From Sodiomyces alkalinus F11 (lineage: Eukaryota; Ascomycota; Sordariomycetes; Glomerellales; Plectosphaerellaceae), in the NCBI RefSeq assembly GCF_003711515.1, contig NW_021167081.1, positions 2,784,483 to 2,848,482 of the forward strand: DNA of 64,000 nucleotides, in the 5' to 3' direction. The notes below the pieces were generated by a model. The model worked only from the letters and a program-made list of their open reading frames with translations. It did not search any database and was not told where the DNA came from. The position numbers and the translations under genes are program-made. Shown here one piece after another: positions 1 to 64,000 of this stretch. Positions within the stretch are counted from its first letter, which is position 1; each line of letters begins with the position of its first letter.

Positions 1-3000
1 CGTACTATCCCTCTAATCTTAAAAGCGTCTTTATTATATAGAAGCCTAAGGCTTTTAAGGTTTACCCTCTTAAGGACGTTCTGTTTAATAGAAGTGTCCT
101 TAATAAAGACCCCTACTAAAAGAAGAATATCCTTATAGAAATTAAAGAGGAAGACTAGGAGCTAGAAGATAAGCGGTTCGTTAGCCTAATTATACTAAAG
201 TTTTCTAAAATTATACCCTATTCGCGCTTTATACCCGAAAGACTTAATGCTATTCTAAAGACCATCGACTACTTAACCCCTAAGGGAAAGGAGCTCCTAA
301 TACAGGTCCTCCTAAACCGCGAGGTAGCTATTACGTAGGACTAGACTAAGTATAACCGCCTTAACGAACGGGTAGCCCCTTTATAGAAGATTCGGGCGGT
401 TCCTTATAAGGCGTGCTAGGTAAAGGGGATCCCTATCCCTAAGACTCTAGAGTCTATAGGTATGCAGGTAATAAAGGACCGCCTTAAAAAAGGTATAATC
501 GAGGAGAGCTATATAGCCTACTATAACCCCTAGTTCCTAGTTAAGAAAAAGGACGGTAATATACGGCTTATTAACTCAGCTATTAAAATTAACGTAGTAA
601 CCCTTTAAGATACTTTTATACCGCCTAGAGCCGACGAGTTCTCCGAGGATTTCGCTATATATAAGCTTATATCCCTTTTAGATCTTTTCTCCGGCTATAA
701 TTAGGTTACCCTTAACGAGGAGTCTTAGGACCTAACTACCTTTACGACTATTATTAGACTCTTTAGAGGATATACCCGTCCTTAGAGGGTTATTAACTTA
801 GTGGCTTAGTTTATACGTATTATAACCCGTATCCTTTATAACCTTATTCCCTAGTACTATAGACCCTTTATTAACGATATTATAGTAAAAGGACCGATGA
901 CTACCTACGAGGATACCCAGATTAGACCTGGAATTCGCCGTTTTATAGCTAAGTATATCGCTAATATCGATAAAGTGCTTCTTAACGTAGAGCTAGCTAG
1001 AGGTATTATCGTAGGTATTAAAAGCTAGTAGTATTAGAAAGCAGCTATTATCGTATGCTATATTTACGGTACTAACAGTTATTCTTCTAAGTAGGCTAAG
1101 ATCGCGAAGGTCTAAGAGTAGGAAAGGTATGGTATAGTCTTTAACGTTTATTTATTCCTTAGTCTTATTACCTTTTACCGAGTCTAGATTTATAAGTTTG
1201 TTATTATCCCTAGACCCTTAACCGACCTACTACGGAAGAATACTGCCTTTCAGTAGGAGAAGCCTTAATAATATACTATAAACGCCCTTAAGAAAGCCCG
1301 TACTACTACCCTTATCCTAATTACTTTTTAGTACGCCGAAGGCTTAGGAGTTATCTATATTATTATTAACGCTAGTATAGATAGATAGAGTAAAATCCTC
1401 GGTTAGTATATTAAGGATACAAGAGCTATAGCACGATATAAAAGCGGTTATTAGTCTCTTATACAAAGGGTCTATAATACTAGTAAGCTAGAGCTAAGGG
1501 GAGTCCTAAGGACCCTTTAGCGCCTACGTAACTACCTTTATAGGGTTTACTTTATCCTTAAAACTAATACCTAAGCCCTCCTATCCTAGTTAAAAGGATC
1601 TACTATTAATATCCTTAATACCCTGATTACCCGATAGCTCGCTTAGATCCGGCTTTTTGACTTCGACGTTAAGTATATTAAAGGATCTAAGAATATTATA
1701 GCCGATAAACTCTCCCGGATAGCCGGAATATCCTTAAATTAGACTAATATTAATACCGAAGGAGACCTAGACGACTTTATAGATAATAGAATCTTCTTCA
1801 CGGAAGTCGAGAAATAATTCGATAAAGCTACCCGTGCATTCCTTAAGGATAGACTATTATAGACCCGAGTAACTAAGGCCGATTCGACCCCTAAATGCTA
1901 GATTAACGATAAGGATACCTAAGTTAACCTAATTAGGAGAGCCTACGATAAATCCAGATACTAAGGAAGGTAGGGTACTTATTACCGCCTCGCCGCTTAC
2001 TACTTCTAGGATACTATCTATAAGAGTGTTTAGAGGTTTATTAAGTCCTATTCTAAATACTAGGCCCGCCGTAGTCATTCCTAAAAGGATCCCCTAATCG
2101 CTATAAGCCTACCCGAAACCGCCTTCCCTTTTACCTAGGTTAGCCTAAACGTTTAATATCTCTAAGGGTAGTATCTTATAAAGGCCTGGTATATATTTAT
2201 ATGTTAGGTTAAGGCTTAACTACTAAAGAAAAACACGTTAATGGCTATTATCTTATTCCTATGAGAAGATATAATCTGTAAGTAAAGGCTTTATATAATC
2301 CTCTTTATAGATAGAGGTCTAGAGAATAAGGGTTATATAATCGAGCTAAACTATTATTATAGGATTCTTTAAAAGCTCGCCTTAGCCTTTTACCCCCGCG
2401 CCAATAGCCTTAATAAGGTTAGGTATAAAGCTATTACCTACGCTATATCTATTTAGTTAAAGGTTTACCCTAAAGCCTTTTACGAGATCCTCCTGATAGT
2501 CCTTTTCCCTAACCGTATAACGGTAAGAGCTTTTAATAGCTATACCCCTTTCTTCCTTCTACACGGCTATAAGGCTATTACCCTAATTAAGACGACCTGC
2601 CTAACCTAGAGAGTATTAGACTAGGGCCGCGTTAAAACCTCTAAGGATAAGGTAATACTTCGGTTAGGGGCTTTTACTAATACTAACTGATATATCACTA
2701 TTACTATAGTTACTAAATAATAAGGGCGATAGATAGCCTATATTAACACTAGCTGTGCCCGGGTACTTCGTAAGTAAAGACTATATGTTAAGAATCTTAT
2801 ACGAGTTCACGATACTAAGAAAGCAATTGATATTAGCCGTAAGGCTAAGCTCGACTACCGATAAAACGGCCTATATCGTATCCAGAAGGCTAATCACGAT
2901 AATAAGTCTTATATCCTTAAGACTCTTATTAGGAAAGAATTAAAAAGGATTACTTTTACTGCTAACCGCCTAGAGAAATTTATCTAAAACGATAATAGGC

Positions 3001-3380
3001 ACTAGGAGCCTAAGGACTAGACTATACTTAAATAAGACTATAGCGAGGAGCTTAAGATTATATACCCTACTCGAGGAGCGCTTAACACCGAAAAAGTCAC
3101 CGAAGTACCCCTTTTACCTAGCGAGGACCCTAAGGAAGATACTAGGGCCGAGGATAATATTAGTTCCCCTAATTATACTATTAATAGTCTTTTACGCTAC
3201 TCCGAGAGACTAAAAACGTTATTAGGGGAGTAGAATACAAAGCTAGAGGAAGAGTTAAAAAAGGTAAGGGAGTCTAGTACCGTTAAGGTATAGATTCTAT
3301 AGTGCCTAGACTTTAACCTAAGTGAGTACGAGGATTATACTAGTAAGCTATATTGCGTTCCTTATTATCATTTTCCCTGA
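1..3380 (+). pseudogene. Gag-pol relic: reverse transcriptase, RNase H, integrase (giant gypsy copy A)
   Basis: Decayed 3' part of the gag-pol polyprotein. Reverse transcriptase is recognised by GIIEESY near 500, FLVKKKDGNIRLIN near 540, and the catalytic box at 867-878, read FIND where FIDD is expected (a G-to-A change). RNase H follows with VIDAST-like and RLFDFDVKYIKGSKN-like motifs near 1340-1690. An integrase zinc finger and core lie near 1970-2650, and a GPY/F-type tail near 2700-2960. Many TAG/TAA replace Gln or Trp codons. The frame ends at TGA 3378-3380, which copy B also has, so I take it as the true stop. The type is common in ascomycetes. It cannot make protein. Confidence 0.9.
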
Positions 3381-3800
3381 TTTCCTTTACTATTAAAGCC
3401 TATACTTATTAGGAGGCTAGCGTGTAGTCTTAGTGCTAAGGGTATATAGAGCTAAGCCTCTTATCCACTTAGTATTTACCTAGAGTCGCTATATATGCTA
3501 GTATAAAGGGCGTAAACCTATAAATACATCTTTCTAACCACTACCTTAGTCCGTTTCCTTTTTAAACTTTTACCTTTATTACCCTAATTAGAAGTACTAT
3601 AACCCTGTCTAGACTTATTTCCCCGACTAGAACACTTTTCCCTATATTTATTCTTTATTATATTTATAAGTAAGCCTAATTACGGGGATATTATAGAAAT
3701 ATACTACTATACACTCTTTTTTCTATAATAAGTATAGGTTTCTTTTATTATAATCTCGAATTCTTTACTTTTATTCCCCTAATCACCGTATAATTTATCG
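3381..3800 (+). other. Spacer between gag-pol and X1
   Basis: About 420 bases without a convincing frame. The segment aligns with 34302-34720 of copy B, so it belongs to the element. It is rich in pyrimidine runs (for example around 3540-3600), as seen upstream of fungal genes, but no definite promoter element can be named. Confidence 0.5.
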
Positions 3801-4560
3801 GACCTAAGATAAATTACACCTAGTTTAATATAAGCTACCTATTCTACGGAAAGAAGTTATAATCGAGAATAACTAGTATAAGGACGGTTACTAAAGGTAT
3901 ACTATAATCGAGAGAAATGCTATTAAAGGCTATAAGCCGTAAACCGTAAATCCCTCCTTTACCATCCCTAGTACTAATAACGTATTAAGTTATTATATTA
4001 CTCTTAAAGGCCTGATTTTAGAAGTATAAAAGCCCTCTCCTTCCCACTACTTAAAGCCCCTTTTCCTGATCTTTATTATTAATCGCTCTCCTTATTACTA
4101 ATATTATACCCTTATTCCCCTAACCACGCCTATATATATTACCCTTAAACCTACTATACGTAAGCTCCTCGTCCGGAAAAAAAAGACTAACACTATACCT
4201 ATTACTAGAAGAGTAAGTTTAAGACACTAAGTTAACGGCGTTAAAAGCCCCGCTAGAAAAACCCCTAGAAAAGAAAAAACGTAATATCACGATAACGACG
4301 GCGATAATAATAATAATAACTGGAAAATTCAGGGATTCCTTAGTTTCGTTAGCCTAATTAAGCGATTACCGGCCGCTACGTATAAATCTTATTCTTCTTA
4401 TAAGGGCTTTATTAGGCCCGTAGAGTCTATTTATATAGAGTAAAAAACGGATTATTATAAAGAGAAGGAAAAAAGAAGAAGATAAGCCACGAAGAAAACC
4501 TCCTTTTATACCTATTTTCCCCCTAATCTTACTACCCTACCCTGCTTTCCCACGTACTAG
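3800..4560 (+). pseudogene. Accessory gene X1, basic protein (copy A)
   Basis: Relic of an extra protein between pol and the 3' LTR. One frame runs with few stops and carries a strongly basic middle: LLVRKKKTNTIP near 4165-4205, then SPARKTPRKEK near 4245-4275. An Asp/Asn run follows (about 4280-4320), then a region with SLIKRLPAAT near 4345-4378 and KEKEKRRR near 4460-4485. Copy B has the same blocks in the same order at 34720-35440, with changes that are not only RIP. The basic blocks suggest nuclear or nucleic-acid binding, which is inference. No known family is recognised, and start and end are approximate. Confidence 0.6.
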
Positions 4561-4639
4561 CTCTTTCTTCCCCTAACTACGCGGGCGATTTAGGCTTAAA
4601 AGCTTATTTTACTATACTTTACTACCCACTAGCTAATCC

Positions 4640-5880
4640 AGCCCCGACTACTTTATTTAGCTATAACCACGCCCTTATCCCCCTAATCACCGTAAAAGAT
4701 ACCTATTCCCCCCCTTCTTTTACTTCTAAACCGGTCCTTCCTTATAGTCCTTATATTCGGGGATATATACCTTAATTTCCCTACGCTAGATATAAGCCCC
4801 TACAGGAAAAAAGATCCGGTAATACTTAATAGTGTCCCCCTTTGAATACTAAGTGCTATCCTTAACCTTTTAATAGTAGCTATCTAGTTTAGCCTAATAC
4901 TAATATATTAGAGCTAGAAAAATGGCCGGAATACTATCTTAAGCTAGGAGATCTTAACCTCCTAAAGTATCGCGTTATTAATAAGCCACCTATCAATAAA
5001 CAGCCTTTATATTAATAATATAAACGCTACGCCGAGGGGACTATAAAGGGTAGTAATTATCGTTATAAATCGATTAAGGTAGTACTATACTCTGCTTAGG
5101 AGAAGGATTAGGGTAATTAATACTAGGATACTTACCGTCTAGCTAAGAGACCTCTTAATTACCCTATTGAAACTATCTTTAAAGGGTATCGTCGCTATAC
5201 ATGTAAGCGGATTCGTGAAATTAGTAGTTAGTATAGTCCGGGAACTCCTCGCTCCCTTAAATCGATACGCACTCGAAAAAGGGGTATAGAATTTCATTAT
5301 TAACCCGATTAGTTATAGCTATCTAATATTCCTCATAGTACTAATAGGGGACTTTATTAACGGTGCCGTATACCTAGATTAAAAATGCCCTAATAGCATA
5401 AGGCCTCGAGATAATCCTTATAAGATATTCCCTCTAAGGGCTAGTTATATCCTTTACTATAAAGACTCGATAACGGAAAAGGGGCGAACTATTATTAGCC
5501 TTTATCTTTAGGAATAAGGTAACCTCGATATCCCTAAGGTTAAGAAGAGTATCCTAGACCCGTTTAGTAACGGCCGCCTTGATTTTACTAGGGATTAACG
5601 ACTATAGGAAATCTAACTCGATATACGATAAGCCGCCCTTACTAGCTATTTTATACTAACTAAGATAGTAATTTATCTATAGATTATTAGCCTCTTTATA
5701 ACCTAATTAAGGTAAACTATATATAAAATTAACGAAAACCTATTACTATATCTTCTAGGGTTACCCTAAAGGAGTTTTCCGTATAAGTTTTAAGGGGTAA
5801 ACGAGCGATAAGCTAGAACTAAGGAGTCGGCTTAATAGACTACTAATAGCCGACTACCTTCTTCCTTTTATAAGACTCGG
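4640..5880 (-). pseudogene. Accessory gene X2, antisense protein of unknown family (copy A)
   Basis: The minus strand, read from about 5880 down, gives a coherent protein broken by RIP-type stops. Blocks shared with copy B, in order, are SKGGLSYIELDFL, SPLFRYRVFIVKD, YEEY*IAITNRVNNEI and GAYI*RR. The blocks are spaced alike in both copies, and the residues differ conservatively. That pattern fits former selection on a protein rather than chance alignment. The gene faces against gag-pol and X1. I recognise no family and see no clear membrane segment. N-terminus and start codon are not resolved. Confidence 0.6.
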
Positions 5881-6899
5881 TCTTATTAAGTATACTAATT
5901 AGCCGTTTAGTCGCTATTATTATTATTATTAGTTATTATAAGTATAAGTAGTGGTTATATTCGTATCTGCCTCGATATTACGGTAAGAAAAGAAAAAGAA
6001 GAGGAGGGATACCGCTAGAAAGCTCGCCTTTTATACTTAAGGGATTAAGCGATTAAGGGCGGAGTAATTTACTATTTCCCCTTTTAGATCCCTTATTCCT
6101 AAGTCACGGCTACGCCTATAACTAAATAACGTAGGAGCTATTTCGTCTAATCTTTTCGACTAATTAAAGCCCGGGTTTTAACGTCTTTTTCCTAGTCAGG
6201 AGCCTTCCCGCCGAGTTAAAGAAGTTACTATCGCTATAACTAAGGCACGCCTCCTTTAACTAATTAAAAGACTCCTTTATAGGTAGTAGCTAAATAGTAA
6301 TACCTGCTATTAAGGAATCCTCGAGGTAAAGACTATTACGGAAGAAGGTACTTTAAAGCATATTAGAGGAGGATAAATACCCCTTAACCTTAAGCCCTAA
6401 GGATCTCTTTTCCTCTCTTCCACTCTATAGTTTTCGGCTAGCCCTTCGCTCTCGGATAATACCCGTAACCACTAACCCCTATTTTATAATAACGACTTTT
6501 TCCTTTTCTTTTTAACTCTCCTTAACGTCTTTAGACCTAATTAGGTTAACCTACCGTAGTTTATACTCGTGTTAGGTCGTATTTCCCCTTAGTATCCCCT
6601 TTTCCCTTACCGCTTCTTTCTTATATACTATATATATAATCCCTCGATATAACTAATTATTAGGCTACCGCTCCGGTAAAAGACTTACTTAAGCGGTATA
6701 TTCACTCTAAAGCACGCGTAGCCGCTAAATCTTATACTAGAAGCCGTATAGAATATATCCCTAAGAAGAGTAGATAGGCTTTTCTCTTAACTGGTCTCCC
6801 CTACTACTTATTCGATATATCTAATAATAACCCTTTTTTCTTTCGGTTCGCTATAAGCGATAAGGCTAACTAACGGGTAATTTAATAGCTTTTAGGGAA
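5881..6899. other. Region between divergent X2 and X3, no gene seen
   Basis: No supported gene. It holds a short (ATT)n run near 5911-5932 and pyrimidine-rich stretches near 6403-6430 and 6590-6625. It lies between the starts of X2 (-) and X3 (+) and may once have held both promoters, as the equivalent part of copy B does. The N-terminal part of X3 may reach into this segment. Confidence 0.4.
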
Positions 6900-8767
6900 T
6901 GTGGAGGGAGAATATTTGGAAGGTAAGGCGGCGAATAACGTAACCCCGTTAACTCTATTAGTAAAGATCCGTGGGGATAGTATTATATCTGCCTAAATAG
7001 CCTTACTTACTACGTAGAGAGTATATAACACGTCTTTAAGAATAAGTGGTTAGAAAAGTCTACCCTAGAAGACCTAATTGGAGTAATAACTATTAGGTAG
7101 ATTAGGGATTCTAGACCTAAGGCCTGGATTAATAGTATTAATTTATAGGGATATAACGCTAAGAGGAGGAAATATAACTACCTAGATATTAGTAATAAGA
7201 ACCTCTTTCGTATCGCGATAAGCCGGCTAATCCCCTTTATATATTATATTAAAGGTAACCACTTTATTCGCCTAATCCTAGATTAAAAGACCTGTGTTAT
7301 ATACGTATACGATAGTATATAGTATAATAGAGGAGCTAAGAAGCGTTTACTAGAAAGTTTCAGGGGAGCTATAAGTTAGCTACGATACGTTAAGGCGCCT
7401 AAGGAGGCCGTAGATAGTCTAATCAGGAAGGTCTATATTATCTTTAGTCCTTAGTAGGAAGACGTATATTCGTGTAGTCTATTTATTAGTGAATAGATCC
7501 GTTACGTTATTTAGGAGGGATACTTATTCCCTGCCTTATCCTGACTCTACCGCTTATAGGATAGCCGCCATTATATTAACGACGTAACTAGCTATACTAA
7601 GCACGTTAGATATAGCTAGTTAAGCTACGTAGGCGAACTTTTCAGCTTCGGCTACTAACCTAAGCTAGCTTTCAGGTAATCCACCCTATCCCCTAACCTA
7701 GCTCCTACTACCACTGCTCCCGTTATAACCCCCTCTAATAATCCGCCTAAATAACGGGTTTTAAGCCTATTAATAAGAAGTAAACGCCTATTAACCCGCC
7801 TAAGGGACCGAAGACACCGAAGACGCCTAAAACGCCTAAAACCCCTTAAACGACTAAATAAAAGTCCCTTTCCCCTAATTAGGGACTAATAGAAGTACCG
7901 GCGTTCGATAATAATACTAGCGGCGTATTCCCGGAGCTAGGTAACCTTAAGCTTACTACCCCTAAGTATAAGAAGATTACTAAAGAGAGCACGCCCCTAA
8001 CTACCGAGCTCGCCCCTATTATAGTGCCGCCCGAGTCTCTTAAAGCCGAAGCCCCTGCCGGTTCCCCTAATCAGAAAAAGACTAAGCCAGAAAAGTAGTA
8101 GTAGCCCGCTCTAGTTAAGATTAGCTTAGCTACTAGCTATTATACGCATAAAGGAGAAGATATCGTTAACTTTTCTATAAGGATAAATATATAGAGTAAA
8201 TAGGAGAAGGACTAAGTATACTAGGATGATAGCCTAGAAATATCTTATAGTTTACTATTCCATAGGTTAATTAAGATAAGGAATATCCCGTTTAGGCTAA
8301 GTAAATATAGTCGTGAGAATTAAGTCTAGTCGTTTAATAACCCTTATAGGGCTGCTTTATAAAATACCGCCGCTAATAGTAGTGAGTATCTCCCGCTATC
8401 GCGAGCTATAGAATAAGGAGGATAGCGTTATTATAATACCGCTATTGAGTGGGTAGTAGATAAGGCTAGTACTAATTAAGAGGCTAAGAAGGTTAGCGAG
8501 CCTGACTATATAGTAGGAGGAAGAACTTTACGAAAGCGTAAGTAAAGGTATATATAGAGGATTAGATAAGCGACGTCTTAGGGATACGGTTAGTAATAAT
8601 AGTAAGGGAACGGTATATAAGGAGGAACTAGAACTAAGAGGATGCCTAATTAGGTATACGTGGAGGACGGGGTAATTAGAGGAATAAGGGTATACGATAG
8701 CTCTTTACTTAGTTTATTTACTTATATCTGCTAATTTTTAGGAGTTCTCTACGCTACGAGGGCGTAA
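6900..8767 (+). pseudogene. Accessory gene X3, Ulp1/SENP-like C48 cysteine protease (copy A)
   Basis: Relic of a predicted SUMO-protease-like enzyme. In one frame the catalytic region keeps His at 7260-7262 (GNHFIRLILD), Asp at 7311-7313 (VYDSI) and Cys at 7473-7475 (VYSCSLF). Gln codons six and seven residues before Cys are now TAG. His-Asp spacing is 17 residues and His-Cys 71, matching the Ulp1/SENP layout from established knowledge. A Pro/Lys-rich linker with repeated PKTPKTP follows near 7790-7860, then a C-terminal block with NYIVGGRTL-like and QGGTRTKR motifs. A frameshift sits near 7750. The stop TAA at 8765-8767 lies 21 bases before the LTR. Its catalytic residues are better kept than in copy B. 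Confidence 0.8.
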
Positions 8768-8788
8768 ACAAGATAACTAGGGCCGTAT

Positions 8789-9134
8789 TATAACCGCGTA
8801 GATACGGTTTTAGTGTGGTATCGGCAGCTAGTTATATAACCCCCTTTTTAAGGGTATAAGATCCACCTCCTATTACGCTCCGGATATCCCTATCAAGGGA
8901 CATTTGATTATAATTATTATCCTTTTTTATAATTACTTATTCCACGTTCAAGGTATCTTTTTAGTTTAACTTATGTTACCCTGATTAGAATAGTGACTAC
9001 CGATCTACTTCTTCGCTAAAGGTTATAGTATCATTAGTTATATTTTGGTTATGTATCGTGGTTTTGCTAGACTAACCTCTTTGTCTAATATTTATCTTGA
9101 CGATCTAGTACCACTACGTCTTCACCTCGTTATA
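8789..9134 (+). repeat. 3' LTR of giant gypsy copy A
   Basis: About 346 bases, starting TATAACCGCG (RIP form of TGTAACCGCG) and ending GTTATA (RIP form of TTACA). It aligns over its length with the two 359-base LTRs of copy B, including the shared stretch ATCTACTTCTTCGCTAAAGG. Small gaps explain the shorter length. Its boundary lies a few bases from the MULE relic. Confidence 0.9.
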
Positions 9135-9140
9135 CCAGAT

Positions 9141-10950
9141 ATCTTCATAGTACCATTTAGCCGGCCTTTTACTCGAACCTTTATCGGTTTAAGTGGTTTA
9201 AGTAAGGGCGGTAAAAGCGTATAACTAGCGATCGTATTAAAACGATTCTATTGCTAGTAGATATTAATAAACGCTATACTAAGCGGCTTATAATCGCGGA
9301 AGTAGTTATAAAGCACGTGCCGGTAAGACGGGTATAAAGAGGTCGTGATAGTATAAGGCTTATAGGGCCTTAGTTATAGCTATACCTCCGCCCCCCTCCT
9401 ACGTAGCGTTTCTATAGCTATTAGTTCCGCGTGGAGATACTATAAGGCTTACGGGATAACCTACTATACGATAAGGCGAAAAAGAACGCCGGCTATAGTA
9501 ATCTCTACCTTATTTATACGGTTAGCCCTCTCTAAAGTGATATCCGCCTCGTAGTTCTTCTAGTATAGCTTTAAGCTCCTGAAAATAGTTATTGAGTTAC
9601 CGGTAGTAGAGTGGATATACCGTGTAAGGCTAGCGTAGGAAGACTCTATAATAGAGGTAGTGCGATTACCGAAATAGGGGACCCTATTCACGAAGCACTC
9701 CACGATCTTCTCTTTATAAGGAGTAATCCAGGAATTTATAGCGTAATTAACTCTATCGGCTAGGTATTTACCTGGTTACTAGAAGTCTCTGAGTCTCTGC
9801 GTAAAGACCTCCTTAGTTAGGCGTATAATAAGGGTATTCTAAGCCTTTAAACATAAAGAAAAAGAGGGGTAGCGTTAAGCCGTTCTATCTAGTAGCCTTA
9901 TAGCCTTAGGAAAAGAGTGCTTCGTCTTCGCGAGTATATTTATATTAATATACTAACGATATAGGATCCGGGGCACCTGAGTTAAGTTTATATAGGCTAT
10001 TAGGGCTTTAAGTAAGGCGAGCTCCTAGTCTATGATAATACACCGTGGTAGTAGCACTCTAGTAGCGAGGATAATTTCGGTTAGAACTCCGAGCGCCTAA
10101 GCGTATTAAGTCTCTTTTTCTCTATCCACGAGAATAACCGTAATAAAGAAGGACTTACGGAGCGGGGATATACGGTAGAAATTAAGTAACGGTATATTAA
10201 CCCTATTAGTCTTATAGGTGGCATTAATAACGAAGATATCGGGGGTATCTCGAAGAAGGGTAATCGCTAACTTAGGCGTAAGGAAAAGGTATTATATTCG
10301 GTTAAGACTATTACGATAATCGTGATAGAAGAAGTTACTATATGAATTAATTTCCTAAGAAATTAGTATACGATTAAATAAGAACGGTAAAGAAAGAGGG
10401 ACTAGAAAAGAGGTAAACCTCGTAAAGCTATTAGATTAGAGTCCTGCCGGTAAGCTCTTTACGGTAGTGCTTTACGAGAAGGTTTAATACGTCCTTCCTC
10501 GTTACTTAGGGCGGCTATTACTTAGGATCTTTAGGATTACGGAGGCTATTTATATTCTCGCGGGGCCGTATACCGCTATTCTATATAGTAATAACCTTAA
10601 GCCGGCGTGTTTCTAGTCCCCGAGCTTAAACCTAGTAGAAGGCACTAGCCCCTATCTAAGGGTGGTTATAAAGGCTAGCTTTACCTATAGCACGGCTAAG
10701 GATAGCTTTAACCACCTACCTAGTATCGTGATACCGGAGGCTAGCCTTAAAAGGGTAAGCCGTGGATTACGTTAAGGTCTTCCGTTTTTTTGATTCGTGA
10801 CTCTAGGACGCCGGATCCGATTATACCCTTCCTTTCCTACACCGATACGTAATACGTATCGGTTTACTACTACGAGGATACTATTCGTTAATAGCGAGGC
10901 TATAACCGTTCGAGTAGGCGTGGGAAGTAAGAGCTATATAGGCCTTATCT
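9141..10950 (-). pseudogene. Mutator-like (MULE) transposase relic
   Basis: Decayed DNA-transposon transposase that would cut and paste a MULE element. On the minus strand, the core near 10240-10190 reads INATYKTNRVNIPLL, the MULE motif around the first catalytic Asp (now Asn). Downstream blocks include LVDREKET, D*ELALLKALIAYINLTQ and the C-terminal pair ITPYKEKIVECFVN and GNRTTSIIESSYASLTRY near 9700-9620. A basic tail, VRVKGRLNG, ends near 9150. The region from 10350 to 10950 is in the right place for the N-terminal part but is poorly readable. Stops are mostly TAG/TAA. No terminal inverted repeats were found. It lies directly next to the gypsy LTR. Confidence 0.8.
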
Positions 10951-11479
10951 CTTAAAGCAAAAACCTCTTATAGGAGGTCGGAACCGTAGGGTCGATCTTT
11001 AGATATATCGTCGGTTATTACTATTATAGAACGTATAACATATAACTACCTTTAACTAATTTTACGGTGTAAACTTATAGGCGGGTTAGGTACATGATAA
11101 CATAATACGTGTAGTATTCTACTCTAGCAGTATATATAAACTAGGTGGTATACTTATATTCGGAACTCTTATCTGTATAGCCCCACTTAAAAGTGGGTTT
11201 ATATATTACTGGGCCAAAACTTATATATCGGGGAGTTAGTCCCTACTCTATATAGGCCCGGCCTTCTATATAATAAGAGGAAAAGGGGAGAAGCCAAGCA
11301 GAGCACTAAATAGATTAGGTAATAAATAAACGTAATACTTATATATCGTTACCGGCGTATATCGGGCTATAGCTATAAAAGTAGTAAAGATAAAGGCGGC
11401 GGTCACCCCCCTTAACTTATACTATAACGCCCTAACTACGCGAGTAGTACTACGGGTAAAGGGTACCTAGATAAAGTAA
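10951..11479. other. No gene seen
   Basis: About 530 bases with no supported frame. It could be the 5' flank of the MULE element. A short G run is present just downstream at 11534-11543. Confidence 0.4.
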
Positions 11480-12560
11480 ACGATACTTTAGGTATAATAA
11501 GTGACTAAAGCGGCTACGTAGCGTAGAAAACACGGGGGGGGGGTTAAGCCTTACCTAAGGTCTTAGGGGGTTTAGAAGTAGGAAGTCGAGTCCTGGCTCC
11601 TTAGGAGGAAACTAGCCTAGCGCCTTTAAGAGGAATAGGCGGTCCGGTAAAAGCGTACCTTGCCACGCTAATATAGTAACGTAACCGTCGCGTAACCGCC
11701 TTAGTTCGACCGCGCAGCACTTAGAAAGTATAAGAGCCTTATAAAACTATAGAGTTCTATCCTTACCTAGATTCGAATAGTGAAAATAGGCGTTTATTAG
11801 TTCCTCTTTATACAAGGCGTACCAGATATAGCGATACTGGGCTATTAATATACTGATAAAGGGCCAGAGATAACGGAATATATCGTATTATAGTGCCGGG
11901 ATATATTAATAAAGATATAAAAACGCCTTAGGGCCGATATAGGTATACATCTACTAATAAAATAGGACTAGCTCTTAGCGCTCCGGAGTAAAGAGACTAT
12001 GGGGAATGTCGCGAAATAGTTCCTATAAACCGGGCGCTTTTCGGACTTCCGACTAGTATAATAACTACAATTAGAGGTATAGTAAAGCCCCCGTAGCGTT
12101 AAAACCTCGGGTATATATATAAAGGAGGTAAAGACAGCTACGAAGAAGAAAAGTAAAGGGCGAGTAAGATATTTATTAATAGCCGCTATACGGCCGTGTT
12201 ATAGCCACGCTATACCCTATTTACTTACTCCGGCTCCTTATTATCTATATACTTATTAGACTTATGGGAGCTAATTACTCTACTCTTTACTAAGATAACC
12301 GTATCATCGCCCTTTACCATTATCTTTAGTGGTAAAGATAATAGGGTCTCCCGATAATAGGATAGGCATATTCTATAATACGTATTAGTAACGGGGTTAA
12401 TACAGGGGAGGCGTAGGGTAACTATAAGGTAAGTAGGGATATCCTTTAATATCTCGTTAGTATAAGTATATTTATAACGCTACGCGGGCGTAATAACTAT
12501 AATAATACTATTAGTATAGTATAAGGCAGTATAGTACGGCCTACTTATATTGACGGACAT
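11480..12560 (-). pseudogene. Unidentified protein-coding relic
   Basis: The minus strand gives two coherent stretches in different frames. The first, about 12560-12150, includes RYKYTYTNEILKDIPTYL and GDDTVILVKSRVISS. The second, about 12130-11500, is nearly free of stops over 180 residues and includes YIWYALYKEELINAYFHYS and LLPDRLFLLKAL. Its few stops fall where Gln would fit. The second stretch has far fewer stops than the retroelement frames around it. A frameshift seems to divide the two, or they are two genes. I recognise no family. It could be cargo upstream of the MULE transposase, on the same strand, but that is inference. Confidence 0.45.
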
Positions 12561-14030
12561 TCTATAATAGGGTTAGTAGCAAGGACATATTATATATAGT
12601 ATGATAAAGGAATACGAAACCTATAAAAGGTATCGGCTTTTTACGGGTACTAGCGGCGGCTTTAATAAGGGTATAGGCGGAGTCTTAGTGGGAGGGGGGA
12701 ATTTAATAGGAGGATTAACGGAGCGAAGGCGTAACGGAGATATAGCGGGGACATACCGGGGCGTAATCTCGGGTGCTACGGGTATTATTAATATACTTTA
12801 TATAATAAACTCCGGCTCCTAAGTTAGGTGAGTAAAATATAGTATAGAGTAGGTGCGTAGTATAGTAGAGGCGTAGCGAAGAAGTAATAGAATTACTTAC
12901 CGGCGGGGTTCGTATATAGCATAGCCTAGTAGTCTCGGGCTAATAATACGACGTATAAGGTATATAGGGATAAACGGATAATAGGCTTAGACTATACCGG
13001 ATTAGAATATAAAATAGGGGCGTAAAGCGGACACTACGATAATAGCACGGGGGACTTATAATTAAGGGCCAAGGGGTAGCCGGCCTTTTACCCTTATAGG
13101 TGCCGGAACCAGCTCCCCCTTTAGTAACAGAGGTATTATTATTAGGTATCTATAGGGGTAGGAGAGTTAGACCGAGGCGGGCGGTATAGGGACGGAGCGG
13201 GGGCAGTATAAGAACGGTATAACCTAGGACCCTATAGGATCCCCTATACTATAGCCGAATAGTATTAGGGGATCTTATGGAGGAGTACCCTAGGGCCGTA
13301 CTTATGCCGTACCGACTATATAAAACATACCTTAAAAATAATAGCTTAAAGAAAGAAAAAGAGGAAAAAAAGAAAAAAGAGAGGAAAAGAGGGAGGTTTA
13401 TAACAAAAGGGGGCGGTAGATTAGCCCTATACGTCACCGTGCTTTCTAGAGAATAGTAGCCACGCCCGGCCTATACTATAGCGCCTACCCCGGAGAGTCT
13501 ATATAGCGCGAGAAAGGGAGGTATATAATTATATAAGGGCTACTATAAATAGCAGGTATATAAAAGAGGTTTAGGAATAAATAATAAATGAAGGAAGGAG
13601 TAAAGGAGGTGGGTAAGCACGCCCCTGCCCCTATAAAAAGGAGGGAGGGTATAAAGGGTGCCGCGGCGAGGAGATAATAACCTCGCCGGATCCGGAATAA
13701 AGGAAAGGACGGCGGCGAGTAACCGTGGCGGTAACGCACCGAGGACGCGTATAACCCGACACGGTACCTACTAACTAGCTAACTCCTATTAGCTATAAGC
13801 ACGGAGGTAAGATCAGGTTCTCGAATAGCGATAAGAATAAGGCCGCGGAGCGTTACCGTAGCGGCCACGCATAATAGAACTTCCTTATATAATAAGAGCA
13901 TAGAGGTTTTTAGCTATTAACGGTTTCCCCTTGAAAATGGAATAAGGACTATTACCTAGGTGGCTAGCCTAGCTTAGCTAAGCGAGAGCAGAGTAATAAA
14001 TAATAATAATAATTATCAACGCCCTAAGGA
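12561..14030. other. No convincing gene; small glycine-rich open frame and purine-rich strand
   Basis: An open plus-strand frame at 12601-12822 starts with ATG and encodes 73 residues with a Gly-rich centre (GIGGVLVGGGNLIGG). It has no neighbour or second copy to support it, so I do not call it a gene. From 13330 to 13700 the plus strand is purine-rich, with AAAGAAAAAGAGG-type runs, and TATAAAA-like words at 13558 and 13636. These could be remains of an LTR or promoter, but nothing decides it. Confidence 0.4.
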
Positions 14031-14039
14031 TCCTATTTC

Positions 14040-14990
14040 CCCTCCTTAAAGACCTATTTTGCCTTCCTATACTAACTTCTAGGCCTCGTATATAACCCTA
14101 TAAGCAGAAGCTACGCCCTTGTAGTGGTTAGATCTAATACTAACTAGGCAGCGCGCCTATAATTCGGCGATAGAATGCTAGAAGATATAGAAGGATAAGT
14201 ACGCTAAGTACGTTAAGGGTATTAGCACCGTTTTAACCTAGTAGACTAATACTATCGACTGAAGCCATAAGCTACTACTACGTAACGCCACGCCCAAAAA
14301 GGTATTTAAAGCCGTCCGCCGCGATACTATTTACTATATACCTACCCGCCGTGTTAATACCTATTAAGAGTATCACGAATATATCCATAGCGCGCTAATA
14401 ACTGTTAAGAAGTTATAGGAGTGGTTATTAAGATAGCAGGAGCTGCTATAACGGCTTAAAGAGGTAAATTCGAAGCCCGTAATATATATCTAGATAGCAG
14501 ACTTCTTTAAAGGGATACGTATAATAACTAGGCGCGACGAGACCGAAGCCAAGGGACGCCTTCTAGATAAGAAAGGACTCCTCCCGAGGACCTTTATACT
14601 TTTAGTTAACGATATATTAAGACTAGACTTAAAGACTAAGCAAAAGACGGTAGCCACCACGCTATAGTATTCCCTGCACTATATACTAGAAGCGAACAGG
14701 GCGATAATACCTTAGATACCACGGCTAAGCCTAGGAAGGGTAGCCGTGGAAAGAATAAAGCTAAGAATTCTGATATACCTTGTCTAGGTAAATCCCTAGC
14801 CAGCCAGTACTATTAGACCTAGGGCTTCTAGGGTTGAAAAGGACGACCTTTACTGTAGTAAATAGGGTAGAATAAAGTTATATTCTACTAAACTAAGGGG
14901 GAACCGCGCTAAGGATATATCCCTTAGCCGGTCCGGTCTAATTATAACCCGAGTATCTATACCGTGCTATTCCTATACGTGGTACGGGCG
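14040..14990 (+). pseudogene. Copia-type gag relic
   Basis: A plus-strand frame reads through RIP stops as a Ty1/copia capsid protein. Blocks include LILTRQRAYNSAIE near 14128-14172, YHEYIHSALITVKKL near 14370-14415, then EWLLR*QELL and a DFFKGI block near 14500. A basic segment, TAKPRKGSRGKNKAKN, near 14720-14770 precedes a degraded Cys-rich knuckle. This order resembles fungal copia gag proteins, whose central helix region is followed by a CCHC knuckle. Protease, integrase and reverse transcriptase are absent downstream, where an LTR of family Y begins, so the element is internally deleted or two fragments abut. Confidence 0.55.
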
Positions 14991-15117
14991 CTATATATTC
15001 GCTATCTGTACGGATAATACTAGAGCTATATATCCTCCGTCCGCGCGAATAATACTCGCGCTATTCGTTTTATAACTAAGGGAATAGTACTTACGCTATC
15101 CTTGTTGAAGAGTATTA

Positions 15118-15440
15118 TATACCCCGGGCGATAAAAGCCCTATATCCCGCGGGCGTTAACTAACACGGAACTAATAGCGCGAGGCGCGTAGGCTCCTACG
15201 CTCTAGGAAGGCGGCGCCGCCCGGTTATAACTTAGTAACTATATACGGCGATGATAATAATATAATATATTACGCTAACTATGCTAATCTTCACTCTGTA
15301 TAATAGGGTATAAATAAGGGAGAGAAAGTCGCTAGGCGGCGATAAGGAGTAACGGCGAGTACTAAGGGGGTAATAAAACGAAAAGGGGATAAAGAGATAA
15401 ACGTAGAATAAAGAAAGTAAAGTAACTAACCGGTCATTTC
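15118..15440 (+). repeat. LTR of family Y, plus orientation
   Basis: It starts TATACCCCGGGCGATAAAAG, the RIP form of TGTACCCCGGGCGATATAAG seen inverted at 24398. It shares the GC-rich head with CCCGCGGGCGT and the later AGTACTAAGGGGGTA-like block with the copies at 24206-24398 and 61002-61313. It contains a possible TATA box, GGTATAAATAAGGG, near 15307. The 3' end is not sharply defined. It lies just after the copia gag relic and could be that element's 3' LTR. Confidence 0.55.
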
Positions 15441-15559
15441 CCGTATGGTATTCCTACGCCTATACCTAAGTACTAAAGCTAAATTAATATACTAAGCCCT
15501 AGTACCCAAGCCACGTTTATACAACATATCTTAAGCTATAAATAAAACTATAATACCTA

Positions 15560-16640
15560 ATTAAGCCGACGCGATCTTAGCTATCTCCTAAGTTCCACTT
15601 ATTATAGCTTAGACCTTTATAACCTCGGAAGGCTATAGGTTAGTATTAGGGAAGCCTTAGCGTAAGACCTCGCGCCGGAGAATAATACCTATATTATCCT
15701 TTATAAAGCTAGCTATTTACTTCTTAAAAGCTTACTAGGAGATTTCGTAGGAGACTATTACGCCCTTTATTCTGTGGGTATCGTAATAGCGGGCTATAAC
15801 CGCCGCGCGCCAAATAACTATCTCGGCTAGGTCTATATTATTCGTGTAGCGGTTAGCTAAGTGCTCTCACTTGCGATTTCTAGTATACTAAGCGCGTTTA
15901 GTTTAGCTAAGTATATTAGTTCGTCTATATACTAGAACCCTATAAGTAGATTTAGCTTAGCCGTGTTCTCTATATCGTAATTAACTATATAATCGTTAAG
16001 GAAGGCCCCCGCCTGAATGGCCATAGGGAGTAATAGCACGGCGGCGCAGGATTATTATTTAATCTTACCGAATATTTAGTTGCTGTGCGTGAATACGCTA
16101 TAATACACCAACTAGGACGGGTTATTTAGGCTAAACACGAAGCTCTTCGCGGCCTAGGTATAGACAATTTTCTGGCTTAAGCGGAAGAGTATATATTCCC
16201 TAATAATAAAATTGTATAGCCCTAGTAAAGGCCTTTAATACCCGTGATAGGCAATAGTATAGTAGCGGAGGTAGGTACCGGACTACCTAATTATAGGCCG
16301 GCGAGGATATCGGCTACGTTATAGATAACTAGCGCCGGGATTATCTATAACGATTACAGAAAGTTTTAGATCTCGGCTACCCACGGCTTAATACTAGCCG
16401 GGTAATCCCCCGTTCTATCTAGGAAGTCGGCGCCGCTAATTTTATTATTCTATAGCCGGTCTAATAAGTTACTTAGCTTTAGGCTTAGTAATATTAGTTT
16501 ATAAACCGTTTATAGGATACAAGCGGGTATTACGGTATCGTGTAGCTTTAAGGGAGGCGTGCTAGCGGCTAGTATCTACGTAGCGATAATAGAGCTGCCG
16601 CGTAGTAGTAAGGAGCCTATTAGCGGCCTTAGGAGCATTA
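15560..16640 (-). pseudogene. Unidentified protein-coding relic
   Basis: The minus strand gives two adjacent coherent stretches. One, about 16540-16160, includes LILLSLKLSNLLDRL, ISGADFLDRTGDYP and NVADILAGL. The other, about 16180-15840, includes LLLPMAIQAGAFLNDYIVNY, TAKLNLLIGF and DELIYLAKLNALSILEIA. Stops are of the TAG/TAA type. The second stretch is hydrophobic and helix-rich. I recognise no family. It lies upstream of a gypsy integrase relic on the same strand, but no gag or protease motif shows that they belong together. Confidence 0.35.
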
Positions 16641-17309
16641 TAATATACTAGAATAAGGTACTACTCGAATGTTTGGGAATACTAAGGCTAATTAGCGATA
16701 TTAATAGTATTATCTAGTACGAACTACGGCTAAGGGTATAAAGTAACGATCCATTACGCGACGTTAACGGCGACGGTATACTCCGCTTCTTCGGCTAGGG
16801 TAAATACTATATGGCGGAGGCGACGGTTAAGGGGGTTATTATATCTAGCGTTAACGGCTTACTAGTAATACCTTATAATCATACTCTTATTATCACGCCG
16901 TTATTACTTAAATACTAAACTAATAGATTATAGCCCTATAACAATATAGTTCTTATAACTAAATAGAGTAAGGACTTTAAGAGAACTATTAAATATAAGT
17001 CCCTTACCCGATTTTCCCTTAGTAAAGTATCTAGAGAACTCCTACTAGAACTCTTAGTCATTAGATCGATATATATCGGATAGGTATTCAATAATATAGT
17101 ATAAGGGCATCCTAGCTATAAATAAGGGGAGATAGATAGGAAAAAGAGAAAAGAAAAGAAATAAAAGGTATATATATAATGCTATAAGAGACTAGAGAGG
17201 GGGATAGTGCTTAACTACGGGCGATTATTATTATAATAATTTAGGAAAACACGATACGGCCTAGCTTATTCGTGATATTAAAAGATAGAGAAAGACTAGC
17301 CAGGATATT
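16641..17309. other. No gene seen
   Basis: About 670 bases without a supported frame. A purine run, GGAAAAAGAGAAAAG, lies near 17140. Confidence 0.4.
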
Positions 17310-17416
17310 AGGTGTAAAAAGAATTGTATAGTCCGTTAAATAGACAGGCTAATCGAGCAGAATATCGCGGTTTATATTATTGTTATTATTTCGCTTTATT
17401 CTTCTTTTATACACCT
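17310..17416. repeat. Short inverted-repeat unit
   Basis: AGGTGTAAAAAG at 17310-17321 faces CTTTTATACACCT at 17404-17416, so the two ends are near-perfect inverted repeats about 107 bases apart. The inside keeps some CpA and TpG, unlike its surroundings. It could be a small MITE or a very short solo LTR (TGTA...TACA). No second copy was seen. Confidence 0.4.
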
Positions 17417-17639
17417 GCTATTCGGAGATTAGATAATAACCTTTATACTTTCCCTTACCCGAGTTCGATACTATTCGCTATATATAGATAGCGCGTGGTT
17501 ACCCTAGGTACCTCGGGTTCCTTATTCAATATCTAATAAGGCTATAAGGCTATACTAAAGCCCCTTAAACGTTCTTTGCCTCGAGTATTCTTTAACCTAT
17601 CCATTCCTTTAACGTCCCCTAGTTTAAGGGTTTTATCCC

Positions 17640-19300
17640 ACGTTATTCCCTTTACCGTAGCTCGTAATATCTTTAAAGGCCTTTATTGTGCCTTAAAGGC
17701 TTCGACTATTTCCGATACGTCTATCGCTTCTTTTAGTATCTATATATTCTAATAACTTAGCTACCCTTTCTACTAAGTTAAATACTTAGTGCGAGGCTTA
17801 CCTCGCCCTTTCCGGGTAATCCTCTTATCGAGGATAGCGTTAATCTTATAGTGTTTATATAGGTCTCGCTATTCTTGTCTATTATCGTCCGGGTTACCGG
17901 CGTAAATCGGACTATCATCGGTTCCCCGACTCGGGAACAGGTTTAATCCCGGTTTCCGTGCTAGCTAAAGGTAGGTAATACTAATAACAGGGTAGATATG
18001 AAGTATAGCGGGTAAATCTAAACGGTATACTAAAGGTACGACTTACTTCTTAACCTTAAATAAGCTTATTCGTTATTAACTAAGTTTAGTTAACGGCTTT
18101 CGAGGTAACGAGTATCCTTACCCGAGCTTTATAAAGACAAAGTCCCCCGGCACGAACCGAATACTACGGTATTTCTTATCGTATAATCGTTTTATATATA
18201 TCTAGGCTATGGCTATAGATAGTTTAGCGTTTTCCTAAAATAGTTTTTAGGCGAATTACGGGTTAGTATCTCCGATTATAGTAAGGGGGCTATTTATTCG
18301 GACACTATATAGTAATTCGTTTCGCGAGTAGCCTAGGATTTCGCTAAAAGCGTTATTAAGGTTAAACTATAAGGCGATACTACCTTTTATTTATAGGATA
18401 TACGTGTAAATAACGGGGAATATACGGATAGCGATCTTAACGGTCTAGTTCTTCCATTCTAATAGGCTATCTATCTACGGGTACTATACGGTGGAGAACC
18501 CAAGTAGTATACCCGCCTCTTTTTAAAGTATTATCTAGAACGCTAATAGGAACTTTAGATCACGATCCAAGATTATACCTTTAGAGATACCTTAGTTTCT
18601 TAGCTAGAGTAATTAAAAGAGAACATAAGCCTAGTCCTTAGCTAGATAGGTACTATAGCTAGGGATAAAAGGGGTAGCCTTTATAAACTTATCTATTACT
18701 ATAAGGAGGGAGTTAAATAAAAGGAACCCCTCTTTTTACTAAAGACAACCGGCTAAGGGCACCTCGGATAGCCCGAAAATAAAATCTATAATAATAATAT
18801 AAAATAGACTAGGGGAGTTACAATTAGCTATATTTTAGTAAGCGGACGTTAGTATTTAGTTTAATTAATAGCGTATATTAAGTAGTTAGCGATGTAAGAC
18901 TTAATCTCCTTATATAGCCTAGTAATAACGAATCAGCTAACAACCTTATACTAGGTTCTTTTAATACTAAAGTAATAGCGCTTATTATAGGCGGCCTAGA
19001 TAAGCTCCTAATATAAGGAGAATAGGATATTAAGAAAGCGCTTCCCGCGTTATTCTACGTAGTAAAGAAGACTATTATCTAACGTAAAGGGGATCTTAAC
19101 CGGCGAATTATAATCCTATAACTAGATAAGAATAAATCTTTATTTAGCGTTATTAGCCTAATTATCGCTAATTCTTTATTATAGGTCGGTGCTTATCTTT
19201 AGCTTAAAGAAATAATAAATAGCTTAATCGCGCTAAATCTATTCTAGCTTACTATTATCTTCCGCTTTTAGAGGGTCCGTTATATGTAGCCGTACAAGGG
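17640..19300 (-). pseudogene. Gypsy integrase with chromodomain, family X
   Basis: Relic of a chromovirus integrase. On the minus strand, near 18800-18430, the frame reads DFIFGLSEVPLAGCL, IVIDKFIKATPFIPSYST and ISKGIILDRDLKFLL, then TVQYP*IDSLLEWKN. These are the core motifs around the D,D,E residues. A chromodomain-like segment near 17870-17720 reads YKINAILDKRITRKG and KYLT**KG. The same core occurs on the plus strand at 48850-49250 and 60165-60300, so it belongs to family X. Reverse transcriptase is missing: at about 19300 the element stops and a LINE begins. Chromodomains direct integration to heterochromatin (established knowledge). Confidence 0.75.
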
Positions 19301-19729
19301 CCTTAGCTACGATATTTATTTTACCGGGATCTTTATTATTCTAATATAACGGAGCAAAGGAGCATCGTTAAGCCAAAAGTGACCCGAAGGTGCCGTATTA
19401 TTGAACAAATCAATTCTGATGCCGGATTCGGATTCTACGCCCTTAAAAGCACTGGAGACCGATATCATAGCGAAGCTATAAAGGGCGTGGTAGATTATAT
19501 ACTATAGGGCGGCCCGTAGGGCTAGCTAAACGCGATGCTAGTATACTACTATAAAGCGCCTAGAATACGATAACTAGTATTATTCCGGGGCGTGTAGCCT
19601 TAGGGGAGTCCTTAAAACCCTGGGCACTAAGTGGGCATACCGAAGGCGTACTATATAACCTACGTACCTAGTTTTCCGGACTACTAGCTAATAGAGTAAG
19701 CGTCGATAAAGCGCTAAAGCTTATATAGA

Positions 19730-20850
19730 AAATCCTTTAAATGTAATACTATAAGACTATTATAGAGAAGCCGCTAGGCTAATAGCCCGGTAATAATATA
19801 CCCCCCTTTATGATTAAAGGGCTTACTGATACGATTTAATAAGCGATTAAGGGTATACTAAAAGATTTACTCGGGCTACTAGCACCTAAGACTTACGCCT
19901 ATATAGTAAGGAGCACGCTCGCGTAGTGCTAATATATTAAGATAGTATTAGCGAAGCTTATACTTACCCGTTACGCCTAAGAACTAATAGTCCGATACGG
20001 AGATACTAAGACTAACGTTAAGAGCCGAACCCTATAAGAGATTACTAAGGCGGTTAACTAAGTTACCCGCCACGTAGAAATAATAGCCGCGCGACGACTC
20101 CTAAGCGGCGACGTGATTATTATATTTAAGTATAGGAATAAGTAAAAGATAGCGAATATAAATAACTAAGTAGAAGGAGCCTTCGGTGTAGGAGCCACGA
20201 TATAAAAGAAGATATACTAAGTTATAGTCAAAGGAATACCGATAGCGTAGCTACTAGCTAATAACCCCGACGCGGCGTTATAAGAAGTTCGACTATAGAA
20301 TAATATAGCGATTACCTGGATTAAGGCTAGGAAACCTAGGAATAACGTAGCGTGGATAGCGTTATTACTTATTAAGGTTACCCGTCCCGAGGATACAGAG
20401 CGACTAATCAAGGAGGGGGTCTTCTTTAATCATGGACACTATAATAATAAACCCTATAACCCTAAGATCTCCCTATGATAGTGCTTTAAGTACCTTAACT
20501 TCGGATATAAAGTAGGGTAATACTAGGCAATACAGCGCTGTATGGATATTATAGCGGCGCGGAGTCGGTATATTAAGGGGGCTTTACGACGTATAAAGCT
20601 AAGATAGACCCGAGAAAATAACGCTACGACCCCTATAAGGGGCTATACGTGGTATTCGATAATAAGTGTCTAAATAAAGCGAAGGAAAGGGCGTAGACTA
20701 ACAAAGCATATACTAATAGGATATGGGAATTCGACCTTAGTTAAATTGAGAAATTTAGGGCGGAGCGGGAGTATAGCGCTTTCGCGGCGTTATAGAAAAT
20801 AATAATCTCCGAGCTGCCTAAGAAAAAGAGGAAATAGAGAGGATATCCTT
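19730..20850 (+). pseudogene. LINE ORF1 (gag-like RNA-binding protein) relic
   Basis: The frame reads through TAG/TAA stops. The N-terminal half includes VLKDLLGLLAPKTYAY; the middle includes ELIVRYGDTKTNVKS, RHVEIIAARRLLSGDV and FKYRNK. The C-terminal half includes EGAFGVGAT, ITWIKARKPRNNVAW and RPEDTERLIKEGVFF. A CCHC knuckle near 20475-20520 reads CFKYLNFGYKVG*Y, with the second Cys, the His and the last Cys all turned to Tyr. This order is that of ORF1 in fungal Tad1-type LINEs, where it coats the RNA intermediate. The frame continues in Lys/Glu-rich sequence to about 20850. Confidence 0.75.
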
Positions 20851-20959
20851 TAGGGTCGCGGAATATCCTCCTTAGATCGCGTACTACCCGCCCTATGCTT
20901 ATTTACGATAATAGCCTAATTATAAGATTCCTCGCCTTTAGTACTACCTCCTTTTACCC

Positions 20960-22390
20960 GCTATAAAGCCTTACCCCCTACCCCGGGGTTATACCTAAAA
21001 TATAACTATAAAGCAAAATAAGTATAGTATAGCCGGCCACAGAGATAAATAATTAGAATTATTGAATATAATATAAGGGGATAGCGGGATAGAGTGTAGT
21101 AGGCGCTTTATAACCCTAGCGGGTATAATATAATAGCGGTAACGTAGCCCGGGTTAGATAAGATAAAGAGCCCAATTTACTTAAGGGGATATAGTTATAG
21201 GATAGTATAGAGGAGTAAGCGTACCCTACTCTATATATATAAGCGGTGTAAGGCCGTTATGTGTATATAGCGCGCAGGTAAGGACTAGGTTTAAGCTATA
21301 ATTAGAGTTAGGATATAATAGCAGGAGATACGTATCTAGGTAGTATACTCGCTATATTATAAGGGAGGAGAGTAAAGAACCCCGATACACGACCTCGTGA
21401 TAAGGCTAGAGCAGTAATATACTATTCTAGTAAAAGACTTTAACCTAAAAACCCCCTTTTAGGACGGACACGATAAATATAAAAGATAATCGGAAGACCT
21501 TATTACGCTCGCGTACCTGTAATAACTTAGCTTTATAACCCCAAAAGGATATATTACTAGGACCTTAGCCGATACTAATCGATATTATAGTATACTTAGC
21601 CTTACCTAGGCTTTAATGGACTTATCCTACGTATACTAAGGAGATAACCTAGACCTAATAGGCTTAGACTATATAGCCCAGGTAATCGATATCGATACGG
21701 TATAGCTGCGTTAACGCCCCGCTAATAAAGGGTAAAGGTAAAGGAAGCTGAACTATAAAGCGGCTTAGAGAGAGGCTTAAAGGCTAGACTATAGAGAAAT
21801 ACCCCTTACCCCGAAAGTAATTCACTAGGCTATAGACCAGATACTATAGGACTTTACGGATATCGTAGATATTATAGCGCCGCGGTATAAGCCGACCGCC
21901 TTTAGCGATAAGCTATTATAGTAAATATAGACAATAGCGGGGGTAAATAAGGAGGTACTAAGGCTTATACGGCGCTAGTATAAGTAAAGGTCGTGTAGTA
22001 GGTAGGATAAACTTAAGAAGGCAGAGAAATAACGCGATATACTAGTTAGGATAAAGAAGCCGAAAAGCTAGTATAGTGCCGTTAATATAATGGTAGTAGA
22101 CTAGAAAAGCCTCTAGATACTATAACGCTAGGCCTGGATAGTAAACTACTTACCCCCTAATCTCCTATCTATCCTGCCTTTATAGCGTAGCGTAGGCGGA
22201 CCGGTTACGATAATATATAACGGAAAAGCGGCTATTCCTATAAAGAAGTTCTTCCCCTTACTATACCCTATAAAGAGCAGGCGTATTAGGGGCGCGCCGA
22301 GGATAGAGATAATACTAAATACGCCCCAGATTCCACTGTGAACACCAGGGCGTACCACGGGGTACCCTAGCGGTTCTATAGTATAAGCCA
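20960..22390 (+). pseudogene. LINE ORF2, endonuclease domain relic
   Basis: Apurinic-type endonuclease (EEP fold) that nicks target DNA for LINE retrotransposition. The domain begins near 21050 with RIIEYNIRG*RDRV. The catalytic GDFN box appears as VKDFNLKTPF near 21430. Then come TRTLADTNRYYS and SLT*ALMDLSYVY near 21560-21640, and the terminal SDH motif as GLDYIAQVIDIDTV near 21665-21700. A Lys/Arg-rich linker (about 21960-22140) leads toward the reverse transcriptase, which is absent because LTR-X begins near 22400. Most stops are TAG/TAA. Confidence 0.8.
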
Positions 22391-22404
22391 TAGCACCTAT
22401 AGGG

Positions 22405-22757
22405 TATGCTATAGGTACCTTTAGGATATACTATAGCTCCCGTGGGGTATAATTAGTAAACGCCGGGGAATCCCCCGGGTTTCTATACGTAGGAGCCGAG
22501 GATTCCACGGGGTTCAGCCGTGAAATACTTAAGTCCCGGGGGCGCGCCCCCTTAGTTAGACCAAGATATCTTTATAGCACCTTATTTACTATAGTAAAGG
22601 TGGCCCCTTAAATCCTGAGTTCCCTAGGTTTAATAGTGCTAGCTAGTTAGAGTCGTGCCCGGTTAGAGTATATTAAATCCTAGATCCTTCTAAGTCCTAT
22701 AGTACTAGCTAGCCAGGGATTTACCTAGTTAGGGTATATTAAATAGTAGTAACTAAG
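22405..22757 (+). repeat. LTR of gypsy family X (first copy)
   Basis: It aligns with 51270-51566. Shared blocks are a TATACTATAG-rich head, GGGGCGCGCCCCC at about 22544, GATATCTT, and a tail GGGTATATTAAATAGTAGTA near 22731-22750 followed by ACTAAG. In both places a gag frame follows about 110 bases downstream. Exact ends are unsure. It interrupts the LINE upstream. Confidence 0.65.
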
Positions 22758-22859
22758 CTTTTAGGTAGGTTCGTATACCGCTGCCTAGCGCGGACTATAG
22801 ATACTATGACTAAATAGACACATAGCATACTAGCGGTTATAGACTAAATAAATATAAAC

Positions 22860-23580
22860 GCTCGCGCTAGGCGAAAACGCCTCCCCTTTAATAAGTCTAG
22901 GCGTAGAGTAGTATAGGGAACCACCGTTAAGCGTAGGAATAGCGCCTATACTAACCTGTATTAGCCGTGGAACCCGAGCTTTAATACCTCGATAACCTTC
23001 CTAACGATTACTAGTTAGTGTAGGCGATCTTACTAACCTACACCGACGCTAACCATTCTTAACAATCGCTAAAGGGCATAGAATAGGGCCTATACTATCC
23101 TATATACTAGCGTTCTCCGTGGAACTAAAGTCCTAATAGAAACACGGAGCACTAACCTAATCGCCTCCCCTTTACTAGGTCTAGGCGTAGAGTATACTAA
23201 GGATTCCGTGGTCGCTAGTTAAGAGCAGGAATAGCGCCTATACTAACCTATACTAGCACCTATTATTGATTCCTAGCTACTAAGCTACTCGATAATCCTC
23301 CACTTTTTTTTCCCTTTTCCCGCGGAGTATAAGGGGAGCTAGCCTCCCCTTACCGTAAGTCTTCTTTTTACCCGTATTTCGCGGAGAATATTTTCTAAGC
23401 AGGCCGCGCGGCTCGCCTTTATCCGACTAGCTAAATATACCGAGAATATCTAAGGCTAGCGGCGTAATAACCCTAAGTGGAAAAACGTAGAACTAGTATC
23501 TGCATAATAGGCTACCAACGGTTTAGGGGGCGTATTAGAGCCTCCGTCGTACGCCCGAGAACTAGCTAATTACGAGCTAT
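22860..23580 (+). pseudogene. Family X gag relic, N-terminal part duplicated
   Basis: The gag start motif, read in the second copy at 51680 as ASPLIGLGVGYIKE, occurs here twice: near 22880 (ASPLISLGVE) and near 23160 (SPPLLGLGVEYTKD), about 280 bases apart. Each is followed by AGCGCCTATACTAACCT. After 23390 the sequence reads as other gag-like pieces with a frame ending near 23580, and integrase sequence follows. The element has therefore lost protease, reverse transcriptase and RNase H by internal deletion. Confidence 0.5.
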
Positions 23581-23589
23581 AGACTAGAA

Positions 23590-24000
23590 AAGCCTTTATC
23601 GGACTTATCTATGGTCCCTTAGCTAGTCCTCCCTAATATAGAGAGGGCTTCCCCTTATTCTACTAGCCGTTATCGTATTTGCCCGAGGCCCCCTTAGCTT
23701 ACCCTCCCTGCTAAAGGGAAGGCTTCCCTTATTCCCCTAGCCTTTATCGTATTTATACGAGGCCTGGCCCCCTTAGCTTATCCTCCCTACTAGAGGGAGG
23801 ACTTTTCTACGGCAGACGCGCCTTTAACCGTGACCGATAAGCTTATTAAGACTACCTTTATCTACGGGCTATAGCACGTATACCGCTGTGTCTATTATTT
23901 CCGACTAGTACTCTATCTCGGACTTCGGAATAACGCCGTAGAATACCGTAGTACCCCGGGTAGCTAAACCGCCGGTTAAAGTAGAAGAACTAAAATGCAG
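23590..24000 (+). pseudogene. Family X integrase fragment with internal triplication
   Basis: The segment around GLIYGPLASPP and REGFPLF matches the integrase core start seen at 48860 and 60170. It is then repeated: LPEAPLAYPPC*REGFP and a third, altered unit ending in an NRDR*AY*DYLYL block. Reading frames change between units. Downstream, to about 24000, pieces of the core can still be followed. It is a mosaic and cannot be functional. Confidence 0.55.
23613..23835 (+). repeat. Threefold tandem repeat, unit about 75 bp
   Basis: Unit 1 is 23613-23687, unit 2 is 23688-23761, and unit 3 starts at 23762. Each has CCCTTAGCT near its start, followed by CCTCCCT and GGGAGGGCTT-like blocks; units 1 and 2 end in TATCGTATTT...CGAG. 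The single-copy state is seen in the other family X integrases. Confidence 0.7.
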
Positions 24001-24205
24001 AGATCTCTATTAGTATATTCCTCGCCGAGAACCTAGAGGTTTTATAGATAAGAACTATCTTTTAGCCGTAGTTCACTTTGCCGGCGACTTATAGTATAAC
24101 CTATACGAGTATCACGGTTTACTATTAGTTCCTTATATCCGCCTATAGTATACCGCTACGTAGCCGCTCTATATCGTGGTTTAGAATCTACCCTAAATAT
24201 ATGTC
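24001..24205. other. No separate gene seen
   Basis: Short stretch between the family X integrase fragment and the inverted LTR-Y. Some gypsy-like frames remain, but none can be named. Confidence 0.3.
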
Positions 24206-24398
24206 TGTTATTTCATAACGAATACTCCTTTCCTTCCCTTATTTCCTTTCCCTTCTTTCCTTTCCTTTCTTATTCTATTGTATTCCCCTTAGCGCTCGCT
24301 ATTTTATTTTATTTTATTCTCTTTAGCGCTCGCTATTCGCTCCCTATCGCCGTTAAAGGACGCCCGCGGGATATAGGGCTTATATCGCCCGGGGTACA
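24206..24398 (-). repeat. LTR of family Y, minus orientation, internally deleted
   Basis: Read on the minus strand it starts TGTACCCCGGGCGATATAAG and ends AATAACA, so it has TG...CA ends. It shares CCCGCGGGCGTCC and the AGCGAATAGCGAGCGCTAA block with 61002-61313. At 193 bases it lacks the middle part. It holds two AGCGCTCGCTATT words, one followed by (ATTTT)n near 24300. The flanking 5-mers do not match, so no target duplication is shown. Confidence 0.6.
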
Positions 24399-24689
24399 TA
24401 CTTAGGGACGTTAGTTTATAGTTAAGTGGATACCGGAAGAAGGTATAAAGGCGTGGGAGCTAATTAACGGATTAACATCTTCAATGTTTAGATAAAGACC
24501 TTAGTTAATCTAAGGATAGCCTTAAGAAGACGGGGGTTCCGAGGGTGCTATAGCCGGGTAATATTAAAAAACTTATATGGTAAACGGAGGAACTAGGACA
24601 CTACTAAGGTATTATAAGGCACGCCGGCGACACGATATAAGATAAACGTTATCGCCGCCCTAGGTAATAGCCAGGGAACGATAGGGAAT

Positions 24690-25855
24690 GATAGGAAATA
24701 GTAAGAACAGAAGGGCTATAACTCATACGTGCCTTCTACTAGCCGCAGTAATAACTATAGTTACTATAACGCTCTACGTAGTGCTAGGAAATGCAATATC
24801 GCTCTTATAGCGTATAGTTTTTATTCTCCTTCTATTCCTACTTACTACTACTGCGATTATTTATATCGCTAAAATAGTTTACTATCGGTTCCTAAATCGT
24901 TTACTATCCTTTCCTAATAGGCTATTAATTATATCTAGAGCGTGCTAAATTATACTAATAAATTACCCCCTTATATTATAGCCTACTATCACTTAGTATA
25001 AGTTAACCCCTTATAAGCTTATCGTCTTATAAGATAATCCAAATTCCCCCCCTATATTCTCCCTAATACTACTAAGATATACCGCGGGCGTATTTATAAC
25101 TCCTATATATTTTATAGTCAGGATCCCGTTATAGTATTAGCCGTTTAAGGATTAAGTTTATCGGGATACGTTTAATAGAGGATTGAGAAATCCTAAGAAA
25201 CCCGGCTCGGGTTGTACGAAGGAAGGCTACTTTAGGGCAGTTACTCTTTATAGTGGAGAGGAGAGACTTAAGAATAGGCTTTCTAATCTCGGCATAAGAT
25301 TTATAGTCTAGAAAGAAATGTACTAAGCTAAGATTAAGGAATACCGTAAATACGCCATAGCCTAAGGCTATAATAATCTAAAGACCCGTAACCTTAGCCG
25401 TATAGTATTTATGCCGTATAACTACCCCTAGCTATACCGTATTATTACTAAGTATAAAGCACGCGAAATTACTCGATATATCCTTTAGCCCGAATCCGCC
25501 CTTAATATTAATAAGGAACTCGCCTTTTAAGAACGACTAACCGAGTTATGTAAGGAGTTTACTATAGCACGCGAAGTAGACGCCCTCCGTAACTACGTAG
25601 GTAAGTTTGTTCAGATACTATAGACCGAGCGAATCTTTAATACGGACTCCCCGGCTATTATATACGGCCCTTACTCTACTATATTTATCGACCTAGAAGC
25701 TAAGGTTAAGGCCGTAAACGCCGTAACCGCCCTGTTATCCGCTAATATCCCCTAAGGTAAAACCCTAAAGAAACTAGCGAGTTTAATAGTTCCTGGCTTG
25801 ATACTCTAGTATATTCAGGACTATATATATCTATCTAAGACTATATACAATATAG
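24690..25855 (+). pseudogene. Unidentified gene relic with N-terminal membrane segments
   Basis: One plus-strand frame near 24720-24960 encodes two very hydrophobic stretches: LLLAAVITIVTITLYVVL, then IVFILLLFLLTTTAIIYIA followed by a basic KIVYYRFLNRLL. A second frame, near 25250-25850, is coherent and helix-rich: LKNRLSNLGIRF, RKYAIA, LTELCKEFTIAREVDALRN, FIDLEAKVKAVNAVTALLS and a terminal YIYLSKTIYNI. Stops are of the RIP type. Whether the two are one gene is not proved. No transposon family is recognised, so it could be a host gene that decayed. Copy B of the giant gypsy begins right after it. Confidence 0.45.
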
Positions 25856-26214
25856 TGTAACCGCGTAGATACGGTGTTAGTGTGGTATTGGTAGCCGGTC
25901 ATATAACTCCCTTTTCGAGGCTGCTGGATCTATATCCTATATATATATTAAGGGATATATATAGGATATCCCCGGCGAGAGACTATTGTTTAATTATCAT
26001 CCTCTTTTATAATTGCTTATTCCACGTTTGAGGTATCTTTACAGTTTAACTTACGTTGCCCTGATAAGAATAGTGATTACCGATCTACTTCTTCGCTAAA
26101 GGTTATAGTAGTGTTAGTTATGTTTTAGTTATATATCGTGGGTTAGCTAGACTAACCTCTTTATCTGATCTTTGTCTTAACGATCTAGTGCCAATACGTC
26201 TTTATCTAGTTATA
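25856..26214 (+). repeat. 5' LTR of giant gypsy copy B
   Basis: 359 bases, TGTAACCGCG...GTTATA. It matches the 3' LTR without obvious gaps, and differences are mainly C/T and G/A. It should carry the promoter. An internal inverted stretch, ATCCTATATATATA / TATATATAGGAT, lies near 25932-25970. Confidence 0.93.
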
Positions 26215-26379
26215 ATATAATACTTAAAGGCGGATTTATTCGGCGTCCCTAAAGTGTTCTAACCCTGATTAGAGTAATAGAGGCATTTAAGGAAGGTTCC
26301 GGCCCTCCTAAACGGACTATTAGTTAACGACCCCTAGAGGATATAAAGATAACGACCGAGGAAGGATTTAACGCTTTAA

Positions 26380-29300
26380 GACTAAGGGGAGATTTACCCT
26401 AATAGATTTAGAAGATGAAATAACTATATAGGTAAGATAGGAAGCACCTTTAGTATTTTTGATTATAAGACCCGCCGCCGCGGAGGTGGTAATTATAGGA
26501 ATATAAGAAACCGATTACATCGCAATAGAGTTAGATTCCGGATATAGAATAGACTTAATAGGGGGCTTATAACCCTTATTACTAATTAAGATAGACTCTC
26601 GCACGATAGCGAAGAAAAGATAAGACCGCTAAGAGTGGCTTACCCAGATTAGGGTAACTAACCCCTAGTAGACCTAATAAAAAGCTAATACTGATTAGAG
26701 GTGCAAAATAACGATACCTTATAAGAGGACCCAGTAGTCTAGTAAAGACCTTTACGGACCCTATAGGTAAGTTATAATACTTTTGTATAAGACTTGGCGT
26801 GTAATATTACTAATATTAATATCCGTATGTATAGCCTTTTTACTAATAGGTAATCATCTAATTATAGGGGGCCTTTTCCTTTAAGGTAAGTTAGAAAAGC
26901 TAGACTCTAAAGATAAATATCACGGAGCGAAATCTAGGACCGCTATTACCCTTTTATTAAAGACTTTATTACTCTTATTAAGATAAGATAATATATGTAT
27001 TAACCTGGCTAGTATCTAGAATACTTATAGGATCTTCTCGCTGGACGATAAGTTTAAAGAACCTTTCCCTAAACGCCCTAACCCTATGATTATTATTCGC
27101 CTACCCCCTCGTAATTATACCTAAAATAGTATAGATACTTAGACTTAGTATCGCGAGCCTAACCCTATTATCGTTATTAGTGATTCCGATAATAAGGCTC
27201 CCTTACCGGCTATTCCCCCTATTCTTACGCCCGCTACTTCTACTACCCCTAATTAGGGGAACCACGATATCGGGGCTATAGACTTACCTCCGCCGGCTCC
27301 TAGGCTAATTACTATATTTACCGCGGCTCTAACCGCTATTTCGATAACTACCCCTAACTCTGCCCCTACGTAGCCTATCTTTACTGCTTAGCCTACCCCT
27401 AGACGTTAGTAGCCCCCTACTACCGCTAAAGACCTAATTAAACTACTATAAGCCCTAACAAGCCGTGACCGAGAAACCACTATCACCGAGGTTATTAAAG
27501 CCTTATCCCCTAGTATTACTACGTTAAGAGTACCCCTAAATCCCTTTACTACTAGTGCTCCCCGTTTTAGTAGTAAGTCCCTATCCACGTTCCTTTAGTA
27601 GTATAATAACTATACTAAGCTTAACCGCCTTAGTAAAGCCGATAAGATTACTTATATTAACCTATACACGGACACGGCAATTCGTCCCGCTATTAAATAC
27701 CTAGTTAAAGAGGTTTAAGCCGCTAAAGGTAATTAGTCTAATCTAGTCGAGAAGCTTATTAAAGAGTACTCTTATCTAGATCCTAACTACTAACTTAACT
27801 TCTTTTACGAGGTTTATTAGCTTCGAGTAAAATATAAGACGTATAAGATTAATAGCGTTTATTAGGTTAGGGACTTACTATAGTAAATTATTATCTCGAA
27901 GGCTAAGGCAGAGCGGGTCTAAGGTATTCTTATCGAGAACTCCGAGCTCTACGGTATCGTCCTTACCATTCTGTATAGGGATATCTATATATTTATCGCT
28001 AATAAGCTTAAGATCCGAGGCACCGACTTAAGAAAGATAGTCAGGAGTTATAGGCTATTTTCGGACTTACTACGCGAGTAGTCTACGGATATCTAGGAAG
28101 TACAGGATAAGCCTATAGATAGGGATGCTATACTAAGTATAGCTAAATCTGATTAGCCTAATAGTACCGTTTTCTAGCCCACGATCTTAAGGCGGCCTAT
28201 TATAGTCTAGGAGTCTATAGCTTTATAATCGGATATAGATAAGCTGGCCGACCTCCTCGAGAAATATACCATTTCCCTTATCTATAATAGAGCTAAAGGC
28301 GTTAAGGGTATTACTGCCTAAGTGCTTACCCTATCTAAGAAGATAGGCACGGAAAAGGTCTAAGCCCTCCTCGCTATAAAGTCTAATCTAAAGAACGCCT
28401 TTTACACTATTCTTAAGCACGCCCCTTAGCCTACGATACCTGCTTTAGTATACTTCGCTACCCCTAATTAGGCTAATAGTACCGCTTACTAGCCTAATAA
28501 CACTTAGTATACCAAGGAGATCTATTATAGAGGACCCCGCCCTGGATATAATAACCGATATAACGATGACCGCCCGACCTAGTAACACGATAACCGCCTA
28601 GGATAGTAGAGAGGTGCCTAGAATAACGGCTAGCCCCTACTAGCTTACTACTACTACTACGGCTAAGAAGGGTATAGTAGAGATAATTACCCTATCCTAA
28701 TCTATAATAGCGCCTATAACCTAGTTAAGTGGTAGTTCCCCGAATATATAGTAATAAATTAGACCGGTACCTGAGTAGCTTACCTAAAGAGTAAGCTACG
28801 GGTTAACGAGTACTAGCTATACCGACGCCTTATACCATATTAGCTAGCCACTAAGCTTTATAGCCGATTTAAGGAGCTCGTAGACCTTTATATTAAGACC
28901 TTCTAGCCCGTTACCCTCCCCTATAAGACTAAAAAGACTAATAGGCTTACTATTAAGTACGTAGTTAAGTAAGTATAGAAGTAGTAGGCCGATTAGGGTG
29001 ATCAGGCTAACTAAGCCATTTAAGCCTTAAGCGTTATTAAGGTTACGGGATCTATTAATTTTATTACTACTAGAGTATACACTACGTCTATATCTTAACA
29101 CACTTTAACCGACCCTTAGGACCCTCTTCGTACTACTAAAAGCGGGAGAATTAGTCAACCCACGCTAAAAGTAGCTAGTTCCCCTGATTAGGCTATTTAA
29201 TAAGCCCTATCGACACTGGAAAGCTCCTAAAGAGTTATAGAAATAGTTAATAACGCGAATATAGAAGACGGACTAGCCCCTAAATTGATAGCCCCTATAT

Positions 29301-32300
29301 CTAAACCCGTTACTACTATAATTACTACCCGGCCTGCCCCGCGGGCCTTAGCTTAAAAAGATACCCTTTATTTATTTAACTAGGAGGCCGTTATATAAAA
29401 GGTCCGCGGGAAGAGCCTAAAACACCTTTTAAGGATAGAGGTTAAGATTCCTATAGTTTACCTCCTCTTTACTAATAAAGCTATCCTCGCGGACTACGAG
29501 GAGATATTATAGTTAATCGGTAGCTAAGTAAAGCCTTATACAGTTATCTGCTTAACCCCTAAAAAGGCCTTTTTTATAGACTCCTTACCCCTTAAACCCG
29601 AACGCCCTATATAGTTTACGAATACTATAACTATAGCCCCTACGCCTAATAATACCCTATCTATCACGCCCGCGCCGATAATTAATAAACTAAAGCCTCC
29701 TACTATTTACGCTAAGTATATAATATTACGGGTTAGCCTAACTTAGCGAATAGCTAAGGCCTACCCTATAAAAGATCGTTTCTATATAGTTATCGATATA
29801 AGAGCCGTCTTTAATACTATACGGCTAGACCTTATAGAGAAGCTAGGATTACGGGGCTATATAGGGGAAAGTAATATTATAATTAAAGGAATTAACGATA
29901 TAGATAGGCTAAACTATATAGGCTATCTAGAAGAGTACCTTTAGGTCGGGGACTATCACGGGAAGGTGTATTTTATAGTGATTAAGAGGATAGAACCCTG
30001 GATACTCCTTAGCCCATTATTATTACTTAATAGTCACGCCTGTTTTACCTATAAGGAAAGATAAATCGATATAGATTTTACCCATAGTAATACCCGTAAT
30101 ATTATCCTTATCGCTAGTAGGGAATAACTCGATAACCGCCCTTATAGATAGAGCTAGCCTAAGTTTAAAAAGGAGGAGAAACGCTAAGAGGAGGAGGATT
30201 TAATCGATTAGAGTATCGGATAATAGAGGGAGGATAGCGTCCCTTATAGTTAGTCCGGGGCTATTACCTTAATATTAAGTAACGATAGGATTAATAGTTC
30301 GCCCAATTAGGGGGTAAAAGAGGAGGAGGAGATAAAGGAGGAGAAGGAGAAAGGCGATAGCGATATTTTCTTGTATTTAGATAATAAGGATACTATTACT
30401 TTAATCGTTTTCCTCTTTACGGAGGAGGTAAAGCCCTTAATATAGAGAATTTATATAGCCTTAAGGGCGATACCACGAAATTAGGGCTAATAATATAAAA
30501 GGTATATCGCGGAGGCTCCGTATATAATAACTACGACTATATAATAATAACTAATTTATAGTAACCACTTATCCTTTTTACCTTTTCTATACTACTATTA
30601 GCCTAATTACCCTAATAGCCTTTTAGTCTTATAATTTCAGAAGAACCCGACGATATAGGATAATTCCTAGATAAAAGCGCTTAAGGCTTTAAAGAAAGAG
30701 GAGGATAATATTGCTAGTATAGCCGCGGTTACGATAAAGAGGCTATAGTAGCTAAAGAGGAGGAAATCCCAGGATCTTATTAAAGAAGTATACTATCCCC
30801 CTAATCCCGGAGGCGTCTTTACTATATAGAAGCCTAAGGCTCTTAAGGTTTACCCTCTTAACGATATTCTGTCTAATAGAAATATCCCTAATAAAGACCC
30901 CTACTTGAAGAAGAATATCCTTATACAAATTAATGAGGAAGACTAGGAGCTAGAAGATAAGCGGTTTCTTAGCCTAATTATACTAAAGTTTTCTAAAATT
31001 ATACCTTATTCGCGCCTTATACCCGAAAGACTTAACGCTATCTTAAAGACCGTTAACTACTTAACCCTTAAGGAATAGGAGCTCCTGATAAAAATCCCCC
31101 TAAACCGCGAAGTAGCTATTACGTGGAATTAGACTAAATACGGCCGCCTTAATAAATAAGTGGCCCCTTTATAGAAGATTCGGGCGGTCCCTTATAAGGC
31201 GTAGTAGGCGAAGGAGATCCATATCCTTAAGGCTCTAGAGTCTATAGTCGTGTAGATAATAAAGGACCGCCTTAAAAAAGGTATAATCGAGGAGAGCTAT
31301 GTAGGCTACTATAACCCCTGGTTCCTAGTTAAGAAAAAGGACGGTAATATACGACTTATTAACTCGGGTACTAAGATTATCGTAGTAACCCTTTAAGATA
31401 CCTTTATACCGCCTAGGGCCGATAAGTTCTCCGAGGATTTCGCTATATATAAGCTTATATCCCTCTTAGACCTTTTCTCCGGCTATGATTACTTAACGAG
31501 GAGTCTTAAGATCTAACCACCTTTACGACTATTACTAGACTTTTTAGGATATATACCCTTCCTTAGGGGGCTACTAGTTTAATAGCCTAGTTTATACGTA
31601 TTATAACCTATATCCTTTACGACCTTATTCCCTAGTATTATAGACTCTTTATTAATGATATTATAGTGAAAGAACTAATAACCACCTACGAGGATACCCT
31701 AATTAGGCCTAGAATCCGCCGTTTTATAGCCGAGTATATCGTTAATATTAATAAAGTGCTTTTTAACATGGAGCTAGCTAGAGGTATTATCGTAGGTATT
31801 AAAAGCTAGTAGTATTAGAAAGCAGCTATTATCGTGGGCTATATCTACGGTACTAATAGTTATTCCCCTAAGTAGGCTAAGATCGTAAAGGTCTAAGAGT
31901 AGGAAAGGTATAGTATAGTCTTTAATATTTATTTATTCCTTAGTCTTACTACGTTTGATCGAGTCTAGATTTATCAGTTCGCTATTATTACTAGACCTCT
32001 AACGGACCTGCTAAGGAAGAATACTGCCTTTAAGTAGGAGGAGCCTTAATAATACGCTATAGACGCCCTTAAGAAAGTCCTTATTACTGCCCCTATCCTG
32101 ATTACTATTTAGTACGACGAAGAAGTAGGAGTTATCTACGTTATCGTTAACGCTAGTACGGATAGATAAAGGGGAATCCTTAGTTAGTTTATTAAGGATA
32201 AAAGAGCTATAGCATAGTACGAAAGCGGTCGCTAATCCCCTACGGAGAGGGTTTATAATACTAGTAAGCTAGAGCTAAGGGGAGTCCTAAAGACCTTTTA

Positions 32301-34301
32301 GCGCCTACGTAACTACCTTTATAGGGTTTACTTTATCCTTGAGACCGATACCTAAGCCCTCCTATCCTAGTTAAAAGGATCTATTACTAATCTCCTTAGT
32401 ACCCTAACTACCCGATAGTTCGCCTGGATCCGGCTTTTCGACTTCGACGTTAAATATATTAAAGGATCTAAGAATACTATAGCCGATAGACTCTCCCGGA
32501 TACCCGGAAAACCCTTTAATTAGACTAACGACTATAGTAAGAGAGACCTAAACGATTTCGTGGATAATAGAATCATCTTTATAGAAGCCGAGAAGTAATT
32601 TAACGACCCTGCCCTAGCTAACGATATCCTCGATAAGGACCTTACCTAGAGTTAGTTTTCCCGATAAGTAGCTACCTTTTTAACGACCTTTCGCGTGCCT
32701 AAAGGAATAGATCCTAATGAAGCCCGTAGAGTTAAAGATAGGGCCACCCGTGTATTCCTTAAGAATAGACTATTATAGACCCGAGTAACTAAGGCCGATT
32801 CGACCCCTAAACGCTAGATAGACGATAAGGATACTTAGGTTAACCTAATTAGGAGAGCCTACGATAAATCCAGATACTAAGGAAGGTAAGGGACTTATTA
32901 TCGCCTCGCCGCTAACTACTTCTAGGATAGTATCTATAAGAGTGTTTAGAGGTTTATTAAGTCCTGTTCCGAATACTAGGCCCGCTATAGCCGTTCTTAG
33001 GAGGATCCCCTAATCTTAATAAGCCTACCCGAAACCGCCCTCCCTTTTACCTGGGTTAGTCTAAACGTTTAATATCGTTAAGGGTAGTATCTTATAAAGG
33101 CTCGCTATATATTTATAGGTTAGGTCGAGGCTTAACTGCCAAAGAAGAATACGTCTAAGGCCATTACCTTATTTCTATGGGAAGATATAATCTATAAGAA
33201 TAGGCTTTATATAATCCTCCTTATAGATAGAGGTCCTAAGAATAAGGGTTATATAATTAAGCTAAACCGTTATTATAGGACTACTCGAAAGCTTACCTCG
33301 GCGTATTACCCCCGCGCTAATAGCCTTAATAAGGTTAGATATAAGGCTATTACCTACACTCTATTTATCTAGTCAAAGCTTTACCCTAAAGCCTCTTATA
33401 AGATCCTCCTATTAGTCTTTTTCGCTAACTATATAATAGTAAGAGCTTTTACTGGCTATACTCCTTTTTTCCTTCTACACGGCTATAAGGCTATTACCCC
33501 GATTGGGACGACCTGCCTAACCTTGAGAGTACTAGACTAGGGCCGCGTTCAAACCCTAAGAATAAGATAATACTTCGGTTAAGGGCTTTTACTTAGATTA
33601 ATACCGATTAACGTGCTACTATTACTATAATCACTAAATAATAAGGGCGACGGATAGCCTATATTAACGCTAGCCGTGCCCGGGTACTCTATAAATAAAG
33701 GCTATAAGTTAAGGATCTTATACTAGTTTACGATACTAAGAAAGCTATCTATATAAGCCGTAAGGCTAAGCTTAACTACCGATAGAATAGCCTATATTAT
33801 ATCCAGAAGGCTAATCACGATAATAAGTCCTTTATCCTTAAGACTCTTACTAGGGAAGAACTAAAAGGGGTTACTTTTACCGCTAACCGCTTAAAGAAGT
33901 TTGTCTAAAACGACGATAGGCACTAGGAGTATAAGGACTAGACTATACTTAAATAAGACTATAGCGAGGAGCTTAAGAGTACGTATCCTGCTTAAGGAGC
34001 GCTTATTACCGAAGAAATCACCGATATACCCTTTTTACCTAGCAAGGACCCTAAGGAAGATACTAAGGCCGAGGATAATATTAGTTCCCCTAATTATACT
34101 ATTAACGGTCTTTTACGCCGCTCCGAGAGACTAAGAGAGTTATTAAGGCAGTATTATAAGAAGCTAGAGGAAGAGTTAAAAAAGTTGAGGGCGTCTAGTA
34201 CTATTAATGTATAGATTCTATAGCGCCTAGATTTTAACCCGACTAAGTACGAGGATTATACTAGTAAGCTATATTTTATTCCTTATTATCACTTTCCCTG
34301 A
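26380..34301 (+). pseudogene. Gag-pol polyprotein relic of giant gypsy copy B
   Basis: Gag through the start of reverse transcriptase lies in one reading frame: the knuckle at 28649-28690, the protease at 29795 and the GIIEESY motif at 31280 all share the same phase. The CCHC knuckle reads YYYYG*EGYSRDNY, with every Cys and His now Tyr. Protease is DIRA for DTGA at 29795-29806. Reverse transcriptase has FLVKKKDGNIRLIN and the box FINDIIVK at 31648-31671. RNase H lies near 32130-32510. Integrase has a Cys-rich finger near 32935-33000, the core to about 33560 and a tail near 33690-33900. A 7-base deletion near 31493, compared with copy A, shifts the frame. The stop TGA at 34299-34301 is shared with copy A. 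The gag start is not resolved. Confidence 0.9.
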
Positions 34302-34720
34302 TTTCCTTTATTTTTAAAGCCTATACTCGCTAGGAGGCTAGCGTATAGTCTTAAGGCCGAGGGTAAATAGAGCTAAGTCTTTTATCCACCTAGAGTCGTG
34401 ATCTACGCTAGTATAAAGGGCGTAAGCCTATATATAATATTCCTAACCACTACTCTAGTCCGTTTCTTTCTTAAACTTTTACCTTTATTACCCTAATCAG
34501 AAGCACTATAAACCTATCTAGACTTATTTCCCTAACTAGAAGACTTTTCCCTATATTTATTATTTATTATATTTATAAGTAAGCCTAACTATATAGACGT
34601 TATAGGAATATACTATATATACTCTTTTCTATAATAAGTATAGGTTTCTTTGATTATAATTTCGAATTCTTTACTTCTATTCCCCTAATCACCGTATAAT
34701 TTATCGGACCTAAGCTAAAT
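34302..34720 (+). other. Spacer between gag-pol and X1 (copy B)
   Basis: Aligns with 3381-3800 of copy A. No gene seen. Confidence 0.5.
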
Positions 34721-35440
34721 TACACCTAGTTTAATATAAGCTACCTATTCTACAGAAAGGAGTTATAATCGGGAATAACTAGTATAGAGACGGTTACTAA
34801 AGGTATAATATAATTAAAAGAAATACCGTTAAAGGCTAGAAGCCGTAAACCGTAAATCCCTCCTTTACTAACCCTGGTACTAGTAACTTATTAAGTTATT
34901 ACGTTAATCTTAAAGGCCGATTTTAGAAGTATAAAAGCCCTCCCCTTCCTACTACATAAAGCCCCTTTTCCTAATCGCTATTACTAATCGCTTTCCCTAT
35001 TACTAATATTATACCTATATTCCCCTAACTATACCTATATATACTGGCCTTAAACCTATTGTACGTAAGTTCCTTATCCGGAAAGAAAAGACTAATACTA
35101 TACCTACCACTGAAAGAGTAAGTTTAAGATACTAAGTTAATAGCGTTAAGAGCCCCGCTAGAAAAACCCCTAAAAAAGAAAAACGTACTATCACGACGAC
35201 GACAGCGATAATAATAATAAAGACCGAAAAATCCGGGGAATCCCTATTTTCGTTAGCCTAATTAAGCGATTACCGGCCGCTACCCGTGAATTTAATTCTT
35301 TTTATAAGGGCTTTATTAGGTCTATAGAGTCTACTCGTGTAAAGTAAAAAACAGATTATTATAAAGAGAAGGAAAAAGAGAAGAAGATAAGCCACAAAGA
35401 AGACCTCCTTTTATACCTTTTCCCCCCTACCCTTACTACC
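34720..35440 (+). pseudogene. Accessory gene X1, basic protein (copy B)
   Basis: Counterpart of 3800-4560. Shared blocks are LPIL, NPSFTNPGTSN, LKPIVRKFLIRKEKTNTIP, VKSPARKTPKKEK, then IFVSLIKRLPAAT and YYKEKEKEKK. A one-base difference near 34918 shifts the frame compared with copy A. The central basic blocks are kept in both copies. The protein would be roughly 230-250 residues. The family is unknown; a chromatin or nuclear role is suggested only by the KSPARKTP-like basic stretch. Confidence 0.6.
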
Positions 35441-35599
35441 TATTCCCCTAATAGGATATATTACGAAGTTCTCGTAAAAAGAGTAAAAGCCCTGGTTACT
35501 AGGGAATATCGCTTCTTAGAAATCCCGTTTATCTATTAGAGTTATATTATCTAGATAATTAATTATCTAATTCCCTTTCCTATAAGCCACCTAGTAAAC

Positions 35600-36780
35600 C
35601 ACGTACCTATCCTTACTACCTATTCGCCCAATTATAAAACACCCTATTAAGTAAGTAACTGAGTTTCTGGGTTAGGGTCGCTTTTATAGTTACCTTCCTC
35701 CGGGTCGTACTTCTCGGAAACCCGGCGCTAGATATAAGCCCCCTTAGGGAGCGGAATAGTCTAGTAGATAATTATTTCCTTTTAGTTAGGCACCTCCTTA
35801 GCCTTACGAATAATATTGTAATACCCGTCTATAGTCTTCCTATATCGAGCTAGGAGCACTAGGATAAGTCTAAGTAAGCTATTATAAGCTTTAAGAGTTT
35901 TACCGGTATAAGCCTAGCGTATCTAGCGAGCGATTTCGTAGCCTATAGCGGTTATATTAACTAGGAAGACGCCGGTCCGAGGCGAGTAGATTAGGTGCCG
36001 TTTATTATTATATAAGGACTAAAGTAGCACTAAGCTATCCTTAAGGAGGAGATTATAGTATTTAAAGCCGGGGTAATTATTTTCGGGCTAGCTAATCTTA
36101 TACTTAGCCTACTAGAACTCCTTACGAAGGCTATTATCCCGGAACGTGTAAGCAGACTTATAGAATAAATAGTTAGCGTAGTCGGGGAAGCGTGGATTCT
36201 ACGGCAGGGAAACGCACTTATATAATAAGTACGTGATCTTATTATTAACCCGATCTATTATAGCTATCTAGTATTCTTCGTAATACTAAGAGGGCACCTT
36301 CTTAACTACGCTATATACCTATATAATAAATACTTTAGCGGCGTAAGGCCTTATCACGATCTTTATAATATACTCTCTCTAGGGACCTATAAGGTCCTTA
36401 GCTATAAAGATATAATAACGGAATAAAGGCGTTTTAAAAAAGTCGCGTATCTCCCTAAATAAAGCCTATTCTATATCCCGGTCAGCGATATTTAATAAGG
36501 TATCCTAAAACCGGTTCGTAATAATAAGCCGGGTATCTAAATCGACGACCGAAGATAGGAGGTCGAGCTTAACGTATGAAACGCCGCCCTTACTAGGCAC
36601 TTCGAACTAACTAATATAGGTATTAACCTTAGCACCGAAGTTAGTATCCCCTAATTAGGGTACCTATAAAAAATAAGGAAGGAAAACTTATAGTTATATC
36701 TATACGCGTTACCTAAACGTTATACTTATTAGGAGTACCCTTTATTACACGCGTCTGAGGCTAAATCAATAGAATAGGCT
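35600..36780 (-). pseudogene. Accessory gene X2, antisense protein of unknown family (copy B)
   Basis: On the minus strand the frame reads from about 36660 down: NFGAKVNTYIS, SKGGVSYVKLDLLSS, TPLFRYYIFIAKDLIGP, KVFII*VYSVVKKVPS, YYEEY*IAIIDRVNNKITY, RFPDYANYLFYKSAYTFRD, PGFKYYNLLLKDSLVLL, VFLVNITAIGYEIARQIR, LLRLILVLLARYRKTIDGYY and GAYI*RR. Stops fit Gln or Trp. Over 300 residues can be followed without a frameshift. The same order occurs in copy A. It lies between X1 and X3 and is divergent from X3. No family is recognised; I looked for polymerase, helicase, methyltransferase and chromodomain motifs by eye and saw none. Confidence 0.7.
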
Positions 36781-37624
36781 TAACGGACTCTTACCTACTA
36801 ATGGCCTTCTTACGTTTATACGGCTCCGCCTTATTTAATATTCTAATTATATACTTAGAGGCTATAGTATATATTTAAGTAGTTAAGAAGTTAAGAAGTT
36901 ATAGTGCTATCTAAGAGATATCTCAAGAAGTAACGAAGTTACTTAAAAGAAGAAGAACGAGGAGCCCGGGACCCCATAACTTTTATATTTAAGAGACTAA
37001 TAAGTAGAGGCATTAACGGGACGGCTTATAGCTTCTATAAGTTAGAGGAAGCGTTACTAATAAAGGAATCACGACTATTTAACCTGCCTTTATAGCTATT
37101 TATAGCTACCTCCTTTTATTTCCCTGTATTATAAAATCACGACTACGCCCACTACCTAATAAACGAAAAGCCGTATCCGATATTTACTAGCTAATTATAG
37201 TAAGCGCTAAAGCTAGTTAGCTAATTATAGTAAGTGTTTCTAATATCGATTTCCTAAGTTAGTTCCCTTTTTCCGATTTACGAAGACTATCTTTATTACG
37301 ATATAGGAAATATCCTTCTTTAACGACTAAAAGACCGTTCGGGCTATAGTTATAAGCTAAGGGCTCTTACTTTAAGGAGAGAACCTTTAAGAGATATCCC
37401 TAGAGGATAATTAGAACCCTCCTCGGCCTTAGTCCTAATCTTCCCCTTCGATATATCCTTATTAACTCAGGTTTACCTATTCTCCCCTATTATATGCCGC
37501 CCCCCCTTTTCTATTTCTATCCCTCTAAGTTTTCCTAATACCTCTCCCTCCTCCCTTTTTCTCTTTTTCTTTTATAAGAAATTATTACTAAAAAGCCTGA
37601 TTGGGGTAATATAAGTAACCGTAG
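36781..37624. other. Divergent intergenic region between X2 and X3
   Basis: No gene seen. It sits between the starts of two divergent genes. AAGTTAAGAAGTTA-type direct repeats lie near 36880-36905, and GCTAGTTAGCTAATTATAG words repeat near 37170-37225. A pyrimidine tract precedes the X3 start. Confidence 0.5.
37495..37578 (+). promoter_or_regulatory. Pyrimidine-rich tract before the X3 start
   Basis: About 80 bases almost wholly C and T, ending some 50 bases before ATG 37625. CT-rich tracts just upstream of the start are common in filamentous-fungus promoters (established knowledge). It suggests that X3 had its own transcript rather than being read only from the LTR; this is inference. Confidence 0.4.
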
Positions 37625-39694
37625 ATGCCAGGACCCGTAAATATTAACGCTATAGCCGCTAATAACTTAGTAAACTACTAGGTCACCGCCCCTAAGGGCT
37701 TAGACCTAAATAAGGGCGTTTAACCTAAAGCACGAACCGCTATTAAACTAAGTATTAGGCCTTATAAGGAGTATAACCCTAAGACGAGTAGATAGGTATT
37801 CCTAGTAAGTGGTTTACCGTACTGCCTCTTTAAGGCCGTAGATAACGATACCCCTTATACTAGGTTTAGAGCCATCTTAAAAGAAGACTAGTAGATACTC
37901 TAAGGACTCGTAAGCTAGAATAAGAATAACGGGCTAGACGTAGAGATTATAGGACTAGCCGTATTATAGTCCCCTCTAATAATCTTATATAGCGAGCAGT
38001 CTCTTAAAGTCCGTTCCATTTTAATATTAGCTTACCGACTACGTAAAGATATTAAGGCTAATAGGTAGTAAGAGAAGGGCGTTATAGAAAAGGTAGTAAG
38101 TGCGGTGGTTAGCTGTAGGTAAGGAGATTTAAGGCCTACGGTATTCAATAATAAGATTCCGTGCTAGGGTATAAATACTAAGGGTAAGGCGGAGTTTATA
38201 ACTCTCTCCGATAAGGTATAGTAGTATATTAAAACTAGCCGCTTTATCCTTATAATCTACCACGTTAACGGTAACTATTTCGTTAGCCTAATTATCGACT
38301 AAGAGACTTGGATTATATATAGGTATAATAGTATATAGTCTAACGGTAAAGGTAAATAACGCCTCCTTAAAGTCGCTTATCTTATAATATAGTGGATAAT
38401 TTCTATAAAAGCTCCTAAGGAAGCCGTTAATAGTATAGCTAAGAAGTTCTATATTATCCCTAGCCCTATATAAATAGACGGTTACTTATATAGTCCTTTT
38501 ATTATAGAATAAATTAAAGCTTTTGTCTAAGAGGGATACCTATTCCCTTAAAGCTCTAAGATTTATAGATTTACTTAAGGCCGCTATTACGGGAATAATA
38601 TACGGGAATATTCTCGGTATATTAAAGAAGGCTAGGTAATTTATATTAGTGAACTCTTCGGCTTCGGTTACTATCCAGAACTAGCTATAAAGCCCGCGAC
38701 GCTGCCTCCTAAGGCCCCTAAGATAACTGGATTCTAGCCTATTAATAAAACTAAAAAGTAAAGACCGGTTAACCCGCCTAAGGGTCCTAAGACTCCTAAG
38801 ATGCCTAAAGTCGAAGAGGAGTCTATTAACCTTACTAATTCGCCTAATCCCGAGATTATAGACCTTACTAATATATTAGGCCAGAGTTTCTAGGACCCCT
38901 TAGTATTATCCGATAGTAGTAGTAATATCGACGATATAGGTCTTAGTAGCCTCGAGCTCTAGACGCTAAAGGGTAAAAAAGCCGTGAAGTAGGCACTACT
39001 AGCTATTAAGAAAACGCCGCCCCCGAAGATACCTACAACGCCTAAGACTCCTAAGGCGGCGCCTAAGCCCGTTACCGTCTTAAAGAAGAGGAGCTACGAT
39101 ATCTAAAATAAATAGGAAAATGAGGTAAAGTACTAGGCTAAGGGCAAGGAGATATCTTATTACCTGCTTTACTATAGACTCGTAGATATACGGCCTCTAG
39201 CTAAGCGCGTTAGTCCTATTAGGCTAAGACTATATACTAAGGAAGAATAGGTTAAGTCCTTTAATAACCTATACCGAGCAGGCCTCTATAATGTAGTGGC
39301 TAATAGCGCGCTATATCTATCGCCGCCTTAGGCTATACCTTAGGAAGGATAGCTTCGATATAACGCGGGGATTCTGTAGGAGGCGGATAAAGCTACCGCT
39401 AACTAAGAGGCTAGGAAGGCTAATAAGCCTAACTATATAGTCGGAGGAAGGACTTTATAAAAGCGTAAATAGAGGTAGATATAAAGGATTAGATAAGCGG
39501 CGTCTTAAGAGTATAGTGAGTAAAGATAGTAAGGGAACGGTATATAAGGAGGAACTAGAACTAAGAGGATCACTAATTAGGTATACGTAGAGGACGGGGT
39601 AATTAGAGGAATAAGGGTACGCCATAGCTCTTTACTTAGTTTATTTACTTATATCTACTTATTTTTAGGAGTTATCTACGCTATAAGGGCGTAA
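37625..39694 (+). pseudogene. Accessory gene X3, Ulp1/SENP-like C48 cysteine protease (copy B)
   Basis: ATG 37625 to TAA 39692 lies in one phase: 2070 bases, 689 codons, broken only by stops that fit RIP of Gln/Trp codons. The N-terminus reads MPGPVNINAIAANNLVNY. The protease core is near residues 200-310: VNGNYFVSLIID (catalytic His position 38276-38278, now Tyr), IYRYNSI (Asp position 38327-38329, now Asn), and PI*IDGYLYSPF (Gln position now TAG; Cys position 38489-38491, now Tyr). His-Asp is 17 and His-Cys 71 residues, with Gln six before Cys, exactly as in copy A and very near Ulp1. Each change is a RIP transition. A Pro/Lys-rich linker (KTPPPKIPTTPKTPK) and a C-terminal block with NYIVGGRTL and GGTRTKR follow. 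It ends 21 bases before the LTR. Confidence 0.85.
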
Positions 39695-39715
39695 ACGAGA
39701 TAACTAGGGCCGTAT

Positions 39716-40074
39716 TATAACCGCGTAGATACGGCGTTAGTATAGTATCGGCAGCCTATTATATAACCCCCCTTTTTAAGGCTACGGGATCGGCCTCCCA
39801 CTTATATATTAAGGACAGGCTCTAGATATCCCTATCAAGAGACAATCATTTAATTATCATCCTCTTTTATAATTACATATTCCACATTTAAGGTATCTTT
39901 CTAGTTTAACTTACGTTGCCCTAATCAGAGCAGTGACTATCGATCTACTTCTTCGCTAAAGGTTATAGCGGTGTTAGTTATATTTTGGTTATATATCGTG
40001 GTTTTACTGGACTGACCTCTTTGTCTGATCTTTATCTTGACGATCTAGTGCCACTACGTCTTTATCCAGTTATA
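39716..40074 (+). repeat. 3' LTR of giant gypsy copy B
   Basis: 359 bases, the same length as the 5' LTR, starting TATAACCGCG (RIP form) and ending GTTATA. It holds CGATCTACTTCTTCGCTAAA near 39940, shared with all four LTR copies in the window. Confidence 0.93.
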
Positions 40075-41948
40075 TTAGCTATAAAGCTAAGCCTAGGAGG
40101 CTATAACCCTTTCGAGGACTTTACCTAGGTAGTTTAGAAGGGCTATAATCCTATAAGACTTAGGATTTAAATAGTCCTTCTTTCCCGGCTTTAGTAAAAC
40201 GACCCCTAGGGCTTCTTTCTAGTAGGTAGGATAGTGGCCTGCTATAAATAGTGCTGTATAGGCTTGTAAAAAGAACCCGGCGATAACCTTACAGGCCTAT
40301 TGGATCGTCTTTAGACTAATTCTATCAGGTCCTAGGGCTTTCCCCTTAGCAGCACGGAAGATAGCGTGTTATAGTTCGGTAGCCTAAAGGCTAGGCTACT
40401 CCCACGGTCTTCTAAGGCCCTTACTACGTGATCTAGTTAGGCTCTGGGGACTATTAGAAGGGTAAGAGGGGCCTAGGTCCCCTAAAGAGCCCATAAATAC
40501 CGGGGCTTCGGGGGCGTCAGTGGCGGAGGGTATAGGAAAAAGGGTCTGAAGTAGGGCGTTGTATTTATCTTTAGAGGTATAGGCTTTCTATTTCGTAGGC
40601 GTTTGAATCGGTGGGATTTTCGTGTTAAGGCTGTTCTTTGTATAGTTATAGGCCTTGAAAATTTCGTGGCCTTAGGCGTGGGCTAGGAAGGCCTCCTAGT
40701 GGTCGTTCTTTACTGTTTTTACTTCCCTGTAGTAGGCGTTCCGAGCTTCTTTCCAGGAGGTTTCTAAAGGCGCTAGCTAGGAAACTAAGGCCCCTTGTTT
40801 AGACGTCTTTCTAAATACCCTAAAAGGCCTGTGGGCTGATTTTCGCAGGGCCTTTAGCTCTTTAGTCCACCACGGTTTCGAACGCTTTACTACCCTTAAC
40901 TTAGGTACTATAGCCTAAGGCGCGAGGGTAATAGTATTTGAGAGGTAGTGACCTAAAGAGTCCCAGTCCGAGGCGTTAATAGCCTGTCAGAGGTCCCGGT
41001 TAAGGCTAGGTTCTAGGCTTTTTAGGGTATTAGAAAATAGGTCCTAATCCGCTAGCTTATAATTATAAGCCGGCAGGAGAGACCTGTTTAACAGACCTTT
41101 AGAGCCTAAAATAGTAGCCGAAAGGAGGATAGCGCGGTGTAAGGAGGTAGTCTTCTCGATATGCTCCTGCTTATCGAAGCGGAGATAATCGAAGCCGGGC
41201 GTGTAAAAGGCTAGGTCTATAACAGACTCTTAACGAAGATTAGACCTAAAAAAGATCCCCCTGTTTAGGTTAACTTCTTTAGAATCTACTAAATAGGTGG
41301 CTCCGAGGCTATCTAACCAGTCTATTAGAGCCTAGGCCCTAATAGAAGCTTATTTAGTAGTAGCTCCGTTCTACTACTAGTAGTTTCTGTTAAAGTCCCC
41401 TATACTAAAGGTAGGCTTAGGGACCTATAGGCCCTATAGTACTCGATCCTCGGTCCAGGGCCGGTTTCTAGGGCCTGAAAAGGAGGGGAAAGAAGAGGAA
41501 GAAGAAGAAGTGGAAGAGGTAGAAGGGGTAGGGCTAGGGGCCGCCCTCGGCCTATCGTTTCGGGGTCCTATTCTATCTAAATATAGACGTGTAGAATATA
41601 AAAGGTCTATGGATAATAAACCTCTATAATCTACGCATCTATATCGTCCAGAAGGTCTTCGCGGTGTGAAAATTCGATACTAGAGCCCTTCCTTATATAA
41701 GTAATGACCCTAGGCTTAATACGGAAGAACTGGGTTTTGTAGGATATAGGCGTAACGGTATAGAAAGTAGGGTAGTTCCGAATCAACCACCCTTCTGGTG
41801 TTAAGACGTAGGCTGGTTCCTAAATACGGACTATATTAGCCGAAGCCTTTAAAGCCTGTTCTAGGATAGCCTCTTACGCCGGGGCCTATTTATCGACGTT
41901 ATATTAAATAAACCGGATACCTGTCGAACTAAAAGGCCCTTTATTCAT
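40075..41948 (-). pseudogene. LINE ORF2: endonuclease and start of reverse transcriptase
   Basis: The start is ATG 41948 (MNKGPFSSTGIRF). The endonuclease then reads IRFI*YNVDK, IVRIQEPAYVLTPEGWLIRN, RVITYIRKGSSIEFS and DDIDAQIIEVYYP. The GDFN box is GDFNRNY near 41400. A linker follows with KPWWTKELKALRKSAHRPF near 40880 and a Thr/Pro stretch near 40610. The first reverse-transcriptase motifs, EALGVVLLKPGKKDYLNPK and SYRIIALLNYLGKVLERVIA, end at the LTR boundary. The catalytic FADD box is missing. Stops are few compared with other elements here. Its role would be target-primed reverse transcription. Confidence 0.85.
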
Positions 41949-41949
41949 G

Positions 41950-43630
41950 GAATTTAGGGTTTTATAGCTCGAAAGACCATATAGTCCCTGCTAAAAGGGG
42001 GGTGATCTCCCTCGTAGTTATAGGACTTATAGGTCTTATACTTATAGTCTCCGTATTCTTTATACTCGTTATAGTAATGGTATTCCTCCCTATAGCCTTT
42101 AACAGTATAGATAGGGCAGGAAACTAGGCCTTTACAGGTCTCTCGGGTGTGTCCGAATTTCTAGTAGTTAGAGCACTGGGTTCTAGGGGTTATAGGCCTA
42201 TATTTACAGACCTTTAATCGCTGGCCGGCTATATAAAGCCCCTATTTTAGGCAGTACTTCAATTCCTTAGTAGAGGGTATAGAAATAACTACTATGCCGT
42301 AGAATATATTTAGAGCCCCTAGCCACTAAGGCTTCCCTACTACCCTAATAGTGTTAAAGGTGCCGATTTTAGTGGCTAGGTCCTATAGACCTAGGCCCTA
42401 TTATAGGCTTCGGTTCAGGGCCTTTTGCGGTGGCTCGGGTGCGGTCGGGTAAAGGGGTATCGCCACCCCTAAAAGCTTTAGAAGGCACCTATTTAATAAT
42501 AAGCTTAAACTAGTCGCCTGTAGGCTAGGGGGGCTAGAGGGGGAGGTTTAGCTCTTTAAACCACTGATTCTGCGAGTCTAGGAGCTATTAAACGCTGTAT
42601 TTCGGCCCCGGGGTTAAAATAAGGTTCCTGTTAGTCGACCGGCTAATAACCGTAACTATAGAAAATTTTAGGGCCTTATTAAGCTTATTTTAAAGCGCGA
42701 GGGGGTCGACGTTATCCCTAGGAATCGCTACCCCTGCCGTAGGTTAAAGGATAACCTTAGCCACCTTTTTAGAGTCTATAGGGAGGGGTACCTAGGAGGT
42801 CTAGGCCTAGGCTATAGGTGCTAGGGCCTTTAAAATAGGGGCCTGGGGTGCTATAGGGCCTTTTTTCCTCTTTATAGCCTCGCTATAAAGGAGTTTAGGC
42901 TATTCTATAAGCCTACTAACTACCTAGGCTAGTTTATCGACCTTCCATTCGAGTGTGGGAGGCTAGGGGGCTTCCAGAGCTCCGTCGATAGTAGATTTAA
43001 GCCCTACGAATAGGGCTTTAATCTAGGGGCCAGGGTCGAGGGTTTAGGCCTGTTAAAGCAGCTGAAGAGCCTGTTAGAGTAGTTCTATAGCCGATGCCTT
43101 ATTAGCCGAACTAGTCGACTTCTAGGGCTTTGCCGAGGTTTCTCTAGCGGCTTTCGCTATTCCGGGCGCCTTTTTAGCCTATTTAGGGCCTAAAAGGCTC
43201 GGTTCTTTAGTAGAGGGGGCCCTAGAAGCAGGGGGGGCCTTAGAAGGCGTTTTAGAAGCGCTTTCGGCTTCCGAGTCCGAGGGGGATTCGATTCAGGTCC
43301 TAGAAAAACGTCTAGGGGTAGGTATAGAAGGGCTAAGGTGCCTTTTCGAATTTAGAGGCGTAGAGAGCGTTAAGTCCTGTATATTTTCAGAGGTATTACC
43401 TATATCTACCTCCCCTAGGCCCTATATAGTTATAGGGGCCTTAGGGGGGGTGTTAGGGGTGTTAAGGCTATTCTTATAGCTAGCGTTATGGCTAGTGGGT
43501 TATTGGTTGTGGCGTGTGATTGGGTAGAGGTCGGGGGTGCGGCTCTGCGCGGCTGCTTTATTAGCGTGGGCGCACGGGCCACGTTAGACTTTTCCCCCGC
43601 ACGCGGGGGAGCAGACCTGGTTCCAGGCAT
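41950..43630 (-). pseudogene. LINE ORF1 (gag-like) with CCHC knuckle
   Basis: The start is ATG 43630, with a clean N-terminus MPGTRSAPPRAGEKSNVARA running 66 residues to the first stop. The middle is Pro/Ala-rich and broken by stops and frame changes. Near the C-terminus, a knuckle around 42175-42130 reads CSNY*KFGHTRETC (C-x2-C-x4-H-x4-C, second Cys now Tyr), followed by a second Cys pair in KGLVSCPIYT. A Tyr/Lys/Glu-rich tail follows. The frame ends at TAA just before ORF2's ATG, so the two are nearly contiguous, as in Tad1-like elements. I chose this start because the whole N-terminus is open and in the expected place. Confidence 0.75.
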
Positions 43631-43796
43631 TTTCGCACTTGTAATACGCCTAAATTAGCGCCTACGCGGCATAGGGCTATGGACAGGCGTATAGAGCTTG
43701 AAAAGAGCTATCCATTAATATAGGTTTCGAGTGGTTTAGGGCGTTTGCGGGTAAAACGTAGGTCCCCCGACGTGAGTTGTAAGAAGGATGACTGCT

Positions 43797-45470
43797 CTGA
43801 TTAAAATAAGTGGATTGAAGCTATAACAGAACTTGGAAACAGAAATACCTGGGATTTAATAAATATAAAAGATACGCCTTTATATAATAATAATCATAAT
43901 GATAAGGATAAAGATACCTTAAACGTGTTAGGAGGCCGTAACGTATATAAGATTAAAGATAACGATAAAAACGAGGCTACAAAATATAAAGCACGTTAGT
44001 ATATATAAGGGGTTAATTAAGTACTCGGTATTAATTATTTAGAAACCTTTTCTACTATGTATAGACGCGAGAGCTATAGATCAGCTTTTATACTAGGCGT
44101 ATCCCTAGACTAGAATTTTAGATACTTCGTTGTAAACAACGCTTTCGTTTACGCCAATATAGATACCGAGATATATACTATATAACCTATAGGCTTCGAG
44201 GAAAAAGAAGGCTCTAATAATAATTTAGTTTATAAACTAAATAAAGCTTTGTACAGTTTAAAAAAAAGCCCCCGGCTTTAGTATAATTTCCTTATGAAAA
44301 TACTCCGCGAAATCGGCTGCCTAGTCTCTGATTTTGATAATAGTATATTCACTTTATATAAGAATAAACAGACCGTGCTATACTACTATACCACGTAGAC
44401 GATATAGTGGTATTAAGCCCTTCGTATATAGCGATATAGTATTTATTTACTAAAATACCAAAACAGATCTCACTCAAAGATCTAGGTTAACTATATACCT
44501 TCTTAGGCCACGAAATCACTATAAATAAGTTAAATAAGACTCTTTCTATTAATCAGTTACCTTATACGAATATAATCCTCGATAAATATAATAAACGAAG
44601 CCTTAAACGCGTTAATGCCTCTTATATAAATAGAAAGATCCTTATACTAAATTAGGAATAGGCATTCAAAGCCGATATTCAAATATACTAACGAGAAATC
44701 GGTGCTTTATTATATTTAGCACTACACTCTAGACCAGATATAACCTATGCTATGAATAAATAGGCTCGATATATAAGTAATCTATCTCTATAGCACTCTA
44801 AAGCTTTAAATCGAATCTAGGCTTATATAAACACTTTTCCTATTATCGGGCTCTTATATAACTATTTTAATACAAAAGACCTCAATATATACGGTTATTC
44901 TGATGCTAGTTATTCAGATATAATCGAAGACAGGACTGCTACCTCAGGCTATATCTACTATATAGGTGTAAATAATTTAATAAGCTAGACTTCTACTAAA
45001 CAGAAAGTCGGTACTTTATTAATAACAGAAGCAGAGTATATAGCTTTAATTAAAGCTTCTAAAGATAGAATCTGTATATATAATATATATACAGACCTAG
45101 TAAATAACCTAAGGTTATTTACTAATATAAACTTTGGTTTATATACTAATAATAGTAAGATACCGATTCCTACTATAGTAATAGATAGCGAAAGCGCAAA
45201 GAAGCTTTATAAAAATTCTGAATTTCACAAACGTGTAAAGTATATAGACCGTCAGTATTACTACTGCAGAGAACAGCTTTAAAATAATAAAATAAACGTC
45301 GTTTATATAAATACTAAATTCAATATAGCCGATATAATGACTAAGGCCTTACCTAAAGACCTACATAATACCATATACGGTTATATGAATTTAGGCTATA
45401 AAAACGACACGTTGCCTGACTACGATATACCACCTTATACCCGGATTCAAGAACTAAATTACTAAGGTCT
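43797..45470 (+). pseudogene. Copia pol: reverse transcriptase and RNase H, 5' truncated
   Basis: Starts inside the copia reverse transcriptase (WIEAITELGNRNTWDLI). It continues with GGRNVYKIKD, ETFSTMYRRESYRSAFILG, NNAFVYANIDTEIY, LNKALYSLKKSPRL and the catalytic HVDDIVVLS at 44392-44418, which lies one base out of phase with the upstream frame. RNase H follows with RPDITYAMNK, IYGYSDASYSDII, TATSGYIYYIGVN, EAEYIALIKASKDRI, FHKRVKYIDRQYYY and NIADIMTKALPKDLHN near 45320-45375. Stops are moderate and CpA/TpG partly kept. Gag, protease and integrase are missing because the LINE's 5' end abuts near 43790. Confidence 0.9.
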
Positions 45471-45785
45471 ATAATAGAACTAGGTTTTTTATCTTCGGGT
45501 TTTCCTAGATATAAATACTTAGGTTTTTTTTACCTACGGGTTTTCCCTAAGATACTATAACCAGGTTGTTACCTACGGGTTTTTCCTAGTATTATAAAAA
45601 AGGGTTTTCGAATTTTTCCTTTATAATAAATTAAAGGGTTTTACAAAATGTCCCTTAGAGGTTTTATTTTTTCCTTTTATAATTAGTCCTAGTTAGTTAA
45701 CTAGGGTTGCTGCGCGGTAACTATATACCTGTAAATACTCGTTCTAAGCTGCTCCTTCTTATATAAGAACCAGCTTACGGGGGGG
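45471..45785 (+). other. Copia 3' untranslated region and polypurine tract
   Basis: About 300 bases with three related TACGGGTTTTTCCTA or TTCGGGTTTTCCTAG words near 45496, 45535 and 45570, a short tandem-like structure. It ends in a G-rich tract ACGGGGGGG near 45777-45785, which fits the polypurine tract that primes plus-strand synthesis just before the 3' LTR. Confidence 0.6.
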
Positions 45786-45971
45786 TGTTAATAATACTAA
45801 TAATATCCTTCGAGTACCTTCGTACTCGAATAAAAGATATCTTCCCTGCAAGTCTAGACCGTTCTCTTTCGAGTTAGATCACGGATTACGTTATTATTAT
45901 AATCTCGATTCCTTTATAAAGAAAGGCGATCTGGATCCTGTTACAAAGAAAGAAAGAATAAAGAATATTAA
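45786..45971 (+). repeat. Copia 3' LTR, about 186 bp
   Basis: It starts TGTTAATAAT right after the polypurine tract and ends GAATATTAAC, so the termini are inverted repeats (TGTTAATA / TATTAAC). A TCGAGTACCTTCGTACTCGA stem lies near 45809-45829. Length and position fit a short copia LTR. No second copy was found, as the 5' half of the element is gone. Confidence 0.7.
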
Positions 45972-46140
45972 CCCGTCCCCTTGGTTCGGTTCTTCCTTCC
46001 TTTATTCTTCTTCTTTATCGCTTTTACACAATCCACACGCGCGCAGGAATCCTACTATTACTATCCCATTATTACTATCTATTTTTCCACTGCTTTTCGT
46101 GACTTTTGTCCCTTCCACTTGTCCGCAATCTTCAAAAAGC
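45972..46140. other. Low-RIP spacer
   Basis: About 170 bases with normal CpA and TpG content, for example TTTTACACAATCCACACGCG and CCACTGCTTTTCGTGACTTT. No gene seen. It lies between the Copia LTR and the family X pol and looks like single-copy DNA or a young insertion. Confidence 0.5.
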
Positions 46141-49100
46141 TATACTATATAGTATAGAATCTATAAAGACCCTAGAATAAGCTATATTTACTATACTAAT
46201 CTATAGTATAGTAGGTAATACTATAAAGATTGGCCGATTATATATTAGAGCCTAGGTGCTTCCGAGGCTTAATACCGGTCTCCTCCTCGGATAAAGGTTT
46301 AACTACTCGAGTAGCCTAGATATCATTAATACGTAGGACGCTATTCGAATTAGAGTATACTCGGACCTTTATATACTAGCCCAGGTATTCCCTAAGCGCT
46401 CCTTAATCTAGCGGAAAATCAAAGCCGTTGGAAAGACCGTAGTTCCTTTATAGTAGTACGGGTATATACCTATCCAGAAACCCGATATTAATCTTAATTC
46501 TATAGAGTTCTCCACGGATATTAAGCGTTCCACGACTTATCTCCTTAACGACTAAGGCATAATACTAATCTTTAATGCGAGCGATTACCTGATAATTATC
46601 CTTAAAAGTATTAGGCTAGGATATATAGAATTATTTTACGCTAACGGATACTTCTATATCGAATACGGTAACGCTCGGGATATACTAATAAAGAGATTAA
46701 AGACTATAAAGCTACCGGCGGATAAAGTAACCGGTAATACTTTCCGAGGGTATATTACGCTTAAGGGTAAACACGGTATCGCTAAAAGCCCCGACGCTTT
46801 TACGGAAATAGCTAAGAAAAGCGTAATAATCTACCGCCGCGAGGCTAAGGTTATCCGCCGCTTCGCTAAGATTATAGAAAAGTACCCTAAGGCTTAGAGT
46901 AACTAAGGCGTTATTAATATCCCTCATAAGGAATGTATACGTATTATATTAATAAACGGATAGTATACCTAAAAGATTAGTTAGAAGGTATACACGCTTA
47001 GTTATAATAATAAGTACTTCTTAGATAAAACCCTTCACGGGCTATACTCGTAGGGATGTATAGAATGGCCGATATAACCCACGCCTTTTAGAGCGCCCGT
47101 ATTTATTATATAGCGTACCGTAAATAGTAAGTATAAAGACCGGATAATAGTCGACCTTTATACTCGATATATGTTCATTATCGACGATATATACCCTATA
47201 CTGGTATAAGACGAGGTTACCTAGCGTCTCTATAGGAAAAGGTTTATTTCCAGAGTAGATACTACGGCGTTCTTTTATTAGGTCCTAATATATAAGCCTT
47301 ATTAAGAAAGGTTTACTATTATTTGATACCGGGGATAGGAGCGTTTTAAGGTTACCTTAATAGGGTTTTATAATTCCTTAGCGTATATCTAATGGTATAT
47401 AGATAAGCTCCTCTGCCTATATAAAAGCTTCGGCGCCGCTTTTATTAACTATATCGTGATCGTTGCGGATTCCGAGGATAAGTATACCGGCTATCTTAAT
47501 ACCGTATTAACCTTATTTGACCCTAAAAGAATCTCTATCTCCTCTAATAAGTCCTTTATCATATACTTATCGGTTTAGCTTTTAGGATTCGAGGTTAACA
47601 CCGTTGGCCTATTAAATATTAAGAAATATACGGCGGCGCGTTATAAGGTATCTCCCCCGAAATCTCTATAAGCGTTAGAAGAATAGACTAATATAATCGG
47701 CTAGCTTGAGCACCTTATTCTATGGTTTTCCTACTATATCGGCCCGCTATAATATTAGAAGACCACTTTCCTAATAGAGGCATAGAAGCTTAGGAAGGAT
47801 ATAGGCTAAGCCGGTAAGACGTATACTTAACACGCCGCGTTTAAACTAATAGTTAGGAAATTAACTATGTTTAAGGATATTATAGACGCCTTTACGTCTA
47901 ATATTTACCTCTTTTACTATAATTCTACTATAATTCTCTTTATCTAGCTTAACGTATTTAAGGAACTCGGCTTCTCCGTTATATTATTCTAGCTCGTTAG
48001 TGAATCCGAATAGCTCGCTAAGGGAAGTATTCGTAAGACCCTAGTACGCCCGGTAAGTTATATTAGTAAGGGGCTAAATACCGCTAAGCAGAAATCCTAG
48101 CTAACCGCACTAGAGGTCGCCTACCTTATCTAGGCCGTCTAAAAAGACCCGGACTATTATCTAATCTGCCCGCTAGAATCGACTGTTATCCTAACAGATT
48201 ACGCGGTTACTATAAGAATTATAAAGTCCACGGCGCTAGTTAATACTAGTAAGACCCCGTTAAATATAAAGCTTATCCTCTCCTCCGAATTCCGTAGCTA
48301 GTTTTAGCTAGATTATTACTAAATTCCTAGTAAACCTAATATAGTAGTTAGCGCCCTTTTACGGCTCCTTACTACTAATATAGTAAAAAAAGAAGAAAGG
48401 GAGCTTAAAAGAATTTAGTGAGATTAGGCGGTCCACTACTCTAATAAGCTATAGATAGATCCGGATATACGATAGAGGATTTACGAGGGTTACGTTATAG
48501 ACCCACGGTAAAGCCCTATATTAACTTCGGTAAAAGATTATATCTCTAGGATTAAGATCCTCTTTAAGTTAGATAATAGTCTACTATACTATGTAGAATA
48601 CAACGGTAAACGCTGTCTTTATATTCATTTCGCTTTACGGTAAGAGTTTATCCGCGTTACCTCAAATAAACGCTATTACTTTAGTATTAAACGCACTTAG
48701 TATAATTTTATTAGCCGATTCGCTATTCTTAAGGTATATAGGGAGGTAAACTGTTATATCGCTAACTACTAGATCTACGCTACTAATTAGACTAACTATT
48801 AATACCCCCTTAGCGAAATATGACCTATTCTAACGCTATTAATTCCCTTTTATACTATTATTATAGACTTTATTATTAGTCTATCTAAGGTTCCCTTAGC
48901 TAGTGCTCCCTAATAAAGGGAGGGCTTCCCTTTATTAAACTTGTCTTTAACTGTTATCGATAAATTTATTAAGGCTACGTTAGTTATTTCGGGCTGTAGT
49001 ATATACACCGCTTAGGATTAGGCTATATCCTTACTTTAAGCGCTTTAGCTCGGGAACTAAGGGATTCCCCGATCTAGTATTTCCAATTAGAACCCTAAAT

Positions 49101-49600
49101 GCCTCTCCGACTTCTAGATAATATTATAGAAGGCTACTAGTATAACCCTTAGATTCTTTACAGTATAGTATTCTTAGATAAACGGCTTATCTAAGCAAAA
49201 GAACCAGATAATAAAGATCTTTATTCGTATATTCCTTACGTAAAACCCCGAAGTTCCTTTAACGAATATTATTATACTGCTATAGTTTAATCTTAATAAC
49301 GCCTTTTATAAGGTGCTGGGATACGCTCCGAATAAAATACTATACGGTATAAGAACTAATAGCCCCCTTAACCTCCTCGGGGAAGCTAACCTATAGCTCT
49401 TATATATATTTATTAGTCGACGTAGTGTTATTAACTTAAAGAGGATCTACGTAGTATCCGTGTTATAGGAAGAATATGCTTGTTTAGATTATCGAGTTTA
49501 CCCGGTCAATTAAGGCTAGTTACGCTACCGGTGGTAGTATATTCTAATCGTCTTAGGCGTAATAAGTATACGCCCGTGAGTAGGCTTAAACCTCTTAGTT
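46141..49600 (+). pseudogene. Family X gypsy pol: protease end, reverse transcriptase, RNase H, integrase
   Basis: The frame starts near the protease end (parallel to 54310 in the second copy). A block, FAKIIEKYPKA*SN*GVINIP, precedes the reverse transcriptase near 46860-46925. Motifs are RPVFII*RTVNSKYKDRIIV, DTTAFFY*, ERFKVTLIGFYNSLAYI and the catalytic box as FINYIVIVAD near 47440. LLGFEVNTVGLLNIKKYTA and PVSYISKGLNTAKQKS mark the connection and RNase H. Integrase follows from about 48850: IDFIISLSKVPLASAP, LTVIDKFIKATLVISGCS, GIPRSSISN*NPKCLSDF and LNNAFYKVLGYAPNKILYG near 49330. The end beyond 49400 is unsure. gag and both LTRs are missing. Confidence 0.85.
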
Positions 49601-49679
49601 AATACGTTTAGGACCTTTATCTATTTAAGGGTACTATACGGTGCTAAGTCGTTATATAATACCCCCTAAAGTATCGCTA

Positions 49680-51260
49680 AAAGCGGCTAGTCTAGTTTGA
49701 CCCTTTATCGCTAATAATAGACTTCGGTATTCTATAGAACCTATAATAGTATAATAAAAACCCTTTAGTATAGGCTTTAGTATCTATAATATCTATCGCT
49801 TTAATTGTTACCGATTTTAAGAGTTAGTCGGTAATTACCTATAAGTATCTATATTCATTTTCTCTGGTAGGTACTAGGCCCGTTATAAAGTATATAGCGA
49901 TATCGTAAAAGATTCGCTTTAGTATAAGGATTAAGTATAATAATCCTTTTTTATACCCTTTTATGTATAGCTAGCTCGGTATATATTATAATTCCGTATA
50001 AACCTTTTAATATCTTAATTTATACCGGGCTAAAATAATTAGCGGGCGATTAAGGTAATAGTATTATCCTTCCCTAGGTGTCCGCTAATTACTAAGTCGT
50101 GGATCGCTTATATTAGGGGGCCTTATAACAGGTAACTTACTCCGTTTTCGCTATCCCCTAGCATCTATAAACGGTCTTAAAATATGAACTATCCTTAGTT
50201 AATTCTATACTCCGCGATATATATTTTAAGTGTTAGCTAAGGGGAAAAGCTCCTCTGTCCCGTTTCTATAATAGCAATCGCACCTTAATAACGCTTATTA
50301 ATAGCCTTATATTTATCCTATAATCTCTAGCGGTTAGGGTTTATCTTAACAATTATAGCTAGCCTTAGTAGCGTTACTCTTACTAGGTATACCCGGGAAA
50401 GATAGCCGTATCGGGGGTTATCTAGATATACCTCCCTTACTCTCGGATATTAGAAGAGTCCTTAGGTATATCCTGCTCTTAATATAAAAGCGTATCGGCT
50501 ATAACGTTATCTGCTTTTTACCGGCACTCTAACACGAAGTTATATTAGGCGAGCTCCGCTATCTAACCACTCTAGCATTCGGTTAGGGCCCTCTTAGTGA
50601 TAAAGTATTTAAGTGCTTTATAATCGGAGTAAATCTTAAATTAACCGTCACTTACTAGCTCGGCTTTATATACCTATAGGTAGTCTATAATTACTAGTAT
50701 GTCCTTATTATAAATCAGGTAATTATACTTAGCGGAGTTAAGTCGATATAAGTAATACGCGATAACGTACCTATATGCTTATTCGTCTTCTTATAGGGAT
50801 GTACTACCTAGCGAGAACCCTAAATAATCCGTTTCTAGCTAGGTCTTCCTTCCGGGTTATTATTATTATAAGTAAGCCTTTTCCCTACCTCTTAAAAGGG
50901 GCCCTAATAAAACAGGGCGTTTTCCTTTATTAGGGCTATAAGTAGCGTTACGATAACTATAAAGTCGCGGATAAATATTCTATAAACGTTCGTAAACCCT
51001 AGGAAACTTTATATCCTAGTCGCGGATACTAAGGCCTCTTATTCTATAATAGTCTTAGGTTTCTCGGGGTCGTAAAATACACCTTTTTCCGCTATAATAA
51101 TAAACCCTAGGTATTTAACTATCTTAACGCTAAACTTATACTTCTTCGGGTTAAGGTTTAGCCTAGAGTCTACGAGGGCGTAGAGTACTAGCCGTATCTT
51201 CTCGTTATTCTTAGAAGATCCGTCTATGTAAAGTAAGATATTAATACGTCTCGGAAGCCT
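49680..51260 (-). pseudogene. Gypsy pol on the minus strand (reverse transcriptase end, RNase H, integrase)
   Basis: The minus strand from 51260 reads INILLYIDGSSKNNEKIRL (reverse-transcriptase box region), then LNLNPKKYKFSVKIVKYLGF, KGVFYDPEKPKTIIE, SFLGFTNVYRIFIRDFIVI and LTALIKENALFY-like sequence: the connection to RNase H. Integrase starts near 50120: HDLVISGHLGKDNTITLIAR, RFIRNYNIYRASYT (HHCC finger with Cys/His to Tyr), YLPEKMNIDTYR*LPTNS and IPKSIISDKGSN*TSRF near 49730. It is a different lineage from families X and the giant element, nearest in motifs to Tf1/MAGGY-type chromoviruses as I know them. LTR-X begins at its truncated N-terminal edge. Confidence 0.8.
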
Positions 51261-51269
51261 ACCAGGTAC

Positions 51270-51566
51270 TATAGACGTATCTTAGAAGTACTATAGTATA
51301 TACTATAGCAGCTACGGGGTATACTATGGAAGCTATAGTGTATACTAGGGTATCCAGAGGATTATATACGTAGATACCGAGGATCCTACGGGGTTCACCT
51401 ATAGGTGTATTAGTCCTAGGGGCGCGCCCCCTTTCTAGCTTAGAGAAGATATCTTATTTTACTACTATTTATAGCACCCTAAGGTTACCCCTTAGAAAAG
51501 CCTGGCTTCTGGGTCTAAGAGTATTAGCTAGCTAAGTATATACTTAGTTAGGGTATATTAAATAGT
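51270..51566 (+). repeat. 5' LTR of family X, second copy
   Basis: Aligns with 22405-22757: GTACTATAGTATATACTATA head, GGGGCGCGCCCCC near 51420, and tail GTATATTAAATAGTAGTAAC. A perfect GGGGCGCGCCCC palindrome is kept in both copies, as it has no CpA to mutate. Ends are approximate. Confidence 0.65.
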
Positions 51567-51669
51567 AGTAACTAAGTTTTACGCGAGGTCTATATACAGT
51601 TATTTTACAAAAACTATGCGATACTACCGTACCCGCCGTAGTTACTAAGTAAAATAGCTTAACCGCTTA

Positions 51670-53900
51670 TTGCTAAACGAAGACGCCTCCCCTTTAATAG
51701 GTCTAGGCGTGGGGTATATAAAGGAATTACCGTCCTTAGATTATATACCGTTAAGCGTTATCTATACCGCCTTTATAACGAGTACTAGCCGTGACATCCT
51801 AAAGCTCCGAATTGTAACTAACGCTAACCCCGCTAATAATATTCCCCGTCCCCGGGACCTTAAGGGAATAAGGAATATCGTTAAGATAGTTAATAATTAT
51901 GCTAATCTTACCGAGGAATTATTTTTATCTAAGGTTCTCGCCCTACTTCGTATTACTAAGTAAGCCTATAATCTACTTAGCCTCCCTAGCGCTAGCGGTA
52001 CCTTAACCTTAAAAGAAAGAATTATAGTCGCGAGACCTACTAAGGAACGTATATTCCCTTTGATATGGACTATAATACTGGTAAAATTCACTAGCGCTAT
52101 AACTAAGTAGCGAAGTACAGAGCCTTATTACTAGGAACTCCTTATAAAGCCCGGTCGAACTTAGAATCTTAAGGGAAAATAGCCTATCCGTCCTTTTACC
52201 GCTAGTCCTAAACTTCCGACTATTACGCCCGAGCCTGATTATAATAATATAGGGGCGGGGTTAAGCTTACTCCTTTTACGCCTTATTATAAGTATAATAG
52301 TTAGCGGATTCTTAGAAGATAAAGGGGATATACTATACCCTTTTATTAAATAATATATCGATTAATAGTCTAACTTATTTTTCCTATTAATATTAGCCGT
52401 TAATAATATTTCCGATACTACTAACCGTTAATCTTTTACTATAAACCGCTATACTACGAAGTTTACCTATACTTCGCTAACTGTAAATAATAAGGATTTA
52501 TACTATAGCCTAACCTTATCGGATATTATCTATAATCCCGTAACCGCGAATACCGGAGGAAACTTTAGAAGCCACGGGGACCGCGCCGGTCCTAGCGGTA
52601 TATAAGGCTACGCTACTAATAATTAAGGGAGGCCTTTCCATAATGGCGGTGCCGACTAAGGATAAGGTAACTAAGGGAACGCCCTTAGTATCCTTAGTTA
52701 AAGTAGCTAGGGCGGCGTGCTAAAGACGCCTAATAACTAAGGCGCGAGTGTATAATAGCCATTTATATATATCCGACCGGCTAACCTCGGTATATTTATC
52801 GTGTAGAGTACCGCTAATTTCCGAAATAACTAGATATCCTTAAGTAACCACTGCTTTAAGGCCGATAACCTTAGCTATTTTAACCCTCCCCGGTATTTTC
52901 TTACTAAAAAGGATATACGTATTAAGGGAATTAAGCTTATTTTTACAGATATTTACCGGTTTACTAATACTACTAAGTAGTACGCCAGTCTAAGCGATAA
53001 CTATAAGCGAAGCGTACCCTGCGGCCTAATAAAATACCTCCTTGGTAAAGCGTCCGTATAGTTTATAAGTTATAATATACGCTACTAAGAGTTTTTTAAT
53101 AAAGACGCTATTATCGCTAATTAGATAAAAGCGTTTTAGGAAAGGTTTAGGCTCCTATATAAGGAAGCCGAGTATAAGCTACGCTAATAAAAGTATACCT
53201 TAGAAGATATAATACTCTGCCACGATATCCGTGTATTCGCTAATAAGGTTATTCGCCTAGCTAAGGCCACTTATAAGGCTAAGGAAAAGCTCCTATCTAT
53301 TATCTAGGATAAGCTTAACGCGAACCTAGTAGCTATTATAGTATGACCTACGCCTTTTATCCACTAGATAGACTTTATAACTACCCTCGCCAATTAAATA
53401 CCTGGATAATACCGAAACTATACTTAAGGAGGTTAAAAGCACCTTATTAGCTGTTATAGCCTCTTAAAGACTGACTATAATACCCGTAAACTATATAATA
53501 CCTTACCTAGCGTTTACGTCTAGCCACCCGCTCTATAGTATTACGACTAATAGTCTAGCCCTATACCGAAATACCGCTATACGCCGTAATTTAACCGTCG
53601 CTCCCTTAGTCTAAGCTAGTTCCGCTATAATAACTTACTATACGCTTTACTTACACTAAACGCTAATTACTTTATAAATAATAAGGGTTAACGCCTATTA
53701 ACTAAAAACGCGCATAATTAGTCTAACCGCCGATTTTAAGACCGTTACTAAGAGAGACTAAAGGAGCTTATCTATATAATTATTAAGGACGCTATAGGAC
53801 CTATATCGGAAAATAACGCTAACACGGAGCCTAAAGATAAATAATATTATTAGAAGGAAGACTCTAAGGATTCCGTAGTATTATATAACGATAGCGTGGA
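51670..53900 (+). pseudogene. Family X gag relic
   Basis: ATG 51670 opens 97 codons free of stops: MLNEDASPLIGLGVGYIKEL and, later, NIVKIVNNYANLTEELF. After the first stop the protein can be followed through a Gly/Arg-rich segment near 52550-52700 into a capsid-like helical region near 52900-53300 (FTDIYRFTNTTK, LIKYLLGKASV, TLEDIILCHDIRVFANKVI-like). It reaches a late Tyr-rich part near 53500-53620 that may hold a degraded knuckle. The C-terminal region, to 53900, is acidic. Gag would form the particle. Frames shift at least twice. Confidence 0.65.
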
Positions 53901-54099
53901 CGATACGAAAAATAAGTGATTATATTAAGTCGCTAACGGACCCGGTTTTATGCCTAAATATTCCGATATTTACTAGGTATACTAAGAGTATAGTGAATAC
54001 TATATAACTATAGGACTTAACGCTAAGACTATTTACCACGAGTAGTATTATCGCTAGCTGTGCTTACTAACGGACTAAGGTAAATAGGACTCTCCCCTA

Positions 54100-55640
54100 A
54101 TTAATACGGTTTTCTAGAGAGTATAGAATTCTACTAAGGGTCTTTACAAGTATATATATACCCGTATCTAAGCTTATAATACGCTACCAAGTAAGCCGTT
54201 TAAAATCTATATTAACTTAGGAGCCTCTAGCTATATAGTAAGCTAGTAGCTCCGTAGTCGATTTCCCGATAAATATATCGATTCTACTAAATATAGTATT
54301 CTTTAGAGTATAGGATTAAGAAAGACTCTAGGATAAGCTACCTTTACTATGCTAGTCCATAGTATAGTAGATAAAGATACGCGGATTAGTCGCATATATA
54401 TAGGAGCCTAGGTTATTCTTAGGCTTAACGCTGGTTTACTATTAGGATAAGAGTTTAATTATCCTAATAGTCTAGATATCCTTAATACACGGGATACTAT
54501 TCGTATTAGCAGTTACTAGGATCTCCTAGTATTAGCTTAAGTATTCGCTAAATACTTACCGGTTTAGCGGAAGCTTAAATCCGATAAAAAGACCGTGATT
54601 CTACCCTAGTAGTATAGATTAGTTCCGATTTAGAAGCCGGATATTAATATCGACTCTATAGAGTTTACGCCCGATATCGCGGGATCCCTTAATCTACTCC
54701 TATAGGACTAGTTAAGTATACTAATCTTTAACGCTAGCGACTAGCCCTTAGTTATTCCACGAAGCGCTAGATAAGGCTATATTAAGTCTTTTTACGTAGA
54801 CGGTTACTTCCACGCTAAACACGAAAATACACGCGATATCCTAATAAAGCGTATGAAATCCGTGGAATCCCCGGTAAAGGCGGTAAAAAGCGATCTCTTC
54901 TAAGAGTATATTATACCTGAGGGAGAACTCGGTATCGTTAAAAGCTCTAATACCCCTATGAAGATAATTAAGGAAGATATAATAATTTACCGCCGCGAAG
55001 GCCGGATTATCCGCTATTTCGCTAAGATTATAGAGAAGTACCCTAAGATATAGACCGATTAAGGCGTTATCAATATACCTCCTAAGGAATATATATAGAT
55101 CCCCCTAGTTAATAGTTAGTAAACTAAAAGATTAGTTAAAAGGTATACCCGCTTAGATATAACGATAAGTAGTTCCTAAATAAAACCCTTAATAAGTTTT
55201 ATAAATAAGGATATATAAAATAACTAACTTAGCCTATATCTTTTAGTATACCCGTGTTTATCTTATAGTATACCGTGAATAATAAACGTAAAGGCAGGAT
55301 AGTAGTCGATTTTCGTGCCCTAAATAAGGTTACTATTCCCGATATATACTCTATACTATTATAAGATAAGGTTATCTACCGCTTTTATAGGAAGAGGTTG
55401 ATTTCCGTAGTTAACGTCTAAGCCTTTTTCTATTAATTTCCGGTATATAAGGCGTATCGTGGGCGGTTTACTATTATCTTATACCGAGGATAGGAGCGTT
55501 CTAAGGTCGCTTTTATAGGTTTCCGTAACTTCCCGGCGTATATTTAGCGATATATAAACAAGCTTCTTCGGTCATATACAGATTCGCTATAGCCTTTATT
55601 AACGATATCGTGATCGCCTTAGATTCTAAGATAAGTACGG
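54100..55640 (+). pseudogene. Family X protease and reverse transcriptase relic
   Basis: Protease near 54205-54260 reads KIYINLGASSYIVS, where D-x-GAS is expected and Asp is now Asn. GYFHAKHENTRDILIKRM follows, then YRREGRIIRYFAKIIEKYPK near 54990-55045, shared with 46830-46890 in the first copy. Reverse transcriptase continues with VNIPPKEY-like and RLLFPIYTLYY blocks, ERSKVAFIGFRNFPAYI near 55490-55545, and FINDIVIA at 55596-55620, the catalytic box with Asp to Asn. Sequence after about 55640 no longer matches the first copy. Confidence 0.8.
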
Positions 55641-56700
55641 ACGTGGTACTTAAGGAGGTGCCGTATCTTAACCGTATCTTCTATATATAGGGCAGCTCAC
55701 GATATAGTATTCGCGGTATTTAGGAAGAGCTCGACCGTATCTTAGGCCCGCGAGGCTGTATACGAGGCAGTATATACGGTGTGAGGAAGATCTCGGTTAT
55801 TATACCCCCCGAGCTTTCAGGCCTACGGGAAGATCTTAAGTCTGCGGAGCCGCAATCTAATACTATTAGCCTCCTTATACTATAAACCATGCCCTGTGTT
55901 TATATAGAAATATATGCTTATTAGTCTTATATATTGTTTCTTTTTAGACTCGCGTACTTAGTATTCTGTTACGGCCTTTACCGGCACCGTTTTCCCCGGC
56001 CCTATCTTCTAGTGGTTTCGGACGTGGGTAGGGTGCCGGATACCGGGTGCCAGAGGCTTAATTATGAAGAGCTTCCGGCTAACATGGCTAATACCTATCT
56101 AGTATGGAGATATAATCTGTAGTAATAGTAGTTTGGTCTTATCGTAAGAGTAGTATAGTCTATAGTAACAGTAGTGGTATCTTCCGTTTCTAACCGTTTT
56201 TCTTAATCTCCTTATACTACGAGGCGTGCCTTATACTTAGTAAGCATCCCTTTCTTATTAAACTTATAGGTGTATACCTATCTATAGACGAGAATTTATT
56301 ATTTATACTTATTACGCTGATTACTACTTACCTTCTTCTAGGAGCCTATTTATCGTTGCCCCTTTAGATAGCAGAGTATAGCGGGTTAGACGCGTTAGTG
56401 GCTAAAAGGTATTAGAGCGAGAGGGTTCTATGGCGCCGACGTCGACGTCGCCGTCCTTAATAGCCTATTTCCTTTTATATCTTAGACATAGAGGGTTATA
56501 AGTCCTTCTAGCGTTAAAGAACGCCTTCTAGGTATTATTATTTTGAACTTTCCTGGTTGTATAGAGGCTTTTAAAAGATATCGTGATGGATAGACGCACG
56601 GGTAGTAGGCGTGCGGCCGATAGGCACCCCTAAGGGCTATCCGCAGCCGCCTGTTATTAGTTATCGTCTTTCTCCGTACCCCGTATCACGTTAAACGTTA
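55641..56700. other. No gene seen
   Basis: About 1 kb with moderate CpA/TpG content. A plus-strand open frame at 55934-56122 is not supported by any motif. GACGTCGACGTCG near 56439 is a small CG-rich direct repeat. It could hold an unrecognised LTR. Confidence 0.4.
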
Positions 56701-56722
56701 TAAGAAACGCGGGCGTAGGATT

Positions 56723-58049
56723 TTACGGGGATATTAGGCATATAGGGAACGGCTTAAACCTTATGGTAGTGAATCGTAGAGTATCCATAGTAATAGCGTC
56801 TCCCGTCTTAATAGCGGTAGCCTTTGTCGTATTAATAACAATAGCCTCGCCTTTACCAGTAATAATAGCGGTAGTATCTTCCGTAGTAATAACGGTGCTA
56901 TTAAACTCTTTCAACTCGAGATATAATATATTTACGGCTATAACTTTTAATATAGGCTGCGCGTAGCCGATTATATATAGGGAGCTGCTTTAACCTCGTA
57001 GTGGTAAACCGTGGAGTCTCGCCCGTAGTAATAGCGGTAGCCTCTTCTATAGTAATAGCGGGGGCCTCGCCTTTACCCGTGGTAATATCGGTAGCGTCGC
57101 CTTTTAGGTTAGGTATTACGTGGTTTTATAAAGACTTTATAGCCGTATACTTATATGTATACAAGGTTAGGTTAAGGGTCGCGTAGGCCTTTGTATAGCG
57201 TTTTCCACTTCTTAATATAGTATAGGGTACTAATATACAGGTAAATAGTAGTCTTAAAGATCTTAAGCTAGATAGATATAGGCAGATAGGCTTTAATCCG
57301 TTCTAGGTTACCGCTTTAATCTTGCGAATACTTAGTGCCTAGCCTTCTACCCCCTTAGTAGCGAGGAAAGTAACGACTTCTAGATGCTAACCTAATCTCT
57401 ACGAGTATTTACGATTACCTATACGCGTTATACTTAGCGGTGCACGGTCCTTTAATCCTTACCCCTAGGTAGCGTTAATAAGCCTTATAACAGTATCCGT
57501 GCCGTAGTAGCCGGGGCGTTTATACTATACTTACGCTATTATCTTCTACGGTTACTACGGTTATCGTGATCTTCCTTACGGGTTATTACGTGGGTGCCGA
57601 GCTAAAACCGTTAACGCGGTAACGGTAGCGGTAGCGTTAGAGTCTTCCGACTCGAGATCTAATCTATCTACGGCTATACCTTTTAATAATAGACTACTTG
57701 CTATCCGCCCGTGGATTATTATATTGTTGGATTAGCTAGTATAGATAGATTATAGGCGCTCGCTAATGTCTTCGGCTAACGCTAGGGCTTATAGCGTTTT
57801 ACTCCTACCGTTAAAGGTCTTATCTTTATTAAAGATAACTTTTTTATAGCGTATATAGGCTATAGTAATAGTAGTAGCCTCCTCCTTAGTAATAGCGGTA
57901 GCGTGGTTTATAGAAATAGTAGTAGCCTTTTCCGTAGTAATAGCAGTGGCGTCGCCTTTTCCCGTAGTTATAGCGGTAGCGTAGTCCATAGTAATACTAG
58001 TAGCCCTTTCTATAGTAATAGCGGTAGCCTCGTCTTTACCTAAGGACAA
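56723..58049 (-). repeat. Coding minisatellite in three blocks
   Basis: Three blocks, about 56760-56900, 57000-57105 and 57860-58045, share the word ATAGCGGTAGC in tandem units of 24 or 30 bases. On the minus strand each gives Thr/Ala-rich repeats such as ATAITTEK and ATAITTGKGD; unit lengths are multiples of three, so changes in number keep the frame. The first two blocks both end in RFTT. A flanking segment, ACTCGAGAT...ACGGCTATA...TTTTAATA, is also repeated near 56917 and 57650. It looks like a relic of a repeat-containing protein that was itself partly duplicated. Function is unknown. Confidence 0.6.
57789..58049 (-). CDS. Possible Thr/Ala-repeat protein fragment
   Basis: 86 codons from ATG 58049, open throughout: MSLGKDEATAITIERATSIT, then further ATAIT units and a basic end with NKDKTFNGRSKTL. 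No signal peptide or membrane segment is seen. The repeats account for most of it. It may be only a surviving part of a larger broken gene, and on the other strand the same repeats also read openly, so the strand is not certain. Confidence 0.3.
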   Translation of the reverse strand: MSLGKDEATAITIERATSITMDYATAITTGKGDATAITTEKATTISINHATAITKEEATTITIAYIRYKKVIFNKDKTFNGRSKTL

Positions 58050-58302
58050 CAGCCTTGTAGATTCCTACCTAGAGGACTAAAGCGCTATTAGGCGGTTTAA
58101 TAGTTATAAAACGGGCTTAGTTTTTAAAGACGTGGATTAACGATCCTAAGTCCCTTAGTATTATAATCTTAATCGTGATATTATACGAGGGCACGCCGCG
58201 TCTTAGGTAGGAGAGAATCCTAGTCGCCCCTCGCGAATACGTTAAAGTTCGATACAGGTGCTTCTTCTATTATTGTTACGGCTAAAGTAGTTACCTTAAT
58301 AG

Positions 58303-58662
58303 TATAACCAGATAAAGATGTTATAGCACTAGATCGTCAAGACAAAGATTAGATAAGGAGGTTAGTCTACCAAAAGCACGATACATAACCAAAATATAAC
58401 CAATAACACTATAACCTTTAGCGAAGATATAGATCGGTAGTCACTATTCTGATTAGGGTAATATAAGTTGAACTGGAAAGATACCTTAAATGTAGAACAA
58501 GCAATTGCAACAGAGGATGATGATTAAATAATGATCCCTTGATAGGGATATCCTACGTCTATCCTTAATATATATATATAGGATGTGGATCCAGCAGCCT
58601 TAAAAAAGGAGTTATATACCTATCTGCTAGAACTACTCCAAAGCCGTATCTGCGCAGTTATA
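58303..58662 (-). repeat. Solo LTR of the giant gypsy family, minus orientation
   Basis: 360 bases, reverse complement of the 8789, 25856 and 39716 LTRs, with ends TATAAC...GTTATA. It is flanked on both sides by ATAG (58299-58302 and 58663-58666), a perfect 4-base direct repeat that fits a target duplication. No internal sequence is attached. It keeps more CpA/TpG than the other LTRs, for example AACAAGCAATTGCAACAGAG near 58496. Confidence 0.88.
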
Positions 58663-59139
58663 ATAGGTAAGAGTATAGCTGTATCAGGGCTATAAGTCCT
58701 ACCGCGTGTCTCGAGGGTATTAGCTCTTATTAATATAGGTAGAAGCCCTATATAGCTATCGGGTGGTTCTTATAAGGTTATAGCTCTCGCTGGCGTTAGC
58801 TGTACGTGCTGTTAAGAGGATATCTAACCGTTCTGCGACTATAGTCGCACAGGAGTTAGTATCGTTAAAAGTATGTAGGTATATAACGGTTCAATCGTGG
58901 TAATAACTTAGCTTATAACGTAGATCCCTAGGCCTTAAGGAGTAGGCTGCGGCTCTTACTATAGAGACGCCTTAGTTATGATACTTATTATAATAGTTAT
59001 TGGAATAGCTCCTCCGGTGTAGTCTTAAGATTATTAATTTCGATTCTAACTAAGTACCCGTTCGACCTATAGACTTAAGGGGATTCCTCGAACCTACTCT
59101 AGAATAGCTTATTCAGGGAATGCATGCCAGTCTTCTTTT
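58663..59139. other. No gene seen
   Basis: About 480 bases without a supported frame. CpA/TpG content is intermediate. A short hairpin, GCGACTATAGTCGC, lies near 58836. Confidence 0.4.
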
Positions 59140-59600
59140 AAGGTCGTGACTTGTCTTTAGCACTTATACAGTATTTCTTCGACGCTCTTATAGGATCTTC
59201 TTCGGTTATTCCTTCGTTACGGCCGTAGTCTTCTTATAAGCGGTCGTCTTCTTCTTCGTGCCGGTGGTAGTAGTAGTAGTAGTAGCGGTAGCGGTAGCGG
59301 CCGCGATAGGATCTTAGACCGAGGGATCGGTAGCGTTATAGCCCTTTACCGTGATAGCGAAAGACGAAGTAGCCTCCTTAACCTCGAGGTCGACGATAAG
59401 GGCTTTATATTTACGAACGTCTAGCGGCATAGGCTTGAGTAGCAGGTAGATATTAGCCTCCTCGTCGCTAATCTTCGGATTAAGGTAGTTACCCTTGTAG
59501 GTGGCAGACTTACAGCGTATCGCGCGTTCTTATACTGCCTAATCCCTCTACTTAATAAGGGTGGTGGTAGTATTCTATTCAGCATTGGATGCGTTGGAAG
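59140..59600 (-). pseudogene. Unidentified protein relic with threonine tract
   Basis: On the minus strand, one frame is open from about 59540 to 59190: ATYKGNYLNPKISDEEANIY, LLKPMPLDVRKYKALIVDLE, then SSFAITVKGYNATDPSV. An Ala/Thr run (ATATATTTTTTTTG) follows near 59310-59265, then a Lys-rich tail KKKTTAYKKTTAVTKE. Only a few RIP-type stops occur. The Thr run comes from a (GTA)n microsatellite on the plus strand. It resembles a host gene with a low-complexity linker rather than a transposon; no family is recognised. Confidence 0.45.
59266..59305 (+). repeat. (GTA)n / GCGGTA microsatellite
   Basis: GTA repeated about seven times, then three GCGGTA-like units. It encodes the Thr/Ala tract of the minus-strand relic. 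Confidence 0.8.
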
Positions 59601-60164
59601 ATATCTTGGCTTGTTTGTAGATCGATTAATTGCTCTAATCAGGTTAATAGTAGTTATTTAAGAGATCTTTAAACGTGATTGCTTTTATAGTAGAATAGGG
59701 TAGCCTTGCAATATCTCGTTTAGACGTTACAAACCGGGCTTATAACTGTCACACATTAAGTAGGACTTGTAATATAACTGTAGTAAGAATCCTGATAGAG
59801 TAGAAGTCTCTTGTATATGTATTATATTAACTTATATCTGTAAGAGTCTCTTATCCCTTAATTTGGGTGGTGCAGACTCTGTCTGTCGGTACTATATTAT
59901 TTGGATTCTATCCGGGTTTTCCCGGTATCCACCCTTATTATATCCTGATCCCCGACGTCCGAAGCCCTTAGTTCGGTATGGATCCGCAGGGAGTACGTTA
60001 TGGTCCTTTGCCTATACGATATTAGGGGGCGTACCTTAGCCTCCGCTAGACGCTCGAGAATTACCTTAATCGCGAGCCGGAATAGTAAGAGAGCCTAGTA
60101 TAGCATAGCTTTTAGAGAAATATAACCCATCTTAATGCCGCTAATCTTCTTCTATACTATCGCT
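59601..60164. other. Low-RIP region, no gene seen
   Basis: From 59601 to about 59960, CpA and TpG are present at ordinary levels (for example GGTGGTGCAGACTCTGTCTG near 59868). No frame is convincing. The TGTAATATAAC word at 59768 and a later TCCGGGTTTTCCCGG near 59912 suggest a possible LTR, but no partner was found. Confidence 0.4.
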
Positions 60165-60300
60165 ATAGATTCTATTATCGGACTACCCGACGCCCCCTTA
60201 GCTAGTTCTCCCTCTTAAAGGGAGGGCTTTCTTTTATTGTCGCCTTAGACCGTTACCGATAAGTTTACTAAGGCCCTCTTCCTTTCTTCCACCCCCTACG
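60165..60300 (+). pseudogene. Family X integrase core fragment
   Basis: The plus strand reads IDSIIGLPDAPLASSPS*RE, then TVTDKFTKALFLSS, matching the integrase start at 48860 and 23600. Only about 45 residues remain, and the sequence then becomes AT-rich and unreadable. Confidence 0.6.
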
Positions 60301-61001
60301 TTATACCACTAAACCCTTACCTCTCCCCAAGGTTTATAGTATTACGCTATTAGCTTCGCAGACTTATAGTGGGTCAGCAAAAGCTTTGGGATAAACCCTA
60401 TAATAGACTTACTTTACTATATTAACCCTCTATCTTTAAATAGCTATAACTAAAGGAGACTAATAGTTATAGAATTCTATAGAGTCTTATTAGTCTTGTC
60501 CAGGGATAAAGATTAAAATACTATATTTAATATTCACGCTCTATCTATATATCGTATAGTATTAAGACATTTCTTATTACTATTATCTACGAGATAATAG
60601 AATTATAGTTTTAGACTTACTATTATATTCGCCTAATATAAGCTCTATAACAACGGTTAAAATAACTAAGTAACTATATGTATTATAAGTAAAGCCTCTA
60701 CTAAGTCTAAAAACATTTTTAATTTAAAACCACGGCAATATTATTAGAAAATCTTCAATAGAATATACTATATATTCTAGTAAATTAAATACTATATAGT
60801 ACTTATACTACTATATAAGTCAACGAGTTATATATAAAATGATATTTATATTATTCTATACGTCTTTTTCTACGGTATCTATGATATATACCTACTACTT
60901 TTCTTTGTAGTAATTAATGTCTTTGGAGAACTTAGAACATAATAGTAGAAGTAGTAGTAGCGGGATACTTTTGGCTTATACCGAACCTTTTGCTTACTCA
61001 C
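60301..61001. other. AT-rich stretch, no gene seen
   Basis: About 700 bases of AT-rich DNA with some CpA/TpG, ending in a (TAGTAG) run near 60945-60960. No frame is supported. Confidence 0.4.
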
Positions 61002-61313
61002 TGTAATAGTCGCCTCTTAACGTATCTCCGTCGTTCTATAACGTATACTCCTCTCCTTTCCATTCTCTCTCTTTCTATTCTATCCCCCTTAGCGCTCGCT
61101 ATTCGCTCCCTATTATCACTATAGCGGTTTGGTTACGCCTATTCACTTCCCACTATACGGAGTGGTAATAGGCGTACCTAGCATAATATATTACACTACT
61201 ATAACCACTATTTCGTTTCTATCTAAACACTATCGCCGTCCACGGTTACTAAGTAGTTACCGTACGGCGCTAGGTTATTACTATTCCCCGGTAAAGGACG
61301 CCCGCGGGATATA
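61002..61313 (-). repeat. LTR of family Y, minus orientation
   Basis: On the minus strand it runs from the CCCGCGGGCGTCC head (its first about 20 bases are missing or changed), through AGCGAATAGCGAGCGCTAAG, to the end TATTACA at 61002. It is longer than the 24206 copy and is the best view of the middle of this LTR. The plus-strand open frame at 61129-61314 lies inside it and is not a gene. Confidence 0.55.
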
Positions 61314-61599
61314 GATATAAACGACTGGTTATAGGTCGTGGCACTAAGTGAGGTCGTAATAATAGATGATCTAGAACTAAGGAAGGAAGAAGGAAAAAGG
61401 AGAAAAGTCTATAGCGTTAGGCTAGCTATAAGGTAGCGATAACTTAGCGATATAGGTCCGTTGACTAAGCGCGTAGTCAGGAAGATCCGGAGTATAGCCG
61501 GATCCTCTATATCGGTATTAACCCGTAATATTATCCACCCCCTCTCCCTTTAGGGGTTATATAACCGCGTGTTACTATTATAGTTCGGCTCCCCCTTAC

Positions 61600-63300
61600 G
61601 TTATAGTAATAAAGGAATAATCGCGTCCCTTTATCTTACCTCGCCTTTACCTTAATATTAAAGAAATCTTAGGTAGCCTACTAACCTTTATTTATATACC
61701 CGAAATAGTAATATAGGCCTCCCTCGCGTAGATACTATCCGTAGATATATCGGCCCTGTTTTCCTTATAGGCCCTTTTTTCCTCCGTTCCCCTCCTTACC
61801 TTTAATACTAACAATAATAGTAATAGCGGTTCCGTATATACTCGTTCTTCCTTATAGCGATAATTTCTTTAACGTCCCTTATCCTTAGATAATAATAGTA
61901 ATACTTAGCTAGTTTAAGAGTTCCCTGTTTAAGGTAAGCCGTTATTTACTTATAATCTTTTTATTAGGAACCCCTCGCTAACTTATATCGTTTTTATAGA
62001 TAACGCTAGCCCCTAGCGATAATAAGGGTAATGATAGTAATAAGCGTACCGCTAAAAATAATATAGGTATAACGCTTTTACGTCTTAAGGCGATACTAAC
62101 CGTATAATAGTTCGCGTTATCGCCCTCGCCGCCGCCTAAGAAAAAGAAATCGGCGGGTAGTTAGCCTCCTAAATACCCCCCCGGTAATATTCGTGCTAAG
62201 CCGTGCCTTCTTTACACGCGCGACGTCGCTAATAGGAAGTATAAGCGCCTTTATTATAGCTAGACTAATCGGGGGAAGAAATACTATATATACTCTATAA
62301 AGATATACCGGTATACTCCTCTCCTAGTATACCTTAAAGGCTACGCGTAGAGGTTATTCGAGACGGCTACCCTTATTAATAATAATAATAAGAACGCCCT
62401 TATAAGACTTTATCCCTATAAGAGGTTGTGATAGTATCGCTAACTCTTTTTATAGGAGTAGGAACCGTATCTTAATGCCTACACGGCGTTTTAGGATACC
62501 CTTATATCTAAGGAAACGATAACGGCGATATTACTTATAGCTGTATATCCCGCGGAGGCTTTTAGTATAGTAGTCGCGCTATCCCTTTCTCCTCCCTAAG
62601 AGGTCTAAAAAGCGGTAGCACTATAATTAGCCTCGCTACCTTTTCCTAGGGTTATTAATAAGATAGCTAAACTAGCATTACTTCCTCTACTAATAAAGGT
62701 CGCTAATAAGGTAGTTATACTAGTCTTTTCGCCTTACTTAAAGATCGTAGCAAAGATAGCGTTAGGATTAAATATATCGCCTCCGGAGGAGGTTATTACT
62801 AGGGCGGAATAGCTAGCCTTATCTCCTCCTTATAAGGTTAAAGGTAAGGTAATAGTTTCGGGCTTAGTCCCTCTTAATATCGTAGCCGAAAAAAATACTT
62901 ATCTTATGACTCTTACTCTCTTATCGGGGTTAACGTTATCGGATAAAGACTTTAGACGCCTTAGTCTTATAAAGCTAAGGGAGTATACTCGGCTATTTAG
63001 GGAGATACTTATACTCGGTTACGCTAATATCGTGATTTCCGAACTCTAATAATTCGCGGAGTATAGGCGGGCGTTTACGCTTACGGGTATAACTATTATT
63101 AGTATAATCGTAATCCCTAATAACGGCGATAACGAAGATAATAATAAGGTTAAGAAGATAGACTCTAACTTATAGCGGGGCGATAAGGGTAAGACTTTTA
63201 CGGAAGTCGATAATCCTAAGGATAGTGATTTCGAGGCTAAGGATATCGATCTAGGCTTATATTAAGCGTGGCTAAGGTATAGGGCCTATCTGGCCTAAAT
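61600..63300 (+). pseudogene. Unidentified Cys-rich protein relic
   Basis: A coherent plus-strand frame can be followed from about 62130 to 63290. It starts with a basic segment KKKSAGSQPPKYPPG-like near 62141. Then comes a cluster where many Tyr probably replace Cys/His: PCLLYTRDVANRKYKR, then NRGKKYYIYSIKIYRYTP near 62265-62325. The middle includes VIPVFSPYLKIV-like and LLSGLTLSDKDFRRLSLIK near 62920-62975. An acidic C-terminal part follows with NNGDNEDNNKVKKIDS and DSDFEAKDIDLGLY near 63225-63265. The cluster may be a zinc-binding domain of a DNA-binding or gag-like protein. I recognise no family, and the part before 62130 is weak. Confidence 0.5.
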
Positions 63301-63359
63301 TAAATCTAACTCTTACTCCTTTTAATTATCGCGATACGATCGCTTATATATTAATTCCT

Positions 63360-64000
63360 ATATTATAATAGCGCCAAGGTATTTAATAGGCTATTATTCG
63401 TTATTACGAAGCCGAATTTCCCTTTAAACTTATCGAGTACCCGTGTTTACGCTAATAGTTCTAGAGGTTCCTATATAGGCTTATAGTATCCTACCTATTA
63501 TACTAGTATTTTACGTCTTAATCCCCTACTTCGCCTTTCTATCCTCACGTAGAGGATTTCCTTAATTTCCTATTCTTTACTATCGGTTACTTCTCGAATA
63601 AGCGGTGGTTAAGGGGTATCTATTACGTATCCTGGAAAGGGGTTATCGGCCGCGCGACGTAGTAAGTCTACGTAGAATTAAGGGTAAATCTATAATAGCA
63701 TGGCGAGCTTAACTATATATAGGCTAATTACTTTTATACCTCGGTATTTACGATAAAGCTAGTTAAGCTTTTATAATAGTCGCGGAGTCGAATAGTTAGC
63801 TAATAATAGCTAAACTAAGTCGTTAACCTTAAACTGCTTAGCCGGTATACGATATTAGTTAGTAGACTCCTTATTCCTAAACTATATTAATATAATCACG
63901 GCCTAGGCGAACTTAGTCGCTTCCTATAAACGGTATAGTAGGTCATAAGCCGTTAATACTCTAGGTTTTAAAAGAGGCTCCTCGGTTATCTAGATCGGAT
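63360..64000 (-). pseudogene. Gypsy integrase C-terminus with chromodomain, runs off the window
   Basis: The minus strand from 64000 reads EEPLLKPRVLTAYDLLYRL, KQFKVNDLV*LLLANYSTP (GPY/F-type region), IPRYKSN-type SH3-like turns, KLAMLL*IYP*FYVDLLRRA and ADNPFPGYVIDTP. A chromodomain follows: REVTDSKE*EIKEILYVRIE, then RILV**VGYYKP and TRVLDKFKGKFGFVI, ending near 63400. In chromoviruses this end of integrase binds modified histones and targets insertion. It could belong to the same lineage as 49680-51260; that part of the integrase is not preserved there for comparison. The catalytic core lies beyond the window. Confidence 0.75.

What the first reader, a model, noticed from the sequence alone, without database searches (positions are those of the whole stretch)
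37625..39694. A Ulp1/SENP-like C48 cysteine protease encoded inside a Ty3/gypsy retrotransposon
Seen: one 689-codon phase between pol and the 3' LTR. His, Asp, Gln and Cys positions are spaced 17 (His-Asp) and 71 (His-Cys) residues apart, with Gln six before Cys. Copy A keeps His 7260, Asp 7311 and Cys 7473; copy B shows Tyr, Asn and Tyr at the same places, each a RIP transition. Known: yeast Ulp1 uses His514, Asp531, Gln574 and Cys580. Ulp1-like genes are known in some DNA transposons (certain plant MULEs), but I know of no described case in a gypsy element. Inference: it may remove SUMO or a similar modifier from capsid or silencing proteins, or process the element's own polyprotein.
Basis: partly seen in the sequence, partly recalled or inferred. 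Interest (0 to 1): 0.88.

Follow-up and report, generated by a model that had tools for sequence, protein, structure and literature searches.

The report
SUMO-protease-like gene in fungal retrotransposon
A dead family of fungal jumping genes carries, besides its usual genes, a two-gene insert whose second gene resembles the enzymes that cells use to remove the protein tag SUMO, which suggests that these elements may once have interfered with the host's own silencing machinery.

Summary
The frame at 37625-39694 was a gene, although it probably ends near codon 600-640. It recurs at 92 places in the genome; all 101 matched stretches contain stops. The window copy itself shows Tyr, Asn, stop and Tyr at the four claimed catalytic positions and matches no C48 model. 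A sister group keeps the residues: of 32 copies, His in 22, Asp in 19, Gln in 3, Cys in 21, and nearly all losses are RIP-type transitions. Single sister copies pass Pfam's Peptidase_C48 cut-off (best 26.3 bits; 21.1 with every stop masked); ten reversed decoys match nothing. New here: the gene is half of a roughly 4-kb cassette. The other half is a gene on the opposite strand, found beside it at 79 of 92 places. Two cassette versions, about 40% alike, sit in nearly the same gypsy backbone with sharp edges, as if swapped. Most likely it encoded an element-borne deSUMOylase that countered silencing, by analogy with Ulp1-bearing plant Vandal elements; that function is inference. Structure prediction failed and no outside homologue was found.

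The parts
25857..26217 (+). LTR at the left end, probably the 5' LTR of this element
   Evidence: Repeat of the 3' LTR. Pairing not certain: 20 transversions in 359 sites against the 3' LTR, while copy A's 3' LTR differs from it by only 10 in 355. The adjoining 26219-27200 recurs upstream of X3 in other copies.
29792..30016 (+). Retropepsin-like stretch of pol
   Evidence: By eye only; no Pfam match in this piece.
31304..31492 (+). Reverse-transcriptase-like stretch
   Evidence: By eye only; no Pfam match in this piece.
32041..32373 (+). RNase H domain of pol
   Evidence: PF17919 E 3e-11, PF17917 E 1.4e-9, stops read as one residue.
32827..32985 (+). Integrase zinc-binding domain
   Evidence: PF17921 E 6.5e-7.
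35350..39400 (.). Cassette that differs between the A and B groups while both sides of it are nearly the same (edges approximate)
   Evidence: A-B transversions about 1-4% outside, 15-28% inside; right edge within 39365-39424 in 32 of 32 A-type copies; 40 of 40 scored matches to 34900-35800 run across the left edge.
35641..36720 (-). X2, opposite-strand gene of unknown family, RIP-damaged
   Evidence: 41% identity over 318 residues between copies A and B, E 7e-57; 98 matches, 89 places in the genome; no Pfam match.
36721..37624 (.). Stretch between the divergent genes X2 and X3, presumably holding both promoters
   Evidence: Position between the two frames; promoter role is inference.
37625..39425 (+). 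X3, C48-protease-like gene, RIP-damaged (end approximate)
   Evidence: 92 places; codon-position bias; stops throughout.
38075..38660 (+). Catalytic region of X3: His 38276, Asp 38327, Gln 38471, Cys 38489 (here Tyr, Asn, stop, Tyr)
   Evidence: Pfam matches in A-type copies.
6690..8700 (+). X3 of copy A, sister type: His 7260, Asp 7311, Cys 7473 kept, stop at Gln; frame broken in places
   Evidence: Peptidase_C48 17.7 bits, E 0.0035, below the cut-off of 20.7.
4702..5769 (-). X2 of copy A
39716..40075 (+). 3' LTR

Best explanation
X3 is the RIP-killed remnant of a gene for a cysteine protease of the Ulp1/SENP (C48) type, carried between pol and the 3' LTR of a Ty3/gypsy element (supported by sequence: C48 similarity, the His-Asp-Gln-Cys set, position in the element, past selection on the frame; my probability for this part is about 0.88). 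It belongs to a two-gene cassette with the opposite-strand gene X2, kept together and exchanged as a unit between near-identical backbones (co-occurrence and sharp edges shown; exchange inferred, about 0.75). Inferred function: the protease removed SUMO, or a similar tag, from host silencing or DNA-binding proteins at the element's own chromatin, with X2 as a partner, so that the element could be expressed in a host that silences repeats (about 0.4). The confidence given is for the whole chain.
For: Single copies over Pfam's C48 cut-off: 5 of 10, L048 26.3 bits, L048 21.1 bits with stops masked; 0 of 10 reversed decoys match. His 22, Asp 19, Gln 3 and Cys 21 of 32 A-type copies. Transversion excess at third codon positions, 0.171, 0.149 and 0.257. 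X2 upstream on the opposite strand at 79 of 92 X3 places; types concordant, A-A 38 and B-B 40. Sharp cassette edges. Own Ulp-type, SUMO/ubiquitin-like and DNA methyltransferase genes in the host. In yeast, Ulp1 or SUMO-conjugation mutants raise Ty1 RNA (PMC8585004, passages); Ulp1-bearing Vandal genes direct hypomethylation of their own kind (PMC13317346, passages). SUMO-interacting-motif-like stretches in 19 and 20 of 30 B-type copies.
Against: The window copy and 7 other B-type copies have no C48 match. Scores are modest, and with stops masked C48 was found in 1 of 4, 4 of 9 and 2 of 3 copies; unrelated families also appear weakly (CaMBD in 7 of 32, best E 0.0015). The fold model is of low confidence and its structural matches are not C48. 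No outside homologue was found and no PDB match. The SUMO-motif-like stretches are absent from 32 of 32 A-type copies. X2 has no recognised domain. Nothing here shows activity, substrate or direction of effect.
Confidence: 0.42

Rival explanations
1. X3 is a second maturation protease that cuts the element's own Gag or Pol, as adenovirus and Polinton proteases of related fold do for capsids (that comparison is recalled).
For: It is element-encoded and of a fold used for capsid maturation in DNA viruses; the element had every reason to keep it.
Against: A retropepsin-like stretch is present in pol (by eye), so a second protease seems unneeded; X3 is a separate frame in a swappable module, paired with X2 rather than with gag.
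Confidence: 0.15
2. X3 is a C48-type enzyme for another tag (NEDD8, ubiquitin) or with another activity, as is known for some C48-like proteins (recalled).
For: C48 also includes NEDP1-like enzymes, one of which is in this genome (L003). X3 has His-Phe instead of His-Trp, and Ser or Gly after Cys.
Against: SUMO-motif-like stretches in B-type copies, though post hoc and absent from A-type.
Confidence: 0.22
3. X3 and X2 are passenger genes picked up from a host and carried without use.
For: Retroelements do capture genes; no function is shown.
Against: Both genes are kept in two groups that are about 40% alike, in the same arrangement, with a codon-position signal and the catalytic set.
Confidence: 0.1
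4. The A-B difference reflects very fast evolution of the cassette in place, not exchange of modules.
For: Arms-race genes evolve fast; rapid divergence is reported for the Vandal targets (PMC10398659, abstract).
Against: Third codon positions and the stretch between the genes are as diverged as the rest, with sharp edges and 1-4% transversions outside; no intermediates seen among the copies read.
Confidence: 0.2
5. The C48 resemblance is chance in RIP-biased sequence.
For: The window copy scores nothing, and weak hits to unrelated families occur.
Against: Curated cut-off passed by several copies, one with stops masked; 0 of 10 reversed decoys; His, Gln and Cys codons, which RIP removes, are kept at the right places in copies.
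Confidence: 0.04

Closest known systems
KIU genes of Vandal and other Mutator-like DNA transposons of plants, with Ulp1 domains
   Same: A mobile element carries a Ulp1-type domain in an accessory gene; KIU-bearing Vandals induce hypomethylation of their own kind (PMC13317346, passages).
   Different: DNA transposons, not LTR elements; there the Ulp1 domain sits in a VANC-type gene, here in a gene beside an opposite-strand partner that matches no Pfam family.
Ginger1 DNA transposons
   Same: Gypsy-like integrase and, in some, a C-terminal Ulp1 domain (PMC2836005, passages).
   Different: Cut-and-paste elements with inverted repeats; Ulp1 is fused to the transposase. Here there are LTRs, RNase H and a separate gene.
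CryptonF and CryptonS elements of oomycetes with C48 peptidase
   Same: Mobile elements with a C48 peptidase beside their own enzyme; domain shuffling suggested by the authors (PMC3212892, passages).
   Different: Tyrosine-recombinase elements of oomycetes.
Host Ulp1, Ulp2 and NEDP1-like genes of this genome (L001-L003)
   Same: C48 family, with His and Cys motifs in the same order; host Ulp1 aligns in register with X3, without significance.
   Different: Intact and not RIP-marked; His-Trp and Cys-Gly where X3 has His-Phe and mostly Cys-Ser.

Membership tests
Peptidase family C48 (PF02902) | Match to the family profile above the curated cut-off | tested here: met
   A-type copies: 5 of 10 over 20.7 bits, L048 26.3 and 21.1 with stops masked. 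B-type, including the window copy: 0 of 8 match; B-type joins only through its similarity to A-type.
Peptidase family C48 (PF02902) | His-Asp-Gln-Cys set in Ulp1 spacing | tested here: met
Spacing 17, 71 and 6; residues kept in 22, 19, 3 and 21 of 32 A-type copies.
Peptidase family C48 (PF02902) | Ulp1/SENP fold | tested here: inconclusive
   Model pLDDT 35.6 from a two-row alignment; matches listed are other folds.
Peptidase family C48 (PF02902) | Removal of SUMO or a related tag | not testable with these tools
Ty3/gypsy LTR retrotransposon | LTRs and pol with RNase H before integrase | tested here: met
   RNase H and integrase zinc domain in order; LTR repeats; RT and retropepsin by eye only.
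Ty3/gypsy LTR retrotransposon | X3 lies inside the element in most copies | tested here: met
   Of 40 scored matches to the 5' part (100 candidates), 25 have X3 10.8-13.0 kb downstream on the same strand (19 B, 6 A), 6 at 14.7-19.4 kb, 9 none.
Vandal/KIU-like anti-silencing system | Ulp1-type domain in an accessory gene of a mobile element | tested here: met
Vandal/KIU-like anti-silencing system | Tandem-repeat target motifs in the non-coding region | tested here: inconclusive
   Only short two- or three-copy repeats between X2 and X3; RIP may have blurred more.
Vandal/KIU-like anti-silencing system | Relief of silencing in trans | not testable with these tools
   Needs expression and methylation data.

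The most novel reading that the evidence does not exclude
A Ty3/gypsy lineage carried a swappable self-recognition module: a C48 deSUMOylase, an opposite-strand partner protein and the control region between them, inherited and exchanged as one unit between near-identical backbones. Each version would have protected only elements of its own type from SUMO-dependent silencing: a retrotransposon counterpart, arisen independently, of the VANC/KIU anti-silencing systems of plant DNA transposons.
Probability: 0.25. Interest if true: 0.92.

Novelty: new variant of a known kind. Interest (0 to 1): 0.74.

Why it matters
C48 proteases are known in several DNA transposons, but I found none described in an LTR retrotransposon (paper searches; open-licence papers only). 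If X3 opposed silencing, removal of SUMO-type tags would be a weapon that unrelated mobile elements acquired repeatedly. The swapped two-gene cassette gives a natural comparison, the same backbone with two modules, that could show whether such systems are specific to their own element. It would also make the role of SUMO in fungal repeat silencing testable from the parasite's side.

Tried and rejected
Direct Pfam scan of the window frame: no C48 match. Protein-database searches for X3 with one copy and with a profile and for X2: nothing; RIP removes the short words on which that search depends, so this is weak evidence of absence. Viral and prokaryote contig scans: 34 and 64 stretches matched a pattern, none confirmed. 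PDB sequence searches with two single copies: chance-level matches; with the profile: none. Structure: low-confidence model; the rows are other folds such as glucokinase, eRF1 and reverse transcriptase, and no C48 chain is among the 50 shown; I treat them as meaningless. hhalign against host Ulp1: in register at His, Gln and Cys, not significant (E 0.45). The multi-copy alignment upstream of X3 does not support X2 as coding: 31 of 42 indels in the X2 part are not multiples of three, and the codon-position signal there is uneven; it looked gappy, so X2's coding claim rests. Target-motif repeats between X2 and X3: not convincing. Descent of X3 from the host's Ulp genes could not be tested at this divergence. 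The host species was not identified; a RIP-competent filamentous ascomycete is inferred from composition and DNA methyltransferase genes.

Rows left out of counts. Of 43 rows, 30 became loci (one of them the window itself) and 13 rows were not read for residues. Of 40 rows, 12 became loci (one the window) and 20 more were fetched; 8 were not read. Both DNA searches scored only 40 of 111 and 40 of 75 candidates. L005 and L035 repeat the window and were dropped. 32 of the 62 aligned copies went into alignment A1, chosen for few stops and an unbroken frame; one search took 9 of its A-type rows, one search took 10. The decoys were reversed 215-residue cores, whereas the forward sequences were 318-322 residues. 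Cassette types were assigned by me from percent identity. The motif patterns were chosen after seeing the sequence.

Full report
What is there. The window comes from a 43.4-Mb, 22-contig genome. The finding's frame is strongly RIP-marked: TA/AT is 1.98 and (CA+TG)/(AC+GT) 0.18, against 0.55-0.83 and 1.08-1.19 at three host loci. No closed open frame of 200 codons exists in the window. The frame at 37625 holds 50 stops. It lies between a gypsy-type pol (RNase H E 3e-11, integrase zinc domain E 6.5e-7; reverse transcriptase and retropepsin by eye only) and an LTR.

Is the frame a gene? Yes. A DNA search gave 43 matches in the genome at 81-89% identity, most of them near full length (40 of 111 candidates scored). 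Of 56 indel runs in 29 B-type copies against the window copy, 38 are multiples of three (my count; many are one shared 6-base event, so these are not independent). Between 12 A-type and 30 B-type copies, transversions, which RIP does not make, fall on codon positions 1, 2 and 3 at rates of 0.171, 0.149 and 0.257.

Is it C48? The window copy cannot say: it has no C48 match. RIP turns His and Cys codons into Tyr, and Gln and Trp codons into stops. The sister group (A-type, that of window copy A) is less damaged. Of 32 A-type copies, 22 have His (10 Tyr), 19 Asp (12 Asn, 1 Tyr), 3 Gln (29 stop) and 21 Cys (11 Tyr). Of 30 B-type copies, 29 have Tyr and 1 a stop at His; 6 have Asp, 22 Asn, 1 Lys and 1 Thr; 30 a stop at Gln; 29 Tyr and 1 a stop at Cys. 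The neighbouring bases fit RIP. In Pfam scans of 32 single copies with stops read as one residue, Peptidase_C48 came up in 18, best E 7.7e-6; the next family, CaMBD, in 7, best 0.0015. Ten A-type copies all listed C48, 5 over the curated cut-off (in one of the ten another family ranked first). L048 reached 26.3 bits, and window copy A 17.7 bits, below the cut-off of 20.7. Eight B-type copies, the window's among them, gave none. Ten reversed decoys matched nothing. With stops masked, C48 came up in 1 of 4 copies, 4 of 9 and 2 of 3; only L048 then passes the cut-off (21.1 bits). L048 has its own His, Gln and Cys, with Asn at the Asp position. The B-type is tied to the A-type by six-frame matches, the longer ones at 34-47% identity and E down to 1e-47. 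Structure prediction was not informative.

How many, and how intact? A six-frame search gave 101 matches, all 102 candidates scored, at 92 places after merging. Every row contains stops, so no working copy was seen in this assembly.

The cassette. Comparing the two window copies along their length, transversions stay at about 1-4% from pol to about 35350, lie at 15-28% over about 4 kb, and return to about 3% before the LTR. The right edge lies within 39365-39424 in 32 of 32 A-type copies; 2 of these carry other sequence further on. Third codon positions jump as well (for example 88 of 278 in the cassette against at most 13 of 300 in pol), so weaker selection alone does not explain it. Forty of 40 scored matches to 34900-35800 run across the left edge. 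Inside the cassette a second gene, X2, runs on the minus strand: 41% identity over 318 residues between copies A and B, E 7e-57, against E 2e-24 for the best plus-strand frame through that stretch. Against this, the partial multi-copy alignment shows no codon-like indel pattern in X2. X2 has 98 matches at 89 places. At 79 of 92 X3 places an X2 lies upstream, 79 of 79 on the opposite strand, median gap 1465 bases; 13 X3 places have none. Types agree: of 89 X2 places, 38 A-type lie near A-type X3, 40 B-type near B-type, 1 B-type near both, 10 near none. Both types share the 5' backbone: of 40 scored matches to 26219-27200, 25 have X3 10.8-13.0 kb downstream on the same strand (19 B, 6 A), 6 at 14.7-19.4 kb, which may be chance neighbours, and 9 have none. 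So the element reads LTR-gag-pol-[X2 reversed, X3]-LTR, about 14 kb, with two alternative modules. The pairing of the window's own two LTRs is not certain.

What it most likely did. The catalytic set is traceable in the sister group and fits RIP decay in the other. Removal of a ubiquitin-like tag is the known activity of the family (established knowledge). B-type copies carry two stretches after the domain that look like SUMO-interacting motifs (19 and 20 of 30 copies; a looser pattern arises in 2.9% of shuffles of the segment), but A-type copies carry none (0 of 32), and the patterns, recalled from memory, were chosen after seeing the sequence. The genome has 9 Rad60-SLD matches without stops, some probably ubiquitin rather than SUMO, its own Ulp-type genes and three DNA methyltransferase loci. 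[quoted passage not shown] In yeast, ulp1 and SUMO-conjugation mutants raise Ty1 RNA, which the authors trace to lower SUMOylation of some factor (PMC8585004, passages). By analogy I propose an element-borne deSUMOylase that relieves silencing, with X2 as partner. Substrate, direction of effect and X2's role are inference.

What is known already. C48 domains are described in Mutator-like elements (PMC13317346), Ginger1 (PMC2836005, passages) and oomycete Cryptons (PMC3212892, passages). Searches for one in an LTR element listed no such case. I saw search listings only, except passages of the papers named here, of PMC8127270 (its C48 is a treatment label) and of PMC6338049 (no such protease mentioned). 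The library lacks most subscription papers, so this is not proof of novelty.

Noticed in passing
window 58299-58665 (minus): Another LTR of the same family, about 80-82% like the others, without a matching X3 beside it by DNA comparison; perhaps a solo LTR.
   Followed up: no
window 25857-26217 and 39716-40075: The two LTRs taken as a pair differ by 20 transversions in 359 sites, more than the 3' LTRs of copies A and B (10 in 355), so the pairing or the element's history is unclear.
   Followed up: partly
G000 contig C21 (72498 bases): X2 matches at 4077-4937 and 67562-68422 are exact mirror positions with equal scores, and X3 matches are nearly so; the contig may be a large inverted repeat or an assembly artefact.
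   Followed up: no
window 40100-44100: A block of higher GC (0.44-0.47) next to the 3' LTR; the three minus-strand frames gave no Pfam match.
   Followed up: partly
window 46141-47462 and 54297-55616; 18674-19099 and 48552-48978: Further repeat pairs at 73-75% identity, of other families.
   Followed up: no
window 38780-38930: After the catalytic region X3 has a Pro-Lys-rich linker and, in B-type copies only, SUMO-interacting-motif-like stretches.
   Followed up: partly
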